A stretch of DNA of 53,620 nucleotides from contig CANRJW010000006.1 of assembly GCA_947631035.1 (NCBI GenBank), positions 1-53,620 on the forward strand, written 5' to 3'. Source of the DNA: an uncultured Bacilli bacterium. GTDB lineage: Bacteria; Bacillota_I; Bacilli_A; RF39; UBA660. This document shows, one piece after another, positions 1 through 53,620 of this stretch. The notes beneath the pieces were generated by a model. The model saw only the letters and a program-made list of their open reading frames with translations. It was not told where the DNA came from and made no database searches. Every line of letters begins with the position of its first letter. Position 1 is the stretch's first letter. The position numbers and the translations under genes were made by a program.

Positions 1-249
<249 letters not shown>

Positions 250-466
250 ATGGAGTTATTACTTATAGAAAAGAACCGTATGAAACCTTCGGGGATTGCT
301 ACTTTTGTAGAAAAGGTTTCAAATAGAGCTACCTTGACTCGTTTTACTTGGTTTTGAGAGAATTTTTCTCTCAGATTTTGTTCTTTGAAAACTAGATAAT
401 GTAATTTGAGTAGTCAATTTTTATTGACATTAAGATCTCAAAACTCATCAATTAGATAACTTTGGT
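250..466 (+). other. 16S-23S internal transcribed spacer without tRNA genes
   Basis: This 217-base spacer holds no tRNA gene that I can fold. It contains an antitermination-like block TTCTTTGAAAACTAGATAA at about 380-399, which is common in Bacilli spacers, and complementary blocks (GAAACCTTC near 279-287, GGTTTC near 316-321) that probably form processing stems. No protein gene is supported here. Confidence 0.8.
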
Positions 467-3385
<2,919 letters not shown>

Positions 3386-3439
3386 ATTTATTTAATTATG
3401 AGTAATACATTATCTTGTTTTTAAAGGACAAAATCCTTT

Positions 3440-3543
3440 ATAGGTGACGATGGCTCAGTGGGTACACCTCTTCCCATCCCGAACAGAGAAGTTAAGCACT
3501 GAAACGCCGACAATAGTGTAAGCTAAGATAGGAAGTTGCCTAT
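3440..3543 (+). rRNA. rrf: 5S ribosomal RNA, short form
   Basis: The gene follows 23S by about 55 bases. Its closing helix pairs TAGGTGAC (3441-3448) with GTTGCCTA (3535-3542), and the core CCCATCCCGAACAGAGAAGTTAAG is intact at about 3474-3497. The whole molecule is only about 104 nt because the helix IV/V side is reduced, against about 116 nt in Bacillus. Mollicute 5S rRNAs are similarly short. A T tract follows the closing helix directly and probably ends the operon. Confidence 0.92.
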
Positions 3544-3551
3544 TTTTTTTT
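3530..3551 (+). terminator. rRNA operon end: T tract after the 5S closing helix
   Basis: The 3' strand of the 5S closing helix runs straight into nine T residues (3543-3551), so the 5S stem itself can act as the terminator hairpin. No separate hairpin is seen before tsaE. Confidence 0.5.
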
Positions 3552-3579
3552 GCTTTAAAAATCGAAAAAATATTATTGA

Positions 3580-3603
3580 GGTGTCCCAAAAGGTGTCCCA
3601 AAT
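3580..3603 (+). repeat. 12-bp tandem repeat, two units
   Basis: Two copies of GGTGTCCCAAA lie head to tail at a 12-bp period (starting 3580 and 3592) in the gap between the 5S gene and tsaE. They are upstream of the tsaE promoter and have no clear partner elsewhere. Function unknown. Confidence 0.6.
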
Positions 3604-3655
3604 TTTTTCTTTAAAATATATGACATCCAATTACTGTCAATTATTGTATAAAAGA

Positions 3656-3685
3656 TTGAATTCAATTATTAGCCTTTGTTATAAT
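3656..3685 (+). promoter_or_regulatory. tsaE promoter
   Basis: -35 TTGAAT at 3656-3661, 18-bp spacer, -10 TATAAT at 3680-3685 with an extended TGT just before it. It lies about 20 bases ahead of tsaE. Confidence 0.65.
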
Positions 3686-3703
3686 AAAAATAGGTGATAA
3701 ATA

Positions 3704-4156
3704 ATGGATTTTAAATATACATCAAGAAGCGAAAGAGATACTTTAGAGTTAGCAGAAAACCTTGAAAGTGAAAAATTCCCTAATATGGTAATTTGTTTAG
3801 AAGGAGAACTTGGAAGTGGTAAAACAATTTTTGTTAAAGGTTTTGCTAATGCTTTAGGAATTGAAGAAAACGTAACTTCTCCAACTTTCAATTTAATTAA
3901 AGAATATCCCAATGGTGAACTACCTTTATATCATATGGATGTCTATCGTCTTGAAGGAGAAGCCAAAAATGTTGGTATCGAAGAATATTTTAATAAAGGT
4001 GGAGTAACAATCATTGAATGGGCAGATTTAATTTCTGATTCGTTACCTGAAGAAAGATTGGATATTAAATTTAAAGTAATCGATGAAAACACAAGAGTCT
4101 TAGTATTTGAACCACATGGAAAAGAATATGAAGATTTGTGCCAAAGTGTGTTATAA
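3704..4156 (+). CDS. tsaE: tRNA t6A37 threonylcarbamoyladenosine biosynthesis ATPase TsaE
   Basis: A 150-residue cytoplasmic P-loop ATPase that works with TsaB and TsaD to transfer the threonylcarbamoyl group to A37 of ANN-decoding tRNAs. The Walker A motif GELGSGKT is at residues 34-41. The family blocks TSPTFNLIKEY, HMDVYRL and IEWADL are all present, and the length is normal. The start ATG at 3704 has an AGGTGA site 7 bases upstream. It is the first gene of tsaE-tsaB-rimI-tsaD, a grouping seen in many Firmicutes. A 45-base gap with a small ACTCG...CGAGT hairpin separates it from tsaB. Confidence 0.96.
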   Translation: MDFKYTSRSERDTLELAENLESEKFPNMVICLEGELGSGKTIFVKGFANALGIEENVTSPTFNLIKEYPNGELPLYHMDVYRLEGEAKNVGIEEYFNKGGVTIIEWADLISDSLPEERLDIKFKVIDENTRVLVFEPHGKEYEDLCQSVL

Positions 4157-4201
4157 TAGAACTCGAATCACGAGTTTTTTTGCTTAATAAGGAGGTAGGA
4201 C

Positions 4202-4765
4202 ATGATGTATACTTTATTTATTGATACACATAAAGATTGCATTATCATTGTTCTGTATCAAGAAAATCAAATTATAATCAAAAAAGAAATAGAAACAAAA
4301 CAAAATCATAGTAATGCAACCATGCCTGTGTTAGTTGAAAGCTTAGAACAAGCAGGAATTGATGTACAAGATATTAAGGAAATACTTGTTGTCAATGGCC
4401 CTGGTTCTTTTACAGGAGTAAGAATTGGTGTTACCATAGCTAAAACTTTGGCTTATACCCTTCAAATTCCTATTAAAACAATAACCAGTTTACTTTTGAA
4501 AGCTGTGTCTTTTTCTCATGAAGAAGTGAATATCATTGAAAAAGAAAAAAATGGTGTTTTTATAGGAACTTTTAACCAAAATAATGATTTAATAAAACCT
4601 TATTATTATCTTAAAACAAGTGAATATCATAAACAAGAAATGGATGTAGAAGATATAGAGATTGACTATGAGAGAGTTTTACAATATATGAAAACATTAG
4701 AACCTATAAATCCTCATGCAGTAAATCCCTTATATGTCAAACAAATTGAGGTGCAAAATGGTTAG
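4202..4765 (+). CDS. tsaB: tRNA t6A37 threonylcarbamoyltransferase complex subunit TsaB
   Basis: A 187-residue protein of the ASKHA fold that is the dimerisation partner of TsaD. The family signature VNGPGSFTGVRIG lies at about residues 65-77 and is followed by AKTLAY. The N-terminal FIDTH block corresponds to the first phosphate-binding strand. It is shorter than the 230-residue E. coli protein, as is usual for compact Firmicutes forms. A GGAGG site at 4191-4195 precedes two consecutive ATG codons (4202 and 4205), so either could be the start. The last eight bases overlap rimI (ATGGTTAG), so the two are translationally coupled. Confidence 0.93.
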   Translation: MMYTLFIDTHKDCIIIVLYQENQIIIKKEIETKQNHSNATMPVLVESLEQAGIDVQDIKEILVVNGPGSFTGVRIGVTIAKTLAYTLQIPIKTITSLLLKAVSFSHEEVNIIEKEKNGVFIGTFNQNNDLIKPYYYLKTSEYHKQEMDVEDIEIDYERVLQYMKTLEPINPHAVNPLYVKQIEVQNG

Positions 4766-5186
4766 AAGTATGCAACTAGAAGATATCGAACAAGTATATC
4801 GTTTAGGAAACTTATTAAATAAGAATTTTTCTAAAACAATGAATCTTGCTCAAATATTAGAAGATTCTTTCACCCGTGTTTTGGTCTATGAAAAAAATGG
4901 AAAAATTTTAGGATTTATCATGTACACCGAATTAGAAGAATCGATTGATATTTTAAATATTTATGTCAAAGAAGAATATCGCCATCAAAAAATTGCTAGT
5001 AATCTTTTAGATATGATGTTTAGTACAATGAAAGATACAGTTAAATTAATGACGTTAGAAGTTCGTAAAGATAATAAATCGGCTATTTCTTTGTATCAAA
5101 AATTTGGTTTTGAAATCGTTCATGTTCGCAGGAAATATTATGGGGATATGGACGCCTATTTAATGGGAAGAAGGTTAGAAAAATGA
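4758..5186 (+). CDS. rimI: Ribosomal-protein-alanine N-acetyltransferase-like GNAT (RimI)
   Basis: A 142-residue GNAT acetyltransferase. The acetyl-CoA-binding strand and loop are seen as IYVKEEYRHQKIASNLL, and the C-terminal part LYQKFGFEIVHVRRKYY is typical of RimI, which acetylates the N-terminal alanine of S18 in E. coli. I start it at ATG 4758, which follows TGAGGTG at 4748-4754; a longer reading from 4734 would lie wholly inside tsaB with no ribosome site. Its stop overlaps the tsaD start as ATGA. Placement between tsaB and tsaD is the conserved Firmicutes order. The substrate is inferred from family and context. Confidence 0.9.
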   Translation: MVRSMQLEDIEQVYRLGNLLNKNFSKTMNLAQILEDSFTRVLVYEKNGKILGFIMYTELEESIDILNIYVKEEYRHQKIASNLLDMMFSTMKDTVKLMTLEVRKDNKSAISLYQKFGFEIVHVRRKYYGDMDAYLMGRRLEK

Positions 5187-6193
5187 AAGATGTTTATATA
5201 TTAGCCATTGAATCCTCTTGTGACGAAACGAGTATGGCGATTGTTAAAAATGGACGTGAAATTGAATCGTTTACAGTTTTATCTCAAATGGATGTTCATG
5301 CCGAATTTGGAGGAGTAGTTCCAGAAATTGCCTCTCGAATGCATACGGAAAATATTACCATGGTTCTAGAAGAAACTTTAAAAAAAAGTAATGTGAAAAT
5401 GGAAGAAATTTCAGCGATTGCTGTTACATATGCTCCTGGATTACTTGGTAGTTTACTGGTTGGAGTCGAATTTGCTAAAACCCTTTCTTTAGTTTATAAA
5501 AAGCCTTTAATTGCTGTAAATCATACAATAGGACATATTTATGCTAATGCTATAGAAAATACTTTAGAATTTCCTTTACTTGCCTTAGTGGTAAGTGGCG
5601 GTCATACCGATTTAATTTTAATGAAAGGCGATTATGATTTTGAAATTTTAGGCTCTACTTTGGACGATGCTATTGGGGAGTGTTACGATAAGGTAGCTCG
5701 CGTTCTTGGTTTAAAATATCCAGGAGGACCCAATGTGGATAAACTTTCGTTAGAAGGAGAAGATACATATCCACTTCCCAAACCTGTGAATGATTCTACG
5801 TATAACTTTAGTTTTAGTGGATTAAAAAGTCATGTCATTAACCTTGTTCATAATGAAACCCAAAGAGGTAATGAAATAAGAAAAAGTGACTTGGCAAAAA
5901 GTTTTCAAGTTACGGCCATTGACGAATTAACAAGAAAAGTAGAACTTGCTCTTCAAAATTATGAAGTCAAGGAATTAATTATTGCCGGGGGTGTTTCAGC
6001 TAATCGTTATCTACGCGAAGAAATAAAAAAGGTAGCAGACCGCTATCAAATAAAATTAAGTATTCCAAAGATTGAATATTGTACAGATAACGCTGCAATG
6101 ATTGGTGCTGCGGCTTACCCTTTATATAAACAAAAAAAGTTTGCTTCTTTTGATTTGAATCCAAAAAGTCAAGCAACGATTGTAGACAAATAA
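5183..6193 (+). CDS. tsaD: tRNA t6A37 threonylcarbamoyltransferase TsaD
   Basis: A 336-residue catalytic subunit that transfers threonylcarbamoyl from TC-AMP to A37 of tRNA. The N-terminal signature AIESSCDETS, the metal-binding HxxxH at H114/H118 (NHTIGHIYAN), the SGGHTD block and the C-terminal IAGGVSANRYLR and TDNAAMIG blocks are all present, so the protein appears complete and active. It starts inside the rimI stop (ATGA). The operon ends just after it, at an A/T hairpin shared with the convergent acyltransferase gene. Confidence 0.97.
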   Translation: MKDVYILAIESSCDETSMAIVKNGREIESFTVLSQMDVHAEFGGVVPEIASRMHTENITMVLEETLKKSNVKMEEISAIAVTYAPGLLGSLLVGVEFAKTLSLVYKKPLIAVNHTIGHIYANAIENTLEFPLLALVVSGGHTDLILMKGDYDFEILGSTLDDAIGECYDKVARVLGLKYPGGPNVDKLSLEGEDTYPLPKPVNDSTYNFSFSGLKSHVINLVHNETQRGNEIRKSDLAKSFQVTAIDELTRKVELALQNYEVKELIIAGGVSANRYLREEIKKVADRYQIKLSIPKIEYCTDNAAMIGAAAYPLYKQKKFASFDLNPKSQATIVDK

Positions 6194-6220
6194 AAAAGAA
6201 TTATTCGTTCTTTTTTTCTT
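6192..6220. terminator. Bidirectional terminator between tsaD and the acyltransferase gene
   Basis: A 9-bp stem AAAAAAGAA/TTCTTTTTT (6192-6200 with 6208-6216) closes a 7-base loop between two convergent stops. It has T-rich sequence downstream on the plus strand and A-rich sequence (T-rich on minus) on the other side. Confidence 0.65.
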
Positions 6221-6731
6221 TGTAAAACTTTTCCCAAAGTTGATTGTCGGAATAAAATTCATTATGCTCTAATCTTTTTTGAACATAATCGTCAAATGTT
6301 CCAATTACTTTAGCTGGAACCCCAACAACGACAGAATTTGCAGGGATATCAGTGGTTACGACACTTCCAGCACCGATAATGACATTTGGTCCAATTCGAA
6401 CATTACTTAAAATCGTAGTATTGCAACCGATAAATACGTTATCCATTATTTCAATGCAACCCGCTTGATAAGCAAATTCTCCTTTTCCTAGCTTATTTAA
6501 TCCTAAATGAAATACATCATGAGTTACAAACGTTACATTGCTTGTTACAATATCATTATTATGAAATTGAATGAGTTGAGGGTCTGATGGAATAAATCGA
6601 GGTTGATAAAAAAAGTTTTCTCCTACACTTTTAAATATTTTGTGTTTTTTAATATATTTTGTTCTTTTATCACTATTGATTATCATAGCAATACGTAATC
6701 TTCTTAATTGATTTTTTGTATAATATTTCAT
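6201..6731 (-). CDS. Hexapeptide-repeat acyltransferase (maltose/sugar O-acetyltransferase type)
   Basis: A 176-residue left-handed beta-helix acyltransferase. The C-terminal half shows the isoleucine-rich hexapeptide rungs: IEIMDNVFIGCNTTI, NVRIGPNVIIGAGSVVT and NSVVVGVPAKVIG, the last being the usual final coil of the WbbJ/LacA group. The family transfers acetyl (or another acyl) from CoA to a sugar hydroxyl or amino group; the acceptor here cannot be told. I prefer the ATG at 6731, five bases after GAGTGA, over a GTG nine bases upstream. It has its own promoter (6749-6777) and stands downstream of the LCP gene on the same strand. Confidence 0.8.
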   Translation of the reverse strand: MKYYTKNQLRRLRIAMIINSDKRTKYIKKHKIFKSVGENFFYQPRFIPSDPQLIQFHNNDIVTSNVTFVTHDVFHLGLNKLGKGEFAYQAGCIEIMDNVFIGCNTTILSNVRIGPNVIIGAGSVVTTDIPANSVVVGVPAKVIGTFDDYVQKRLEHNEFYSDNQLWEKFYKEKKNE

Positions 6732-6748
6732 AAGCATCACTCTTTACT

Positions 6749-6777
6749 ATCATACCAAATTAATACTACATTGACAA
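6749..6777 (-). promoter_or_regulatory. Promoter of the hexapeptide acyltransferase gene
   Basis: Reading on the minus strand: -35 TTGTCA (6777-6772), 17-bp spacer, -10 TATGAT (6754-6749). It sits 18 bases before the start codon. Confidence 0.65.
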
Positions 6778-6850
6778 ATAAAATAATGTATATGTACATT
6801 TTGATAACGATATTCGAATTGATATAAAGTTTTAAGTTATTTTTCTTTTT

Positions 6851-8920
6851 TTAAGCATTATCTTCGTCTTCTGTTGGTAATCCAGGAACTACTGGTTCTT
6901 CTGGTGTTTCTTCTTTATTGTCTTCGGTATTTTCCTTATTATCTTCAGTATTGTCCTCTTTAGGAGTTTCATTTTCAGGACCACCTAAATTTGGGTCTGT
7001 AACATTTGGAGTGGTTGATTCATTTGTTTCTGGTTGTTCTGGCGTTTGATTTGGTGTAGTTGTCTCTTGATTTTCTTCTTCTGGTTTTGGATTATTATCA
7101 CATACTTCATTAATATAAACTGTAATACTAGATACACTACTTGCAAAAGTACCAGCGCTTACATTTTGACCGCCGATAATTCCCGGTATTTTATCACTAC
7201 AACGGTATTCTTTTGTTAATGCAATATTATGACTACTTGTCCATTCTTCAGCATATTTTACGGTACTTCCAACAAAATTTGGTATTGTCTCTTCTTTGAT
7301 ACCACCTGTTATACCTTTTCCAATAATAGGAGATGTATATTCCTCATTATAATCATAAGAGAATGTTTTAATCATTTCTTCTTTTTGAAGACCTAAATTG
7401 ACATTAAAAGCTTCTTTGATTTTATTTAAACTATTTTCGTAATAACCAAGTGCTGCTAATTGTAAACCTCCAATAGTAACTGGTAAGTTGTATACTTCCA
7501 AATAGGTCTTTTGAATACTTAAGAAATCATTTCCTTTTAAACTTTGCATTAACATTGTTTTTAAAGTTTGATAGAAAGATAAAATATTAGTAGTCGATAC
7601 ATTTGTCGCGATGTTATTGGCAATCGCATTTAAAACATTTTCAAAATCGGAGAAACTTTTTAGTGAAATCATTTTTTTGGCAATCGCTTCAACTATTTGT
7701 TGTTGGTGACGATTACGTGCTAAATCACTTTCTAAGTATCCATGACGATTTCTCGCATAAGCAAGGGTTTGTTCTCCATCTAAATGTTGCCATCCTGTAT
7801 TCATACAAACAGGGTGCGTATCATCACGAACGTAGTTACTCTCACATAATCTTCCTTCTCCATATTTACGAACATAAACTTGATAATTTGGTTCTTCGAC
7901 ATCAATGTCAATGCCTCCGATAGCATCAACTAAATCCATAACACCATGGAAATTAATTTTAGCATAGTAATCTATTTTGATATCAACTAAATTTTGTACC
8001 GTATTGATAACACATTCTGTTCCATAAGCTGCAGAAGAATTAATCTTATGACTACGATTATTATTACAAGCAATAGGAACATATAAATCTCTTGGAAGAC
8101 TCAACATGGTCGCATTTAACGTTTGAGGATTAAAGGAAATTAACATCAAAGTATCACCATTGAATGTTGCATTGGTATCTAATCCCTTTTTCGTTGAATC
8201 CACTCCCATTAAAAGAATGGTAAAAGGTTCTGTTAACTTTTTATTGGTACTAGTAATCGTTTTTGTTTTCATTTTTTCACTATATTCATAAAGAACTTGC
8301 GTTTCTTCGACAATATCTTCATAAACTTCTTCTGTACTAAATAAAATACCATAATTACTTGATACGAAAACAGCATCTACTTCCTTATTATAAAGAGCAC
8401 TTAACATGGAATAGTAATCGTCATAGTATTCTATTTTATTTTCCAAATGATTTTTATTGATTAAAGTATTCGCTAGAATATAACCTTCGATATCGTCGCT
8501 ATTACTAATCATTCCTAATTTACTTTCACTTTTGAGTTCCGTTTCTTTTAATGCAACTAAGTTGGTGGTATAAGTCGTATATTCTTGATTGGTTAATAAC
8601 TCTAATTTTCCATAAAGGTGATTAATCACGACCGTTATGAATAATAAAACCATAAACATAAGCAAGTGGGCAATCGTAAGAATTAAAAACTTTTTAATTT
8701 TATTCGTAACTAATGTGGATAATCCAAATAAAAAATAAGCCAAAAACCAACTAAATAATAATATTGTCACAAGTATTCGTATAAAAGTTTCAATACCTGT
8801 TAATCTACAAATAGAATAAGTAAAAGCAATAAAACCAAATAGAAATAATAATACGGAAAGAATATATATACCTAATAAAGTTTTATTCGAGCGTTTTATT
8901 TTTTTTAAAAGTACCTTCAT
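6851..8920 (-). CDS. LytR-CpsA-Psr (LCP) family glycopolymer ligase with PASTA-like domain
   Basis: A 689-residue membrane protein. Residues 15-105 hold three or four hydrophobic helices. Residues 130-205 resemble the solute-binding-like segment found before some clostridial LCP domains. The LCP core spans about 232-420: LLMGVDS with D241, the arginine block LSLPRDLYVP (R277, D278) and DGEQTLAYARNRH at 381-393. Residues 545-604 look like one PASTA repeat (IPNFVGS...). The last 80 residues are an acidic, threonine- and proline-rich tail. LCP proteins move undecaprenyl-pyrophosphate-linked glycopolymers onto peptidoglycan, so this is a candidate for attaching the polysaccharides encoded further along. 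ATG 8920 follows GAGAGGA. Confidence 0.9.
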   Translation of the reverse strand: MKVLLKKIKRSNKTLLGIYILSVLLFLFGFIAFTYSICRLTGIETFIRILVTILLFSWFLAYFLFGLSTLVTNKIKKFLILTIAHLLMFMVLLFITVVINHLYGKLELLTNQEYTTYTTNLVALKETELKSESKLGMISNSDDIEGYILANTLINKNHLENKIEYYDDYYSMLSALYNKEVDAVFVSSNYGILFSTEEVYEDIVEETQVLYEYSEKMKTKTITSTNKKLTEPFTILLMGVDSTKKGLDTNATFNGDTLMLISFNPQTLNATMLSLPRDLYVPIACNNNRSHKINSSAAYGTECVINTVQNLVDIKIDYYAKINFHGVMDLVDAIGGIDIDVEEPNYQVYVRKYGEGRLCESNYVRDDTHPVCMNTGWQHLDGEQTLAYARNRHGYLESDLARNRHQQQIVEAIAKKMISLKSFSDFENVLNAIANNIATNVSTTNILSFYQTLKTMLMQSLKGNDFLSIQKTYLEVYNLPVTIGGLQLAALGYYENSLNKIKEAFNVNLGLQKEEMIKTFSYDYNEEYTSPIIGKGITGGIKEETIPNFVGSTVKYAEEWTSSHNIALTKEYRCSDKIPGIIGGQNVSAGTFASSVSSITVYINEVCDNNPKPEEENQETTTPNQTPEQPETNESTTPNVTDPNLGGPENETPKEDNTEDNKENTEDNKEETPEEPVVPGLPTEDEDNA

Positions 8921-8944
8921 ATTTTTTATCCTCTCGTATTCTAT

Positions 8945-8974
8945 ATTATATAATAAAAAGTCTTACTTATACAA
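8945..8974 (-). promoter_or_regulatory. Promoter of the LCP gene
   Basis: On the minus strand: -35 TTGTAT (8974-8969), 18-bp spacer, -10 TATAAT (8950-8945). It lies in the divergent gap shared with the glucosaminidase gene. Confidence 0.5.
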
Positions 8975-9040
8975 TACGCATTTTATTGACAAATATTTAA
9001 CAATCTTAGACGAACATTCCTTTTATTCAAATAAGGCTTA

Positions 9041-9049
9041 TGCTATAAT
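9041..9049 (+). promoter_or_regulatory. Extended -10 promoter of the glucosaminidase operon
   Basis: TGCTATAAT at 9041-9049, an extended -10, 30 bases ahead of the start codon. The -35 region (T-rich, about 9021-9026) is weak. Confidence 0.6.
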
Positions 9050-9078
9050 TTAAGTAGTATAAAAGGGAAGTGAAAAGT

Positions 9079-10902
9079 ATGAAAAAGCGTATTCGTGTAT
9101 TTGGTAGAAAAATTTTATCCCTTTTTTTAGTTTTTCTTATTACGTTTTCCTCTATTTTTTCCTTTCCAATCGTTGCATTTGCCGACAATGTTTATGTTGG
9201 ACGCGTAACAGCAAATGATGTTTTCTTCCGTTCAACACCAACAACAAAACCAGAAAATGGCGTTAGTAATGTTATAACCTCTTTAGACGAAGGAGATGTT
9301 GTTACCGTTCTTTCAATAGAGAAAGTGGGAGGAGCTAAAGGCGATTGTTCTTCTGGTTGGTATTCTATTCAATATAAAGATAAATCTGGTTATATTTGTT
9401 CTACTTATATTTCTGTAGATGGATATGATATTTATGACCGCCCTTGGACAAGTCCTAAAAAAGCGATTATCGGTGGAGCAAAATTTATAGGAAAATCTTA
9501 CATTAGTCGTGGACAATTTACTAGTTATTTAAAAAAATACAATGTAAATCCCGATGGAGATTTTGAAGTCTACAACCATTTATATATGTCTAATCTTGCT
9601 GCTCCATCTAGTGAAGCGAAAACCAGTTATACCGCCTATCAAAAAAATGGCTTACTTGATTTACCTTTAGTCTTTAATATTCCAATTTATAAAAAAATGG
9701 AAGATTCATATGATAGACCAGGAGGAAACCTTACTAAAATTGAGAAACAAAGTGAAGTAAAAGACCAAGCATTTGAAGATTTACTTGATAAACAAGAATT
9801 CCCAGAAAGTTATAAAGAAGCTTTAAGAGCCTTACATGAAATCCATCCTAATTGGACATTTGTAAGTATGTATACCGATTTAACGTTTAGTAAAGCAGTA
9901 AATGCCTTTCAAATTGTTGGAGCCATTCAAGGAGGAGAAAAATATTACGAACTTGAAAAAGGCAAACCGGTTCAAGCAGGGAATGATAAAGGATGGTATG
10001 TTCCAAATAAAGAAACAACAGCTTACTATTTGGACCCAAGAAACTTTTTAACAGAACAATATATTTTACAATTTGAAAGTTTAGAAAATTCTGAAGTTTA
10101 CACCGAAAGTGTTGTCCAAAGTATTTTAAAAGGTACTTTTATGGAAGGAATTTCCATTTTAGATAATCAATCTTATGCTTCTATCTTTGTTGAAGCAGGT
10201 AAATCTGCTAATGTAAGTAGTGTTTATTTAGCCAGTTTGGCAAGACAAGAATCAGGTGTAAATGGAAGTGGAGCCACAACCGGTAATGAATTTGAATATG
10301 AAGACGTTACCTATTCTGGATTATTTAACTTCTTTAATATTGGAGCATCGAGTGGAGCATCAAATCCTTTAAAAGCTGGATTAGTTTATGCAAGTGGTGG
10401 TTCTTGTACCAAATGTGATAACAATACTCAATATACAACACCAATACCTAGTGAAACCCCTGGAGAAAATACAAATCCAAGTACCCCTGCAACCCCAGAA
10501 GAACCTAAAGCAGAAAATTTAAAAACTTTAATTGAAGAAGGTGGCTATCAAGTAAGCGGTGAGTATGTTCATGGTTTTAAAGTTGGGACAAGTGTTGAAA
10601 AAGTTGAAAAGAATTTAGCAAATGGCGTAACTGTAAAAACAGACAATGATATCATTGGTACGGGAGATAAGATAACATATAATGGAGAAACATATCTTGT
10701 AGTGGTTTATGGAGATTTAACCGGTGATGGTAAAATTAATTCAGCAGACTTACTTAAAATGCGTAAATATTTACTAGGAGATAGCAATTTATCAGGTGCT
10801 TATAAAGAATCTGCTTATTTAACGGACGATAGTAAAATTAATTCAGCAGACTTACTTAAAATGAGACAATATCTACTTGGAGATAGTAAGATTTCTCAAT
10901 AA
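9079..10902 (+). CDS. Secreted N-acetylglucosaminidase with SH3b and dockerin-like domains
   Basis: A 607-residue exported peptidoglycan hydrolase. Residues 1-36 form a signal peptide ending near VAFADN. An SH3b-like wall-binding domain covers about 36-120. A LytG/AtlA-type glucosaminidase domain covers about 245-440, with YYLDPRNFL and the region around SLARQESGV expected to hold the catalytic glutamate. A low-complexity PSETPGENTNPSTP linker follows. The C-terminus carries two 22-residue dockerin-type calcium loops, DLTGDGKINSADLLKMRKYL and a second TDDSKINSADLLKMRQYL. I start at ATG 9079 after GGGAAGTGA; a GTG at 9070 is part of the ribosome site. It forms an operon with the next gene. Confidence 0.88.
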   Translation: MKKRIRVFGRKILSLFLVFLITFSSIFSFPIVAFADNVYVGRVTANDVFFRSTPTTKPENGVSNVITSLDEGDVVTVLSIEKVGGAKGDCSSGWYSIQYKDKSGYICSTYISVDGYDIYDRPWTSPKKAIIGGAKFIGKSYISRGQFTSYLKKYNVNPDGDFEVYNHLYMSNLAAPSSEAKTSYTAYQKNGLLDLPLVFNIPIYKKMEDSYDRPGGNLTKIEKQSEVKDQAFEDLLDKQEFPESYKEALRALHEIHPNWTFVSMYTDLTFSKAVNAFQIVGAIQGGEKYYELEKGKPVQAGNDKGWYVPNKETTAYYLDPRNFLTEQYILQFESLENSEVYTESVVQSILKGTFMEGISILDNQSYASIFVEAGKSANVSSVYLASLARQESGVNGSGATTGNEFEYEDVTYSGLFNFFNIGASSGASNPLKAGLVYASGGSCTKCDNNTQYTTPIPSETPGENTNPSTPATPEEPKAENLKTLIEEGGYQVSGEYVHGFKVGTSVEKVEKNLANGVTVKTDNDIIGTGDKITYNGETYLVVVYGDLTGDGKINSADLLKMRKYLLGDSNLSGAYKESAYLTDDSKINSADLLKMRQYLLGDSKISQ

Positions 10903-10923
10903 TAAAGATAAGGAGGTTTTAAA

Positions 10924-12180
10924 ATGAAAAAGAAGTTATGGTTTTTAGCACTTACATTCGGTTTACTTCCCACCCTTGTTTCTGCGAAAGGAAGTGCAAG
11001 TATTAGCGGACCTTCTACTGTTGAAAATGGAGGCAAAGTAACGATTAGTGTTACTTTAAAGAACGTCGCATCTTGGAATATTGAGATTAAATCCTCTGGT
11101 TCGACAAGTGGATGTAGTGATCATCCTTTTTCAGATGTAACGGGAAATGGCAAAAATGCGACTAAAACATTTAGTGTCACTTGTAAAGCAACCAGTGAGG
11201 GGATTATTGGCTTTACTGTCACGGGCGATATAACCAGTGAGGATGGTGATAGTACAGAAGTAGATTTAAGTAAAAGAGTCACTGTTACTAAACCACGTGA
11301 AAAAGCGACTGACGCTAGCCTTGCATCTTTATCCATAGACGGATATACCCTTACTCCAGAATTTAATAAAGAGACTTTAGAATATACTGTCACAGTACCC
11401 TCTACTGTTGATAAAATTAAATTGGATGCTAAAGTAAATGAATCTCATGCTTCCTTAGAAGGAACAGGAGAATTTGAAGTAACCGAAGGAGTAAATACTT
11501 TTGAAGTTGTTTGTACTGCTGAAAACGGTACGAAAAAAACATATGTTGTGACAGTCAATGTTCAAGATACAAATCCTGTTGAAGTTAAAATTGGAGATAA
11601 TGCCTATACCTTAATAAAAAATAGTAAGAATTTGACAAAACCAGAAAACTATGAAGAAACGACTGTGACGATTGATGGATTTACGATACCGGCTTTTCAT
11701 AGTGAAATTACTGATTTTACCTTAGTGGGTTTAAAAAATGAGATAGGACAAATTAATCTAGCCATTTATAATAACAATACCTATATTCTATATAATGAAA
11801 TAAAAGCAACGGTTTTAAATTTATACTTAACCGATTTTGAAACAGAATTAAATGGATATATGAAATCAACTCTTATGATTAATGATACCGAAGTTCCTGT
11901 TTATAAATATAGTGAAGATAGTCGTTATGTGATTTGTTATGGAATGAATTTAACTACAGGAAAGTATGAGTATTATAACTATGATACAAAAGAAGGTACT
12001 TTTCAAATATGGAATAAAGAAGAAATTGAACGAGCAAATGAACAAATTAAGACCTATCAATATATTTGTATTTCATTTGGAATAGGATTATTCTTTGCTT
12101 TTCTATTAATTCTTCATCTTCTAAAAAAGAAAAGAAAATCAAAAAAAGAAGAACAACATAAAGAGTTTGAGCGTTCTTAA
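10924..12180 (+). CDS. Membrane-anchored surface protein with cadherin-like beta-sandwich domain
   Basis: A 418-residue protein with a signal peptide ending near VSAKGS, a first beta-sandwich (about 22-125, with SISGPSTVENGGKVTISVTL, two cysteines in SGC and SVTC), a cadherin-like beta-sandwich domain (about 133-215, LASLSIDGYTLTPEFN then ENGTKKTYVVTVNV), a unique region, and a C-terminal transmembrane helix at about 377-398 followed by a lysine-rich tail facing the cytoplasm. The first domain resembles the sandwich folds that include cohesins, but I cannot show it is one. A strong AAGGAGG lies 8 bases upstream of ATG and only 21 bases separate it from the dockerin-bearing hydrolase, which suggests a shared job at the wall. 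Confidence 0.75.
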   Translation: MKKKLWFLALTFGLLPTLVSAKGSASISGPSTVENGGKVTISVTLKNVASWNIEIKSSGSTSGCSDHPFSDVTGNGKNATKTFSVTCKATSEGIIGFTVTGDITSEDGDSTEVDLSKRVTVTKPREKATDASLASLSIDGYTLTPEFNKETLEYTVTVPSTVDKIKLDAKVNESHASLEGTGEFEVTEGVNTFEVVCTAENGTKKTYVVTVNVQDTNPVEVKIGDNAYTLIKNSKNLTKPENYEETTVTIDGFTIPAFHSEITDFTLVGLKNEIGQINLAIYNNNTYILYNEIKATVLNLYLTDFETELNGYMKSTLMINDTEVPVYKYSEDSRYVICYGMNLTTGKYEYYNYDTKEGTFQIWNKEEIERANEQIKTYQYICISFGIGLFFAFLLILHLLKKKRKSKKEEQHKEFERS

Positions 12181-12209
12181 AATGAAGTATAGCACTTCAT
12201 TTTTTTTTA
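12181..12209 (+). terminator. Rho-independent terminator after the surface protein gene
   Basis: Perfect 8-bp stem AATGAAGT (12181-12188) with ACTTCATT (12194-12201), 5-base loop, then a run of T. It begins directly at the stop codon. Confidence 0.85.
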
Positions 12210-12218
12210 AATATACGT

Positions 12219-12224
12219 TATAAT
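12219..12224 (+). promoter_or_regulatory. -10 element of the TagO/WecA-like gene
   Basis: TATAAT 18 bases ahead of the start codon. A good -35 is not visible because the upstream bases belong to the preceding terminator. Confidence 0.4.
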
Positions 12225-12242
12225 GAGAATGGAAGTGATAAG

Positions 12243-13313
12243 ATGTACGTAAATGGTCACGATGTATTTATTATTGTATTTGTTACTTTTTTATGTAGTT
12301 TAGTCGTAACTCCTATTGTAGAGAAAATAGCAAGACACGTTAAAGCTTTCGACTATCCTAATAAAAGACGTTTAAATAAAATTCCAATGCCCACTCTTGG
12401 AGGACTTGCCATCTTTTTCTCTTTTATGCTCGGATATATGTTGTATGCTCGAAGTAGCGTGCAAATGTTATCTATTTTAATGGGTAGTTTTTTACTTATT
12501 TTTATGGGTTTTATCGACGATATCAGTCCTTTAAAAGCTAGGTATCAATTAGTTGTTCAAATTATTGCGGCAGCTATTGTCGTGTTTTACGGACAAATTG
12601 TTTTAAATTATGTTAGTATTTTAGGGCTTCATTTTACTTTTACAGCCCCTTGGAATTATATGATAACACTTTTACTGATTCTAGCGATTATGAATGCCAT
12701 TAATTTATCAGATGGTCTCGATGGTTTATGTTCTGGAGTAAGTTCGATTTATTTTTTAACCATCTCCATTATTGCTTTTATTATGAATGCACAACAAGGG
12801 CTTGATACAACACTTGCTTTGATTATGCTAGGCTCTATTTTAGGATTCTTGGTTTATAATTTTCCGCCTGCCAGAATTTATCTTGGGGATACAGGAAGTA
12901 ATTTCTTAGGATTTATTATTGCTGTTACAACTCTTTTAGGGTATAAAACGGCGACTTTTACGTCTTTAATTATTCCTTTAATTATTTTAGCAACCCCGAT
13001 TTTAGATGTCGTATTCTCTATTATTCGCCGGATTCTTAAAAAGCAAAATCCACTTAGTACTCCCGATAAAGAACATTTTCACCATCAATTATTAAATATG
13101 CAATTTTCAACGCGTACCTCTTTATTGATTATTTATGCGATTGATATTTTATTTGCTGGATTATCCATCTTTTATGCCTTAGGAGCAACCCGTTATGTTA
13201 TTTTGATTTATATTGGTTTAATGCTTGTATTCTTGTTTATTGTGTTAAAAACCGATATCTTATTTAAACATCATAAAGAAGAAAAAAAGATGACAAAAAA
13301 GAAAAAGAAGTAG
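12243..13313 (+). CDS. Undecaprenyl-phosphate GlcNAc-1-phosphate transferase-like protein (TagO/WecA/MraY family)
   Basis: A 356-residue polytopic membrane enzyme of the polyprenyl-phosphate HexNAc-1-P transferase family, which loads the first sugar of teichoic acids or polysaccharides onto undecaprenyl phosphate. All family motifs are present: GFIDDIS with D92/D93, NLSDGLDGL (154-162), YLGDTGSNFLG (about 213-223) and the HFHH block at 278-281 that separates WecA/TagO types from MraY. The start ATG 12243 follows GGAAGTGA. Together with the LCP protein and the ABC exporter later in the window it could supply a complete start-export-ligation route, though that link is an inference. Confidence 0.92.
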   Translation: MYVNGHDVFIIVFVTFLCSLVVTPIVEKIARHVKAFDYPNKRRLNKIPMPTLGGLAIFFSFMLGYMLYARSSVQMLSILMGSFLLIFMGFIDDISPLKARYQLVVQIIAAAIVVFYGQIVLNYVSILGLHFTFTAPWNYMITLLLILAIMNAINLSDGLDGLCSGVSSIYFLTISIIAFIMNAQQGLDTTLALIMLGSILGFLVYNFPPARIYLGDTGSNFLGFIIAVTTLLGYKTATFTSLIIPLIILATPILDVVFSIIRRILKKQNPLSTPDKEHFHHQLLNMQFSTRTSLLIIYAIDILFAGLSIFYALGATRYVILIYIGLMLVFLFIVLKTDILFKHHKEEKKMTKKKKK

Positions 13314-13314
13314 G

Positions 13315-13335
13315 AAACCACGTAATGGTTTTTTA
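13315..13335 (+). terminator. Terminator after the TagO/WecA-like gene
   Basis: AAACCA (13315-13320) pairs with TGGTTT (13326-13331) around a 5-base loop, followed by T residues. Confidence 0.7.
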
Positions 13336-13370
13336 TTTGCTAATTTTTTTTCTTTATGATTCTTTTATCG

Positions 13371-13399
13371 TTGACAAATGTATATACTTTGTATATACT
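13371..13399 (+). promoter_or_regulatory. mazEF promoter with twin palindromic operator
   Basis: Near-consensus promoter: TTGACA at 13371-13376, 17-bp spacer, TATACT at 13394-13399. GTATATACT occurs twice (13380-13388 and 13391-13399), 11 bp apart, and GTATATAC is itself a perfect palindrome. The repeats cover the spacer and the -10, as expected for autorepression by the antitoxin or the MazEF complex. Confidence 0.75.
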
Positions 13400-13420
13400 A
13401 TATCATGAAAGGTGGTAAAT

Positions 13421-13663
13421 ATGGAAATACGAATTCAAAAGTGGGGAAATTCTTCTGGAATAAGAATTCCTAGTAACATTTTAAAATCATTAAATATAAA
13501 GGTAAATGATATTTTAGAAATTGAACAAGAGGGGGATAAAATTGTTATTTGCGTTCCTAAAAAAGCAAAGATATCATTAAAGGATAGATTTCTAGAATAT
13601 AAAGGTGAAAATTTAGCAAAAGAGTTTTCTTGGGACGAAAATAGGGGAAAAGAAATATGGTAA
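13421..13663 (+). CDS. mazE: MazE-type antitoxin (AbrB/SpoVT fold)
   Basis: An 80-residue DNA-binding antitoxin. The N-terminal swapped-hairpin fold is seen in IRIQKWGNSSGIRIPSNIL and VNDILEIEQEGDKIVI; the C-terminal half (KDRFLEYKGENLAKEFSW) is the flexible part expected to wrap the toxin. ATG 13421 follows AAAGGTGG; an upstream in-frame codon at 13412 lies inside that site. The gene ends within the mazF start (ATGGTAA, 7-base overlap), giving coupled translation. Expressed from a promoter with two palindromes that it probably represses. Confidence 0.9.
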   Translation: MEIRIQKWGNSSGIRIPSNILKSLNIKVNDILEIEQEGDKIVICVPKKAKISLKDRFLEYKGENLAKEFSWDENRGKEIW

Positions 13664-13998
13664 AAAAATATATTCCTCAACAAGGCGACCTAGTTTTAGT
13701 AGATTTAAACCCTACTAAAGGACATGAACAAAAAGGATATAGACCAGCTGCAGTGCTAAGCAATAATTATTTTAATCAATATACTAAAATGGTTGTAGTT
13801 TGTCCAATTTCTTCTAATGAAAAGGAGTTTCCTACTCATTATATATTAAAAGATGCTAAAAATATAAAAGGTGCTGTATTATGTGAGCATGTTAGAAGTA
13901 TAGATTATAATGCTAGAAATTTAAAATTTGTTGAAAAATTGAGTGATAAAGATTTTGTAAGTATACTTACTTTATTCGATGCTTGTATAGAAGAGTAG
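13657..13998 (+). CDS. mazF: MazF/PemK-type endoribonuclease toxin
   Basis: A 113-residue toxin of the CcdB/PemK fold that cuts single-stranded mRNA at short motifs. Family features are GDLVLVDLNPTKGHEQKGYRPAAVLSN split over residues 8-34 (conserved GD, G-x-E-Q and RPA), VVCPISS, and the C-terminal VLCEHVRSID with the conserved arginine. Length is normal and nothing is broken, so the pair should be functional. It overlaps its antitoxin gene and has no further partner downstream. Cleavage specificity cannot be read from sequence. Confidence 0.93.
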   Translation: MVKKYIPQQGDLVLVDLNPTKGHEQKGYRPAAVLSNNYFNQYTKMVVVCPISSNEKEFPTHYILKDAKNIKGAVLCEHVRSIDYNARNLKFVEKLSDKDFVSILTLFDACIEE

Positions 13999-14016
13999 AA
14001 TTAAAAAACAAATATT

Positions 14017-14045
14017 TTGGAAATTAGAAATAAATCTTGTATAAT
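14017..14045 (+). promoter_or_regulatory. Promoter of the polymerase/GT4 fusion gene
   Basis: TTGGAA at 14017-14022, 17-bp spacer, TATAAT at 14040-14045; start codon follows 17 bases later. Confidence 0.6.
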
Positions 14046-14062
14046 AGAATCAAGGTGATTGT

Positions 14063-16234
14063 ATGATAAAGAAAAGACGATATGGTTTAGAAGTATTTTT
14101 GTTTCTTTTGCCCTTACTAGATTTTATTTCATGTTTTAATCGAGTTTGTTTTGGAATTTGTTTAGGTATTAAAGGGCTACTCTTTCTTTATAGTATTTTT
14201 TATTTAATAAAGAAAACAGAAAATCGTAAAATATTTGGCTTTTTGGGAATATTTTTATTTGTATACTTAGCATATTTAATAAAAACACATTTAAATGTTT
14301 GGTTCGAATTAAAGGAAATTCTTACTTTATTTTCATTACCCATTCTTATTTTGTTTTTTAGCCAATATGAAAATCCCAAACTCAATAAGAAAAATATGAC
14401 AATGGTGAGTTTGCTTTATTTTATCCTCTTTATTGTTGGTTCTATTTTTCATTTGACAATGCCTTATACTTTTATTTACATATTGATTCTTACTTTTTTA
14501 GCCTCCTTTGTCTATTTAATGGAAAGCCATTGCCATTTATTAAAACTTATATTTCTTATTTTATTCTTAACAGCAACTTTATTTATTCGTGCCAAAACTT
14601 TTTATTTGAGTATCTTGGCTTTAGGGCTTCTTTATTTAGTATTTAATTGGAAAAAGGTAATAAAGTATTGCCAAAAAAATTATTTAAAAACGTTAATTAC
14701 TATTCTTGTTTTTACCTTAGTTCTTCATACCTACTTACCCAAAATGGAATTGGAAACAGTTTTGCCTCTTCCCTATTCTTCTTTAAATGAATTGTTAAGT
14801 GGACGCATTGATAAGTTAAAAAGTGTCAATCAAAGTTATTTGGATAGTAATGGTTTACAAAAACTTCTAGGCATGGGAAAAGAAAAATTAGAAAATAATA
14901 CTTTGGTCGAAATCGATGCTTTGGATATTTTTTATAGTATTGGTATTGTAGGAAGTCTATTTTATGCTCTTTACTTTCTTTACGTTTTAAAACATGCTCG
15001 TTTACAAAAGCATTACTTCATTCTTTTTGCTTTTTTACTTCTGCTTTCTTGTTTAGGAAATGTATTACAAAATTCGTATTTGATTTTCTTTATAGCAATA
15101 CTCTTTATTCTTTCTAAAAATGATAAGGGAATCATGAAAAAAGATATTTTATTAGTAAGCAATATGTACCCAAATTACGAATATCCGCATTATGGTATAT
15201 TTGTTAAAAACACTTATGATCTTTTAAAGGAAAATGGTTTTGCTATCGATTTAGTTGTTATGCATAAAACAGAAGGAAAAAAGAATAAACTGATTTCTTA
15301 TATTCGTTTGTTTGGAAATTCTTTTTTAAAAGCAGTTTTTAATAATTATGACTATGTCTATGTTCATTTTGTTTCTCATACGCCTTTCGGTGTTTTCTTA
15401 CCTTGTATTTGTTCTAAAAATACCAAACTAGTTATGAATGTTCATGGTAATGATGTTGTGCCAGATACCAAGGTGGATCAAAAATATATTAAATTTACAA
15501 AAGTTTTCTTAAAAGGTGCATCTACTATCGTTGTCCCTTCTCATTACTTTGAAAAAGTGTTAATCAAAAATTATGGAATACCTAAAAATTGTATTGTTGT
15601 GTATCCATCAGGTGGCATTGATATAGCATTGTTTAAGAAAATAAATAAAAAAACAGCTTTAAAAAATGCTGAACTTGATTCTAAATATAAATATTATGGT
15701 TATGTAGGGCGTATTTCTAAAAATAAGGGATATGATACTTATTTAAAAGCTATTTATGAACTTAAAAAAGAAAAGAGTCTGGATAAAAATGTTCGCTTTA
15801 TTTTAGTTGGTAGTGGAACAGAAGAAGAGAATTTGGAAATGTTAATCAAAAAATATAAACTTGAAAAAATTGTGATTAGAAAGCCAATGGTCAGTCAAGA
15901 GGAATTAGTGAATCTTTATAATTCTTTTGAAGCACTTGTTTATCCAACAAGGATGCAAAGTGAAAGTTTAGGCCTTACAGGTTTAGAAGCCATGGCTTGT
16001 GGTGTTCTTGTTATTGGACCGAATGTTTATGGACCAAGTGATTACTTAAATCAAGAAAATAGTGTAGTTTTTGATCCGACAGATTTTAAGGATTTAACGG
16101 AAAAATTAAAAGAAGTTATGAACATGAAAACGAAAGAGAAAAATAAACTTACGAAATGTGCTTTAGAAACAGTAAAATCCTATACCGCTGAAAATACAAA
16201 AGATATTTTATTAAGTGTTTTTAAAGATAGATAA
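14063..16234 (+). CDS. Fusion of O-antigen polymerase/ligase-like membrane domain and GT4 glycosyltransferase
   Basis: A 723-residue two-part protein. Residues 1-350 hold about ten hydrophobic helices with one large loop (about 235-285), the layout of Wzy/WaaL-type polymerases or ligases. From about residue 358 a GT4 enzyme begins anew (KKDILLVSNMYPNYEYPHYG), with VNVHGNDVV, YVGRISKNKGYDTYLKA and the donor-binding SLGLTGLEAMACG block. The two parts are in one open frame. An ATG at 15134 with AAGGGA a few bases upstream might also give the GT4 part alone. ATG 14063 follows AAGGTGA. The acceptor and sugar are unknown. A polysaccharide assembly role is well supported, the polymerase label less so. 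Confidence 0.75.
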   Translation: MIKKRRYGLEVFLFLLPLLDFISCFNRVCFGICLGIKGLLFLYSIFYLIKKTENRKIFGFLGIFLFVYLAYLIKTHLNVWFELKEILTLFSLPILILFFSQYENPKLNKKNMTMVSLLYFILFIVGSIFHLTMPYTFIYILILTFLASFVYLMESHCHLLKLIFLILFLTATLFIRAKTFYLSILALGLLYLVFNWKKVIKYCQKNYLKTLITILVFTLVLHTYLPKMELETVLPLPYSSLNELLSGRIDKLKSVNQSYLDSNGLQKLLGMGKEKLENNTLVEIDALDIFYSIGIVGSLFYALYFLYVLKHARLQKHYFILFAFLLLLSCLGNVLQNSYLIFFIAILFILSKNDKGIMKKDILLVSNMYPNYEYPHYGIFVKNTYDLLKENGFAIDLVVMHKTEGKKNKLISYIRLFGNSFLKAVFNNYDYVYVHFVSHTPFGVFLPCICSKNTKLVMNVHGNDVVPDTKVDQKYIKFTKVFLKGASTIVVPSHYFEKVLIKNYGIPKNCIVVYPSGGIDIALFKKINKKTALKNAELDSKYKYYGYVGRISKNKGYDTYLKAIYELKKEKSLDKNVRFILVGSGTEEENLEMLIKKYKLEKIVIRKPMVSQEELVNLYNSFEALVYPTRMQSESLGLTGLEAMACGVLVIGPNVYGPSDYLNQENSVVFDPTDFKDLTEKLKEVMNMKTKEKNKLTKCALETVKSYTAENTKDILLSVFKDR

Positions 16235-16265
16235 GAAACTCTGTTAATTTGGAGTTCTTTTTTTG
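16234..16265 (+). terminator. Terminator after the polymerase/GT4 fusion gene
   Basis: AAGAA(A)CTC pairs with GAGTTCTT with one bulged base, then a run of T from about 16258. Confidence 0.6.
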
Positions 16266-16314
16266 TCCTTTATTGTCGAATAATTAGAAGTTTCTTCTAG
16301 TTTTGTCGAAAGCC

Positions 16315-16342
16315 TTGAAAGAAAGAAAAGAATCTTTATAAT
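16315..16342 (+). promoter_or_regulatory. Promoter of Rpn copy 1
   Basis: TTGAAA at 16315-16320, 16-bp spacer, TATAAT at 16337-16342. Just upstream lie TGTCGAA repeats flanking the inverted repeat TAGAAG-TTT-CTTCTA, a possible operator. The leader to the ATG is about 65 bases. Confidence 0.7.
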
Positions 16343-16411
16343 AGCAAGACATATTCGACTTAAAACTTTTCCTCAGGGGTTTTGGTTGAATAAAAAAGAA
16401 AGGATAATAAA

Positions 16412-17284
16412 ATGAAACTAGAAAAGAAATTACTAAACGACGAATATGCTAAAAAGATATTTCGTAGTGAAGATTGTAGGGAGTATGTCGCAAGTGTTAT
16501 AGCAGTGGTGTTAAATTTAAAAAAGGAATATGTCATGGAGAATTTAACCCTCATCAATCCTAATGTAAATATCAATGAGAATGTCAAAGACCAAGAAGTA
16601 GATACTGTATATGATACCAAAGAGAACTATATCAATATCGAAATCAATTATCGTAATAGTAAAGTATCGAAAATTAAGAATAGTGCTTATATAGCTCAGC
16701 TTTATTTAAAACAAGTAAAACCAGGAGAAAAGTATCAAATAAAGCCAATTGTGCAAATCAATATCAATAATTATGACTATTATAAGAAGAATCAATTTAT
16801 CTACCATAGTTATGTAATGGAAGAAGAATACCATATCGTAAGAGACAAAAATATCGAAATATATGATATCAATCTAGATTTATTAAGTAAAATGGATTAT
16901 AATGAGATAGAAAAAATGAATGAAAGGGATTTAAAGTGGCTCTTATATATCTTTGTATGTGAAGATAAAAAGCTACGCAAAGAGGTTTATGGTGGAAGTG
17001 AAATGATGAAGAAAGTCAATAAAAAGGTAGAGGATTATGAACAAGCTTTAGATGCTTATTTATTCTATGACAAGAAAGCACTTGATGAAGCAGGAATGTA
17101 TGAGATGGGTGTTGATGATGGAATGATTCAAGGCGAAAAGAAAAAAGCGATAGAAACAGCTAAGAGATTGTTAAAGATGGGAGTTCTCAATGATAATCAA
17201 ATTGCAGAAGCAACAGGCCTAACCAAAGCCGAAATTAAAAAGATTCAAAAAGAAGAAAACGAATCCGAAAAATCGGAAGAATAG
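16412..17284 (+). CDS. Rpn/YhgA-type PD-(D/E)XK nuclease family protein, copy 1
   Basis: A 290-residue member of the recombination-promoting nuclease (Rpn, formerly called putative transposase) family. The PD-(D/E)XK core is seen as DQEVDTVYDT (D64) and YINIEINYRN (E77, with N79 where many relatives have Q or K). Near residue 245 comes a degenerate helix-turn-helix-like tail (LLKMGVLNDNQIAEATGLT), common in the family. ATG 16412 follows AAAGGAT. It differs from copy 2 mainly after residue 225, where it has a longer GMIQGEKKKAIETAKR linker and an extra acidic C-terminus. Rpn proteins promote RecA-independent recombination in E. coli and may take part in phage defence; the role here is unknown. 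Confidence 0.82.
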   Translation: MKLEKKLLNDEYAKKIFRSEDCREYVASVIAVVLNLKKEYVMENLTLINPNVNINENVKDQEVDTVYDTKENYINIEINYRNSKVSKIKNSAYIAQLYLKQVKPGEKYQIKPIVQININNYDYYKKNQFIYHSYVMEEEYHIVRDKNIEIYDINLDLLSKMDYNEIEKMNERDLKWLLYIFVCEDKKLRKEVYGGSEMMKKVNKKVEDYEQALDAYLFYDKKALDEAGMYEMGVDDGMIQGEKKKAIETAKRLLKMGVLNDNQIAEATGLTKAEIKKIQKEENESEKSEE

Positions 17285-17309
17285 TTTTCTTCTTTTTTAT
17301 ATGAGAAAA

Positions 17310-17336
17310 CCACCAACTATATTGGTGGAATTTTTT
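17310..17336 (+). terminator. Terminator between the Rpn copies
   Basis: 7-bp stem CCACCAA (17310-17316) with TTGGTGG (17322-17328), 5-base loop, then AATTTTTT. Confidence 0.85.
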
Positions 17337-17386
17337 ATCCTTTTTTGTCGAATAATTAGAAGTTTCTTCTAGTTTTGTCGAAAGCC

Positions 17387-17414
17387 TTGAAAGAAAGAAA
17401 AGAACACTTATAAT
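17387..17414 (+). promoter_or_regulatory. Promoter of Rpn copy 2
   Basis: TTGAAA at 17387-17392, 16-bp spacer, TATAAT at 17409-17414, same arrangement as copy 1. Confidence 0.7.
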
Positions 17415-17483
17415 AGCAAGACATATTCGATTTAAAACTTTTCCCGGGGGTTTTGGTCGAATATATGTAAAGGAGAAATTATC

Positions 17484-18311
17484 ATGCTAAAAGAAAAAAA
17501 ATTACTAAACGACGAATATGCTAAAAAGATATTTCGTAGTGAAGATTGCAGAGAGTATGTCGCAAGTGTTATAGCAGTGGTGTTAAATTTAAAAAAGGAA
17601 TATGTCATGGAGAATTTAACCCTCATAAATCCTAATGTAAATATTAATGAGAATGTCAAAGATCAAGAAGTAGATACCGTATATGATACCAAAGAGAACT
17701 ATATCAATATTGAAATCAATTATCGTAATAGTAAAGTATCTAAAATCAAGAATAGTGCTTATATAGCCCAACTTTATTTAAAACAAGTAAAACCAGGAGA
17801 GAAGTATCAAATAAAACCAATTGTCCAAATTAATATCAATAATTATGACTATTATAAAAAGAATAAGTTTATCTATCATAGTTATGTGATGGAAGAAGAA
17901 TACCATATCGTAAGAGACAAAAATATTGAAATATATGATATCAATCTAGATTTATTAAGTAAAATGGATTATAATGAGATAGAGAAAATGAATGAAAGGG
18001 ATTTAAAGTGGCTATTGTATATCTTTGTATGTGAAGATAAAAAGCTACGAAAAGAGGTTTATGGTGGAAGTGAAATGATGAAGAAAGTCAATAAAAAGGT
18101 AGAGGATTATGAACAAGCATTAGATGCTTATTTATTCTATGACAAGAAGGCGCTGGATGATGCAGGAATGTATGAAATGGGTGTTGATGATGGTAAAAAA
18201 GAAACAGCCAAGAAATTATTAAAAATGGGAGTTCTCAATGATAATCAAATTGCAGAAGCAACAGGTCTAACCAAAGACGAAATCGAACAAATTCAAAAAG
18301 AAGAAAAGTAG
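17484..18311 (+). CDS. Rpn/YhgA-type PD-(D/E)XK nuclease family protein, copy 2
   Basis: A 275-residue near-duplicate of the preceding protein. Over the first 225 residues I see only a handful of changes (the extreme N-terminus, one Q to K, one E to D). The tail is shorter: VDDGKKETAKKLLKMG replaces the longer copy 1 linker, and it ends in EIEQIQKEEK. The nuclease residues D64 and E77 equivalents are kept, so both copies should be active or inactive alike. ATG 17484 follows AAAGGAG. Each copy has its own promoter and terminator, so they are separate transcription units rather than an operon. Confidence 0.82.
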   Translation: MLKEKKLLNDEYAKKIFRSEDCREYVASVIAVVLNLKKEYVMENLTLINPNVNINENVKDQEVDTVYDTKENYINIEINYRNSKVSKIKNSAYIAQLYLKQVKPGEKYQIKPIVQININNYDYYKKNKFIYHSYVMEEEYHIVRDKNIEIYDINLDLLSKMDYNEIEKMNERDLKWLLYIFVCEDKKLRKEVYGGSEMMKKVNKKVEDYEQALDAYLFYDKKALDDAGMYEMGVDDGKKETAKKLLKMGVLNDNQIAEATGLTKDEIEQIQKEEK

Positions 18312-18341
18312 GATACTTGAAGAAAGTATCTTATTTTTTTG
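18312..18341 (+). terminator. Terminator after Rpn copy 2
   Basis: 7-bp stem GATACTT (18312-18318) with AAGTATC (18324-18330), 5-base loop, then TTATTTTTTT. Confidence 0.8.
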
Positions 18342-18356
18342 GTGGAAATTAAAAAG

Positions 18357-18689
18357 CTATAATATGATGAGTATAGCTCCAATAAATATCAATGTAGTTC
18401 CTATTATTTTTTTATTTGTTAATTTTTCTTTTAATACTATTTTTGAAATAAACATCGTCCAAACATAGGTAATAGAAGTCAAAGGTAAAACTGTAGAATA
18501 GTTTAAATATTTTAAAATAATAATGTTAAGAATTGCAGATAGCAAATACAAAAATGCTCCAATATATAAATTTTTGTTTTTTAAAAGTGATAATATTGAA
18601 TCATAATTAGATGCCTTTTTTAAAAATAATGAGGCTACAGCTCCAATAAAAGTCATCAGAATTAAAATAACATACATCATTTGCATCAT
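18357..18689 (-). CDS. EamA/SMR-type half-transporter, probable lipid-linked sugar flippase subunit (second)
   Basis: A 110-residue, four-helix membrane protein of the drug/metabolite transporter superfamily. The helices are clear (MMYVILILMTFIGAVASLFL, LYIGAFLYLLSAILNIIIL, TSITYVWTMFIS, IIGTTLIFIGAILIIL). It starts within the stop of the neighbouring half (ATGA overlap), so the two are very likely made together and pair, like ArnE and ArnF, which flip undecaprenyl-phosphate-aminoarabinose. The upstream GT2 of ArnC/GtrB type fits that scheme. It is the last gene of the six-gene minus-strand cluster. Confidence 0.72.
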   Translation of the reverse strand: MMQMMYVILILMTFIGAVASLFLKKASNYDSILSLLKNKNLYIGAFLYLLSAILNIIILKYLNYSTVLPLTSITYVWTMFISKIVLKEKLTNKKIIGTTLIFIGAILIIL

Positions 18690-19024
18690 TCATCACCACA
18701 TCCTATTAAAAGAACACCTAAAAAAATAGTAATAATTCCAATAAATTTAAAAAGTGTAAATTGTTCATGTAATATGGCAGAAGCAAAAATAATTGTAAAA
18801 ATATAATTAGCACTTAGCATTGGTTGCAAAACGGATAAACTGCCAAATTTATAAGCATACAACATAACTAAGGCACCTAACCCATAACTAATAAATCCAA
18901 GCAGTAAGTAAACTAAGTTTCCATTGGCACTTAATTTCCATAACAATTGACCTATGCAAACTAATAGTGAAGAACATAGCATTAAACATATTCCCTTTTT
19001 GTTTTTCTTTAATGAATTTATCAT
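18686..19024 (-). CDS. EamA/SMR-type half-transporter, probable lipid-linked sugar flippase subunit (first)
   Basis: A 112-residue, four-helix membrane protein of the same superfamily as its downstream neighbour (GICLMLCSSLLVCIGQLLWK, LVYLLLGFISYGLGALVMLY, LQPMLSANYIFTIIFAS, FIGIITIFLGVLLIG). The conserved PMLSANYIF helix is typical of DMT/SMR halves. I start it at the ATG ending at 19024, five bases after AAGGAG, not at the GTG six bases upstream. It probably forms a heterodimer with the next protein to move the polyprenyl-phosphate sugar made by the adjacent GT2 across the membrane. Confidence 0.72.
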   Translation of the reverse strand: MINSLKKNKKGICLMLCSSLLVCIGQLLWKLSANGNLVYLLLGFISYGLGALVMLYAYKFGSLSVLQPMLSANYIFTIIFASAILHEQFTLFKFIGIITIFLGVLLIGCGDE

Positions 19025-19033
19025 AAACACTCC

Positions 19034-19960
19034 TTAATTTATTTTATCAATTGACTCAATTAAATACTTTTTGTTTTTTAATATTATATTAATTATTAAA
19101 GATAAATATTTTAAGATAAAAGCAAATAATCCGAAAATACCAAAAAATCCAAAAGATAAAAATAACATAGTGGTGGTCCAACCGGCAATTGGATTACTAC
19201 CTAAAAAAATTATGGTTGTATATATACCAACAATTAAAGTGATGGCCATCATTAAAAATGATAGGAAAATGGATATTCTAAAACCAATATCTGTAAATAA
19301 AAGTAAGGCATCTGTTGCAGTTTTTTCTCGGTCTTTTTTTTGATTTTTGCTCATTGCTTCTTTATCTTTAACACTATCTTTATAGTAAATGGTTTTTACT
19401 TTTAATCCGCAATTTGCATATATGGCTTTTCGATAAGGTATACTTTTGTTAATTGAATTAATGCGATTAATGGCTCTTCTAGATAAAATTCTAAAACTTT
19501 CAGTGCTAATATTATATTGAGTATTTGCAAATTTATTAAAAATGAAATAAAACATTTTTGAAGACAAATATTTTGATTTTTCTGGTGCAGCATTTACTAT
19601 GTCATAACCTTCTAATGAATCCTCATAAATTTTAAAAATGGTTTTTAAGTCATAATCAATAATAGTAGAATCAAATTCATAAACGAAATCTCCTATAGAC
19701 AAATCAACACCAGCATTCATGGAAAGTTCTCTACCTTGGTAGTAACTCATGTTAATAATGGTTATGTTACCATTTGTTTTAGTAGCCACTTTTTTAATAA
19801 CATCCACTGAATTATCAGTAGAAGAATCATTTACACAGATAATTTCAAATTTTAAAAATTTTTTCTCTAATATTTCAATTAGATGATTTAAAAAATTTTC
19901 AATATTTTTTTCACAATTATTAACATAAACAACTGCCGAAATAAAGTTTTTTTCTTTCAT
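19034..19960 (-). CDS. GT2 polyprenyl-phosphate glycosyltransferase (ArnC/GtrB-like)
   Basis: A 308-residue GT-A glycosyltransferase with two C-terminal transmembrane helices (about 229-255 and 264-297). The N-terminal part has ISAVVYVNNCEKNI, the nucleotide-binding ICVNDSSTDNS and a YEFDSTIID acidic motif in place of the usual D-x-D. Such enzymes place one sugar on undecaprenyl phosphate at the cytoplasmic face. ATG at 19960 follows GAGGTG; the preceding FAD-oxidoreductase gene stops only two bases before it. The two EamA halves directly downstream fit as the matching flippase. Confidence 0.83.
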   Translation of the reverse strand: MKEKNFISAVVYVNNCEKNIENFLNHLIEILEKKFLKFEIICVNDSSTDNSVDVIKKVATKTNGNITIINMSYYQGRELSMNAGVDLSIGDFVYEFDSTIIDYDLKTIFKIYEDSLEGYDIVNAAPEKSKYLSSKMFYFIFNKFANTQYNISTESFRILSRRAINRINSINKSIPYRKAIYANCGLKVKTIYYKDSVKDKEAMSKNQKKDREKTATDALLLFTDIGFRISIFLSFLMMAITLIVGIYTTIIFLGSNPIAGWTTTMLFLSFGFFGIFGLFAFILKYLSLIINIILKNKKYLIESIDKIN

Positions 19961-19961
19961 A

Positions 19962-21077
19962 TTATAACACCTCATCTAAATCATATACTGTATTTATTTT
20001 ACCAGATAAAACGCTAATAAACGTTGGATTTTTAGTAAAAGTTTTAATAACCGTTGGACGCGAATCATCAATTTCTGATGCCATTAAAATAGGCTTAATT
20101 GAGAAAAGCGATTTTTCATATTTGATTTTGAAATCATCCTTTAAATATTTTTTAGCTAAATTATACATGTAAGGCCAAGCACTTTCTGGTTTTGCAATAC
20201 ATTTATTACAATTTCCTAAATTTTTAGAACTACAATATCCCTCACTATTGTTTTGACAAGCAAAACTTGGTAATTCATCATAACAAGTTTTATGTGGGGT
20301 AAAGGTTACAGAAGTTAAACTATGATAACCTGTTTTTCCAAAAGGCATAATAGAAAAGAATGGACCATCCATTACCGTTATACCAACATTTTTTAATTCT
20401 TCTGAAACACTACATAAGATGATTTCACATAATTCGTATTTAATTTTAAATTTTTCTAATCCCAGTTTATCTAAAATTTGATTAACACTCGCATAAGTGG
20501 TATTTAGTAAAAATCCAGTTTGATATTTCTTTTTATCTTCCGTAATTATTTCATATAATTGATTTATTTGTTTAATAGTGTCAATTTCTATATTGTATAG
20601 AATTTGCACATTTTCAAATTTACTAATTTCTTTTAAAAAATAATCTCTTAATATCATAGCATCATATGTATATTCTTTTGTTAAAAATGCTCCATCACAC
20701 ATACCTTCTTTAAAATATTTGGTTGTTGCAATTTCATCACATTGAATATTTGCATCTTTACAAAATTTTTTGAATTGTTTAGCATCTGTCCAAGAAAAAT
20801 CCGTTGATGTGGCATAAACTTGATCAAAATCTTTTAATACAGAAAAATCATAGTCTTTATTAAATCTTTCAAAATAACCAGCAGATTTAATAGCAGTAGA
20901 GTAAGAACGTGGGTAATGATATCCCATGTGAACTCTTGCTTGATTCACATAAGTGGCTCTTGAAAATGCTTCACTTTCTTTTTCTAAAACAAGTATTTTT
21001 TCACCTTTTTTTCCACAATGGAGAGCAGAGTATAAACCATATATTCCAGCTCCAATAATAATTTTATCATACTTCAT
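19962..21077 (-). CDS. FAD-dependent oxidoreductase (DAO family) of the lipid-linked sugar cluster
   Basis: A 371-residue flavoprotein. The N-terminal Rossmann motif is IIGAGIYGLYSALHCGKKG (7-25), followed by VLEKESEAFSRAT as in D-amino-acid-oxidase-type enzymes. A loop near residues 269-290 carries four cysteines (ACQNNSEGYCSSKNLGNCNKC), which might bind a metal; this is an observation, not a known motif to me. Homologues of this type sit in surface-polysaccharide loci, but the substrate, perhaps a sugar or sugar-linked amino group, is not known. It begins two bases after the upstream GT2 gene. Confidence 0.75.
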   Translation of the reverse strand: MKYDKIIIGAGIYGLYSALHCGKKGEKILVLEKESEAFSRATYVNQARVHMGYHYPRSYSTAIKSAGYFERFNKDYDFSVLKDFDQVYATSTDFSWTDAKQFKKFCKDANIQCDEIATTKYFKEGMCDGAFLTKEYTYDAMILRDYFLKEISKFENVQILYNIEIDTIKQINQLYEIITEDKKKYQTGFLLNTTYASVNQILDKLGLEKFKIKYELCEIILCSVSEELKNVGITVMDGPFFSIMPFGKTGYHSLTSVTFTPHKTCYDELPSFACQNNSEGYCSSKNLGNCNKCIAKPESAWPYMYNLAKKYLKDDFKIKYEKSLFSIKPILMASEIDDSRPTVIKTFTKNPTFISVLSGKINTVYDLDEVL

Positions 21078-21079
21078 AT

Positions 21080-21889
21080 TTATTCATCCTTTACATCGTA
21101 TTTTCCAAACATATTTCGAAACAAGATTTTAATAAGTTCAAGGTTTCCTTTAAAAAAACTAATTTTTGTAGGAGTTTTTCCAGTTTTCGGATATTCTCGA
21201 GTTACAGGAATTTCACAAACTTTCATTCCGAGTTGTGATGCCTTTACGGATAGAAAAGCCAGAAGTTCATAACTTACAAATATTTCTCGAAAAGGATTTA
21301 CTTTTGGATGTTCTAAATATTTTTTAGAATAGGCTCGATAGGCATTAGTTGTATCAGTAAATCTTTTTCTAGCCGTTAAAGAGATAATAGGGGCATGAAT
21401 AAGTTTAACAGATATTAGTCGAATTAATGGAGTGTTTATTGCTTTTCCTCCTTTTATGAATCTTGAACCTTGTACAAAGTCGTAACCTTCTTCTAATTTC
21501 TCTATAAACCTTGGAACATCTTCTATGCTATCTTTATTATTTCCGTCTATAGTTATTATGCCTTTATATCCTCTTTTTAAACACCACCAAAATCCCATGC
21601 GTAATTGTGTTCCTTGTTTCCCTGGACTTAATTTTGTTAAAACAGTATTTACTTTTAATTTTTCCATTAATGTATCGTTTAAACTATTGTCCGTAGATCC
21701 CCCATCCAAAATGATGATATCGACATATTCGTTAATGTTTGCTTTAAGGGCTCTTTCAAGTTCTTTTTTTATTCTGATTCCTTCATTTATAACAGGTATA
21801 CATACACAATAATCCTGTGTCTTTTTATGATATTCTTTACAATTGAATTCAGGAATTCCTTCTTGTTTTGCAAAATTTGTTACTTTCAT
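21080..21889 (-). CDS. GT2 glycosyltransferase (dolichyl-phosphate mannosyltransferase-like)
   Basis: A 269-residue GT-A enzyme without membrane helices. Key blocks are YCVCIPVINEGIRIKKEL, DIIILDGGSTDNSL and ITIDGNNKDS, the last standing where the metal-binding D-x-D is expected. Its fold is like the DPM1 group that makes polyprenyl-phosphate sugars, so the cluster has two such enzymes. It is packed between the epimerase fusion (3-base gap) and the FAD oxidoreductase. The donor and acceptor are unknown. Confidence 0.8.
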   Translation of the reverse strand: MKVTNFAKQEGIPEFNCKEYHKKTQDYCVCIPVINEGIRIKKELERALKANINEYVDIIILDGGSTDNSLNDTLMEKLKVNTVLTKLSPGKQGTQLRMGFWWCLKRGYKGIITIDGNNKDSIEDVPRFIEKLEEGYDFVQGSRFIKGGKAINTPLIRLISVKLIHAPIISLTARKRFTDTTNAYRAYSKKYLEHPKVNPFREIFVSYELLAFLSVKASQLGMKVCEIPVTREYPKTGKTPTKISFFKGNLELIKILFRNMFGKYDVKDE

Positions 21890-21892
21890 ATA

Positions 21893-23605
21893 CTATAAAC
21901 TCCTAACATAATTGATTGTTTTTTCTATATCTTCTTTATTTTCCTGCATTTTCATTTCAATAGAAACATAATTATTGTATTCTTTTTCTCTTAAAATTGC
22001 AAAAAGTTCTTCGTGTAATTGTTTAGGAGTAATGATTGTTAGATTTGGTTCACTAATGTGTATATGATGAATATATTCTAAATTTTCTCTTAAAATATCT
22101 AAACTTTCTTGATTACTTATAACAGTTCCTAAATCATAGTTTATTTTAATGCTGTCTAAATGAATTTGTTTCACAAAATTTAAAGCCTCAGTAGTTGTGT
22201 TTAAAAAATTTGTATTATAAATAGTAGGGTTTGGTTCAATGGCAATCACAACATTTTTTTCTAGAGCATACTTACCAATTTTAGTAAAAAATTCTATTGC
22301 TTTTGGATAATCTTCTTTATAGTTACCCATATATCTATTTTTAGGAGAACCAAAAACTAAATTTGGACAATGAATTGCCTCGGCAAAATCAATGGCCTTA
22401 TAGGTGTATTCTAATAAAGTATTAAAATTTTCTTCACTTTCAAATATTTTTTCTGTTTTTCCAAACCAAATGGATTGCATAGAGACAATATCAAAATTAT
22501 ATTCTTGTTTTAACTTTTCAATTTTTGTTTTTGCTTCTTCTAAATGATCATAGGGATTCATTTCAATAATTCTTGTTGGAGCAATTTCTAAACCTTGAAT
22601 GTTCTTATCTTTTAAAAAAGCATAAATTTCATTATCCATTTCTTTTGGCCAGGCAATATTGGATATAGCAATTTTTATTGGATGTTTTTCTTTTTCTACA
22701 AATTGTTTTATATCTTCTAAAATAAATTCTTTGTCAAAAATATAGCCATTTTTTCCACCATATAATGAATCATATTTAGTTTTAAAATTATAGTAAGGCA
22801 CAGAGTTATTTATTTCGTTTCTAAAATCTTTTTGTAAAATATAGTGATAAACTTCATGAATAGAAACAGGTTCAGTAGCTAGATTTAAAACTTTGATGTT
22901 ATTTTCTAAAGCTATTATGATATGTTTCCATAAATAAGCCAAATTATAAAATTGAAAAATGCCTCTACTGTCTGTAAAATTTAAGGCACTAAAGTCAATC
23001 GTATTAAAATACTCTTTTAATTTTTTGTTTTCATCTGGTGTTAAGGATTTACATTTATAAAAACCATTATCTTCTTTTTCATAATAACTTTCTATAAAAT
23101 TATTTTTATTTTTTAATTCTATAAATTTTTCTTCTTTTAACATGCTTGGAATAATTTTAATTAGATCATAAATAAAATTCTTTTTAATATTTTTACCATA
23201 TAATCCAGGTAGGTGAACAATTAAATAATCTTGATAATTTTCTTTTACCCATTTTTCTAAATAATAGCGATTTTTTCCGTAAGCTTCTAAATCTTCAGAG
23301 ATAATTTCGGTATCTTCATCAACAAGGTCTGGATTTTTATAAATGTCGATTGTTGAAATAAGGACAATCTTTTTTGGATTAATTTTTTTTATATTTTCTA
23401 TGGCGTTTTCAATTACTTTAAAATCTTCTTCGGGATTTTTATTTGCAATAAATTTTTGGGCTGGAACACCACTATAAACAAGTAAATCCGGATTTTTTCC
23501 AAAGGCTTTTTCAATCTTTTTTGAATTAAACAAGCCATCAAAAGCATATTGGTTGACCAAATTAGAACCCACAAAACCTGTATAACCAACTAAAAAAGTA
23601 GTCAT
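21893..23605 (-). CDS. Fusion of NAD-dependent sugar epimerase/dehydratase and xylose-isomerase-like TIM barrel
   Basis: A 570-residue two-domain protein. Residues 1-300 are a short-chain dehydrogenase/epimerase with the NAD motif GYTGFVGS (8-15) and LISTIDIY; the catalytic YxxxK position reads YGKNR, so lysine is replaced by arginine if the alignment is right. Residues 305-570 match the AP-endonuclease-2/sugar isomerase barrel (IAISNIAWPKE, GLEIAPTRI, VIAIEPNPTIY, INYDLGTVISN, HIHISEPNL), with the metal-ligand-type E, D and H residues present. A fusion of these two activities suggests successive steps in making one unusual sugar. ATG 23605 follows AGGAGG. First gene of the minus-strand cluster. 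Confidence 0.8.
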   Translation of the reverse strand: MTTFLVGYTGFVGSNLVNQYAFDGLFNSKKIEKAFGKNPDLLVYSGVPAQKFIANKNPEEDFKVIENAIENIKKINPKKIVLISTIDIYKNPDLVDEDTEIISEDLEAYGKNRYYLEKWVKENYQDYLIVHLPGLYGKNIKKNFIYDLIKIIPSMLKEEKFIELKNKNNFIESYYEKEDNGFYKCKSLTPDENKKLKEYFNTIDFSALNFTDSRGIFQFYNLAYLWKHIIIALENNIKVLNLATEPVSIHEVYHYILQKDFRNEINNSVPYYNFKTKYDSLYGGKNGYIFDKEFILEDIKQFVEKEKHPIKIAISNIAWPKEMDNEIYAFLKDKNIQGLEIAPTRIIEMNPYDHLEEAKTKIEKLKQEYNFDIVSMQSIWFGKTEKIFESEENFNTLLEYTYKAIDFAEAIHCPNLVFGSPKNRYMGNYKEDYPKAIEFFTKIGKYALEKNVVIAIEPNPTIYNTNFLNTTTEALNFVKQIHLDSIKINYDLGTVISNQESLDILRENLEYIHHIHISEPNLTIITPKQLHEELFAILREKEYNNYVSIEMKMQENKEDIEKTINYVRSL

Positions 23606-23640
23606 AAATACCTCCTAAAATAAACACTTTTACTGAGGTA

Positions 23641-23670
23641 ATTATAGCATGCTATAAAGATGATTTGCAA
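23641..23670 (-). promoter_or_regulatory. Divergent promoter region with 16-bp palindrome
   Basis: Minus-strand promoter of the six-gene cluster: -35 TTGCAA (23670-23665), 18-bp spacer, TATAAT (23646-23641) with TGC before it. The perfect palindrome TTATAGCATGCTATAA (23642-23657) gives a mirror extended -10, TGCTATAAA (23650-23658), on the plus strand. The plus-strand promoter would originally have faced the acyltransferase gene now 1.3 kb away. Confidence 0.65.
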
Positions 23671-23674
23671 ATAA

Positions 23675-23699
23675 TTCTATTTTTTGTTAAACTTAAAAA
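23675..23699 (+). repeat. 25-bp target-site duplication, left copy (IS copy 1)
   Basis: The 25 bases here (TTCTATTTTTTG...TTAAAAA) are repeated exactly at 24937-24961 on the other side of the IS. Confidence 0.9.
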
Positions 23700-23899
23700 T
23701 GTGCAATTATAATAGAAATGTGACAGTTATTCCAATTTACCATCAAAATTTCAGGAACCGATAATGTGATGATAAGGCAGAGGCTCAGCAGCGAGTAGCA
23801 AAGCTACAATCTGCCTGAGGCACAGAAGCCTATCACATCATCCCTAAAATTTTAATGTTTTCTCGGCATAAACTTTATCAAAGAAGAAATAATTGCACA
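23700..23899. repeat. 200-nt imperfect palindrome in the IS left end
   Basis: The left-end 11-mer TGTGCAATTAT is matched by ATAATTGCACA at 23889-23899. Between them, further arms pair (CATCAAAATTTCAGG with CCTAAAATTTTAATG; GTGATGATAAGGC with GCCTATCAC; AGGCAGA with TCTGCCT) up to a tip GTAGC-AAA-GCTAC near 23796-23808. The stretch could fold as one long hairpin in DNA or RNA. No protein is supported in these 250 bases before the transposase gene. Confidence 0.75.
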
Positions 23900-23953
23900 G
23901 TGTAGGTTTGTCAAACCAATCCAACTCAATTTTTGGAAAGGAATGAGAAATCT

Positions 23954-24886
23954 ATGAGTAAACCAAAAATTACTCAGCAGATGAGATACCGAGAGTCTCT
24001 CATCAAATACGCCAAAAAACATGGCGTATCCAAAGCTTCTCGTGTTTACAACACGAATAGGCAATACATCTATCGTTGGAGGAAACGTTACAACGGAGAT
24101 GTTCGTTCTCTAGCAAATGAGAGTACAAAACCGAAAAGTCATCCTAATCAGCATACGAAAGAAGAATTAAAGTTAATTCAAGATGTCTTTCGTAAAAACC
24201 AGAATACAGGTTTAGTTGTTCTTTGGGTAAAATTACAACAACGTGGATATTCTAGATCTATTTCTAGTTTATATCATCAGTTAAAAAAATTAAATCTAAA
24301 ATATGTTACTCCAAAGAAACATAAAAAGAAAACAACAAAACCGTATATTCAGATGACTTTTCCTGGTGAACGAGTCCAGATAGATGTAAAAACCGTTCCA
24401 ACAAAATGTATCGTTGGCCAGTTCAAATTTTATCAATATACAGCTATAGATGAATTCTCTCGTTATCGTTACTTAAAAATCTATGAAGAGAAATCAACAT
24501 ACACTTCGTATAAATTTTTATTGGAAGTAATAAAAAGATTTCCATTTAAAATTTATACGATAAGAACGGATAACGGAGTGGAATTCACCAAAAGACTGAT
24601 ATCTAATGATCCAAATGATATTACCATGTTTGAACTTGGCCTTAAAAGAAATGGTATCCATCATGACTTGATCAAACCTTATACACCAAAACATAATGGT
24701 AAGGTTGAACGAAGTCATCGAAAGGATAACGAACGGTTTTATAATTGCCATCGCTTTTATTCATTAGAAGATGCCAATCAACAGTTGCAAGTTTATTTAA
24801 GGGAATATAATAATTTCCCTATGCAACCTCTTAATTGGAAATCTCCTAATGAATTGCTTCGTGATTATTTTAATTTATTAAAATAA
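23954..24886 (+). CDS. DDE transposase of IS copy 1
   Basis: A 310-residue single-frame transposase. The N-terminal part has a helix-turn-helix (YAKKHGVSKASRVYN, then YIYRWRKRY), followed by an integrase core with the acidic triad in VQIDVKTVP (first D), IRTDNGVEF (second D) and HNGKVERSHRKDNE (glutamate). This layout fits the IS481/IS3-like group without a frameshift. ATG 23954 lies a little downstream of GGAAAGGAA; a TTG at 23933 would add seven residues. It is identical in protein sequence to the second copy, with only silent changes seen, so both insertions are recent. Confidence 0.92.
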   Translation: MSKPKITQQMRYRESLIKYAKKHGVSKASRVYNTNRQYIYRWRKRYNGDVRSLANESTKPKSHPNQHTKEELKLIQDVFRKNQNTGLVVLWVKLQQRGYSRSISSLYHQLKKLNLKYVTPKKHKKKTTKPYIQMTFPGERVQIDVKTVPTKCIVGQFKFYQYTAIDEFSRYRYLKIYEEKSTYTSYKFLLEVIKRFPFKIYTIRTDNGVEFTKRLISNDPNDITMFELGLKRNGIHHDLIKPYTPKHNGKVERSHRKDNERFYNCHRFYSLEDANQQLQVYLREYNNFPMQPLNWKSPNELLRDYFNLLK

Positions 24887-24936
24887 TCTATCGTTGGTTT
24901 GTCGTGACTCTGTCACTTTTGTTTGACAAACCTACA

Positions 24937-24961
24937 TTCTATTTTTTGTTAAACTTAAAAA
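24937..24961 (+). repeat. 25-bp target-site duplication, right copy (IS copy 1)
   Basis: Exact repeat of 23675-23699. Confidence 0.9.
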
Positions 24962-24979
24962 AAGTGAGGAAGTATAAAA

Positions 24980-26085
24980 ATGAAAGATGAAGAAATTTTA
25001 GTTAAAGAGAGTCGGGGGGGGGGACTAGAGTATTAATATACGATTGGGTAAGATTGATTGCTATGATTTTAGTTGTTATTGGTCATAGCATGTATTTAAA
25101 TATTACTTCAACTTATGGTAGTATAAATTATACATTGCCTTCAAATATAAGTGATGAATATTTTAGTGGATTATTTACTTTTTTCAAGATGTTACCCACC
25201 TGGATTTATCAGTTCCATATGCCACTTTTTTTTGCTCTATCAGGTGCTGTATTAGCCCTTAAACCTATAAAAAATTTTGACAAATTGTGTAAGGGAAAAT
25301 TTAAGAGATTAATAATACCGTATTTTATTTATGGCTGTTTATTTATGATTCCTATTAAGTATATTAGTGGTTTTTATGTAAATTCTAGTATTTTACCTGC
25401 ACTGAAAGGATTTTTAATTGGAATAGAAGGTAGTCATTTATGGTTTTTACCATCTTTATTTTGGTGCACAATTTCTTTTGCAATTATATATCTTTTGTTC
25501 TCTAAAGTAACTGAGAGTAAATATGTATTGTTGATCGTCACCGGAATAATTCAAATTTTATATAATTATTTGCCTTTTGATGTTTTTTTCTTGAAAATGG
25601 GGTTAAGTTATATATTTTGGTTTGCGTCAGGATTTGTGTTTGAGTTAGAAAGAAAATCTTTACACTATAATTTTAAAAAAAATATGATATATTTTATAAT
25701 AACAATTATATTGGAAATATTAAATTTTAAATATAAGTTTTTTAATTCTTTTTTTGAAATTTTTTGTGGATGTGTTTTTGTATATTTATTAGCAGAAATT
25801 TGTTCATTTCTATTTAAAAAGATAGCAAATAATTCTTTTTGGAAATTGATAATACAAAATTTATTTTTTGTATATTTGTTACATGATCCATTAGAATATT
25901 TAGTTTTAAAGATATTTATGTCACATAATTGGTTAACTACTTCTTATGGGTGTTATTTTTACTTATTTTCTAGAACAATTTTAGTTTTTATGGTTTGCCT
26001 AGTTTTAGGTGTGTTAATAGAAAAATTAAAAAAAATAATTGCAAATTTATTAGGCGATAATTCTTTCCAACAATTAGTGCAATGA
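24980..26085 (+). CDS. Acyltransferase-3 family membrane protein, phase-variable, out of frame here
   Basis: ATG 24980 follows GAGGAAG by 7 bases and reads MKDEEILVKESR into a run of ten G (25014-25023), then stops at 25034-25036 after 18 codons. With eleven G (or eight) the same start runs through TRVLIYDWVRLIAMILVVIG into the whole open frame to 26085, giving 368 residues. That junction is the normal N-terminus of acyltransferase-3 proteins (YDWxRxIAxxxVVxGH, with the catalytic histidine), which move acyl groups onto surface sugars with about ten membrane helices. So the gene is intact apart from the tract and is OFF in this sequence. An internal ATG at 25054 lacks a ribosome site and would lose the first motif. 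Confidence 0.85.
25014..25023 (+). repeat. Poly-G tract (G10), coding phase switch 1
   Basis: Ten G residues in the 12th to 15th codons of the acyltransferase gene. Predicted ON lengths are 8 or 11; the 9- and 10-G forms meet early stops. Confidence 0.9.
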
Positions 26086-26104
26086 AATTTTCCTGTATTA
26101 TCTA

Positions 26105-26133
26105 TTGAAAAATACTATTTTAAATGTTATCAT
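26105..26133 (+). promoter_or_regulatory. Promoter of the GT-C operon
   Basis: TTGAAA at 26105-26110, 17-bp spacer, TATCAT at 26128-26133 with an extended TGT. It serves the genes at 26181, 27791 and 30049. Confidence 0.6.
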
Positions 26134-26180
26134 TATCATGGTTAATTTCCAATTAGTTTGGTAGTATTGTGGGGATAATT

Positions 26181-27776
26181 ATGTTAAAATTAGATGCAAA
26201 AAAACGTAAGATATTGAAAAATATGTTATTTAGTTTAGTTATTTCTGTTATTATGATAACTACTATAATATATAAATTTCCAAAGAATGATTATAATTTT
26301 ATGAATTCGGATGCTGCATGGCATACTTTATTAACCATTGAATCATATAATGAAACGCCGATTAAAACGCATCTTTTTTTGCCAATTGTTAGTTTAGGAA
26401 AACAGATAGACAAAAATATTCCTTGGGGGGCAACAGTTCCTGATCAACAAGGTAATTATTATTATACATCCTTTTCTGCTGCTGGTTATTTTTTTCCATG
26501 GTTATTTATGAAAACATTTCATATGCCAGTAAATTTAAATAGTTTATATGTATTCAATTCTGTGCTTTTTATTGTTTCGGTACTACTTTGGTTTAATTGT
26601 TTGTTAAAAATTTATCAAAAAAGCAAACACCAATATTTTTTAGCAATGATTGGGGCTTTAGTTTATATTTTTGTTCCTGAGGCTTTACATAGTATGGGAA
26701 TTGTATATTGGCATCAATCAATTATGCAAGTAACTTTACTATTACAACTAATTTTTTATTTAAAAATGCAGGAGAATAACAGCAAGATATTTAAGTTTTT
26801 CTTTTATTTTATGACTGTTTTAAATCCATATATTGAGTGGACTGGATATGTTGCAAACATAGGTTATGCTACAGTTGAATTCTTTAAATATTGGAAAGAA
26901 AATAAAAAAATTGCGTTTTTAAAAGTTTTTATAATTGGAATTTTAACAGCCTTTTCTTTTATAATATTTTCTGCACATTATCTTTTAAGGCTTGATTGTG
27001 CTACTTTTATGACTGCTTTAAAATATAGATTTTTAGCACGTAATTATGCATCAACTGTGCCATTGTCCACACTTTTAGGGAAATATTACGATTCATTTAA
27101 ATATTTATGGTTTTTAATTGCTGCTTTAATAGGATGGAATTTACTTAAAAATGAAAAAATTGAAATAAGAAATGGTTTTATAATATTTATTTTACTTTTT
27201 ATGGTACTTGAAAATTTTATTATGGTACAACATGCTGCAACTTATACCTATGATAGGTTAAAACTTATATTTGCTCTATCGTTATTTGTTTGTGAATTAT
27301 GTAGAAATATTTTGGAAAAGGTTAAATATGTAAAATTTAATTATTTTTTAATACTTTCTTTAACAATTTTAATTTGTTTTATGAATTTTAATAAATATTT
27401 AAAGTCAAATTATTTTTGGAATGTAGATTTTTTTGAAGATAATAAAATTATGGCAAATTATATAAATGAAAAATATCCTGAAGCCTTGATTATTATGCCG
27501 GGTCATTTTGTAAGAGGGTATATAAATTTGTTGTTCCATAGAGGAATGTATGAAAGAATAGGATTAGAAGAAGCAAAAAAGATTGCAAAAGAAAGAAATT
27601 GTAACTATATAGTTATTATAGACGCAGAAACTGATACTCGTGGTGTTGATAAAAATTCATCATCTGAACAAGTTTATGAGTTATTAGAAATTCAAGTTTA
27701 TAATATGGAAACTAAAAATATTGAAAAAATAAATTTAGAAAATCATGAGATATTAACAGAAACGTTAAAGGCTTAA
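26181..27776 (+). CDS. Polytopic membrane protein, probable GT-C glycosyltransferase
   Basis: A 531-residue protein with about ten transmembrane helices and a C-terminal soluble part of about 110 residues. After the first helix comes an acidic loop (FMNSDAAWHTLLTIESYNE) and later VPDQQGNYYYTSFSAAGYFF, the type of layout seen in GT-C enzymes that use polyprenyl-phosphate sugars on the outer face of the membrane. No firm family match by eye. I prefer ATG 26181 over a GTG at 26169, which overlaps the GGGGAT site. A G6 run in codons near 26424 is in frame. The next gene follows after 14 bases. Confidence 0.6.
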   Translation: MLKLDAKKRKILKNMLFSLVISVIMITTIIYKFPKNDYNFMNSDAAWHTLLTIESYNETPIKTHLFLPIVSLGKQIDKNIPWGATVPDQQGNYYYTSFSAAGYFFPWLFMKTFHMPVNLNSLYVFNSVLFIVSVLLWFNCLLKIYQKSKHQYFLAMIGALVYIFVPEALHSMGIVYWHQSIMQVTLLLQLIFYLKMQENNSKIFKFFFYFMTVLNPYIEWTGYVANIGYATVEFFKYWKENKKIAFLKVFIIGILTAFSFIIFSAHYLLRLDCATFMTALKYRFLARNYASTVPLSTLLGKYYDSFKYLWFLIAALIGWNLLKNEKIEIRNGFIIFILLFMVLENFIMVQHAATYTYDRLKLIFALSLFVCELCRNILEKVKYVKFNYFLILSLTILICFMNFNKYLKSNYFWNVDFFEDNKIMANYINEKYPEALIIMPGHFVRGYINLLFHRGMYERIGLEEAKKIAKERNCNYIVIIDAETDTRGVDKNSSSEQVYELLEIQVYNMETKNIEKINLENHEILTETLKA

Positions 27777-27790
27777 AGGGGACGTTTAGA

Positions 27791-30026
27791 ATGAAAAAAA
27801 ATAATAATAAGGAAAAGTTGGAAATTGTTTTTTTGCTTCTTTTATTATTTATTCTAGCATTAATTGTGGGAATAAATCGTATTAAAAATTCCGACTTTTC
27901 TCCTACAAATGGCGATTTTCAAAATTATAATCCTGTAAATAGACTCCTTAATGGTCAAATTCCGTATAAAGACTTTGCAGTTTATTTGGGAACTGGGCAT
28001 TTATTTTTAATTTCGGTTGCGTTAATGTTTATTGGGAATACATTTACTAAAAGTTTATTTGTAACCAATGTGCTCACTTTTTTATGCTTTGAATTGTTTA
28101 GTTTTGTAATGAGTTTTTTAATTTTGAAAGATAAAAAGAAATCTTTATATTTAACTTTGGTCTTATCATTATTAAATCTTTGTAGGCCTGTTTTATTAAA
28201 AATTATATTAGATCCTCAAATTTTGGCTTCATTAGATGTTGGTATAGCGCCAGGTTTATCTGCTAGGGCAATAAGAATGGCAGTTATTCCTGCATATATA
28301 TTTTTAATGTATATTGGATTAAAATTATTAAAAAAATCAAAAAATACATTTATTCAAAAACATTTATTGTTTTTACAGAAATTATTTATTGCGTCAATAG
28401 CTGGAATTTCGATTTTATGGAGTAATGATGGTGGAATATCTACTTATATAAGTATTTCTTTTGTCTATTTTCTTGGCCTTTTAAAAAAATATAAGACAAA
28501 TATACTTTCGATAATTAAAAATACTTTTTTATATATTTGTTTAAGTTTTATGTCATTTTTAATAGTTATAACGATTATTACATTAGGTCATCCTTTGGCT
28601 TGGATTAAATTTACATTAGGTGTAAGTTCTTATCAAAGTTGGTATTATTTGAATGCGGTAGATAAGCAAAATGTTAATTTAACTCAAATTAATTCTGAGT
28701 TATTAGTGGCAGTTATGATCTTCTTTGCAGTATTTTATATGGTTAAATTTATAAAAGAAAAAAAATCTAAAAAAAATGAGTTATTTTTTGCTTTATTAAG
28801 CACTTTCTATTTGGCAATCATTGTAAGTATGTATTTATATCAAATAGGTTCTGGTGGAATTTATAAAGATTTTTTGGGGTTAGGCTTATTAGTTACTATA
28901 ATGGCTTTAATTTATAAATATATTAAATTGGAAAACGTGAAAATAAACAGTTTAATAAAAGTTGTAATATTTTTATTTGCTTTTAACACAATTGGCTTAA
29001 ATGTTAGAAATGAAATAAAAAGTTTTAAAAATAGAGATGAAAATAAATATGTTGAGGAATTAGGCGGCTATCTTTCAAATGGTGATACGATAAATTATGT
29101 TATTGATAGATTAAAAGATGAAAAAATATTTTCGGTTTATGCATCAGCAATAAATGCTGCTACACATCAATTTCAACCGACAGGTATAGATTATATAATT
29201 CATGCTTTAGGAGATAAACAACGTGAAGAATACATGAATGTTTTTAGAACTGGTGATTTTAAATATGTTGAAGATTTAGATACGAGTTATTCTTTATATA
29301 ATTGGATAAGTTTTGCTAATTGGTTTTTTTATCGAGAAATGTATAAAAATTATAAACCTTGTTTCGGGGGGGGGGTATAATGTGTTCTATGAAAGAAAAT
29401 TAGATAGTGAAAGAGATGAAAATATTATTGATTTAGATGAATTAGAAATAGACGTTAAAAGAATCACAACATATAAATATGTAATTCATGTGAAAAATAA
29501 TAATAAATTTAAAAATGGTATAGTAGATTTAAAAGTATCTTATCAATCCCACTTTTTAAAAACTTTCTTTAATACTTTGGACATAAAGAAGTATGTTTTT
29601 GTAAAAGATATAAATATAGATAATATGTATCCGGGAGGATTTAATAATTTCAACATTCCAGTAACTTCAAATGAGTATTATTTACCAATTAACGTAATAA
29701 ATGGTGAAGGGGAAATTGAAATATATTCTTATCCATATGAAAATACTAAACTTGACATACAGAATGTTGAAATTGTTGGAATGTATACTGATAGATATAG
29801 ATATATACATGGTAACCCGGCTAAATATGATGAGAATAAAATTTATATAGATAATACCACTGAAAATTCGGTTATTATTGAAGGTGTAACAAAAGTTAAA
29901 ATGGACAATCATAGCGCAGTTATAAGTGATGTTGAAAAAAATGATAAATATATTATCTTAAAAAGTAACGATGATTTGTCTTATTTTCAATATCCTAATT
30001 TTTTTGAAATCATAAAAGGAAAATAG
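27791..30026 (+). CDS. GT-C-like membrane protein, phase-variable, split by a poly-G tract
   Basis: The frame from ATG 27791 (AGGGGAC upstream) gives 529 residues and stops at 29378-29380, just after ten G residues (29366-29375). The sequence beyond is open to 30026 in another frame. With nine or twelve G the two parts join to 744 residues, and the product then aligns without a gap to the intact paralogue at 32923: PCFGGGYNVF against PVFTTDYNVF. The membrane part has the loop SPTNGDFQNYNPVNRLLNGQ then IPYKDFAVYLGTGH, resembling the first loop of GT-C transferases; the C-terminal 215 residues are a soluble beta-rich domain. In this sequence the domain is cut off (OFF or truncated form). Confidence 0.85.
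29366..29375 (+). repeat. Poly-G tract (G10), coding phase switch 2
   Basis: Ten G residues at codons 526-528 of the preceding gene. Nine or twelve G restore the long frame. The paralogue has unrelated bases (ACTACAGAT, encoding TTD) at this position. Confidence 0.9.
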
Positions 30027-30048
30027 CAACATTAAGGAGTGATTACTT

Positions 30049-32847
30049 TTGAGCAAAGTTAATTATGAACAAAATTCTTCTTTTGAATTTATTTTACCAT
30101 CTTTTTTTCTTGCTTTGGTTTTAGTTTTCTTTATTTTTATAAATGTTAATTATTTTCCTACATTTGTTTCAGATGGAATTATTGGTAATGCCATCATTCA
30201 TGGTGTTGATGTTGCTAAAAGAATCGGCGCGTTTTATTTATTAATACTGATTGGTTTACCTATATTAATATTGCTTTTAAATCGTTGTTTTTTTAAAATG
30301 TTTAATAAAATTGATAATGTTTTAAAAAAAGAACTAAATCTGTTGTCTACAATTGGTATTATTGTACTATTTTTGATGTTTATCGGTAAATCACAAAATT
30401 TAACTTTAAATTTATACCCTTCTGTTATTGTAATACTGGAAGTCCTATTTATAATTTTTATTGTCTATTTAATTTATTTAAAAAATGCATTTTTAAATTT
30501 AAAAAATATTAACTGGGCATTTTTAGCATCAATACCCTTCGCACATTTAGGAGCGTTATTTATAAGTCGTTTTCAACAAAATTATTGCTTTGTTATCTTT
30601 TTTTTGATTTATGGGGTTAGTTCAATTCTATTGTTTTTTATTTCAAATTATAAAAAGATCAATTACAATGTTTTACAGAAATCTTTCCTATTTTTACTTT
30701 TAGCACCAATTATGGAAAGTTTATATTTAGAGTTATATAATATATTAAATCAATATAATATTGTAATTAATAGAAAAATTTTAATTATATTTTTGATTTA
30801 TATATTTTGCTTAATTTTAACGGTAATGTATTATGTATTAAATCGAAAACGACAAATAAAATTTGAATATCAAAGAATTTATTATCCTATAATTATACTT
30901 TTATTTTCATTATTTGCGTTGCAAGTTCATTTGATTAATGTTGTAGATACGGATTTTTTTGAGACTGCTAATTCTGGGGAAGGCGTGTTTGAATTTTTTA
31001 AATTTGGCAAGATTCCAATATTAGAAACTTTTGATGCCCATATGTTAAAGTATCAAATTTGGGGAATACTATATAGTTTAATAAACCATGACGTTTTTGG
31101 CGGTGTATTTTGTTATGAAGTAGGCTATATTGCTATCGCCTCTATAATAAGTTATTTAATCATATATGTTTTTCTTAGTAAATTTATTTCTCGAGATTTA
31201 TCTTTTTTAACAGTTTTATTTTTACCATTAACTTTTGATTTAGGATTATGGAATTTTGCTTTTGCTTTAATTCCAGTATTATTTTTGTTAAAGGCTGTAG
31301 AAAAGAAAACTACTATTTCTTATGCAATTTTTTGGTTGTCTGTGGTTTTATTATGTTTTTATCAATTGGATATGGGAGCAGCTGTTACTATTTCGGCTGT
31401 AATATTACTAATTTATTTAAATCGAACTGATAAGCAAAAAATTTTGAAAGTTTTTAAACCATTAATATTGTTAATTGTATGCATTTTTGCACTATATCTG
31501 ACTTTATGTTATATAAAGGATATTAATCCAACTTATAGATTATTGGAATTTTTAAAAATATCATTATCAAATGCAAATTGGGCATTGGATAGTATTGGAA
31601 ATACGGAAAAATTGTCTTATACAATTTATTATTTTATATTTCCAATGTTTATGATTTTATCTTTACTCTTTTTATTTCATAAAAATAAAAAAGATTGGAA
31701 TATCAAAAATATAGCATTAATATTTTTAAATTTGATTTATATTTTTAATTTTCAACGTGGTTTGGTCCGTCATTCTTTGATTGAGAATGATTATTATCGT
31801 GGCGCTAGTTTTTTTCTTATATATTTTGTTTTATTTTTATATGAATATAGATTTAGGAGTAATAAAAAAATAAAATTTCTTTTAGTGTATGCAACTGTTA
31901 TAGTGTTCTCTTCATTTTTATCAAACGGAGATGCGCTTCATTATAACAATTTAATAAATAATTCAGTAGTAAATTATACTAGTTTTGCTTTTCATAATGA
32001 AAAAGCAAAGGAGAAGGTTAAAAGATTTGTATTATCATCTGAAATGAATGCAGAAATAAAAGATTTGAATGCTTTGTTAAATATTTTACTAGAGAAAAAT
32101 GAAACTTACTTGGATTTTAGCAATCAAACATTATTATATGCTTTATTTAATAGGGAAAAACCTGTATATGTAAATCAATCTCCGGGTTTAATTAATGGTG
32201 AATTCTTGCAACAATTATTTTTAAATGAAATTGATCATTTTTCTAAGGAAGTTCCAGTTGTAATTAAGGCGTATAATAAAAAATTATCTAACTCTATGGA
32301 TGGCATACCAAATGATTACCGCTATTTTTTGATTAGTGAACGACTTTTTCAAGACTATCAACCATTGGCATTAACAAATGATTATGAAATATGGGTAAAA
32401 AATGATAGATTTGATGATATGAAACATAAGATTGAATACATGAAAAATGTTACGTTAATCGAAAAAGAAAATTATGAAGAAAAGCAAACAACTATAGATT
32501 TATTTTACCTACCATATATTATAGGAACAACGAATAATGAATATCATTCTCTTAAATCTTCTTATAATAATGAATTAACATTTGTTAATGAATTAATTGA
32601 TAAAAGAAAAGGCAATTATGTGGAAATCGCAATAGAGAGCAAATTTGACACAGAAGCAACTCTTTATGCAATTTTTGACAATAAATTAGTCAAAAGTTAT
32701 AATTTTTTTGTAAAAGCAGGAGTACATAAATATTCGATAAGAATTAGTACTTTGTATGAATGGTATGAAAACATTAATAAATTAATAGTTGATACAAATG
32801 ATCTGGAAAATACACGGGTTAATGCTGTATCTATTATGCAAAATTAG
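30049..32847 (+). CDS. Large polytopic membrane protein, probable GT-C glycosyltransferase
   Basis: A 932-residue protein. It starts at TTG 30049, seven bases after a strong AAGGAGTGA; I see no ATG with a ribosome site nearby. Residues 1-285 hold about nine hydrophobic helices. A second membrane unit follows after the loop DTDFFETANSGEGVFEFFKF and GKIPILETFDAHML at about 300-330, a GT-C-like acidic loop (compare GQIPYKDFAVYLG in the neighbour). The last 300 residues are soluble. It is the third gene of the operon starting at 26181, 22 bases after the end of the split gene. Likely role: adding or moving a sugar on a polyprenyl-linked glycan outside the cell. Confidence 0.65.
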   Translation: MSKVNYEQNSSFEFILPSFFLALVLVFFIFINVNYFPTFVSDGIIGNAIIHGVDVAKRIGAFYLLILIGLPILILLLNRCFFKMFNKIDNVLKKELNLLSTIGIIVLFLMFIGKSQNLTLNLYPSVIVILEVLFIIFIVYLIYLKNAFLNLKNINWAFLASIPFAHLGALFISRFQQNYCFVIFFLIYGVSSILLFFISNYKKINYNVLQKSFLFLLLAPIMESLYLELYNILNQYNIVINRKILIIFLIYIFCLILTVMYYVLNRKRQIKFEYQRIYYPIIILLFSLFALQVHLINVVDTDFFETANSGEGVFEFFKFGKIPILETFDAHMLKYQIWGILYSLINHDVFGGVFCYEVGYIAIASIISYLIIYVFLSKFISRDLSFLTVLFLPLTFDLGLWNFAFALIPVLFLLKAVEKKTTISYAIFWLSVVLLCFYQLDMGAAVTISAVILLIYLNRTDKQKILKVFKPLILLIVCIFALYLTLCYIKDINPTYRLLEFLKISLSNANWALDSIGNTEKLSYTIYYFIFPMFMILSLLFLFHKNKKDWNIKNIALIFLNLIYIFNFQRGLVRHSLIENDYYRGASFFLIYFVLFLYEYRFRSNKKIKFLLVYATVIVFSSFLSNGDALHYNNLINNSVVNYTSFAFHNEKAKEKVKRFVLSSEMNAEIKDLNALLNILLEKNETYLDFSNQTLLYALFNREKPVYVNQSPGLINGEFLQQLFLNEIDHFSKEVPVVIKAYNKKLSNSMDGIPNDYRYFLISERLFQDYQPLALTNDYEIWVKNDRFDDMKHKIEYMKNVTLIEKENYEEKQTTIDLFYLPYIIGTTNNEYHSLKSSYNNELTFVNELIDKRKGNYVEIAIESKFDTEATLYAIFDNKLVKSYNFFVKAGVHKYSIRISTLYEWYENINKLIVDTNDLENTRVNAVSIMQN

Positions 32848-32876
32848 TAATTCAATTATTTGATAAATTATTGGAA

Positions 32877-32905
32877 TTGACGGGGGGGGGGGATAATGTT
32901 ATAAT
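32877..32905 (+). promoter_or_regulatory. Promoter with poly-G spacer, transcriptional phase switch 3
   Basis: -35 TTGACG (32877-32882) and extended -10 TGT-TATAAT (hexamer 32900-32905) are separated by exactly 17 bp. Eleven G residues (32882-32892) make the last base of the -35 and ten bases of the spacer. Any slippage would move the spacing away from the optimum. As sequenced, the promoter is at its ON length. Confidence 0.85.
32882..32892 (+). repeat. Poly-G tract (G11) in a promoter spacer
   Basis: Eleven consecutive G residues between two AT-rich flanks, 30 bases ahead of the start codon at 32923. Confidence 0.95.
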
Positions 32906-32922
32906 TTTTATGGTGTAGTTTT

Positions 32923-35205
32923 ATGAATTTCAATTTATCAAATAAGTTAACTCAAATAAAAAGTAAAAAAATATTATTTCCAATTGCAATGGTGTTAATT
33001 TTAGTTGTTCTTGCTATAATTGTAGGCATTGACAGAATGACATTATCGGATTTTGTTCCTATCAATGGTGATTTTCAAAATTATAATCCAGTGCGTAGAT
33101 TTCTAAATGGTCAAATTCCTTTTAAAGATTTTGGAGTTTATTTAGGAACTGGTCATTTACTATTATTATCTTTTTTTCAAATCATTTTTGGATTTATTTT
33201 TGGAAATAATTTCACTACTAGTTTAATGGTTAGTAATATGGTTACGTTTCTTGCTTTTGAGATAACTGTTTTTTTTCTAAGTTTTTTGATAACGAAAAGT
33301 AAAAAGGGCTCTTTTTATATTACGTTAACTTTTGCTATTATCAATATCACTAGACCAGAGTTTTTGGTAAACAACATTGATGATGTAATTTTAAGTGCTT
33401 TGGATTTTGGATTAAAATCCGGAAATTCTGCAAGATTAATTAGGATTATTGTTGCACCTTTATCAGCAATATTATTGTATTACGTAATCAATAAAATAAA
33501 TACAGTTTTAACTACAACTTCAAAAAAGATATTTCTTTCAAAAATTGTATTTGCTATTATTGGAGGAATATGTATTTTATGGAGCAATGATGGAGGGGTT
33601 GCTACTTATTTGGCTATATCATTTGTATATTTTCTAATTTTAATAAAAGAACATAAAAAAAATGTACTTCTTATCTTGAGAGATGTATTGATGTATATTG
33701 TGATAAGTATAATTTCTTTTTTGGCAGTTTTAGTTATTATTACTCGTGGTAATGTTTTGTCATGGTTTAATTTTACGACACAAATAGGTTCTTATCAAAA
33801 ATGGTATTATTTTGAAGCGCCTGCTAAAATGAATATTTCACTATTAAATGTTGATTTAAATGTTTATAATATAATATTAATTATCGTTTCGAGTTATTAT
33901 GTTTATTTACTTTTTAAATCCAAGGATAAAAAATCAATTTTTAATTATGCATTAATACTTATTATTGTTTTATCGTCTATAATTTCTTGCTATTTTTATC
34001 AACTTTTTGCTGGAAGAATATCAAGAGATATGCTAATATTGGTTTTCTTAATTGTAATATTTAGTTACATTTATAAAATTTTTTACAGTATTATAAATAA
34101 TACTCATAACCGAACTTTTATTTTTAATGTTGGAAAAGGGTTTGCAATTATTTGCGCAAGTGCTGTAATAATTAATAGATGTGGACTTATTATTAATAAC
34201 ATAAAAAATAGAAATTTAAATAATGAAATTATTTATATAAAAGAATTGGACGGATATTTTTCAGAATATGGTGCTAGTATTAAAAATGCGATTGATGAAA
34301 TTGAGGGTAAAAAAATTTTTTCAACCTATGCATCTGCATTAGAAGCGGCTACAAATCAATTTCAACCTACCGGTATTGATTATATTATACATTGTATGGG
34401 CGATAAGCAAAGACAAGAATATTTAAAAATTTTTAATCAAGGCGATTTTGATTATGTTACAACAGTGGATAAACAAAATGTATATTCTAGTAAATGGATA
34501 ATTAATGCAAATTGGTTTTTTTATCGTGAATTATATAAAAATTATAAGCCTGTGTTTACTACAGATTATAATGTTTTTTGGGAAAAAAGCGACGAAGTAC
34601 CTATTGCAGATCAAAATGTTGAGGTTAAACAAAGTAAGGCCAATGATCATCAATATAATATAACTGTATCAACGGATGATAAAACTTTTTCTGGGATGGT
34701 AGATTTAAAATTGTCATATGATAGTACCTTTAAAAGAAGTTTTTTTAAAAGTTTGGATTTAAATAAATATGTTTATGTTAAAGATATAACGGGTAAAACG
34801 ATTTTAGAAGATCAAGATGAAATTATTAATTTTAATATTCCTAATAATTCAACTGAATATTATATACCGGTAACTGTTATTAACGGAGTTGGTAAGATAC
34901 AAATTGTAAGTTATCCGTTAAATAATACGAAGTTAAACATTGATAATGTAGAGGTAGTAGACTCATATGGTGGATTATTTAAATATGCTGTATTAAGTAA
35001 AAATAAAAAAATTAGTAATAATACTTTATATGTTGACAATACATTAGAAAATCAAGTTATTTTAAATGGTGTAAAATTCATAAAAATCGGAGATATTGAA
35101 CAAGAAATTATAGGCTATAATGAAACTGATGATTATATAGAGTTAAAAGTTGAAAAAAATGCATCCAAGTTTAAGTATCCTAATTATTTCGAAGTAATAA
35201 AATAG
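32923..35205 (+). CDS. GT-C-like membrane protein, intact paralogue under a poly-G promoter
   Basis: A 760-residue protein closely related along its whole length to the split gene at 27791. The first loop reads VPINGDFQNYNPVRRFLNGQ then IPFKDFGVYLGTGH; shared later blocks include ILWSNDGG, FQPTGIDYIIH and NWFFYRELYKNYKP. About eleven membrane helices fill residues 15-420; a soluble beta-rich C-terminal domain spans about 540-760. The coding region has no poly-G tract; instead its promoter carries one. ATG 32923 has GGTG seven bases upstream. The chemistry (sugar transfer from a polyprenyl phosphate) is inferred from the GT-C-like loop only. Confidence 0.75.
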   Translation: MNFNLSNKLTQIKSKKILFPIAMVLILVVLAIIVGIDRMTLSDFVPINGDFQNYNPVRRFLNGQIPFKDFGVYLGTGHLLLLSFFQIIFGFIFGNNFTTSLMVSNMVTFLAFEITVFFLSFLITKSKKGSFYITLTFAIINITRPEFLVNNIDDVILSALDFGLKSGNSARLIRIIVAPLSAILLYYVINKINTVLTTTSKKIFLSKIVFAIIGGICILWSNDGGVATYLAISFVYFLILIKEHKKNVLLILRDVLMYIVISIISFLAVLVIITRGNVLSWFNFTTQIGSYQKWYYFEAPAKMNISLLNVDLNVYNIILIIVSSYYVYLLFKSKDKKSIFNYALILIIVLSSIISCYFYQLFAGRISRDMLILVFLIVIFSYIYKIFYSIINNTHNRTFIFNVGKGFAIICASAVIINRCGLIINNIKNRNLNNEIIYIKELDGYFSEYGASIKNAIDEIEGKKIFSTYASALEAATNQFQPTGIDYIIHCMGDKQRQEYLKIFNQGDFDYVTTVDKQNVYSSKWIINANWFFYRELYKNYKPVFTTDYNVFWEKSDEVPIADQNVEVKQSKANDHQYNITVSTDDKTFSGMVDLKLSYDSTFKRSFFKSLDLNKYVYVKDITGKTILEDQDEIINFNIPNNSTEYYIPVTVINGVGKIQIVSYPLNNTKLNIDNVEVVDSYGGLFKYAVLSKNKKISNNTLYVDNTLENQVILNGVKFIKIGDIEQEIIGYNETDDYIELKVEKNASKFKYPNYFEVIK

Positions 35206-35254
35206 TACAAAAAATTGTTTTGCATTATTTTTAATTTTATAAATTGTATTCAAA

Positions 35255-35279
35255 TTATATAAAAATATAAAATTGTTGT
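35255..35279 (+). repeat. 25-bp target-site duplication, left copy (IS copy 2)
   Basis: The 25 bases beginning TTATATAAAAATATAAAA are repeated exactly at 36517-36541. Confidence 0.9.
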
Positions 35280-36516
35280 TGTAGGTTTGTCAAACAAAAG
35301 TGACAGAGTCACGACAAACCAACGATAGATTATTTTAATAAATTAAAATAATCACGAAGCAATTCATTAGGAGATTTCCAATTAAGAGGTTGCATAGGGA
35401 AATTATTATATTCCCTTAAATAAACTTGCAACTGTTGATTGGCATCTTCTAATGAATAAAAGCGATGGCAATTATAAAACCGTTCATTATCCTTTCGATG
35501 ACTTCGTTCAACCTTACCATTATGTTTTGGTGTATAAGGTTTGATCAAGTCATGATGGATACCATTTCTTTTAAGGCCAAGTTCAAACATGGTAATATCA
35601 TTTGGATCATTAGATATCAGTCTTTTGGTGAATTCCACTCCGTTATCCGTTCTTATCGTATAAATTTTAAATGGAAATCTTTTTATTACTTCCAATAAAA
35701 ATTTATACGAAGTGTATGTTGATTTCTCTTCATAGATTTTTAAGTAACGATAACGAGAGAATTCATCTATAGCTGTATATTGATAAAATTTGAACTGGCC
35801 AACGATACATTTTGTTGGAACGGTTTTTACATCTATCTGGACTCGTTCACCAGGAAAAGTCATCTGAATATACGGTTTTGTTGTTTTCTTTTTATGTTTC
35901 TTTGGAGTAACATATTTTAGATTTAATTTTTTTAACTGATGATATAAACTAGAAATAGATCTAGAATATCCACGTTGTTGTAATTTTACCCAAAGAACAA
36001 CTAAACCTGTATTCTGGTTTTTACGAAAGACATCTTGAATTAACTTTAATTCTTCTTTCGTATGCTGATTAGGATGACTTTTCGGTTTTGTACTCTCATT
36101 TGCTAGAGAACGAACATCTCCGTTGTAACGTTTCCTCCAACGATAGATGTATTGCCTATTCGTGTTGTAAACACGAGAAGCTTTGGATACGCCATGTTTT
36201 TTGGCGTATTTGATGAGAGACTCTCGGTATCTCATCTGCTGAGTAATTTTTGGTTTACTCATAGATTTCTCATTCCTTTCCAAAAATTGAGTTGGATTGG
36301 TTTGACAAACCTACACTGTGCAATTATTTCTTCTTTGATAAAGTTTATGCCGAGAAAACATTAAAATTTTAGGGATGATGTGATAGGCTTCTGTGCCTCA
36401 GGCAGATTGTAGCTTTGCTACTCGCTGCTGAGCCTCTGCCTTATTATCACATTATCGGTCCCTGAAATTTTGATGGTAAATTGGAATAACTGTCACATTT
36501 CTATTATAATTGCACA
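35280..36516 (-). mobile_element. Insertion sequence copy 2 (1,237 bp, inverted relative to copy 1)
   Basis: Same length and ends as copy 1: on the plus strand it opens with TGTAGGTTTGTCAAAC and closes with ATAATTGCACA. It has its own, different 25-bp target duplication, so it arrived by a separate transposition. A few substitutions against copy 1 are visible in the palindromic left end (for example AGGGACCG for AGGAACCG) and one silent change in the transposase gene. It separates the intact GT-C paralogue from the RgpF-like gene and leaves the latter's promoter untouched. The palindrome lies at 36317-36516. Confidence 0.9.
35330..36262 (-). CDS. DDE transposase of IS copy 2
   Basis: 310 residues, identical in protein sequence to the transposase of copy 1, with the same helix-turn-helix and D-D-E core. 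The start is the ATG ending at 36262, matching the choice for copy 1. It faces away from the polysaccharide locus. Since both copies are whole, either can supply transposase in trans. Confidence 0.92.
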   Translation of the reverse strand: MSKPKITQQMRYRESLIKYAKKHGVSKASRVYNTNRQYIYRWRKRYNGDVRSLANESTKPKSHPNQHTKEELKLIQDVFRKNQNTGLVVLWVKLQQRGYSRSISSLYHQLKKLNLKYVTPKKHKKKTTKPYIQMTFPGERVQIDVKTVPTKCIVGQFKFYQYTAIDEFSRYRYLKIYEEKSTYTSYKFLLEVIKRFPFKIYTIRTDNGVEFTKRLISNDPNDITMFELGLKRNGIHHDLIKPYTPKHNGKVERSHRKDNERFYNCHRFYSLEDANQQLQVYLREYNNFPMQPLNWKSPNELLRDYFNLLK

Positions 36517-36541
36517 TTATATAAAAATATAAAATTGTTGT
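36517..36541 (+). repeat. 25-bp target-site duplication, right copy (IS copy 2)
   Basis: Exact repeat of 35255-35279; the promoter of the next gene begins five bases further on. Confidence 0.9.
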
Positions 36542-36545
36542 TTAC

Positions 36546-36574
36546 TTGCTCAAATAAAATAACTATGATATCAT
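36546..36574 (+). promoter_or_regulatory. Promoter of the WbsX/RgpF-like gene
   Basis: TTGCTC at 36546-36551, 17-bp spacer, TATCAT at 36569-36574 with an extended TGA. The 330 bases between the IS transposase and the next gene hold only the IS left end, the target duplication and this promoter. Confidence 0.6.
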
Positions 36575-36615
36575 TTTTATGAAAGAGAGTAATTATTAGA
36601 TAAGTAGGTGCTAAT

Positions 36616-39360
36616 ATGGATAAAGATAAAAAAATAAAGGATTTAATGGAACAGTTGAATTATAAAGAAGAACAATTGCTAAATATAAATAATAAATATT
36701 TTGAGATTATAAATAGCAAATCATGGAGATTGGTATGTATTTTACAAACAATTAAAAAGTATATTTTAAATCCAAAATTAATTTTGCAAAAGTGCAAAAT
36801 AATTTATCCTACTAAAAATGCTATTTATTATGATAATGATATATGTTATCAAAAAAATGATAATTATGATAATAGAAAAACAGACATAAAAGCAATAAGT
36901 TTTTATTACAATCATTATTATGTTAATCAATCGAATTGTTCTATTAAATTTAAAAATCACTATATACCTCAAAAAATTGATGAAAGTAATAATAAATTAA
37001 TGAACGAGATAAAAAAGGACATCAATTTAGCTAAAACACATGGTATTTACGGCTTTTCCATTTGTTTTGATATCGATAAAGATAAAAAGCAATACGATAT
37101 TTTAGATCAATTTATTAATCATCCTTACATTGAATATCCTTTTTGCATTTGTTTGGATGTTAATTATTTATCTAATAGTGAATTTGATTTTGATAAGAAT
37201 AAGATAATTATAAAAAAATTAGTTAATAGTCTCCAAAAGTACCTTTCAGATAAATGCTATATTAAACTTAATTCAAAACCAGTTATAATTTTGTCGTACA
37301 AAACCGATAAAATAATAAATGTAGATTTAGTGATAAGTAGTTTAAGAGAAGAATTAAAAGAGGTTGGAATTGATCAAATATATGTAATTTTTAAAACAAA
37401 TTTTACAAGTAGTTTAAAGGCTATCAATAAAAGTGATGCTGTTTTATTAGACACATATAATTTTAATGAAATGGACTTTTGTAAGTTATTTGATTTAAAA
37501 AATAATGGTAAAGTATATGATTATTCTTTAATGGTGGATAGTATTATTAATAAATATAAAGAACTTAAGTACGATAAAAACATGTTTTTTTCAACATTAG
37601 TTGGTTACGACGACTCTTTTAAGAATAAGGATTATAATATATTACATCATTTTACATTGGATAGTTTCTATAAATGGAATAGAGAAATAATCAATATATT
37701 ACGAAATAAGCAAGGTACAAATAGTAGATTTTTATTTCTTGAATCATGGAATAATTGGTTAGAAGGCAATTTTTTAGAGCCAGATAAAAATAACGGATAT
37801 GCTATACTCAACACTTTATCTAAATCTATATTTGATGTTCCTTATCATGAGGAATTAGTGATTAATAATTCTAATTCTAAATTTGAATTAATTAATAAAA
37901 AAATTGCGGTGCAAATCCATTTATTTTATGAAGATTTATGTCAAGAAATAATTCGACAACTTAATAATATTCCATATAATTTTGATTGTTTTATAACTAC
38001 AGATACAAATACCAAAAAAAATAGAATCGAGCAAAATTTTCAAAAATATTGTAAGGCCAAACATGTTTATATTGATGTAACTAAAAATTGCGGAAGAGAT
38101 GTAGCACCTTTTATTTTACAAATGAGTCAAGAATATAAGAATTATGATTATTTATGTCATATTCATACTAAAAAAAGTACATCTGTTGACTTTGGGGATG
38201 ATTGGCGTAAATATTTATATCGAAATTTATTTGGAAGCAATCAAAATGTTAGGCATATTTTTGAAATATTTGAAAACAATCCTAATGTAGGTTTAATATA
38301 TCCTTGTATATATCCTGTAGTATGCCAACATGTTTTAAATTTAGATGTGAATCGTAATCCTTGTTTGCTTCAATTAAAAAAATTAAAATTACCTGTAAGT
38401 TATATAAATAATAAATGGTATTTTCCTGCCGGTACTATGTTTTGGGCTCGTATGGATGCCATAAACACTATTTTTCAAGAGAATTATACTTATGATGATT
38501 TTGAAAATGAAACAGGGCAATTAGATGCAACGCCAGCACATGCAATTGAGAGAATATTTTGCAATTTGGCTAAATTTAAAGGTTATAAATATTTAAAAAC
38601 ATATAATAATTCCGTAAGTTTTGTTCCTGAACTAAAAAAAAGGATAATTTTGTTTGCTCATTTTGATGAAAATGGAATTGTTTCTTATGAAGATGAAGAG
38701 TACTTAATGGCTTTAAAAAATTATGCGAGTAAGGTAATTTTCATTACAAATGTCAAAAAGGAGAATATTCCTCATAAAGAAAGTAAGGACGTTATATTGG
38801 AAAGTGAATTAGGATATGATTTTGGAGCATGGAAGACGGCAATTCGTTTTTTGGGCGAAAAAGAACTTCTTGAGTATGATGAAATAATTTTTGCAAATAA
38901 TAGTAGAGTACTATCGGGTATATCATATGATGAATTTTTTTCGAGTTTTAATGAAACTTCTATAAAGACTTTATGTTATCATACGAAAGAAAATTCTCAA
39001 GATTATGATTATATTAGTTCTGATTTAATGGTGTTTCCAAATAAAGTATTCTGTAAACCTTATGTTTTAAATTTTTTTGAAAATGTTCCTGATTGTGATA
39101 ATTTAGTTGATAAAAAGAAAGAATGTAATTATAATTTAACTAAATTATTAGAACAAAAAAAGGTTGAAATTAAAGTTTTTATAAATGAAACTAAGTATTT
39201 TTATAAATATATTGTAGATGGTTTAATAGATATTAAATATCCTTATATGATGTTATTATTAAATAGTCCTTCTTTAAATAAAAAATCTTTATATTATATG
39301 AGTGAAAATCAAAAAATGCATGTAAATAATCTTTTAAATCAATTAAAACAACGAAAATAA
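36616..39360 (+). CDS. Polysaccharide biosynthesis protein: coil + WbsX-like + RgpF-like domains
   Basis: A 914-residue multi-domain protein. Residues 1-33 are a short coiled coil followed by SKSWRLVCILQ (34-44). Residues 90-410 match the WbsX/GH99-like family: DIKAISFYYNHYYVNQSN, THGIYGFSICF and the diagnostic SWNNWLEGNFLEPDKNNGYA. Residues 425-660 are RgpF-like (rhamnan synthesis): AVQIHLFYEDL, NCGRDVAPFIL, HIHTKKS and FPAGTMFWARMDA. A third segment (670-880) again resembles RgpF (ILFAHFDENG, SELGYDFGAWKTAI). RgpF proteins take part in rhamnose-containing wall polysaccharides. Start ATG 36616 follows AGTAGGTG. Next gene begins 26 bases on. Confidence 0.8.
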   Translation: MDKDKKIKDLMEQLNYKEEQLLNINNKYFEIINSKSWRLVCILQTIKKYILNPKLILQKCKIIYPTKNAIYYDNDICYQKNDNYDNRKTDIKAISFYYNHYYVNQSNCSIKFKNHYIPQKIDESNNKLMNEIKKDINLAKTHGIYGFSICFDIDKDKKQYDILDQFINHPYIEYPFCICLDVNYLSNSEFDFDKNKIIIKKLVNSLQKYLSDKCYIKLNSKPVIILSYKTDKIINVDLVISSLREELKEVGIDQIYVIFKTNFTSSLKAINKSDAVLLDTYNFNEMDFCKLFDLKNNGKVYDYSLMVDSIINKYKELKYDKNMFFSTLVGYDDSFKNKDYNILHHFTLDSFYKWNREIINILRNKQGTNSRFLFLESWNNWLEGNFLEPDKNNGYAILNTLSKSIFDVPYHEELVINNSNSKFELINKKIAVQIHLFYEDLCQEIIRQLNNIPYNFDCFITTDTNTKKNRIEQNFQKYCKAKHVYIDVTKNCGRDVAPFILQMSQEYKNYDYLCHIHTKKSTSVDFGDDWRKYLYRNLFGSNQNVRHIFEIFENNPNVGLIYPCIYPVVCQHVLNLDVNRNPCLLQLKKLKLPVSYINNKWYFPAGTMFWARMDAINTIFQENYTYDDFENETGQLDATPAHAIERIFCNLAKFKGYKYLKTYNNSVSFVPELKKRIILFAHFDENGIVSYEDEEYLMALKNYASKVIFITNVKKENIPHKESKDVILESELGYDFGAWKTAIRFLGEKELLEYDEIIFANNSRVLSGISYDEFFSSFNETSIKTLCYHTKENSQDYDYISSDLMVFPNKVFCKPYVLNFFENVPDCDNLVDKKKECNYNLTKLLEQKKVEIKVFINETKYFYKYIVDGLIDIKYPYMMLLLNSPSLNKKSLYYMSENQKMHVNNLLNQLKQRK

Positions 39361-39386
39361 AATATTCGGTAAGAAAGGACCTAAAT

Positions 39387-41258
39387 ATGAAATTAAACTT
39401 AAAATTTTATAATGGTAATGATGCTTATAGTGATGGTGATATCGAAGATAAAATAATTGAATACATTAAAAAATATCCTGATAACTATGAAGAAGCATTT
39501 AAAGAAGATAGTTCATGGCCTGTTTTTTATCATTTGTCTGATATGCGTAAAAACGTGATAAGGTGGTATCCTTTTGAAAAAAATAGCACAATTTTAGAGG
39601 TTGGGGCTGGAATGGGTGCTATAACGGACGAATTATGTAGAAGATGCAAAAAAGTTACAAGTATTGAATTGTCTAAGAAAAGAGCAACCGCAATTTTAGA
39701 AAGAAATAAAAATGCTAAAAATTTAGAGATAATTGTTGGGAATTATAATGATATTGTGCTAAAAGAAAAATATGATTATATACTTTTGAATGGGGTATTA
39801 GAGTATGGAAAACTTTATATGAATTCAGAAAATCCATATGAAGATTTTATAAATAAATTAAAACTAAATTTGAAATCAACCGGAAAAATCTTAGTTGCTA
39901 TAGAAAACCGATTTGGACTCAAGTATTGGTGTGGTGCAAATGAGGATCATACAAATATTCCGTTTGATAGTATACAAGGATATAAGCACAATAAGAATAT
40001 AGTAACATTTAGCAAGTATGAACTAGAGAAATTAGCCCAAAATTGTAATTTAAATATCAATTTTTATTATTTATTTCCAGATTATAAATTTACAAAGGTG
40101 GTTTATACTGATGATTCTATACATAAAGACTTGTATACATGTTATTCACCATACTATTATGCCAAAATGAATTTAGTTATAAACGAGCAACCTCTTTACG
40201 AAGATATTTATAAAAATAACAAATTGGATTTTTTTGCTAATTCTTTTTTTGTTGAATTATCATTAAATAAAAATGAATCAAAAGTTAAATATGCTAAATT
40301 TAATAATGAATATAGAAAAGATAAATATAATTTTTGCACTCTTTTTAAAGATAATAAATTTTATAAAGTACTTTTTTGTGATGACGCAAGAGAAAAAATA
40401 ATTGAAATAAAACAAATAGCACACTATTTGGAACGAAAAGGAATAAATATAGTTAAACTTCATTCGACCAAGAGTGGTGTTTATAGTAATAAAGTAACTG
40501 GAGAAAGTTTAAATTCAATATTATTAAATTTATATGAGAAGCATAATTTAAAAGAAATTTATAACATCTTTGATACTATTGAAAAATTAATTATAAAAAG
40601 TTGTTATAAAAAAATGAATAATTATGGCGTAACGGTGTTTAATAAGTATCAAATGAAGATTTCAAAAAATGAATTGGATAAAATGCGTTTTTATGAAAGA
40701 GGAATTTTGGATATTATTCCAAGTAATATTATAGTGCAAGAAGATAATTACGTTTTAATTGATCAGGAGTGGTGGGAAGAAAAAATTCCGATTGAATATG
40801 TAATGTATCGTGCTATTTTTAATACTTTTTATTGTGTTGATCAAGATATTATGCAGGTATTATTTAATAGATATAATATAAATGCAACGATTTTCGAAAA
40901 ATTGGAAGAAAAATTTATTAATAGTATAAAGAGGGATTCTTTTGCTTCTTTTTCAAAGTATTTAAATAATTCAACTTTTATTGTAAATATTAATGAATTA
41001 CAAAACAATTATGATTTATTACTGCGTAGTAATAGCGAATTGCAGAACAATTATGATATATTAAAGAAAAATTATTCAGAATTGCAAACTAAATATGAGC
41101 AAATAGAAAATGAAGAAATAAATATAATTAATCAAAACAAAAATTTAAGTAGCGAATTAAAATTATATAAAGATAAATTTGAACAAATTTTGCAAAGTAA
41201 AAGGTATAGGGTGATTTCTTATATAGCCGATTTAAAAAATAAAGTCACGAAAAAATAA
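39387..41258 (+). CDS. WbdD-like protein: SAM methyltransferase + kinase-like domain + coiled coil
   Basis: A 623-residue protein. Residues 40-230 are a class I methyltransferase with motif I ILEVGAGMGAITDE (69-82) and SIELS (motif II acid E94). Residues 290-530 look like a degenerate protein/small-molecule kinase: a KVLF lysine near 325, then ERGILDIIPSNIIVQ with DYVL-like LIDQEWW (about 434-462), matching the catalytic D/N and metal D positions. Residues 535-600 are a coiled coil with NELQNNYD/SELQNNYD repeats, closing with SKRYRVISYIADLKNK. This order matches WbdD, which caps O9a O-antigen chains by phosphorylation and methylation and uses its coil as a ruler. Function by analogy. ATG follows GAAAGGA. 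Confidence 0.7.
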   Translation: MKLNLKFYNGNDAYSDGDIEDKIIEYIKKYPDNYEEAFKEDSSWPVFYHLSDMRKNVIRWYPFEKNSTILEVGAGMGAITDELCRRCKKVTSIELSKKRATAILERNKNAKNLEIIVGNYNDIVLKEKYDYILLNGVLEYGKLYMNSENPYEDFINKLKLNLKSTGKILVAIENRFGLKYWCGANEDHTNIPFDSIQGYKHNKNIVTFSKYELEKLAQNCNLNINFYYLFPDYKFTKVVYTDDSIHKDLYTCYSPYYYAKMNLVINEQPLYEDIYKNNKLDFFANSFFVELSLNKNESKVKYAKFNNEYRKDKYNFCTLFKDNKFYKVLFCDDAREKIIEIKQIAHYLERKGINIVKLHSTKSGVYSNKVTGESLNSILLNLYEKHNLKEIYNIFDTIEKLIIKSCYKKMNNYGVTVFNKYQMKISKNELDKMRFYERGILDIIPSNIIVQEDNYVLIDQEWWEEKIPIEYVMYRAIFNTFYCVDQDIMQVLFNRYNINATIFEKLEEKFINSIKRDSFASFSKYLNNSTFIVNINELQNNYDLLLRSNSELQNNYDILKKNYSELQTKYEQIENEEINIINQNKNLSSELKLYKDKFEQILQSKRYRVISYIADLKNKVTKK

Positions 41259-41286
41259 TTGGCATATCAAACAAAAAATGTATTAA

Positions 41287-41316
41287 TTGACAAAATTAAT
41301 TATAGAATTGTATTAT
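41287..41316 (+). promoter_or_regulatory. Promoter of the RgpF/HAD gene
   Basis: TTGACA at 41287-41292, 18-bp spacer, TATTAT at 41311-41316 (TATAAT three bases further gives a 21-bp spacer). Confidence 0.5.
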
Positions 41317-41359
41317 AATAGTATTCTATAAAAAAATTTATTGTAAAAGAGTTGAAAAA

Positions 41360-44300
41360 ATGAATCTAAAAAGTAGTAAAAAATTAAATGAAAAAAAGGA
41401 AGACAATGATGCCTTAATTAAATTTTATAAAAGTTTGGCAAATTTTTATAAAACAGAAAATACAAAAATGTTAAAACTCAATGAATCTTTAAGTCAAGAA
41501 AACGATCAATTACAAGAAAAAATGGTGCGAATGCAAAATCAAATGAGTAAGTATAATCACAAATTATATTTTCTAATTTCATTTATTTTAAAAATATATA
41601 GTAAATTATTTCCTATAAATTCTAAAAGGCAAAAATTATTTTGTTTTATAAAAAGAATAATAAAAAATTTTTTGTTATTTTTGCGAAAAACTTTTATCTT
41701 TTTGTTAAAATTCTTTGTTCCCAAAAAACTTAAAAGAAAAATCAAGAACAAATTATATAATTCTAAATATTTATCAAAAGTTTGTGGTTTAACTTATAAC
41801 GGATACTTACCTAGAAAAAACGTTGTAATAAATAATCGAATTAGTGAATTAAATAATTTATGTTATATTGATAAAACAATAGCAGTGCATTTACACTTAT
41901 ATTATTTGGATTTAGCCTCTGAATTTTATAAGTATTTATTAAATATTCCATATCAATTTGATTTATATATTTCTATAAATGATAAAACTAAAGTTCATTA
42001 TATTAAATCCAAATTTAGTAAAATATTAAATGTCAATAAAGTGATTGTAAAATATGCTGAAAATTGTGGCCGTGATTATGGACCAATGTTTGTTTTATTC
42101 GGAAATGAATTAAAAAAATATGATTATTTATTACATATTCATACAAAAAAATCTTTACGAATGGGTTCTTCTCAGGATAATTGGAGACATTATTTGTTAG
42201 ATAATTTATTAGGTACTCGTGAAATGGTAATGCAATATTTTGATTTAATGATAAATTATAATGTTGGAATTTGTTACCCTGATACTTTTTATGAAGTTCC
42301 TTATATAGCACATACATATTTAGGGGTAAGAAATTTAGCCCAAGAATTTTATAAAAAATTAAATTTAAATTTTGATGATACATATTTAAATTTTTCGGCA
42401 GGAAGCATGTTTTGGTGTAAGGTTGAGTTAATCGAGGATGTTTTAAATCTAAATTTAACTTGGCAGGATTTTGGAGAAGAACACGGTCAGGATGATGGAA
42501 CGCTAGAATATGTCATGGAAAGAATCTATGATCCATTAATAAAGGCAAAAAAAATGAATTATGCTACTTATAATAATAAAGATAGTCAATTTTATATTAA
42601 TTTTTCTAATAAAAATTTATTTGATTATTTAGATAAGGACCAAAATGACATTATAAAAGATCTTTCCAATTATTCTGTTATTACTTTTGATATTTTTGAT
42701 ACTCTTGTCACTAGAAAAATTTATAATCCTGATGACATTTTTCTAGTAGTTGATAGTATTGTTGAAAGAAAATTTGACTTTAAATCAATGGAATTTTTAA
42801 AAATCAGAAAAAAGGCTGAGGAAAATGTTAGAATTAAAAAGAATTATATAGGAGATTGTTCTATACATGAAATATATACAGAAATGGCCAATATAAAAAA
42901 AATATCAAAAAGTGATTTGGAAAAAATTAAAAAAATTGAAATCGATACTGACATGAAATTTATTGAACCAAGAAAAGATGTATTGGAAATTTATAATAAG
43001 TTATTAGAGGATAATAAGGAAATTGTTTTGGTTAGTGATATGTATTATACAAGTGATATCATTAAAAAAATTCTAAATAAATGTGGTTATTATAATTGGT
43101 ATAAATTATTAATTTCGTCTGAAACCGGTTTAAGAAAAGATAACAATACAGCTTGGCAACCATTATTTGAATCTTTTGAAAATTTTATTCATGTTGGTGA
43201 CAACGAAGAAAGCGATGTTCATATGCTTATGGTTCAAGGAAAACCTTGGATTCATTTAATGATGGGAAAAAAATTATATGAAATATCCAAATTTTATAAT
43301 AAATCTTCTAATAATCTTGAAAATAGTATTATGAAGGGGTTAATTATTAATGGGTGTTTATTTAATTCTCCGTTTGCAATAAATAAGGATAACAAAGGTG
43401 TTATAAAGAATTTATATGAATATGGATATTCTATTTTGGGGCCTATCTTTTTATATTTCTTTATTTGGTTAATTAAGACCGTAAAAAATAAAAAAATATT
43501 ATTTGTTTCGAGAGAAGGTCATTATCTACAAAAAATTTATAAACATATAGTTTCTAAAAGTGCATTAGCCACTGAGTTAGACAATATTTATTTTTTGATT
43601 TCTAGGCGTGCTATTAGTAATGCAAATATAAAAAATTTTAATGATATAAAAAACATTTTAAAGGTTCAGTATAGTGGCTCGCTTAAGGAATTATTTTATT
43701 ATCGATTTGGAATTATTTTAGATGAACAAACTGCGAACATATTAATTGAATTACCCAAAGATATTAATTATGTGATTCCAATTGCAAAACAGTATAGTTC
43801 CATAATCATTCAAAATTCCAAAAATGAAAGCATAAATTATAAAAAATATGTTAATAATAGTCAAATTGATTTAAAAAAGGATAATTTATTTATTGTAGAT
43901 TTAGGGTATTCTGGAAGTGCACAATATGAATTATCTAAATTATTAAACATTAAAATTGATGGCGCTTATTTTATTGTTAATGATAACTTAAAACCCATTT
44001 CTCTTGGTGAAAAAGTATATTCATGCTTTAATTCTACTGATTATGATAATTCTTTTGCTATTAATCCTTTAGGAAAGTACGCTTTATTTTTAGAAGCATT
44101 TCTTACTTCTCCAGTTGGACAATTAGTTAAATTTGATGATGATGCTAATCCGATTTATATAAAAGAAGAAAATAAGGATATTTTAATGAATCAATTAGAT
44201 TTAATTTATCAAGGTATTATTCAGTTTATTAATGATATGGCAGATCTTAATGTTAAAGATATTATTGATTTAGATTTAGATAAAAACTGGATACTGGAGA

Positions 44301-44422
44301 ATTTTGGTGCTTTTGTCAGTGAAGAAAAAAATTTTAATTTTTCTATAATTGATGCTTTAAAAATAGAAGATTTTTATTGTAGTGGTGGAATTATTAAAGC
44401 ATCCATTCATTCGACTAAATAA
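41360..44422 (+). CDS. Large polysaccharide protein: coiled coil + RgpF-like + HAD phosphatase-like domains
   Basis: A 1,020-residue protein. Residues 10-55 form a coiled coil; 60-135 are basic and hydrophobic, probably lying on or in the membrane. Residues 170-400 are RgpF-like (AVHLHLYYLDLASEFYKYL, NCGRDYGPMFVLF, HIHTKKS, SAGSMFWCKVELI). Residues 435-640 are a HAD domain with all four motifs: TFDIFDTLVTR, LVSDMYYT, ETGLRKDN and FIHVGDNEESDV. The last 370 residues include FVSREGHYLQKIY and VDLGYSGSAQYEL, found C-terminal to HAD domains in similar proteins but of unknown role. The ribosome site before ATG 41360 is weak. It likely adds and trims groups on the same polymer as its neighbours. 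Confidence 0.75.
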   Translation: MNLKSSKKLNEKKEDNDALIKFYKSLANFYKTENTKMLKLNESLSQENDQLQEKMVRMQNQMSKYNHKLYFLISFILKIYSKLFPINSKRQKLFCFIKRIIKNFLLFLRKTFIFLLKFFVPKKLKRKIKNKLYNSKYLSKVCGLTYNGYLPRKNVVINNRISELNNLCYIDKTIAVHLHLYYLDLASEFYKYLLNIPYQFDLYISINDKTKVHYIKSKFSKILNVNKVIVKYAENCGRDYGPMFVLFGNELKKYDYLLHIHTKKSLRMGSSQDNWRHYLLDNLLGTREMVMQYFDLMINYNVGICYPDTFYEVPYIAHTYLGVRNLAQEFYKKLNLNFDDTYLNFSAGSMFWCKVELIEDVLNLNLTWQDFGEEHGQDDGTLEYVMERIYDPLIKAKKMNYATYNNKDSQFYINFSNKNLFDYLDKDQNDIIKDLSNYSVITFDIFDTLVTRKIYNPDDIFLVVDSIVERKFDFKSMEFLKIRKKAEENVRIKKNYIGDCSIHEIYTEMANIKKISKSDLEKIKKIEIDTDMKFIEPRKDVLEIYNKLLEDNKEIVLVSDMYYTSDIIKKILNKCGYYNWYKLLISSETGLRKDNNTAWQPLFESFENFIHVGDNEESDVHMLMVQGKPWIHLMMGKKLYEISKFYNKSSNNLENSIMKGLIINGCLFNSPFAINKDNKGVIKNLYEYGYSILGPIFLYFFIWLIKTVKNKKILFVSREGHYLQKIYKHIVSKSALATELDNIYFLISRRAISNANIKNFNDIKNILKVQYSGSLKELFYYRFGIILDEQTANILIELPKDINYVIPIAKQYSSIIIQNSKNESINYKKYVNNSQIDLKKDNLFIVDLGYSGSAQYELSKLLNIKIDGAYFIVNDNLKPISLGEKVYSCFNSTDYDNSFAINPLGKYALFLEAFLTSPVGQLVKFDDDANPIYIKEENKDILMNQLDLIYQGIIQFINDMADLNVKDIIDLDLDKNWILENFGAFVSEEKNFNFSIIDALKIEDFYCSGGIIKASIHSTK

Positions 44423-44555
44423 ATATATTCTTTTAATTTCAAAGATGTTTAGGAAATTGTAAAAAAATTATTTAGTAGATAGATATGAAATGAAATTTAC
44501 AAAGAAAAATTTTTTACTTTAATCCGGAAACGGTAAATATATATTTTATTAGAAT

Positions 44556-44587
44556 AAAAGTACACTTATAATAACTAGTGTACTTTT
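44556..44587 (+). terminator. Hairpin after the RgpF/HAD gene
   Basis: 10-bp perfect stem AAAAGTACAC (44556-44565) with GTGTACTTTT (44578-44587), 12-base loop. The T tail is interrupted, so termination is likely but not certain. The rest of the 253-base gap shows no gene. Confidence 0.55.
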
Positions 44588-44628
44588 AATTTATCCTTTT
44601 TTGTAAAAAATTACAGAGTTGTATAGAA

Positions 44629-44657
44629 TAGACACAAGTTTGAATATTTAGTATAAT
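44629..44657 (+). promoter_or_regulatory. Promoter of the GT2 gene at 44676
   Basis: TAGACA at 44629-44634, 17-bp spacer, TATAAT at 44652-44657. Confidence 0.6.
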
Positions 44658-44675
44658 TGTAATTGAGGTAATCCT

Positions 44676-45527
44676 ATGAAAAATGCCATAATTATTTTAA
44701 ATTATAATGATAGTGAAAATACAAAATTGTTAGTGCAAGATATTAAAAACTATAAAGTACTTGATTATATTGTTATTGTAGATAATAAAAGTACGGATGA
44801 TTCTTTAGAAAAATTAAAAGTTTTAGAAAGTGATAAAGTAAAATTGGTAGAGGCTTTACAAAATAATGGTTATGCTGCGGGAAATAATGTAGGAATTAAA
44901 TATGCTATAGAAAAGTTAAATGTGGATAATTTAATTATTAGTAATCCAGATATTATTGTTAGAGAAAAAGATTTAATCACTTTATTAAATGATTTAGAAA
45001 ATAAAGAGATATCCGTGGTGGCTCCTGTTATAAAAGAACCGGCAAATATTTCAAGAGGTTGGAAGTTACCCACTTTTGTTTCTGAGTCTATTTCCAATAT
45101 TCCTTTTATTAGAAGATTTGAATTTTCGTTTTTATCTTATCCGAAAGAAAAATATCAAAGTGATTTAACAAACGTTGACGTTGTAAAGGGATGCTTCTTT
45201 ATTATAAAAAAAGAAGCAATAGAAACAATTGGATTATTTGATGAGCATACTTTTTTATATTATGAAGAAATTATTATGGCAAAAAAATTAAAGGATTATG
45301 GTTATAAAACATATGTTGATAATCGTGTTACGGTGATTCATGCCTTAGATCAATGTATTTCTAAAAATGTCAACCGTATTGATAAGTTTAAAATATTAAA
45401 AGATAGCCAATACTATTATGAAAAATATGTTGTGCAAAGAAATCCTTTTGCTTTGATTATCTTAAGAATCTTTTACTATTTTTATTTGTTCGGTTTGCAA
45501 ATAGAAAACATAATTCGAAAGAATTAA
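44676..45527 (+). CDS. GT2 glycosyltransferase (rhamnosyltransferase-like)
   Basis: A 283-residue GT-A enzyme. The N-terminal IIILNYNDSENT, YIVIVDNKSTDDSL and NNGYAAGNNVGIKYA with the acidic NPDIIV are typical of the WbbL/RfbF-like group, many of which transfer rhamnose from dTDP-rhamnose. FDEHTFLYYEEIIMAKKLKDYGY is the acceptor-side block. A hydrophobic stretch near the C-terminus (FALIILRIFYYFYLFGL) may attach it to the membrane. GAGGTA lies 7 bases before the start. No dTDP-rhamnose synthesis genes are in this window, so the sugar is inferred. Confidence 0.85.
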   Translation: MKNAIIILNYNDSENTKLLVQDIKNYKVLDYIVIVDNKSTDDSLEKLKVLESDKVKLVEALQNNGYAAGNNVGIKYAIEKLNVDNLIISNPDIIVREKDLITLLNDLENKEISVVAPVIKEPANISRGWKLPTFVSESISNIPFIRRFEFSFLSYPKEKYQSDLTNVDVVKGCFFIIKKEAIETIGLFDEHTFLYYEEIIMAKKLKDYGYKTYVDNRVTVIHALDQCISKNVNRIDKFKILKDSQYYYEKYVVQRNPFALIILRIFYYFYLFGLQIENIIRKN

Positions 45528-45540
45528 ATAAAAAAATTTA

Positions 45541-45630
45541 AAAAGTGGGTGCAAAAAGGTGTAAGTTTTTCATAAAAGTGGGTACAAAAAGGTGTAAATT
45601 TGTTCAAAAAGTGGGTGCAAAAAGGTGTAA
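45541..45630 (+). repeat. Triple 24-bp direct repeat at a 33-bp period (array A)
   Basis: AAAAGTGGGTGCAAAAAGGT plus GTAA occurs at 45541, 45574 (one change) and 45607, spaced exactly 33 bp. Each unit reads AAAAGT-N12-GTGTAA. The last unit reaches into the -35 region of the ATPase promoter (TATAAT at 45638-45643). It could be an operator array; read in one frame it also gives an 11-residue repeat (KWVQKGV). Confidence 0.9.
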
Positions 45631-45637
45631 AAAGCGC

Positions 45638-45643
45638 TATAAT
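45638..45643 (+). promoter_or_regulatory. -10 element of the ATPase gene
   Basis: TATAAT 25 bases ahead of the start codon and 8 bases after the last repeat of array A; the -35 would fall inside the repeat (around GTGCAA at 45615-45620). Confidence 0.55.
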
Positions 45644-45667
45644 TAGTGTAATTTAGGAGCAAAGAAA

Positions 45668-46990
45668 ATGAAAAGAAAAATTTATGAAGATTTAATGAAT
45701 TGGAAAAATACAAAGGTTTTTAAACCATTAATTATATTGGGAGTAAGACAATGTGGAAAAACGTACATCATTGATGAATTTTGTAAAACTTCTTTTAAGC
45801 ATTATAAAAAGATTAATCTACTTTATGATGTTGATGTTGTTAAATTGTTTGCATCAAATGACTCATCAGAAAAAAAATACAATGATTTAAAAATGTTAAT
45901 TGATTTTGATTTTGATCAAGAAGATAGTATTTTATTTATTGATGAAATCCAAGAAAGTGAAGAATTAATATCAGAGTTAAAATTTTTTAATGAAAAGCAC
46001 AGCAATGTTCGAATCATATGCGCTGGTTCTTTACTTGGCGTAAAACTTTCAAGGTTAAATAAACCTTTTCCTGTTGGAAAGGTAACTCGACTTTATATGT
46101 ATCCCATGGATTTTGAAGAATTTTTGATAGCCTTTAACCAACAATCACTTATAAATAAAATTAAAGAATGTTTTTTAAAAAATGAATCAATGGGTACACT
46201 TCATAATAAAGCCATTGATTATTATAAAAAATACTTATTGTCCGGTGGAATGCCAGAAAGTGTAAAAACTTTAATCGAGTGTGGGAGTGATTGTTATAAT
46301 TATGATTTATCAAAATTAAATGATATTATTGAGGATTATCAAAATGATATGAGTCATCATGTTACAAATTCGAGTGAAACATTAAAAATAAGGAATATTT
46401 ATAATTCTTTGCCATCACAATTACAAAATGTCTCTAAAAAATTTCAATATTCGGTTATTGAAACAGATGCAAAATCAAGAGAATATGCTTTACCATTAAA
46501 TTGGCTTGTTGAAAGTAATATGGTTCAAATATGTAAATGTGTTAAATTACCTGAAAAGCCATTATTAGGTTTTGTAGATAGTGATGTATTTAAAGTATAT
46601 TATTCAGATGTTGGTATATTTAATAGGCTTCTAAATAACGATGCAAAAACAATTCTTCTTGATGATATGAAAATCTATAAAGGAATTATTACCGAAAATT
46701 ATGTTGCCAATCAATTAACAGCAAATGGAATCGATTTACTTTATTGGAAAGGGAATAGAGACTCTGAAGTTGATTTTTTAATTACAACTGCACGTGATGG
46801 TATAATTCCTATTGAAGTAAAAGCAGAGGAACATACACAATCCAAAAGTTTAAAGGTTTATAATGAATTATATCATCCAAAATATATGATTCGAATAAGT
46901 TTAAAAGATTTTGGCTTTGATAATAACATTAAATCTATTCCTTTATATGCGGTATTTTGTATCAATTCAAAATTTTTAGATGCTGATTAA
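45668..46990 (+). CDS. AAA (AAA_14) ATPase with DUF4143 C-terminal domain
   Basis: A 440-residue P-loop ATPase of the archaeal/bacterial AAA_14-DUF4143 type. Walker A is GVRQCGKT (25-32), Walker B SILFIDEIQE (about 93-102), then RIICAGSLLGV with the sensor-like segment and FEEFLIAFN. The DUF4143 end has ENYVANQL, LLYWKGNRDSEVDFLI and IPIEVKAE, a restriction-nuclease-like fold with acid and lysine residues in place. Such genes are widespread, often mobile, and of unknown function. It sits inside a polysaccharide locus with no obvious link to it and follows the 33-bp repeat array. AGGAGC precedes the ATG. Confidence 0.88.
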   Translation: MKRKIYEDLMNWKNTKVFKPLIILGVRQCGKTYIIDEFCKTSFKHYKKINLLYDVDVVKLFASNDSSEKKYNDLKMLIDFDFDQEDSILFIDEIQESEELISELKFFNEKHSNVRIICAGSLLGVKLSRLNKPFPVGKVTRLYMYPMDFEEFLIAFNQQSLINKIKECFLKNESMGTLHNKAIDYYKKYLLSGGMPESVKTLIECGSDCYNYDLSKLNDIIEDYQNDMSHHVTNSSETLKIRNIYNSLPSQLQNVSKKFQYSVIETDAKSREYALPLNWLVESNMVQICKCVKLPEKPLLGFVDSDVFKVYYSDVGIFNRLLNNDAKTILLDDMKIYKGIITENYVANQLTANGIDLLYWKGNRDSEVDFLITTARDGIIPIEVKAEEHTQSKSLKVYNELYHPKYMIRISLKDFGFDNNIKSIPLYAVFCINSKFLDAD

Positions 46991-47020
46991 TTTCTAAAAA
47001 TTTGTGAGGGAGAAATGCAT

Positions 47021-48175
47021 ATGAAAAATATAATCATTATTGGTGCTAGAGGTTATGAGTCAAATTATGGTGGATGGGAAACGTTTGTTACCAATTTAAT
47101 TAAAAATTATAATGATAAAATGACTGTTTTTCATATACCAGAACTTAGCCATAATAAAAAAGACAATAAAGTAGTCAAAGATAAAAATAATGTTAAATGT
47201 CTGCAAATTTATACACCAAAACTTGGTTTTGTAACGATGTTTTTATATGCCATAAAAGCCTTAAAATATTTAAAAAAATATATTCGAAATAATAATCTTC
47301 AAAATGTTTCTGTTTATATTTTAGGGTGTCGAGTAGGGCCTATTTATCCATTTTTAATTCATGCTTTGCAAAAAGAAGGAATTCAGTTTTACTTAAATCC
47401 TGATGGTTTAGAATGGATGAGAGAAAAGTGGGCTTGGTGGATCAAAGAATGCTTTAAAATTAGTGAATATAGCATGGTAAAACATAGTGATGCTATTATA
47501 TGTGATTCCAAAGCAATTCAAAATTATATAGATCAGCGTTATCGAAAATTTCATAAAATAACTTACTTTATACCATATGGGGCTTATTTAAATGAAAAAG
47601 AAGAAAAAACAGAGATAGTAAAAGATCTTTTGAAAAAATATAAAATTAAAGAAAACAATTATTACTTAGTTGTGGGTAGATTTGTGCCAGAAAATAATTA
47701 TGAATTAATTATTCGTGAATTTATGAAAACCGAAACGAAAAAAGATTTAGTGATTATTTCAAATATAGAAGAAAACAAATTTTATCACAAATTAAAAGAG
47801 AAAACTCATTTTGAAGAAGATTCTCGTATTAAATTTATCGGACCTGTTTATGATAAATCTTCTTTATTGTATTTTAGAAAAAATGCTTATGCTTATATAC
47901 ATGGACACAGTGCTGGTGGAACAAATCCAAGTCTATTAGAATCTCTTGCGACAACAAAATTAAATATTTTATTTAATGCTGTTTATAATGTGGAGGTAGG
48001 TTTAACTAGTTGTTTATATTTTAGCCGTATGAATAATGATTTGGTAAGAATTATTGATAAGTGTGAAAATTTTGATGCTAAGATGATAAAAAAGTATGAA
48101 ACTTTGGCAAAAGAACGAATTAAAAGTACTTATACGTGGGAAAGTGTAGTAAAAGAATATAAAAAGATTTGGTAA
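47021..48175 (+). CDS. DUF1972/GT4 glycosyltransferase (Cps2T-type rhamnosyltransferase-like)
   Basis: A 384-residue enzyme. The N-terminal IIIIGARGYESNYGGWETF is the mark of the DUF1972 domain found in Cps2T and related beta-1,4-rhamnosyltransferases, which start rhamnan-type or capsule chains. The C-terminal half has YYLVVGRFVPENNYELI and the GT4 donor site HGHSAGGTNPSLLESLA. I start at ATG 47021, nine bases after GAGGGA; ATG 47015 is too close to that site. It directly precedes the ABC exporter genes. A weak hairpin (AAATAGA/TCTATTT, 48178-48202) lies after it. Confidence 0.88.
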   Translation: MKNIIIIGARGYESNYGGWETFVTNLIKNYNDKMTVFHIPELSHNKKDNKVVKDKNNVKCLQIYTPKLGFVTMFLYAIKALKYLKKYIRNNNLQNVSVYILGCRVGPIYPFLIHALQKEGIQFYLNPDGLEWMREKWAWWIKECFKISEYSMVKHSDAIICDSKAIQNYIDQRYRKFHKITYFIPYGAYLNEKEEKTEIVKDLLKKYKIKENNYYLVVGRFVPENNYELIIREFMKTETKKDLVIISNIEENKFYHKLKEKTHFEEDSRIKFIGPVYDKSSLLYFRKNAYAYIHGHSAGGTNPSLLESLATTKLNILFNAVYNVEVGLTSCLYFSRMNNDLVRIIDKCENFDAKMIKKYETLAKERIKSTYTWESVVKEYKKIW

Positions 48176-48242
48176 GGAAATAGACAGATTTCAATCTATT
48201 TGATAAAATAGATAAGAACGATACCAAAGAAAGAGGTAAAGT

Positions 48243-48974
48243 ATGAAAGATACTGTTATAGAAATAAAAAATTTAACGAAAGCCTTTAAATTATATTATG
48301 ATAAACCAAGTACTTTAAAAGAAAGACTGGTTTTTTGGAATAAGAAAAAGGCTGACGAAAGGGTTATTTTAAATGATATATCTCTTAGTATAAAAAAGGG
48401 AGAGACCGTTGCTTTGATTGGCGTAAATGGTTGTGGGAAATCTACTTTGCTAAAAATGATGACTAAAATTATTTATCCTACTAAAGGTACAATTAAAACT
48501 AAAGGAAAAATTACTTCTTTGCTTGAATTAGGAGCAGGTTTTCATCCGGATTTTACAGGAAGAGAAAATATTTATTTTAATGCTTCTATTTTTGGGTTGT
48601 CTGAAAAAGAAATAGATAAGCGTTTGAATGATATTATTGCTTTTTCAGAGTTGGGAGAATTAATTGATAGTCCTGTTAGAACATATTCAAGTGGACAATA
48701 TATGCGTCTTGCCTTTTCGATTGCTATTAATGTGGATGCGGAAATTCTTTTAATTGATGAGATTTTGGCTGTAGGTGATCAACATTTTCAAGAAAAATGT
48801 TTTGATAAATTATCAGAACTCAAAAAAAGTGATACAACCATTGTAATTGTTAGTCATGGTTTGGAATCATTAAGAAAATTATGCACACGAGGTATTTGGA
48901 TTCATGATGGTAAAATAAAAATGGATGATAGTATAAATAAAGTTATAGATGAGTATGTAAAGGTGTGTGGATAA
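48243..48974 (+). CDS. Polysaccharide ABC exporter, ATP-binding subunit (Wzt/TagH type)
   Basis: A 243-residue ATPase energising export of a lipid-linked polysaccharide. Walker A is GVNGCGKST (60-68), the signature YSSGQYMRLAFSIA lies at about 143-156 and Walker B ILLIDEILAVGD at about 168-179. The long N-terminal insertion (KPSTLKERLVFWNKKK) is typical of Wzt/TagH. It lacks the C-terminal carbohydrate-binding domain of Wzt from E. coli O9a, so it should not recognise a chain-end cap by that route. AAGAGGT precedes the ATG. The permease follows two bases later. Confidence 0.93.
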   Translation: MKDTVIEIKNLTKAFKLYYDKPSTLKERLVFWNKKKADERVILNDISLSIKKGETVALIGVNGCGKSTLLKMMTKIIYPTKGTIKTKGKITSLLELGAGFHPDFTGRENIYFNASIFGLSEKEIDKRLNDIIAFSELGELIDSPVRTYSSGQYMRLAFSIAINVDAEILLIDEILAVGDQHFQEKCFDKLSELKKSDTTIVIVSHGLESLRKLCTRGIWIHDGKIKMDDSINKVIDEYVKVCG

Positions 48975-48976
48975 AA

Positions 48977-49756
48977 ATGATTGAGTTATTTAAAAATTTA
49001 TATAATTATCGTTTACTTTTAAAAACAAATGTTAAAAAAGATGTTCGAGGAAAATACAAAGCCTCTTTTTTAGGAGTTTTGTGGACATTTGTAAATCCAT
49101 TATTAACGACTTTAGTTTATGCCATTGTATTTCCTTTTATTTTAAAAAATACAGAACCTCATTATGTGACATTTTTGATTATTGGAATTCTTCCTTGGAC
49201 TTATTTTACTAACACGATTATTATTGGAACAACCTCGATTTTAACAAATGCTGGAATTATTAAAAAAGTATATTTTCCAAGGGAAATACTGCCTCTTTCT
49301 GCGAATATTAGTGGTTTAGTCAATTTTCTAATTTCCTGTTTAATTATTTTTATTTTCTTGATATGTAGTAAAATTGGTTTTAGCTTTTATATTTTATATT
49401 TGCCTCTTATTATTTTAGTGCAATTTGTTTTGCAACTTGGTATTATTTTAATTACGAGTGCAATTGAAATTTACGTAAGAGATGCAGAATATATTATTAA
49501 TTTTTTAATCAGTATGCTATTTTATTTAACTCCTATTGTTTACTCTGCAAAAATGTTTGAAGGAAATCCAATTGCAGGTTTAATTCGATTTAATCCTCTA
49601 GCAACGATTATCAATAGTTATCGTAATGTTTTGTTTTATCAAACTACTCCAGAAATTAAAGCTCTATTGATTACCTTTGGAGCAAGTTTAGTTTTATTAT
49701 TTATTGGCTTTAAAATATTTAATAAATTACAAAGAGGTTTTGCTGAAGAGGTTTAA
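48977..49756 (+). CDS. Polysaccharide ABC exporter, permease subunit (Wzm/TagG type)
   Basis: A 259-residue membrane protein with six helices and the ABC-2 signature near the N-terminus (KKDVRGKYKASFLGVLWTFV), characteristic of Wzm/TagG/RfbA. Later blocks (IYVRDAEYIINFLISMLFYL, TPIVYS, FNPLATIINSYRNVLFY) are also family-typical. ATG 48977 is used; a GTG at 48965 overlaps the ATPase gene and belongs to the ribosome site. With the preceding ATPase it forms the exporter of the polymer built by this locus. Confidence 0.93.
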   Translation: MIELFKNLYNYRLLLKTNVKKDVRGKYKASFLGVLWTFVNPLLTTLVYAIVFPFILKNTEPHYVTFLIIGILPWTYFTNTIIIGTTSILTNAGIIKKVYFPREILPLSANISGLVNFLISCLIIFIFLICSKIGFSFYILYLPLIILVQFVLQLGIILITSAIEIYVRDAEYIINFLISMLFYLTPIVYSAKMFEGNPIAGLIRFNPLATIINSYRNVLFYQTTPEIKALLITFGASLVLLFIGFKIFNKLQRGFAEEV

Positions 49757-49776
49757 AATTGGGGTTACTTTTTCAA

Positions 49777-49866
49777 TAAAGTGCTCATGTTTTCGTGTAA
49801 ATGATGGTAAAAAGTCCTTTGGTTTTCGTGTAAATAATGTCAAAAAGTCCTTTGATTTTCGTGAAA
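49777..49866 (+). repeat. Triple direct repeat at a 33-bp period (array B)
   Basis: Units start at 49777, 49810 and 49843, exactly 33 bp apart. Each reads (A/T)AAAGT-N12-GTG(T/A)AA with the middle CCTTTGGTTTTC best kept in units 2 and 3. The sequence differs from array A but the frame is the same. It fills most of the 147-base gap between the ABC permease gene and the next GT2 gene. Confidence 0.85.
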
Positions 49867-49903
49867 TAGATAGGGAAAATCTTATACAAAAATGGAGGTT
49901 GTT

Positions 49904-50752
49904 ATGTTAAAAATCGTAGCTATGGTTACTTTATTTCATCCCAATTCTAGCCATTATGAAAATATAATGGCTTATTTAGATGAAGTGGATAAGTTGTATG
50001 TTATTGACAATACACCAAATGAAAATCATGAAAATCTACTTCCAAAGAGTAAAAAAGTCGAATACTATTCTTTTTTTAATATTGGAGTTGCTGCTGCTTT
50101 AAACTTTGGAGCCAAAAAAGCTGTAGAAGATGGGTATGACTGGCTTTTAACGTTAGATCAGGATACCCACATTTCTAGCTCTATTGTGAAGCAAATGAAA
50201 GAAGTAATTGAAAAAGAAAATATGCATAAAATTGGAATTGTAACCCCTTGGCATCAAACAAAATTAAAAGTGGAAAAACCAAAAGAAAAAGTGGATTATC
50301 CTCAAGACGTCATGACTTCTGGAAATATGTTAAATTTAAAAATATGGCAAAAACTAGGGGGATTCCGCAAAGACTTTTTTATCGATGGTATTGATATTGA
50401 ATATGGGCTACGCCTAAAAAAGAATGGTTATAAAATCATGCGTTTGAATGAACTCGAAATTGAGCATGATTTAGGGGATATCTTTTATGTGCATGGAAAA
50501 CTTTGTACGAATCATAGTGGACTTAGAAGATACTATATGAATCGTAATTATCATTATATTTATGATAGGTATAAAGATACAGACAAAGAATTTTGTAAAT
50601 TTTTAATAAGCAATTATAAGACAATGTTAAAAGTAATCCTTTTTGAAAAAAAGAAATTTGAGAAAGTGTATGGTTTTCTTTTAGGATATATCCATTATAA
50701 AAGAGGAATAAAAGGAAAGTTACTTAAATTTCGTGGCAAACAATGTGAATAG
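49904..50752 (+). CDS. GT2 rhamnosyltransferase-like enzyme
   Basis: A 282-residue GT-A enzyme close to RgpB/RfbF-type rhamnosyltransferases: IVAMVTLFHPNSSHYEN, LYVIDNTPNE, WLLTLDQDTHIS (the D-x-D) and TSGNMLNLKIWQKLGGFRKD followed by FIDGIDIEYGLRLKKNGY. The length is normal for this group. ATG 49904 lies five bases after GGAGG; ATG 49892 sits ahead of that site and is rejected. It is preceded by repeat array B and followed by an RgpF-like gene, a pairing also known in streptococcal rhamnose polysaccharide loci. Confidence 0.88.
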   Translation: MLKIVAMVTLFHPNSSHYENIMAYLDEVDKLYVIDNTPNENHENLLPKSKKVEYYSFFNIGVAAALNFGAKKAVEDGYDWLLTLDQDTHISSSIVKQMKEVIEKENMHKIGIVTPWHQTKLKVEKPKEKVDYPQDVMTSGNMLNLKIWQKLGGFRKDFFIDGIDIEYGLRLKKNGYKIMRLNELEIEHDLGDIFYVHGKLCTNHSGLRRYYMNRNYHYIYDRYKDTDKEFCKFLISNYKTMLKVILFEKKKFEKVYGFLLGYIHYKRGIKGKLLKFRGKQCE

Positions 50753-50778
50753 TGGTAAAATAAGAGTAGGTGGTAAAG

Positions 50779-52428
50779 ATGCTTTTAAAAAAAGAGGCTA
50801 AAAGATTAGGTGTATTTATTTTTTACGATAAAGAGGGAATCGTCGATGATTATATTCTTTATTTATTAAAGTCTTTAAAAGAAGCGGTAGAGGACATCAT
50901 TATTGTTTCGAATTGTTCTTTAAAAGAAAGTGAAAAAGAAAAATTTAAAGTGTTTACAGATAAAATAAAAATAAGAGAAAATATTGGACTCGATGCTGGA
51001 GCATTTAAAGATACTTTTATGGAATACCAAGAATATTTTAAGACATTTGATGAGTTAATTCTTATGAATGATACGTTTTATGGGCCTTTCATTCCTTTTA
51101 AAAAAATTTTTGCAGATATGGCCAATAAAGATATCGATTTTTGGGGATTAACGGCTAACTATAAAAGCCCCGATGGTTTTGGATATCTACCAGACCATGT
51201 GATTCCAAATCATATTCAAACTTTTTTCCTTGCCTTACGTAAAAATGTTTTGGAAAGCGATGCTTTTAACAGTTATTGGAAGAATTATAATATTAAAAAA
51301 ATGAATACTTTTGAAAAAGTAGTTACCAAGCATGAAATTTATTTTACTCATTATTTAGAACAAGCTGGTTTTAAGTGGGATATTTATACAGACTTAAGTA
51401 GTTATCGTAGTCAAAATATCGAAGAAAATTATAATTACTATGCTTATGCTTCTTATGATTTAATTAAGAATTGCCATTGCCCCTTTATTAAAAGAAAGAA
51501 TTTCGTCTTTGAAAGAAGCGATGCATTGTATCTTTCAAATGGAGAAGACAATAAAAAAAGTTTAGAATATATCAAAAATAATACCGATTATGATGTTAAT
51601 ATGATTTACAAAAATTTAACAAGACTTTACAAACCTATGGAACTTTATTATGGCTTAAGTCTTAACTATATTGTAAAAGAAGAAGCGAAAAGTTCCAAAA
51701 CTTGTGCTGTTCTACTTTTTCTAGAAGAAGAAAAGTATAGTGAAATGTATTTACAATTTTTAAAGAATACAGATATAAAACCAATTTATGTCTTTACAAA
51801 TAAAAAAAGTATTAAAGAGAAATTGGAACAAGAAAAAATTAAAATAGAAAAGATAGAGGAATTTTCTTTTCAAAATTATGAGTATCTTTGTATTTTAAAA
51901 GATACAAACATTCCTAGTTCCAAAATAAATTTAATTTATGAAACGCATATCAATGAGATTTTCCAAAATGCTTTAGCTAATCAAAAATACTTAAATGGAG
52001 TTCTTTCGATTTTTGAGGATAATCCTTATATTGATATGCTTGTTCTTCCAGAAAGTATGCATAATGATTATTTTGGAAAATTTGCCGAAAAACAAAAAAT
52101 AGTTGCCAATGAAAATTGCCTTTTTATCAAATCTTCTTTATTTGATAAAAAGAAAGTCGTCCAAAAAAATTATATAAATACTAGTGTAGAAAATAGTAAA
52201 GGACTCGTTGGAAAAGTTTTTAATGAGAATCAAATATCTAATATATTAATGAATCAAGAATATGCCTTACAAAAGACCTATCAAATTTTAGGAAATTGTA
52301 ATGGATATATGAATCATTTATCAGGACTTTTATATGTCGAAAGACATAAAAAACATCTTTATATGAATCCAAACTTAAAAATAAGAATATATCGTTTCAT
52401 TAAGAAAATTATTTATAAGTGGTTTTAA
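50779..52428 (+). CDS. RgpF-like rhamnan synthesis protein
   Basis: A 549-residue protein. Residues 1-270 match the rhamnan synthesis F family: LGVFIFYDKEGIVDDYILYL, IIVSNCSLKESE, NIGLDAGAFKDTFME, LILMNDTFYGPFIPF, DFWGLTANYKSPDGFG and NHIQTFFLALRKNVL. The remaining half carries another alpha/beta segment (TCAVLLFLEEEKYSEMYLQF) and a tail with a basic hydrophobic end (LKIRIYRFIKKIIYKWF) that may bind membrane. ATG 50779 follows AGTAGGTGG. It ends the plus-strand locus at a bidirectional terminator. Confidence 0.87.
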   Translation: MLLKKEAKRLGVFIFYDKEGIVDDYILYLLKSLKEAVEDIIIVSNCSLKESEKEKFKVFTDKIKIRENIGLDAGAFKDTFMEYQEYFKTFDELILMNDTFYGPFIPFKKIFADMANKDIDFWGLTANYKSPDGFGYLPDHVIPNHIQTFFLALRKNVLESDAFNSYWKNYNIKKMNTFEKVVTKHEIYFTHYLEQAGFKWDIYTDLSSYRSQNIEENYNYYAYASYDLIKNCHCPFIKRKNFVFERSDALYLSNGEDNKKSLEYIKNNTDYDVNMIYKNLTRLYKPMELYYGLSLNYIVKEEAKSSKTCAVLLFLEEEKYSEMYLQFLKNTDIKPIYVFTNKKSIKEKLEQEKIKIEKIEEFSFQNYEYLCILKDTNIPSSKINLIYETHINEIFQNALANQKYLNGVLSIFEDNPYIDMLVLPESMHNDYFGKFAEKQKIVANENCLFIKSSLFDKKKVVQKNYINTSVENSKGLVGKVFNENQISNILMNQEYALQKTYQILGNCNGYMNHLSGLLYVERHKKHLYMNPNLKIRIYRFIKKIIYKWF

Positions 52429-52460
52429 AAAAATCTCTAGTCCAAAAACTAAAGATTTTT
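52429..52460. terminator. Bidirectional terminator
   Basis: AAAAATCT (52429-52436) and TAGT (52438-52441) pair with ACTA (52448-52451) and AGATTTTT (52453-52460) around a 6-base loop with one mismatch; flanked by A and T runs, between convergent genes. Confidence 0.8.
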
Positions 52461-53467
52461 TAATGTCTATGATGCCATAGTAAATAATAGGCAGGTTTGT
52501 ATAACTTAAATTTATATAATAAATAAGAAGCAAAAAGTTTAAAATCCATATTACGAAGTTTGACTTTTTTTAAAATGTAATTGATTTCTTTTGTGTGCAA
52601 ATGCGCTTCGATATTTTCTTTTCCTGTTTTATAATCTGGATTATTGGATTCGTTAATAATGACCCCTGGAACTCTTCTAAGATAAAATAGTCCTAAATAA
52701 TGTTCCCAATTTTTAAGATGGTTATCTTCACAAATTTTTTGAATAGGATGATAATATTTTAGTTTTTCTGGAATATTAATAGGACGATATTCGCGGGTTG
52801 TTAGAGGATTCATATTCAGTTCATAATAATATAATTTTTCATTAATATATTTGTAATTTTTAATTTTCGAAACATATAAAATATTGAATAATAAATCTTG
52901 CCCTCTTTTTTTATCTGGATCAAATTTTAAATTATTTTTAGTTATGATTTCTTTAAGATAGATTTTATTCCAAGGGACATTACCAATTTGATGCCCAAAT
53001 TTTCCTTTTAAATACTCGTAGACACCATTTTCTTCTGTAAATGTTTTTGTTTTATATTTAGCAGGAATTAAATCATACATAAATTTATCGTAATCCATGA
53101 CATAAGCATTAAATACCAGTAGTTCAAAATTTCCTTCTTTTAAATGAGGAATGATTTTTTCAAAAAAATCTTCGCTGTACCAGTCGTCTGCATCTCCGAA
53201 AGTGATGTATTTTCCACTTGAACGTTCAATTCCCATATTTCTAGTGTCACCAACACTACTATGCTTTTTATCAATTACGATAATGTTTTTGTATTTCTTT
53301 TCGTATTTCCTTAATATTTTTAAAGTATCATCAGTAGATCCATCATCGACTAGTAATAATTCATAATCTTTATAATCTTGTTCTTCTAAAGATTCAATGA
53401 TTTTTCCAATGGATTTTCCGCCATTATAAACGGGGCAAATAATTGATAATAAAATTTCTTTTTTCAT
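52460..53467 (-). CDS. GT2 glycosyltransferase (EpsJ/WcaA type)
   Basis: A 335-residue GT-A enzyme. The N-terminus LSIICPVYNGGKSIGKIIES, LLLVDDGSTDDTLK and YITFGDADDWY (with the D-x-D) are typical of capsule GT2 enzymes such as EpsJ. NVPWNKIYLKEII is the usual acceptor-side block. I start it at the ATG ending at 53467, after AGAGGTG, rather than the GTG six bases upstream. It faces the rest of the locus and its upstream region runs into the third IS copy, 76 bases away, so its control may be affected by that insertion. Confidence 0.88.
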   Translation of the reverse strand: MKKEILLSIICPVYNGGKSIGKIIESLEEQDYKDYELLLVDDGSTDDTLKILRKYEKKYKNIIVIDKKHSSVGDTRNMGIERSSGKYITFGDADDWYSEDFFEKIIPHLKEGNFELLVFNAYVMDYDKFMYDLIPAKYKTKTFTEENGVYEYLKGKFGHQIGNVPWNKIYLKEIITKNNLKFDPDKKRGQDLLFNILYVSKIKNYKYINEKLYYYELNMNPLTTREYRPINIPEKLKYYHPIQKICEDNHLKNWEHYLGLFYLRRVPGVIINESNNPDYKTGKENIEAHLHTKEINYILKKVKLRNMDFKLFASYLLYKFKLYKPAYYLLWHHRH

Positions 53468-53543
53468 AGACACCTCTCTTAAACATTATACCAAAAAAGA
53501 TTTTGAAAAGGCAACGTTACTTGAATAAATAATCAAAATACTA

Positions 53544-53620
53544 TGTGCAATTATAATACAAATGTGACAGTTATTCCAATTTACCATCAAAATTTCAGGA
53601 ACCGATGATGTGATAATAAG
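53544..53620 (+). mobile_element. Insertion sequence copy 3, left end only (cut by the window)
   Basis: TGTGCAATTATAATAC at 53544 and the following bases to the window end match the left 77 bases of copy 1, including GTGACAG at 53564-53570 and the start of the palindrome. A few substitutions set it apart (ACAAATG for AGAAATG). Whether a transposase gene follows cannot be seen. Confidence 0.85.

Follow-up and report, generated by a model that had tools for sequence, protein, structure and literature searches.

Copy-out/paste-in insertion sequences such as IS911 and IS30 have junction promoters, IS21 and IS110 also form circles, and host replication is credited with converting the single-strand-joined copy-out intermediate into a double-stranded circle. 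IS3, IS30 and IS256 are described as copy-out families, and a junction promoter accompanies copy-out/paste-in transposition in ISCth4 of the IS256 family (PMC7780238). Prokaryotic IS481 elements are reported to generate target duplications of 2-15 bp, and the IS481EU elements of parabasalids have TGT...ACA ends and discrete duplication lengths near 4, 15 and 25 bp (PMC10045372). The IS1202 family is characterized by transposases of 394-507 amino acids and TGT/ACA ends and includes one subgroup with long duplications (PMC10132070). Single-strand origins (sso) are strand-specific and depend on RNA polymerase for priming (PMC5703833), and ICEBs1 uses such an origin for second-strand synthesis (PMC4595007).

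Borders, target duplications and transposase of the element

The window, by which we mean the whole 53,620-nucleotide stretch of DNA analysed, contains two nearly identical full copies of the element, each 1,237 bp long (23700-24936 on the plus strand and 35280-36516 on the minus strand). The following features define the borders and the gene of the element, together with the further copies.

23675-23699, no strand: left copy of the 25-bp target duplication, TTCTATTTTTTGTTAAACTTAAAAA, from flank comparison
23700-23726, plus strand: left end tip, 27 bp, TGTGCAATTATAATAGAAATGTGACAG, the border in 10 of 10 left ends of the assembly
23954-24886, plus strand: DDE transposase gene, 310 amino acids from ATG, with D144, D206 and E252
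24910-24936, minus strand: right end tip, 27 bp, reading inward TGTAGGTTTGTCAAACAAAAGTGACAG, from the borders of the copies and of relatives
24937-24961, no strand: right copy of the 25-bp target duplication, from flank comparison
35280-36516, minus strand: second full copy, with its own exact 25-bp duplication, ACAACAATTTTATATTTTTATATAA
53544-53620, plus strand: third copy, left end only, the rest cut off by the contig end

The source assembly (1.43 Mb in 82 contigs) breaks at copies of the element and exposes 10 distinct left and 11 distinct right ends, each with its flank. All 10 left ends start with TGTGCAATTAT, and none has its border at the internal TGTAGG. Matching of flanks within the assembly resulted in nine left/right pairs, eight of which have exactly 25 bp in common; in the ninth (contigs C75 and C31) one side has 25 bp and the copy on the other side is two bases shorter. 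One left end and two right ends were left unpaired. The 25-bp flank of the third copy in the window is identical to a right-end flank on contig C36. The original prediction had given both full copies a length of 1,237 bp and exact 25-bp repeats of their own, had placed the true left border at the outer tip rather than at the internal TGTAGG, and had described asymmetric outer ends; coordinates, lengths and flanks were all borne out, and a recount of the outer ends again found 18 of 27 positions in agreement and GTGACAG at equal distance from the two tips.

Relatives were gathered from related genomes and from named contigs, and in the 25 with both ends located the duplications are 25, 26 or 27 bp long, with single mismatches in three. 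The overall tally of 31 duplications, which like the comparison of tip matches below omits the near-identical loci L003, L006, L042, L044 and L075, comprises 20 of 25 bp, 8 of 26 bp and 3 of 27 bp. The duplications are AT-rich (618 of 789 bases) and exhibit no clear motif that would indicate a target preference. The ends are TGT...ACA in the window element, and in some relatives one end reads TAT or TCT instead.

The best start of the transposase gene is the ATG at 23954, and Pfam assigns integrase core domains to its product. The predicted fold has a mean pLDDT of 88, with low values at 246-252, and its nearest match is IstA of IS21. The NCBIfam IS481 model (NF033577) matches all 28 aligned proteins and has the best E-value among NCBIfam families for the window protein, which scores 206.8-206.9 bits against it, below the cut-off of 224. 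The L052 transposase, which contains a stop codon, was left out of the protein set. The distance from the second D to the E is 45 residues in the window protein (D206-E252) and 42-45 residues in 26 of 27 clade proteins for which a script located both residues (the script failed on L098, and its value of 31 for L097 is a misassignment), compared with about 34-35 as the IS481 norm and 34 in all four annotated IS481 reference proteins, which come from plasmids. These four references are separated from the clade by long branches in the tree, and relatives of the transposase were absent from viral_contigs.

The element resembles IS481 in its compact form, in its single DDE transposase with an N-terminal helix-turn-helix and in its TGT...ACA ends, but differs in transposase score, in D-E spacing and in duplications of 25-27 bp (31 tallied) as opposed to the 2-15 bp reported. 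IS481EU, in contrast, is eukaryotic and mixes duplication lengths within the family, whereas the window clade has only 25-27 bp. Judged by these sequence characters, the element is a member of an IS481-like clade whose marks are a DD(42-45)E transposase and duplications of 25-27 bp. The original prediction had further suggested a new group with likeness to IS1202-type elements. The first part probably stands. The 25-bp duplication does fall within the 16-28-bp range of the long-duplication IS1202 subgroup; however, the IS1202 transposase is longer (394-507 versus 310 amino acids) and belongs to another NCBIfam group, and the window protein scores only 44 bits, with a cut-off of 250, against ISNCY_2, the model that fits IS1202-like proteins met among the other loci. 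For these reasons IS1202 membership was dropped.

Several other features of the window are recorded here. Shortly before an acyltransferase-like gene (25054-26085), a short open frame contains a run of ten G residues (25014-25023), which may be a phase-variation switch, in which a change of length could fuse the frames. Two tandem, near-identical genes at 16403-17774 (290 and 275 amino acids, 93% DNA identity over 300 bp) encode what we take to be, possibly, PD-(D/E)XK transposase-like proteins. Two dockerin-like repeats (10715-10889) end a protein of 610 amino acids.

The palindrome and its likeness to plasmid single-strand origins

A 200-nt palindrome ending one base from an internal copy of the right end was confirmed by folding and by position; its folding lies far below that of shuffled sequences (z -4.8, 0 of 200 shuffles as low). 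The palindrome that had been assigned to the left end is thus real, but it is not part of the end itself and sits between the left tip and the mirrored junction described below. The short forms L045 and L035 are without palindrome and origin and have 25-bp duplications nonetheless. The palindrome includes the following features.

23721-23877, minus strand: single-strand-origin-like element, with the RSB motif on the minus strand
23858-23871, minus strand: RSB motif, 5'-TTATGCCGAGAAAA-3', 14 of 14 bases
23727-23737, minus strand: conserved 3' arm of the sso, 5'-AATTGGAATAA-3'

With R1, a covariance model of the left end, the inner part alone was found in other genomes. An alignment of 23 sequences on the minus strand contains 34 pairs, with compensatory changes in 24 (alignment A3 leaves out L049, L050, L051, L144, L125 and L046). 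Double-change cells number 185 versus 68.9 in shuffles, and 90.4% of cells pair versus 34-47% when the partners are slid by 1-3 columns. The minus strand, which carries the RSB, is the better folder in 24 of 26 cases, and the RSB strand also folds better in 16 of 16 further matches, which had been selected by means of a model for this same strand and are not fully independent. This strand folding test suits single-stranded DNA as well as RNA.

What kind of sequence would be preserved in this manner? A new structured RNA was considered and dropped, since the invariant motif is the plasmid RSB of the literature. Rfam gave no match to the palindrome in the window at gathering thresholds or in 23650-24000 at E up to 5, nor in 16 loci at gathering thresholds or six loci at E up to 2; the Rfam matches overall were rRNA in the window and otherwise only tRNA and chance matches. 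The RSB 14-mer TTATGCCGAGAAAA is identical to that in the annotated sso of plasmids pSELNU1 (PMC4598088) and pSSTET1 (PMC6395029). A second model, R2, was built without any plasmid and, when run against 11 small plasmids, yielded full-model matches in three (L360, L361 and L362, E 2e-12 to 4e-14), whose origins carry the RSB, the 3' arm AATTGGAATAA and CS-6. The other eight plasmids had no significant R2 match and no good RSB, and an earlier run on seven of the 11 plasmids and four IS481 loci returned nothing significant. CS-6 (TAGCGT/A), which is typical of ssoA, occurs exactly in none of the 38 origins outside the window, and the window copy is also without it. Origins of the window type accordingly share with ssoA/palA-type plasmid origins the RSB, the conserved 3' arm, a long imperfect hairpin and strand specificity, but differ in the missing CS-6, in their location inside insertion sequences and in mostly not adjoining a Rep gene. 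With the RSB and hairpin shared and CS-6 missing, the palindrome is by its motifs an RSB-type, plasmid-like single-strand origin, near ssoA but not a full match. Presumably it would act as an origin on the minus strand and would have a role in transposition.

R2 matches occur in 17 of 336 genomes of the class and in 5 of 285 genomes of a phylum sample, all five within the class. A transposase lies within 400 nt of 18 of the 38 origins outside the window versus 1 of 30 control sites in the same genome set, and the single positive control is a control pattern that matched an IS481 gene by chance. The families represented are IS3, IS21 (IstB), IS30, IS110 and ISNCY. In the IS3, IS110 and ISNCY cases the origin often shares the strand of the transposase gene and starts at most about 13 nt from the stop of that gene; in the remaining cases it is upstream of the transposase or on the opposite strand. 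Three ISNCY and three IS3 loci have similar end sequence after the origin, which suggests that the origin sits within the insertion sequence at these loci, at most of which a clean duplication was not found. A repeat of about 380 bp is present four times in one genome (L342-L345, G444), has imperfect terminal inverted repeats with the origin within and no transposase nearby, and is MITE-like. Other origins lie near genes for MvaI/BcnI-type restriction endonucleases (L129, L155 and L284), a rolling-circle Rep gene (once) and a Mob_Pre gene (once). In a scan of viral sequences with the 14-mer no locus survived the two-motif filter, and a stricter pattern gave four loci, one adjoining an IS3 transposase. 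One viral contig (L351) has a GC-rich origin with both conserved arms, and by this case the origin class may reach other hosts. In the open-licence literature we recognised no report of a single-strand origin within an insertion sequence, the nearest case being IS5-family inverted repeats near a plasmid sso (PMC12016507).

An alternative explanation is that the origin is a passenger that aids its carrier by re-forming the double strands of a plasmid or conjugative element, or that it is the relic of a rolling-circle plasmid insertion. Such an account would fit the 20 of 38 origins without a transposase match within 400 nt, the origins adjoining Rep, Mob_Pre and MvaI-type restriction genes (3 loci) and the requirement of ICEBs1 for its sso for stable acquisition (PMC4595007). 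However, the origin of the IS481-like clade lies within a duplication-bounded element, the origins at the ISNCY and IS3 loci lie between the transposase and a putative right end, and one origin has been copied inside the four-copy MITE-like repeat. We regard a passenger or relic as a possible, if not a probable, explanation.

Predicted junction promoter and inverted copy of the joined ends

Comparison of the outer ends points to a promoter that would be assembled when the ends are joined, and an inverted version of the same joint is present inside the left end. The features are as follows.

24923-24928, plus strand: TTGACA, predicted -35 of the junction promoter, from end comparison
23708-23713, plus strand: TATAAT, predicted -10 of the same promoter, spaced 17 bp from the right-end -35 when one base separates the joined ends
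23889-23899, minus strand: LE', an 11-bp inverted copy of the left tip
23900, no strand: G, the single spacer base of the internal junction copy
23901-23916, minus strand: RE', a 16-bp inverted copy of the right tip

All 25 elements have TANAAT at positions 9-14 of the left end and, in the right end, TTGACA or a sequence close to it. Joining the ends in silico with one base between them produces a 17-bp spacer and a score of 10-12 of 12 in 25 of 25, a register that is inherited, such that the 25 cases are not independent and amount to one observation kept through descent; 0.7% of shuffled ends score 10. The right-end -35, left-end -10 and fixed register are those of copy-out insertion sequences with junction promoters, from which the window element differs in its predicted one-base spacer and in the inverted junction copy in its left end. 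From the 25-27-bp duplications together with the promoter at the joined ends we infer a circular copy-out intermediate, at whose junction the promoter would be active and the spacer would be one base.

Read in reverse complement, the stretch ATAATTGCACA-g-TGTAGGTTTGTCAAAC (23889-23916) gives right end-c-left end, and LE'-g-RE' is an inverted copy of the predicted circle junction. The left tip matches LE' at 10-13 bases in 15 of 15 elements and at no more than six across the four tip classes (AATTA, AGTTA, ATTTA and GTTTA). For the right tip and RE' the match extends over 15-19 bases in 13 of 13, and this holds for the altered tips of L035, L052 and the L073/L095/L099 group as well. Carriers of the junction copy cluster as a single group in the tree (8 rows, support 87/88). 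The short forms L035, L045 and L117 retain the junction copy, with left ends that measure just 44-52 bases. In the joined state, the junction and its copy would be the two arms of a perfect 28-bp inverted repeat that encloses the left-end loop. The idea of LE' as an outward promoter was dropped, its -10 position not being conserved.

It is conceivable that LE'-g-RE' is functionless and that its identity to the tips is kept by template switching or gene conversion between inverted repeats. The matching to the tips is as strict as DNA identity, and LE and LE' are just 44-200 nt apart, as this would have it; but RE' and RE change together despite a separation of about 1 kb, and in most elements the identity ends near a common point, ahead of the AAT of the -10. 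We consider a functionless copy doubtful.

Certain hairpins of IS10 and IS50 shield the transposase gene from outside transcription, and the left-end structure could likewise be an RNA device of this kind. In the compact relatives L056-L060 and L067 an inverted repeat spans the transposase ribosome-binding site (e.g. GGAAATACC...GGTATTTCC), would be foldable in outside transcripts and is what protection from outside transcription would be expected to look like. In the window element, however, the best-folding strand is the minus strand and not the strand read into the transposase gene, the ribosome-binding site is not within the palindrome and the conserved motifs are those of plasmid sso, which makes an RNA shield very unlikely.

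The nested internal ends of the original prediction are present as end-like sequences one base apart, with no sign in the assembly of their use as ends. Solo 200-bp copies were also looked for, and the one LE-sso-LE' stretch found is a degenerate case without matching duplication (L124/L346; in L346, G717:C10:27551-27749, a solo left end with single-strand origin). That the internal copies are alternative ends, with a 200-bp mini-element and a 1,036-bp core movable apart, is extremely unlikely: the solo stretch does stop exactly at the LE' tip, but it has no duplication, the outer tip is used in 10 of 10 left junctions of the assembly, and the subterminal GTGACAG common to the outer ends is missing from LE' and RE'.

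Proposed transposition route and its significance

We favor, with moderate confidence, a model that combines an IS481-like clade, copy-out/paste-in transposition, a junction promoter, an inverted junction copy and a plasmid-type origin in the loop. Copy-out/paste-in would be the most likely route of the element. A circle would arise by joining of the right end to the left end across a spacer of about one base, the transposase would be expressed from the strong promoter formed at the junction (TTGACA-17-TATAAT), and the circle would integrate with a 25-bp stagger. In one subclade, LE'-g-RE' in the left end would produce a perfect 28-bp hairpin around the loop upon joining, and in the window element and its close kin this loop holds the plasmid-type single-strand origin, with the minus strand as the predicted active strand. 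The likeliest role of the origin would be to allow host RNA polymerase to prime the second strand while the element is single-stranded, either as its own excision intermediate or during carriage on transferred DNA.

A broader hypothesis is that copy-out families carry such origins since the excised copy is a partly single-stranded circle primed by RNA polymerase, and that the hairpin promoter exists only in the joined circle with its -10 partly unpaired, which would confine both priming and transposase expression to the circle. We hold this to be rather unlikely. Some observations also count against the favored model itself: the origin is optional and lacks CS-6, 20 of the 38 origins have no transposase match nearby, and the strand of the origin relative to the transposase differs between insertion sequence families, which leaves a single common role in transposition unproven. 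Moreover, the good -10 of the hairpin promoter would lie opposite the RSB strand, and the two parts may therefore not serve one single-stranded form.

The surprise of this locus is a plasmid-type single-strand origin in insertion sequences together with an inverted junction copy that covaries with the ends. The clade is a further bacterial group with a fixed 25-bp stagger and is useful for considering the IS481-like stagger steps near 5, 15 and 25 bp. A plasmid-type priming site would explain a class of end-proximal palindromes that resemble noise, and its presence in insertion sequences of several families suggests a concrete route to the double-stranded circle.

Follow-up and report, generated by a model that had tools for sequence, protein, structure and literature searches.

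The DNA analysed here, referred to as the window, is a stretch of 53,620 nucleotides from an uncultured Bacilli bacterium (GCA_947631035.1 CANRJW010000006.1:1-53620). A block at 24937-35279 fills exactly the interval between two inverted, 100% identical insertion sequence (IS) copies of 1239 bp each; the element is multicopy, with fragments at several contig ends. The block encodes a membrane acyltransferase, two paralogous genes with a predicted GT-C glycosyltransferase fold and two further multi-pass membrane proteins (Table 1). Since the neighbouring genes encode RgpF domains, GT2 and GT4 transferases and an ABC-2 exporter, a cell-wall glycopolymer is the likely target of the block. Rfam searches of the window and of nine G-run loci returned rRNA and tRNA only.

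Table 1. Features of the IS-flanked block and its surroundings, in window coordinates
Feature	Position	Strand	Remarks
Left IS copy	23698-24936	+	transposase 23933-24886, rve domain
Acyltransferase gene (Acyl_transf_3)	24980-26085	+	likely start at ATG 24980; spans tract 1 and ends with the stop
Tract 1, G10	25014-25023	+	reading-frame switch near the acyltransferase N terminus; closed as assembled
Multi-pass membrane protein, 535 aa	26169-27776	+	no G run, no Pfam match
GT-C paralogue 1, core part	27791-29380	+	ORF ends just past tract 2 (...YKPCFGGGV, stop)
GT-C paralogue 1, frame of C-terminal region	29313-30026	+	fuses with the core if tract 2 is G9 or G12
Tract 2, G10	29366-29375	+	internal frame switch between GT-C core and CBM-like C-terminal region; as assembled, short form
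Multi-pass membrane protein, 932 aa	30049-32847	+	no G run, no Pfam match
Promoter-like site, 12/12 consensus	32675-32703	+	inside upstream ORF; ~0.15 expected (estimate), may be chance
-35 hexamer TTGACG, tract 3 promoter	32877-32882	+
Tract 3, G11	32882-32892	+	promoter spacer, 17 as assembled, predicted ON
-10 hexamer TATAAT, tract 3 promoter	32900-32905	+	extended -10 TG
GT-C paralogue 2, full length, 760 aa	32923-35205	+	GT-C core and CBM-like C-terminal region
Right IS copy	35280-36518	-	inverted, identical to left copy
Adjoining cell-wall glycan genes	36616-52428	+	RgpF-domain proteins, methyltransferase, GT2/GT4 transferases, ABC-2 exporter pair; some ORFs in this interval are not glycan genes

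The window contains exactly three long G runs, and the run positions and IS coordinates bear out the earlier claim, made in a preliminary description of this DNA, that all of them lie between the IS copies; the claim that no G run above six occurs outside the block also holds, as the next longest run is one of 6 and is itself inside the block. C runs of more than five are absent from the window. Matches of nine Gs number 7, against 0.04 +/- 0.20 expected from dinucleotide-preserving shuffles of the window, and GGG accounts for only 9% of the glycine codons in 18 window ORFs, so that three consecutive GGG codons would be rare without reason. The tracts are thus longer than expected by chance, and each sits where a change in its length would alter the reading frame or the promoter spacing of a surface-related gene.

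Frame and promoter geometry at the three tracts

The acyltransferase matches PF01757 with an E value of 3e-20 and 73 bits (curated cut-off, 31), and the part of the gene that is open as assembled spans 25054-26085 or slightly more. Its start is likely ATG 24980, which is preceded by GTGAGGAAG; the alternative downstream start, TTG 25054, would drop the DWxR beginning of the domain. From ATG 24980 the frame runs into tract 1 as ...KES-R-GGG and at G10 meets a stop soon after, and at G11 or G8 it is open and continues as GGG-TRVLIYDWVRLIAM into the Acyl_transf_3 protein. A homologue in another species, G017 (L154; 51% identical), has a run at the same site, ATGAAAGATGATGAAATTTTAGTTAAAGAGAGTCA-G9-TTCTAGAG, which is open, and the homologue at MAG locus L081 has a G10 run there that is also open. 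The site is therefore conserved while its length and phase differ, and neither of the other two tracts has evidence as strong as this. In G009, an acyltransferase carries an independent G run at another site.

Tract 2 divides GT-C paralogue 1 into two frames that are 48% (core part) and 42% (C-terminal region) identical to paralogue 2, the latter figure referring to paralogue 2 residues 532-760. A structure model of paralogue 2 built with 17 sequences (pLDDT 84.5, pTM 0.85) points to a GT-C membrane fold for residues 9-558: GT-C chains head the list of matches, with OST best (Z 11.9, rmsd 6.5, 413 residues aligned) and ArnT at Z 11.1 (rmsd 6.2, 426 aligned). Paralogue 2 thus resembles OST/STT3 and ArnT in predicted fold, and it differs from them in its low identity (6-12%), its CBM-like C-terminal region and its lack of a Pfam match. 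From residue 563 the model forms a beta-sandwich with matches to alpha-galactosidase C-terminal and CBM35 domains (Z ~6, rmsd ~3, 81-99 aligned), which we tentatively describe as CBM-like; the VIA ranking assigned GT-C to the core and CBM-like domains to residues 563-686. A Foldseek search with the whole model gave weak E-values and a few chains of large secreted complexes at a TM-score of ~0.09, dismissed as spurious beta-domain matches.

An alignment around the invariant W531 places tract 2 at residues 546-548, close to where the core ends, and the cut point coincides with the boundary between core and C-terminal region in the predicted fold. In the short form the NGDFQNYN loop would therefore be retained and nothing but the carbohydrate-binding-like part lost; this loop, the invariant N48-G-D50-F-Q-N-Y-N after the first helix, may supply the acidic residue expected of GT-C enzymes in the first extracytoplasmic loop, and lies in a stretch of low confidence in the model. 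A GT-C homologue in G001 has a G10 run of its own elsewhere, about 120 residues from the start and in frame.

With both genes closed as assembled, IS copies on either side and the block patchily distributed across the genus, the acyltransferase and GT-C paralogue 1 might be taken for decayed pseudogenes in which the runs are inert. We consider this very unlikely, since the frames of both genes are open throughout except at the tract, with no other lesion seen, and the run at tract 1 is found in homologues in its open phase.

Directly upstream of the paralogue 2 ATG lies TTGACG-17-TATAAT, in which the G run makes up most of the spacer. The optimum for a promoter spacer is 17, so that with G11 this promoter is predicted to be ON. 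As the GT-C gene abuts or overlaps the preceding gene in the relatives L080, L081 and L085, the tract 3 promoter is a local gain. The consensus promoter-like site at 32675-32703, some 170 bases upstream, and the upstream genes on the same strand may also transcribe paralogue 2 and bypass tract 3; that site, if used, would make tract 3 a tuner rather than an on/off switch.

Taken as assembled, tracts 1, 2 and 3 are predicted to be OFF, short and ON, respectively. The frames and the -35/-10 geometry agree with the earlier proposal of two frame switches and one promoter switch, in which the two GT-C paralogues come under different switch types, tract 2 acting on frame and tract 3 on promoter spacing.

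Poly-G runs in the genome and the genus

The genome analysed (1.43 Mb in 82 contigs, 92.7% complete) contains 62 G runs of at least 7 and 60 of at least 8; the 62 comprise G10 in 50 cases, G11 in 5, G9 in 4, G7 in 2 and G8 in 1. A self-contained system of three switches, as implied by the preliminary description, is not borne out, as the tracts of the block are 3 of about 60 genome-wide. Three of 60 uniformly placed tracts would fall within 7.9 kb somewhere with P ~0.90, a value that becomes ~0.03 if only the ~15 tracts outside one large family are counted. Random scatter of such runs over the genome had been named as a finding that would speak against the proposed system; the runs are indeed spread and the block is not isolated, but the places they occupy are switch positions in genes of surface and prophage type.

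About 47 of the runs belong to one repeated element that makes up the 5' part of the genes in one family, MNNFKKNLPTERNSR-LGGG-YYLDNN..., and consists of a promoter, a ribosome site, a start, 15 codons, the G run and about 10 codons. Four copies are at G9 and open, and 43 are closed (39 at G10, 3 at G11 and 1 at G8). At G9 the frame opens to several hundred codons in most copies, the exceptions being four cut short by the end of their contig and one or two with damage further along. With G10 or G11, a stop follows within 8 codons. Upstream, across the module, identity in steps of 25 nucleotides is no different between unlike protein types (87%, 87% and 62%, A against B) from that inside type A (89%, 85% and 60%), and past the first 25-50 downstream bases unlike types drop to 24-37%. 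The C-terminal parts of the family are mosaic and include an ALK_LTK_GRD domain and, as a weak Pfam hit below cut-off, a lectin/FGE-like domain. About 10 more members of the family lack both module and G run. A diversity-generating retroelement was considered as the source of the variable lectin-like C termini and rejected, as the 92.7% complete genome had no match to PF00078 and the controls matched.

Among the remaining loci, L042 and L053 encode BspA-type surface proteins (L042 with DUF285, L053 by similarity) that are closed at G10, and L059 encodes a lipoprotein with Listeria-Bacteroides repeats that is open at G10. Lipoprotein genes L060 and L072 lie downstream of TTGACT-N8-G10-TATAAT promoters with a spacer of 18. 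At L031, L076 and L051, short leader ORFs pass through the run and, in a suitable frame, end overlapping the next start, as TAATG in two cases; the genes that follow encode Mtd_N-like or DUF6273 prophage-type proteins and a collagen-like protein. This stop/start overlap suggests translational coupling. A hairpin over the ribosome site is significant at L031 (z -2.98) and not at L076 (z 0.20), so that the coupling idea rests on the overlap. A search of IMG/VR gave no relatives of the L031 prophage-type tail protein. At L052, the run lies between the end of a tRNA and a gene.

For unrelated coding tracts, G10 is an open length in some genes (L059, L081 and L160) and a closed one elsewhere; among spacer promoters, lengths also peak at G10, whether the spacer is 17, 18 or 19. 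A peak at G10 regardless of frame or spacer argues for a mutational set point rather than a selected frame; combined with the frame shared by the family, such a set point would usually leave the module closed and one base away from opening.

The same excess of G10, with an open frame one base away in 39 of the 47 module copies and likewise in the module copies of G003, G012 and G015, could also reflect programmed slippage, in which RNA polymerase or the translating ribosome misses out one base at a G10 of constant length, and a closed gene gives a set proportion of full-length protein. This is unlikely: module copies at G8, G9 and G11 occur, the unrelated genes L059, L081 and L160 are open at G10, and recoding cannot explain G runs in promoter spacers. 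Control at the RNA level, with the G run acting in the mRNA by pairing with a C-rich leader or a small RNA, has a precedent in RepG of Helicobacter pylori, as reported in PMC8295292, and pairing with poly-G or with the Shine-Dalgarno GGAGG is possible for a conserved AACCTCCCAACC in the module. Such control is hardly credible as the explanation for the block, where the leader of tract 1 lacks such pairing (z -1.37) and tracts 1 and 2 are closed by frame change alone.

Homopolymers are error-prone, the draft is in 82 contigs and one relative contains an obvious poly-G/poly-C artefact (G018:C87), so the true lengths might differ and the broken frames be artefacts of sequencing or assembly in ordinary intact genes. 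We regard this as highly improbable, because the runs far exceed chance and recur at homologous sites of independent genomes, and because lengths of 8 to 11 stand next to near-identical flanks (2 mismatches in 85 bases for G9 versus G10 and for G8 versus G10). The switch geometry would moreover stay even if the lengths were wrong.

Runs of at least 9 G were found in all 21 other species of the genus examined (2 to 76 each), compared with 0 to 38 in other genera of the family and 0 to 7 elsewhere in the class. Poly-G spacer promoters number 41, in 15 of 22 genomes of the genus, with none in 38 genomes outside it; the reversed pattern, searched as a control, was found 0 times. Homologues of the module family occur in 22/22 genomes of the genus, with G runs at differing sites.

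Proposed slipped-strand switching and its relation to known systems

Our combined results make it very probable that the three runs are slipped-strand contingency tracts that would vary a cell-wall glycan, within a genome-wide set of about 60 tracts that is shared in kind by the genus. Tract length would change by slipped-strand mispairing at replication: at tract 1, the resulting frame change would turn the membrane acyltransferase on or off; at tract 2, the GT-C glycosyltransferase would alternate between a core-only form and a form with the carbohydrate-binding-like C-terminal region; and at tract 3, the length of the -35/-10 spacer would tune transcription of the full-length paralogue. Together, the three switches may vary the decoration of the cell-wall polysaccharide encoded around the block. 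Homologous sites differ in length, at tract 1 compared with L154 and L081 and among module copies from G8 to G11. Slippage in living populations, its effects on expression and the outcome for the glycan are inferred. The up to eight glycan states proposed earlier are arithmetic, and reaching them would require independence of the three switches and a single polymer as the target of all three products.

Several observations count against slipped-strand switching as proposed here. The gene order of the block depends on assembly across identical IS copies; a G run is absent from the GT-C homologues in L080, L082-L085, L114 and L118; and the sharp peak at 10 is unlike what a freely drifting tract would give without a mutational set point.

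For the genus as a whole, we lean modestly towards poly-G phase variation in which a portable 5' module, present about 47 times in this genome on unlike surface proteins, would allow a few to be shown from a silent library, and in which runs of this length serve again in spacer promoters, in tract 2 and in prophage-type leader ORFs.

Poly-G contingency systems are best known in Gram-negative mucosal bacteria (Campylobacter, Helicobacter and Neisseria), and our searches of the open-access literature turned up no account of poly-G phase variation in uncultured bacteria such as these. The promoter of Neisseria porA contains a variable homopolymer. That of opc does so as well (Sarkari 1994, as cited in PMC6389960), and tract 3, a homopolymer between recognisable -35 and -10 elements near the optimal spacing of 17, is predicted to be of this type, with length tuning transcription. 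The opc homopolymer is poly-C, whereas in tract 3 a poly-G run separates good -35 and -10 elements, with an extended -10, ahead of a glycosyltransferase gene.

The Campylobacter phasome comprises 5-81 phase-variable genes per strain (PhasomeIt, PMC6321876), with G9 making up 53% and G10 26% of tract lengths (PMC6321876). The present genome resembles it in having dozens of tracts in a small AT-rich genome, a narrow peak at 9-10 and a location mostly in the frames of surface-modification genes; by analogy, this points to a length set point here as in Campylobacter. It differs in that most tracts belong to one 5' module in a single surface-protein family, that spacer promoters are a recurrent class and that the host is an uncultured Bacillota genus. 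Phage receptor-binding genes with poly-G are described in Campylobacter (Sorensen 2021, as cited in PMC11868660), and the G runs of L031 and L076 likewise lie at genes of receptor-binding type; unlike in the Campylobacter phage, each occupies a leader ORF that terminates at the tail-type gene's start codon.

In Mycoplasma gallisepticum, the large vlhA family has a repeat-length switch at each copy (PMC6258824). The module family is similarly a large, repeated surface-protein family with a putative switch for each member and few predicted to be open together. The GAA repeats of vlhA lie upstream of the promoter, whereas the G run of the module lies inside the coding start.

If the proposed switching is real, consensus genomes of the genus would list as broken many surface genes that are intact, and a module placed ahead of unlike proteins would be a route by which switchable antigens multiply within a genome. 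If populations vary, existing metagenome reads could be used to follow surface switching among host-associated bacteria in the wild. Among named sources, the GT-C gene has its nearest relatives in rabbit MAGs labelled Clostridia or Bacilli.

A switch module shared by dissimilar surface proteins

Across the source genome, about 47 copies of a single 5' switch module of about 150 bp that carries a G run, accounting for most of the loci L032 to L079, precede surface proteins that are unlike each other; four copies are in the open phase (G9), and 43 are closed. A C-rich element, AACCTCCCAACC, is conserved within the module (for example, at the G-run loci L036, L037, and L032) and could pair either with the G run or with the ribosome site GGAGG, which may provide a further layer of control.

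G runs in leader reading frames and promoter spacers

At three further loci of this genome, L031 and L076 (reverse strand) and L051 (reverse strand), the G run is contained in a short leader open reading frame whose stop, in one frame, overlaps the initiation codon of the gene that follows. In two cases that gene encodes an apparent prophage tail protein (Mtd_N, DUF6273), and in the third it encodes a collagen-like protein. The G10 tract at locus L052 is flanked on one side by the end of a tRNA gene and on the other by a protein-coding gene, and its surroundings contain neither a promoter nor a leader reading frame that would account for it.

A recurrent promoter class, TTGACA-N-G8..11-TATAAT, was found in 15 genomes of the genus, with spacers mostly of 16-19; within the genome set searched, it had no match beyond the genus. 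Three genomes from other genera of the same family (G042, G048, and G038) contain 22-38 long G runs, possibly reflecting spread of the same system or a second origin. In the draft genome of another relative, G018, a poly-C and a poly-G stretch stand back-to-back in what looks like an assembly artefact, which calls for caution with G-run counts in draft genomes.

Assembly and other features of the window

Insertion sequence (IS) fragments were found at contig ends of the source genome (C75, C21, C34, C51, and others), and the assembly was therefore broken by IS. The order and orientation of the block at 24937-35279, assembled across two identical IS copies, are provisional. Elsewhere in the window are two tandem repeat arrays and a dockerin-bearing protein.

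Coordinates of individual features
Feature	Sequence	Position	Description
610-aa protein	window	9070-10902	SH3-like domain and C-terminal type I dockerin domain
33-bp tandem repeat array	window	45540-45631	2.5-2.8 copies
33-bp tandem repeat array	window	49789-49868	2.5-2.8 copies
G10 tract	L052	3002-3011	reverse strand
Poly-C/poly-G stretch	G018:C87	4117-4224

Follow-up and report, generated by a model that had tools for sequence, protein, structure and literature searches.

A G-tract near the start of an acyltransferase-3 gene in an uncultured Bacilli bacterium is a probable slipped-strand switch, one of many such tracts in the genome

The acyltransferase-3 (AT3) gene described here is put out of frame by a run of ten G just behind its start, and this run is very likely a slipped-strand (simple-sequence-repeat) contingency switch in the coding sequence, the enzyme made in the ON state most likely acylating a surface glycan. 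The window, by which we mean the whole 53,620-nucleotide stretch analysed, is one contig (C6) of a draft genome (G000; 1.43 Mb in 82 contigs, 92.7% complete). In the mechanism that we propose, polymerase slippage in living cells would alter the number of G in the tract, and the amount of protein would follow. With 8 or 11 G the leader would read on into the membrane acyltransferase (ON); with 9, 10 or 12 G translation would end within about 20 codons (OFF), the state predicted for the assembled genome. The ON enzyme would most likely move an acyl group, probably acetyl, to a sugar of a surface glycan from the adjacent gene cluster, and the AT3 locus would be one of a genome-wide poly-G system.

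Results

Anatomy and reading frames of the AT3 gene

The window sequence has the run of ten G exactly where the initial annotation had placed it (Table 1). That annotation had described a start with a good ribosome-binding site (RBS), read for 18 codons and stopped after the run, and this description holds: the ATG at 24980 follows AGTGAGG, and with ten G its frame encodes MKDEEILVKESRGGGLEY, 18 codons ended by a stop at 25034-25036. Scanning tract length in silico gave products of 367 amino acids for 8 G, 15 for 9, 18 for 10, 368 for 11 and 16 for 12, which bears out the proposal that 8 or 11 G restore a long protein. The assignment of the gene to AT3 is likewise correct, since the frame after the tract (P0001) matches PF01757 with 73 bits against a curated cut-off of 31, over profile positions 10-315 of 326.

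Table 1. Features of the AT3 locus, the rest of the window and three in-frame members of the leader-plus-tract family. Positions are those of the window unless a locus is named.
Feature	Position	Strand	Basis and remarks
Glycan-type cluster	18357..23605	-	Two EamA halves, GT2, FAD oxidoreductase, GT2, epimerase/TIM-barrel fusion; Pfam and synteny
Insertion sequence (IS), integrase-type transposase (ORF 23933-24886), left copy	23698..24936	+	rve domains; ends 44 bp before ATG
Extended -10-like element, candidate	24947..24955	+	TGTTAAACT, by eye; matching TGCTAAACT in G072 (alignment)
Ribosome-binding site AGTGAGG	24963..24969	+	Ahead of ATG 24980; sequence
Leader MKDEEILVKES	24980..25013	+	Precedes tract; 33/34 nt as in G072
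G10 tract	25014..25023	+	OFF length; 8 or 11 in frame; sequence and length scan
Acyltransferase-3 body, 353 aa (P0001)	25024..26085	+	PF01757 and translation; Arg10 codon 25051-25053, His21 codon 25084-25086
Second tract, G10	29366..29375	+	Cuts multi-TM ORF 27791-29380; with 9 or 12 G the frame runs on to 30026
Third tract, G11 (32882-32892), in TTGACG-17-TATAAT	32877..32905	+	Ahead of ORF 32923-35205; 11/12 match with TG
Same IS, right inverted copy	35280..36518	-	99.76% identical to left copy
In-frame family copies	L049:98-2074, L059:521-2068, L087:30-1679	-, -, +	Frame check

G-tracts in the window, the genome and the genus

The AT3 tract is far beyond chance, and it is not unique. Counts of G runs in the window fall from 5,454 of length 1 to a single run of length 6; lengths 7-9 are absent, and there are two runs of 10 and one of 11. 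A first-order model predicts 0.004 runs of at least ten on both strands, against three seen, and dinucleotide shuffles gave 0.17 eight-G matches against 10 observed. Across the draft genome there are 60 runs of at least eight G (about 2.9 expected), comprising 50 of 10, five of 11, four of 9 and one of 8. Runs of this length occur in all 22 genomes of the genus, from 2 to 80 per genome, and runs of at least nine G in 27 of 58 genomes sampled from the family.

The preponderance of G10 is more suggestive of a mutational set-point than of selection for a single state, because the mode of 10 is common to tracts whose ON length is 8 or 11, 9 or 12, or 10; the tracts in two DUF285 proteins (L054, L065) are OFF, and that in an InlB-repeat protein (L071) is ON at 10. 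The 50 of 60 tracts at exactly G10 could also mean low mutability, which counts against a switch. Lengths in relatives were four G10, three G9 and two G11 in G072 (9 distinct loci of 19 tracts), five G10, four G9 and one G8 in G066 (10 loci of 20 tracts), and ten G8 in G004 (10 loci of 26), this last set being mostly one repeated element with fixed flanks that may be something other than a switch tract. The repeated element (at the G004 loci among L111-L138) lies a little upstream of TATAAT-like sites.

The other two tracts of the window have different settings. The second cuts short the 529-amino-acid product of ORF 27791, which has no Pfam match. The alignment with an intact paralogue of 760 amino acids (32923-35205) extends to either side of the run, where the paralogue has TTD in place of the three glycines (GGG); nine G therefore keeps the frame. 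The third tract makes up most of the 17-bp spacer between TTGACG and TATAAT ahead of this paralogue. Its placement in a promoter spacer is suggestive, and we put it no higher because the region has no excess of promoter-like matches over shuffled sequence (67 observed, 72.8 in shuffles) and a site matching 12/12 is found 202 bases further upstream. By eye, like arrangements are found at L072 and L084 (TTGACT-18-TATAAT) and at L116 of G072 (TTGACA-18-TATAAT). Elsewhere in the genome, phage-like genes (L088:1265-2067(-), L042:999-2000(-), L063 and L064) also have tracts, in their short leaders or 5′ regions; these genes encode an Mtd_N (major tropism determinant) protein, a relative with DUF6273 and a collagen-type tail protein, and the remaining one follows a tRNA.

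Leader and tract in relatives

Searches with the AT3 protein gave matches in 4 of the 22 genus genomes and in 12 of 291 genomes sampled from the family, the own genome being counted in both. Three clear orthologues were found outside it. The first, in the same genus (G072), is 51% identical at the amino-acid level; its nucleotide identity to the gene here is 23/25 over 24955-24979, 33/34 over the leader and 637/990 over the body. The G072 leader is followed by nine G, which are in frame (MKDDEILVKESQGGGSRVLIYDWVR), and the long frame starts at the ATG before the tract. Among the 22 genus genomes this leader occurs in G000 and G072 only. The second orthologue, in another genus (G004; 56% identity), has G8 at the same position and a frame that is open through the alignable leader; there is no in-frame ATG, and the contig ends 116 bases upstream. 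The third, in a further genus (G282; 52%), has no tract and an ordinary ATG after GGAGG. The remaining AT3 matches are distant PF01757 proteins, and the nine such loci from the family (L102-L110) have no run of seven or more G. A scan of a collection of genome contigs gave 11 distant PF01757 loci, none of which entered the comparison, and a scan of viral contigs with the leader, for other strains, gave no match. Another relative, G066, has an AT3-type gene (L099:1582-2633(-)) whose G9 lies in the middle of the gene and which the assembly shows out of frame (tblastn 2409 to 2388; stops).

From G9 in G072 and G8 in G004 it follows that two more species at least have the tract, with lengths other than 10. 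Both length and frame differ between relatives, G10 being out of frame here and G9 in frame in G072, a comparison of species, not of strains. A fixed tract, which the initial annotation had named as evidence against its proposal, is thereby excluded across species (G10, G9, G8). The switch itself, as first proposed, is well supported by the leader, RBS and tract of G072 at an in-frame length, by G8 in G004 and by tracts throughout the genome and the genus.

It could be argued that a homopolymer frameshift has made the gene a fixed pseudogene, or that the gene is intact and the assembled tract length is off by one, given that we have a single draft assembly in 82 contigs and that an IS has inserted 44 bp ahead of the start. 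We consider this unlikely. Translation of the remaining 353 codons showed no further lesion, and the residues invariant among orthologues are kept; the leader is nearly unchanged relative to G072, where the orthologue with the same leader is in frame; and long G runs are found in every one of the 22 genus genomes.

A paralogous family of 47 genes with one leader and tract

Outside the window, 47 of the 60 tracts of the genome share one leader and belong to one paralogous family (L043-L091), probably of surface proteins. The tract starts 47 bases past an RBS-led ATG in those members whose sequence includes the start, and one more tract, L062:19 at the end of a contig, seems to mark a member whose leader is cut off. 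Behind the tract, 42 of the 47 have a hydrophobic segment. The C-terminal modules are of several types, exchanged and often hypervariable, and a GDATGExGPF-like region is present in 27 of 47; weak FGE-sulfatase similarity was seen in 5 of the 23 members scanned and is below the curated cut-off in the one shown. Searched as a profile against the PDB, the family alignment had a single weak match (5vf4, E 0.007), and a structure model of a family protein had a mean pLDDT of 29. The leader pattern of this family is found in 4 of the 22 genus genomes.

Tract lengths in the family are 39 G10, 4 G9, 3 G11 and 1 G8. Because the in-frame lengths are 9 and 12, the assembly has 4 of 47 genes ON, a share below one third (p 1.3e-4, assuming an independence that paralogues do not have). 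A diversity-generating retroelement as the source of the variability is unsupported: reverse transcriptase (PF00078) was absent from the own genome at 92.7% completeness and was found in 3 of 14 genomes in the control set, and the part of the family alignment listed shows, by eye, many synonymous third-position differences too.

Ten G in a row could plausibly act as a slippery site, and most tracts share the length 10, as might be expected if the DNA were stable and transcriptional or ribosomal slippage on G10 gave a low, constant level of enzyme. Lengths vary, however, both between orthologues and between the same-leader paralogues counted above, and hence the DNA itself changes. As a replacement for DNA slippage this explanation is decidedly unlikely; the two processes could act alongside each other.

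The acyltransferase and its neighbourhood

Of the AT3 sequence motifs, R-X10-H is present as Arg10 and His21 of P0001 and is invariant across the four orthologues. The account of these motifs in PMC9833829 places R-X10-H in TMH1, terms its Arg absolutely conserved among AT3 proteins, and calls an RXXR at the cytoplasmic face of TMH3 'highly conserved'. At the latter position P0001 has K92-x-K94-R95, that is K-XX-R, also invariant across the four orthologues. Hydropathy analysis gave six segments. A structure model (mean pLDDT 64) found no related fold in a PDB search and phmmer found no PDB relative of the protein; these results neither help nor hurt. Against the proposed explanation stand this K-XX-R in place of RXXR, the tract-less gene of G282 and the missing ATG in the read-through frame of G004, and fold prediction and search lent it no support.

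Translation from the TTG at 25054 (the Leu11 codon of P0001) or another start after the tract, in which case the enzyme would always be made and the tract would be a 5′ UTR feature, is very improbable: although a 343-codon open frame starts at this TTG, its product would lack the invariant Arg of R-X10-H, no RBS is seen by eye upstream of 25054, and the conserved leader of G072 is in frame with the enzyme. A true start at 25054, the other ground for doubt named at the outset, thus looks unlikely because that Arg would be dropped.

The AT3 gene stands beside the glycan-type cluster. In G072 it follows the same six genes, 87-96% identical, and in G282 it lies inside the operon, between homologues of the GT2 gene at 21080 (72%) and the FAD gene at 19962 (76%). 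This repeated linkage fits acyl transfer to the glycan of the cluster, and acyl decoration of that glycan is suggested by AT3 family membership together with the glycan-gene context. The IS in G000 has entered between the cluster and the AT3 gene; G072 has no IS at the site. Its two inverted copies flank an island made up of the AT3 gene and four multi-TM genes. Also in the window are part of an rRNA operon, at its start, and two Rpn-family (recombination-promoting nuclease) genes in tandem (16412-18311). The 23S of this operon is about 79% identical to the best plasmid-borne records, which are mostly from Bacilli, and this, together with the LCP-type glycopolymer ligase and RgpF genes of the genome, points to a Bacillota.

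Discussion

Slippage at such tracts probably lets the cells turn surface features ON and OFF, since the run is out of frame here, has an in-frame counterpart of another length in a relative, and is one of about 60 in the genome. More tentatively, the leader and G-tract may form a conserved switch module whose payload is exchanged, with a set-point that is mostly OFF and a random subset of products shown by each cell. In the comparison of G000 with G072, proteins encoded nearby show 87-96% identity and the leader 97% (nucleotides), against 51% for the AT3 enzyme. Likewise, the dozens of surface-protein genes have their leader and tract in common but differ in the C-terminal modules behind them. 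Under such an arrangement, tracts would rest near a set-point (G10 here), and the distance from ATG to tract would determine which state, mostly OFF, it gives. From a large repertoire of surface proteins and glycan decorations, any one cell would thus display a small, randomly drawn part.

If sequencing reads confirm the switching, these small-genome bacteria would have a contingency system at least the size of that of Campylobacter. Its targets would be surface glycans, surface proteins by the dozen and apparently phage genes, and it would bear on coexistence with phages and host immunity. What is unusual is the genus-wide repertoire of G-tracts in this Bacillota lineage, not the single gene. 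Our searches of the PMC literature returned, in the text retrieved, no account of phase variation by poly-G tracts in such bacteria.

AT3 genes switched by poly-G are known, and the gene described here is therefore a further member of that kind, a Bacillota addition to the phase-variable surface O-acyltransferases. The closest likeness is to Neisseria pglI, described in PMC9558356 as an AT3-SGNH protein for O-acetylation of the pilin glycan, and for which PMC5953494 gives a genic poly-G tract of 9-15 G with phase variation. Both are AT3 enzymes for a glycan with a tract inside the gene; pglI, however, is an AT3-SGNH fusion of a Gram-negative organism acting on pilin glycan, whereas here a stand-alone AT3 gene of a Bacillota lies beside a glycan cluster. 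The same account (PMC9558356) lists Haemophilus influenzae oafA and Salmonella oafB as phase-variable AT3 genes for acetylation of surface sugars, but their targets are LOS or O-antigen, and the oafB switch is described there as epigenetic, not poly-G. A G-tract in a gut Gram-positive has a parallel in the pilus of Bifidobacterium breve, a surface structure that, as described in PMC9187656, depends on replication slippage at an intragenic G-tract; that case concerns two actinobacterial pilus loci, neither an acyltransferase nor a gene family dozens strong. In scale, the nearest comparison is Campylobacter jejuni, likewise a small AT-rich genome with many G-tracts, for which PMC4965091 reports 29 polyG/C loci of seven or more in NCTC11168. 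C. jejuni belongs to another phylum, however, and the genome studied here has 60 runs of at least eight, of which 47 fall in a single paralogous family that has one leader in common.

Follow-up and report, generated by a model that had tools for sequence, protein, structure and literature searches.

A G11 tract in a promoter spacer as a putative transcriptional contingency locus in a surface-polysaccharide block of an uncultured gut Bacilli bacterium

The G11 site and its genetic neighborhood

The window, by which we mean the whole 53,620-nt stretch of DNA analyzed here, carries around the site of interest a rhamnose-type (rhamnan-type) surface-polysaccharide cluster, whose members include RgpF/WbsX, a Cps2T-like rhamnosyltransferase, a TagH-like exporter ATPase and permease, and family-2 glycosyltransferases (Table 1). 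The gene on which we focus encodes a 760-residue polytopic membrane protein and follows a co-directional gene for another membrane protein. A pair of inverted, identical insertion sequences brackets a 10.3-kb block in which all three long G-tracts of the window are found; this block could be mobile as a composite element, or invertible by recombination.

Table 1 Features of the G11 site and of the bracketed block, in window coordinates
Feature	Coordinates	Strand	Basis and remarks
-35 element TTGACG	32877..32882	+	Direct reading; 5/6; final G doubles as tract base 1
G11 tract, putative slipping element	32882..32892	+	Direct reading
Promoter spacer, 17 bp	32883..32899	+	Spacing 15/16/17/18/19 for G9/G10/G11/G12/G13 by arithmetic
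Extended -10, TGT + TATAAT (32900-32905)	32897..32905	+	Direct reading and promoter scan
GGTG, weak Shine-Dalgarno-like site	32912..32915	+	Direct reading; function inferred
Downstream gene, 760 aa, ~11 hydrophobic helices and soluble C-terminal part	32923..35205	+	Polytopic membrane protein; GT-C-like by resemblance only
Upstream co-directional gene, 932-aa membrane protein	30049..32847	+	75 nt ahead of ATG 32923
Possible tract-independent promoter, TTGACA-17-TATAAT	32675..32703	+	12/12; within 3' end of upstream gene
Paralog of 32923 gene, split at assembled tract length	27791..30026	+	48% and 42% identity over two parts
G10 tract, translational switch	29366..29375	+	Inside 27791-30026; 744-aa frame intact at G9, broken at assembled G10
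Acyltransferase-3 gene (PF01757) with 25014 tract	24980..26085	+	Profile match and frame analysis
G10 tract	25014..25023	+	34 nt after ATG 24980; 368-aa frame open at G11, broken at assembled G10
Insertion sequence copy 1	23698..24936	+	rve transposase 23933-24886; 1239 nt
Insertion sequence copy 2	35280..36518	-	Inverted, 100% identical to copy 1; 1239 nt

On direct reading, positions 32870-32925 run ATTGGAATTGAC-G11-ATAATGT-TATAAT-TTTTATGGTGTAGTTTT-ATG: TTGAC occupies 32877-32881, the G11 comes next, and ATAATGT leads on to the TATAAT, which lies 17 nt ahead of the ATG at 32923. The description in the initial annotation—TTGACG, 11 G residues, an extended -10 TATAAT, and a 17-bp spacing—is thus exact, and a promoter scan scores the site at 11/12. 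Recognizable -35 and -10 elements flank the tract, and near-optimal spacing is reached at G11, the one consensus length that the assembly shows.

Such a run is not what base composition would predict. The G+C content of the window is 28%, and its G/C runs range in length from 1 to 6 and then jump to 10, 10, and 11, with none of 7–9; the three long ones, G10 at 25014, G10 at 29366, and G11 at 32882, all lie on the plus strand. A first-order model covering both strands expects 0.0013 runs of at least 11 Gs in the window, which bears out the earlier assertion that a G11 is not a chance product in DNA this AT-rich. Gain or loss of a single G restores or breaks a reading frame at the 25014 and 29366 tracts, and does not at the 32882 tract; judged by this frame behavior, the block combines two frame switches with one promoter tract.

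The start of the 32923 gene is plausible, given that an ortholog in a related genome (G013; 47% identical) carries the similar ATGGTGGTATTATG ahead of its own start at the position of the window's ATGGTGTAGTTTTATG. The predicted leader measures only ~11 nt and its Shine-Dalgarno sequence is weak, both of which count against the tract promoter. As to the product, the initial annotation called it GT-C-like, a label that survives as a resemblance only: no relative was found in Pfam, NCBIfam, or the PDB, and an AlphaFold model made without an alignment reached a pLDDT of 37, too low to be usable.

The G013 ortholog has no tract; it starts 9 nt behind its upstream gene. Nor was a tract seen just upstream of a more distant relative in genome G097, and conservation of the tract at this gene is therefore not seen. 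Because the tract-free ortholog sits so close behind its neighbor, the tract promoter is probably a gain of the window's lineage, or else a loss in that of G013.

Poly-G tracts in the host genome and its relatives

The 1.43-Mb host genome contains 60 G-tracts of at least 8 (50 G10, 5 G11, 4 G9, and 1 G8), where ~4 would be expected at this length and 0.16 at 10 or more. Forty-eight are copies of a single 5' sequence fronting a paralogous surface-protein family, some copies being cut by contig ends, and most of the frames in this family, though closed at the G10 of the assembly, are open with G9. Many C-termini in the same family (L062-L105) consist of a variable stretch plus SFRIVLAP and appear FGE/C-type-lectin-like by eye. 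A diversity-generating retroelement was considered as the source of this variation and found no support, since a reverse transcriptase was not found.

Among the 12 remaining tracts, three lie in promoter spacers, at 17, 18, and 18 bp. The two besides that at 32882, TTGACTTAGGTGCC-G10-TATAAT and TTGACTTAGCGTTC-G10-TATAAT, are the 18-bp examples, and both precede paralogous genes for membrane-anchored surface proteins; the one relative of these genes that was tested, in genome G015, gave List-Bact repeat and Big_2 domain matches. Elsewhere in the host genome, G11/G10 tracts at position 3990 of L061 and position 3958 of L102, both on the minus strand, fall in short leader ORFs. With G10, the stop of these ORFs overlaps the start codon of phage tail-fiber-like genes (as TAATG), a possible translational-coupling switch in DNA of a prophage or phage. 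A further G10 tract lies ahead of a collagen-like gene with GPTGATGP repeats (L079, minus strand, 1259), and another directly behind a tRNA-like sequence and ahead of another gene (L080, minus strand, 4026).

Loss of mismatch repair was rejected as the cause of the tracts, MutL being present in 22/22 genomes of the genus, the host included. MutS (PF05192), present in 273 of 291 family genomes, was not found in the host genome; at 92.7% completeness of that genome, its loss is unproven. Genomes negative for MutS are in any case no richer in tract carriers (11/18 vs 163/291).

Recurrence of the design was assessed with the pattern TTGA-N(2-16)-G7-N(0-10)-TATAAT, the reversed pattern serving as control. 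In the genus, the pattern occurs in 16 of 22 genomes and its reverse in none; in the family, it occurs in 64 of 291 genomes at 333 sites, with up to 43 per genome, against a single reversed match. A sample of the wider group yielded the pattern in 33/392 genomes, including other families of the class, together with a handful of reversed matches, so isolated occurrences outside the family deserve less weight. Although the pattern permitted a far wider range, the spacer measures 16–19 bp in 41 of the 47 genus sites.

The tract also stands ahead of orthologous genes in different species: five species have it before an ABC ATPase gene, three before genes of a secreted-protein group, three before the gene for a 312-aa protein, and two before that for a DUF3419 protein. 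For instance, the DUF3419 pair has tracts of G10 and G9, and yet both spacers are 17 bp, as the flank differs by one base and compensates for the G count. Within single genomes, copies that share identical flanks form 13 sets whose members differ in their number of Gs, which is what a tract more mutable than its surroundings should produce. The genes downstream are mostly of surface or envelope character, with pilin-like N-methylation signals, camelysin-like, lectin-like, and Ig-like/List-Bact repeat products, GtrA, and UbiA. It is the counts against the reversed pattern in genus and family, the placement at orthologous genes across species, and the unequal lengths between identical-flank copies that lend support, independently of the 32882 site, to the promoter-spacer role which the initial annotation had proposed for the tract.

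Contig ends are enriched at these sites: 12 of 44 genus promoter sites lie within 160 bp of one, vs 1.1 expected from the lengths of the same contigs (~11-fold, P ~1e-10). This fits length mixtures that break assembly graphs, but poly-G sequencing drop-out, a problem noted previously (PMC9187656), or repeated paralogs would also explain it. In public genome contigs, gut Bacilli and Clostridia are the commonest sources among the matches listed, accompanied by a few isolates; among 124 of the listed sites, 106 have an ORF no more than 120 nt away, and 70 of those 106 a Shine-Dalgarno-like sequence.

A probable mutable promoter spacer and competing readings

The site is probably a poly-G promoter-spacer contingency locus of the porA/tp0126 type. 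We think it probable that the 32923-35205 gene has a sigma-70/sigma-A-type promoter in which the G11 forms a mutable spacer, and that slippage of the tract shifts transcription stepwise and reversibly. Slipped-strand mispairing at replication would add or remove Gs, moving the -35/-10 distance from its near-optimal value to 15, 16, 18, or 19 bp; each such change would lower transcription in a stepwise, reversible fashion, with G11 as the expected strongest state. The tract would act as one among the ~60 poly-G contingency tracts of the genome, and in the same 10-kb surface-polysaccharide block the acyltransferase and the membrane-protein paralog would be tuned via their reading frames by G10 tracts. 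A cell population with differing surface glycans is the likely outcome of such an arrangement.

The clearest challenge to this reading comes from the operon itself, in which the 32923 gene could be expressed mainly by upstream read-through or from the 32675-32703 promoter, leaving the tract to add to a constant level with little phenotypic effect. The 12/12 promoter lies 219 nt upstream of the ATG, the upstream gene is close, and a scan of the gap between the two genes found no terminator-like site; the gene may accordingly be expressed at any tract length, and the G013 ortholog lies directly behind its upstream neighbor and lacks a separate promoter. Nonetheless, a simple base-composition estimate predicts ~0.2 such matches per 53.6 kb, so this one may be chance, and it lies inside coding sequence, whereas the tract promoter has an extended -10 and occupies the operon's only sizeable gap. 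We regard this account as unlikely, but the same second promoter and absent terminator make a strict OFF state doubtful. The effect of the tract is probably graded, possibly buffered by the 32675-32703 promoter and by operon read-through; what stands of the "graded ON/OFF control" initially proposed is thus the grading, as in porA, while strict ON/OFF switching is doubtful given that promoter and likely read-through.

A tract without selected switching at the 32923 gene, whether a neutral remnant or a product of chance beside promoter-like sequence, is in our view improbable. It would accommodate the tract-free relatives in G013 and G097 and a -35 element that matches at only 5/6 positions, its last one supplied by a tract base, but it sits poorly with a genome that holds 60 tracts, three of them in promoter spacers of 17, 18, and 18 bp, and with the hundreds of same-design sites in relatives where the reversed pattern has almost none. 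We give hardly any credence to a translational switch of the kind found at 25014 and 29366. Most tracts of the host genome do fall within reading frames, but the upstream gene stops at 32847, ahead of the tract, an in-frame TAA at 32902-32904 precludes any reading-frame fusion across it and rules out a frame switch for the 32923 gene, and no ORF spans the tract to reach that gene at any length tested. No more plausible is a sequencing or assembly artifact: some short-read chemistry is known to yield false poly-G and contigs do break near tracts, yet the lengths are narrow (8–11), the tract recurs at an identical position in 48 paralogs where it restores or breaks one frame, and the design is also present outside MAGs, for example in the complete chromosome of Treponema ruminis and in a strain of Streptococcus.

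Precedents, scale, and implications

Read as a mutable promoter spacer, the 32882 tract joins a mechanism of transcriptional phase variation that is known at a small number of loci in Gram-negative pathogens and in spirochaetes. The Campylobacter phasome offers a different precedent, in which the surface genes of a genome bear numerous poly-G tracts, mostly frame switches; the family of the window organism has, in addition, a large promoter-spacer class.

A close parallel is Neisseria meningitidis porA, where, relative to 11G, the surface protein is 2.2-fold lower at 10G and 13-fold lower at 9G (PMC3639595). Shared with the window site are the poly-G in the spacer, 11G as the high state (at the window site, the predicted one), a surface component downstream, and a graded effect of single-G losses, which at the window site would follow from the altered spacing. 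The differences are that the organisms are unrelated, that the window gene encodes a glycan-cluster membrane protein, that the window tract touches the -35 element, and that relatives of the window organism carry many such promoters per genome. Treponema pallidum tp0126 likewise has a poly-G spacer, with an optimum at a 17-nt -35/-10 distance (PMC7864442), but it encodes a spirochaete outer-membrane protein, and that paper mentions no polysaccharide block with neighboring frame switches. G-tract slippage also governs surface structures of one gut commensal and one mollicute, by way of the pilus G-tracts of Bifidobacterium breve and gsmA of Mycoplasma agalactiae (PMC9187656); these tracts lie inside reading frames, like those at 25014 and 29366 in the window, and not in promoter spacers.

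More broadly, and with somewhat less assurance than for the single site, we lean toward the view that this family of uncultured gut Bacilli has in poly-G promoter spacers one main means of diversifying its surface: up to 43 per genome, repeatedly built with different flanks, retained at the same genes in different species, and joined, as in the host genome, by dozens of frame switches and an IS-bracketed surface-glycan block. In the open-access literature searched, we found no paper that treats promoter switching by poly-G in uncultured gut Bacilli, RF39-like or other. The earlier remark that few cases are described in Bacilli is sound as to descriptions; as a sequence feature, the arrangement occurs commonly in uncultured Bacilli and Clostridia of the gut. 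The mechanism is already known, then, and it is its scale in uncultured gut Bacilli that appears undescribed.

If confirmed, this would amount to a common, lineage-wide surface-diversification system of mostly never-cultured gut commensals, with a bearing on phage and immune evasion and on strain heterogeneity in metagenomes, where consensus MAG sequences would be predicted to hide ON/OFF mixtures. Natural promoters with G7-G16 spacers, which number in the hundreds, constitute in addition a ready data set for the effects of spacer length on transcription. Among isolates, records of Streptococcus sp. (L222), Treponema ruminis (L202), Streptobacillus notomytis (L235), Hydrogenoanaerobacterium (L242), and Helicobacter sp. 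(L248) each carry a poly-G promoter spacer, and several of these sites precede genes for secreted or surface proteins.
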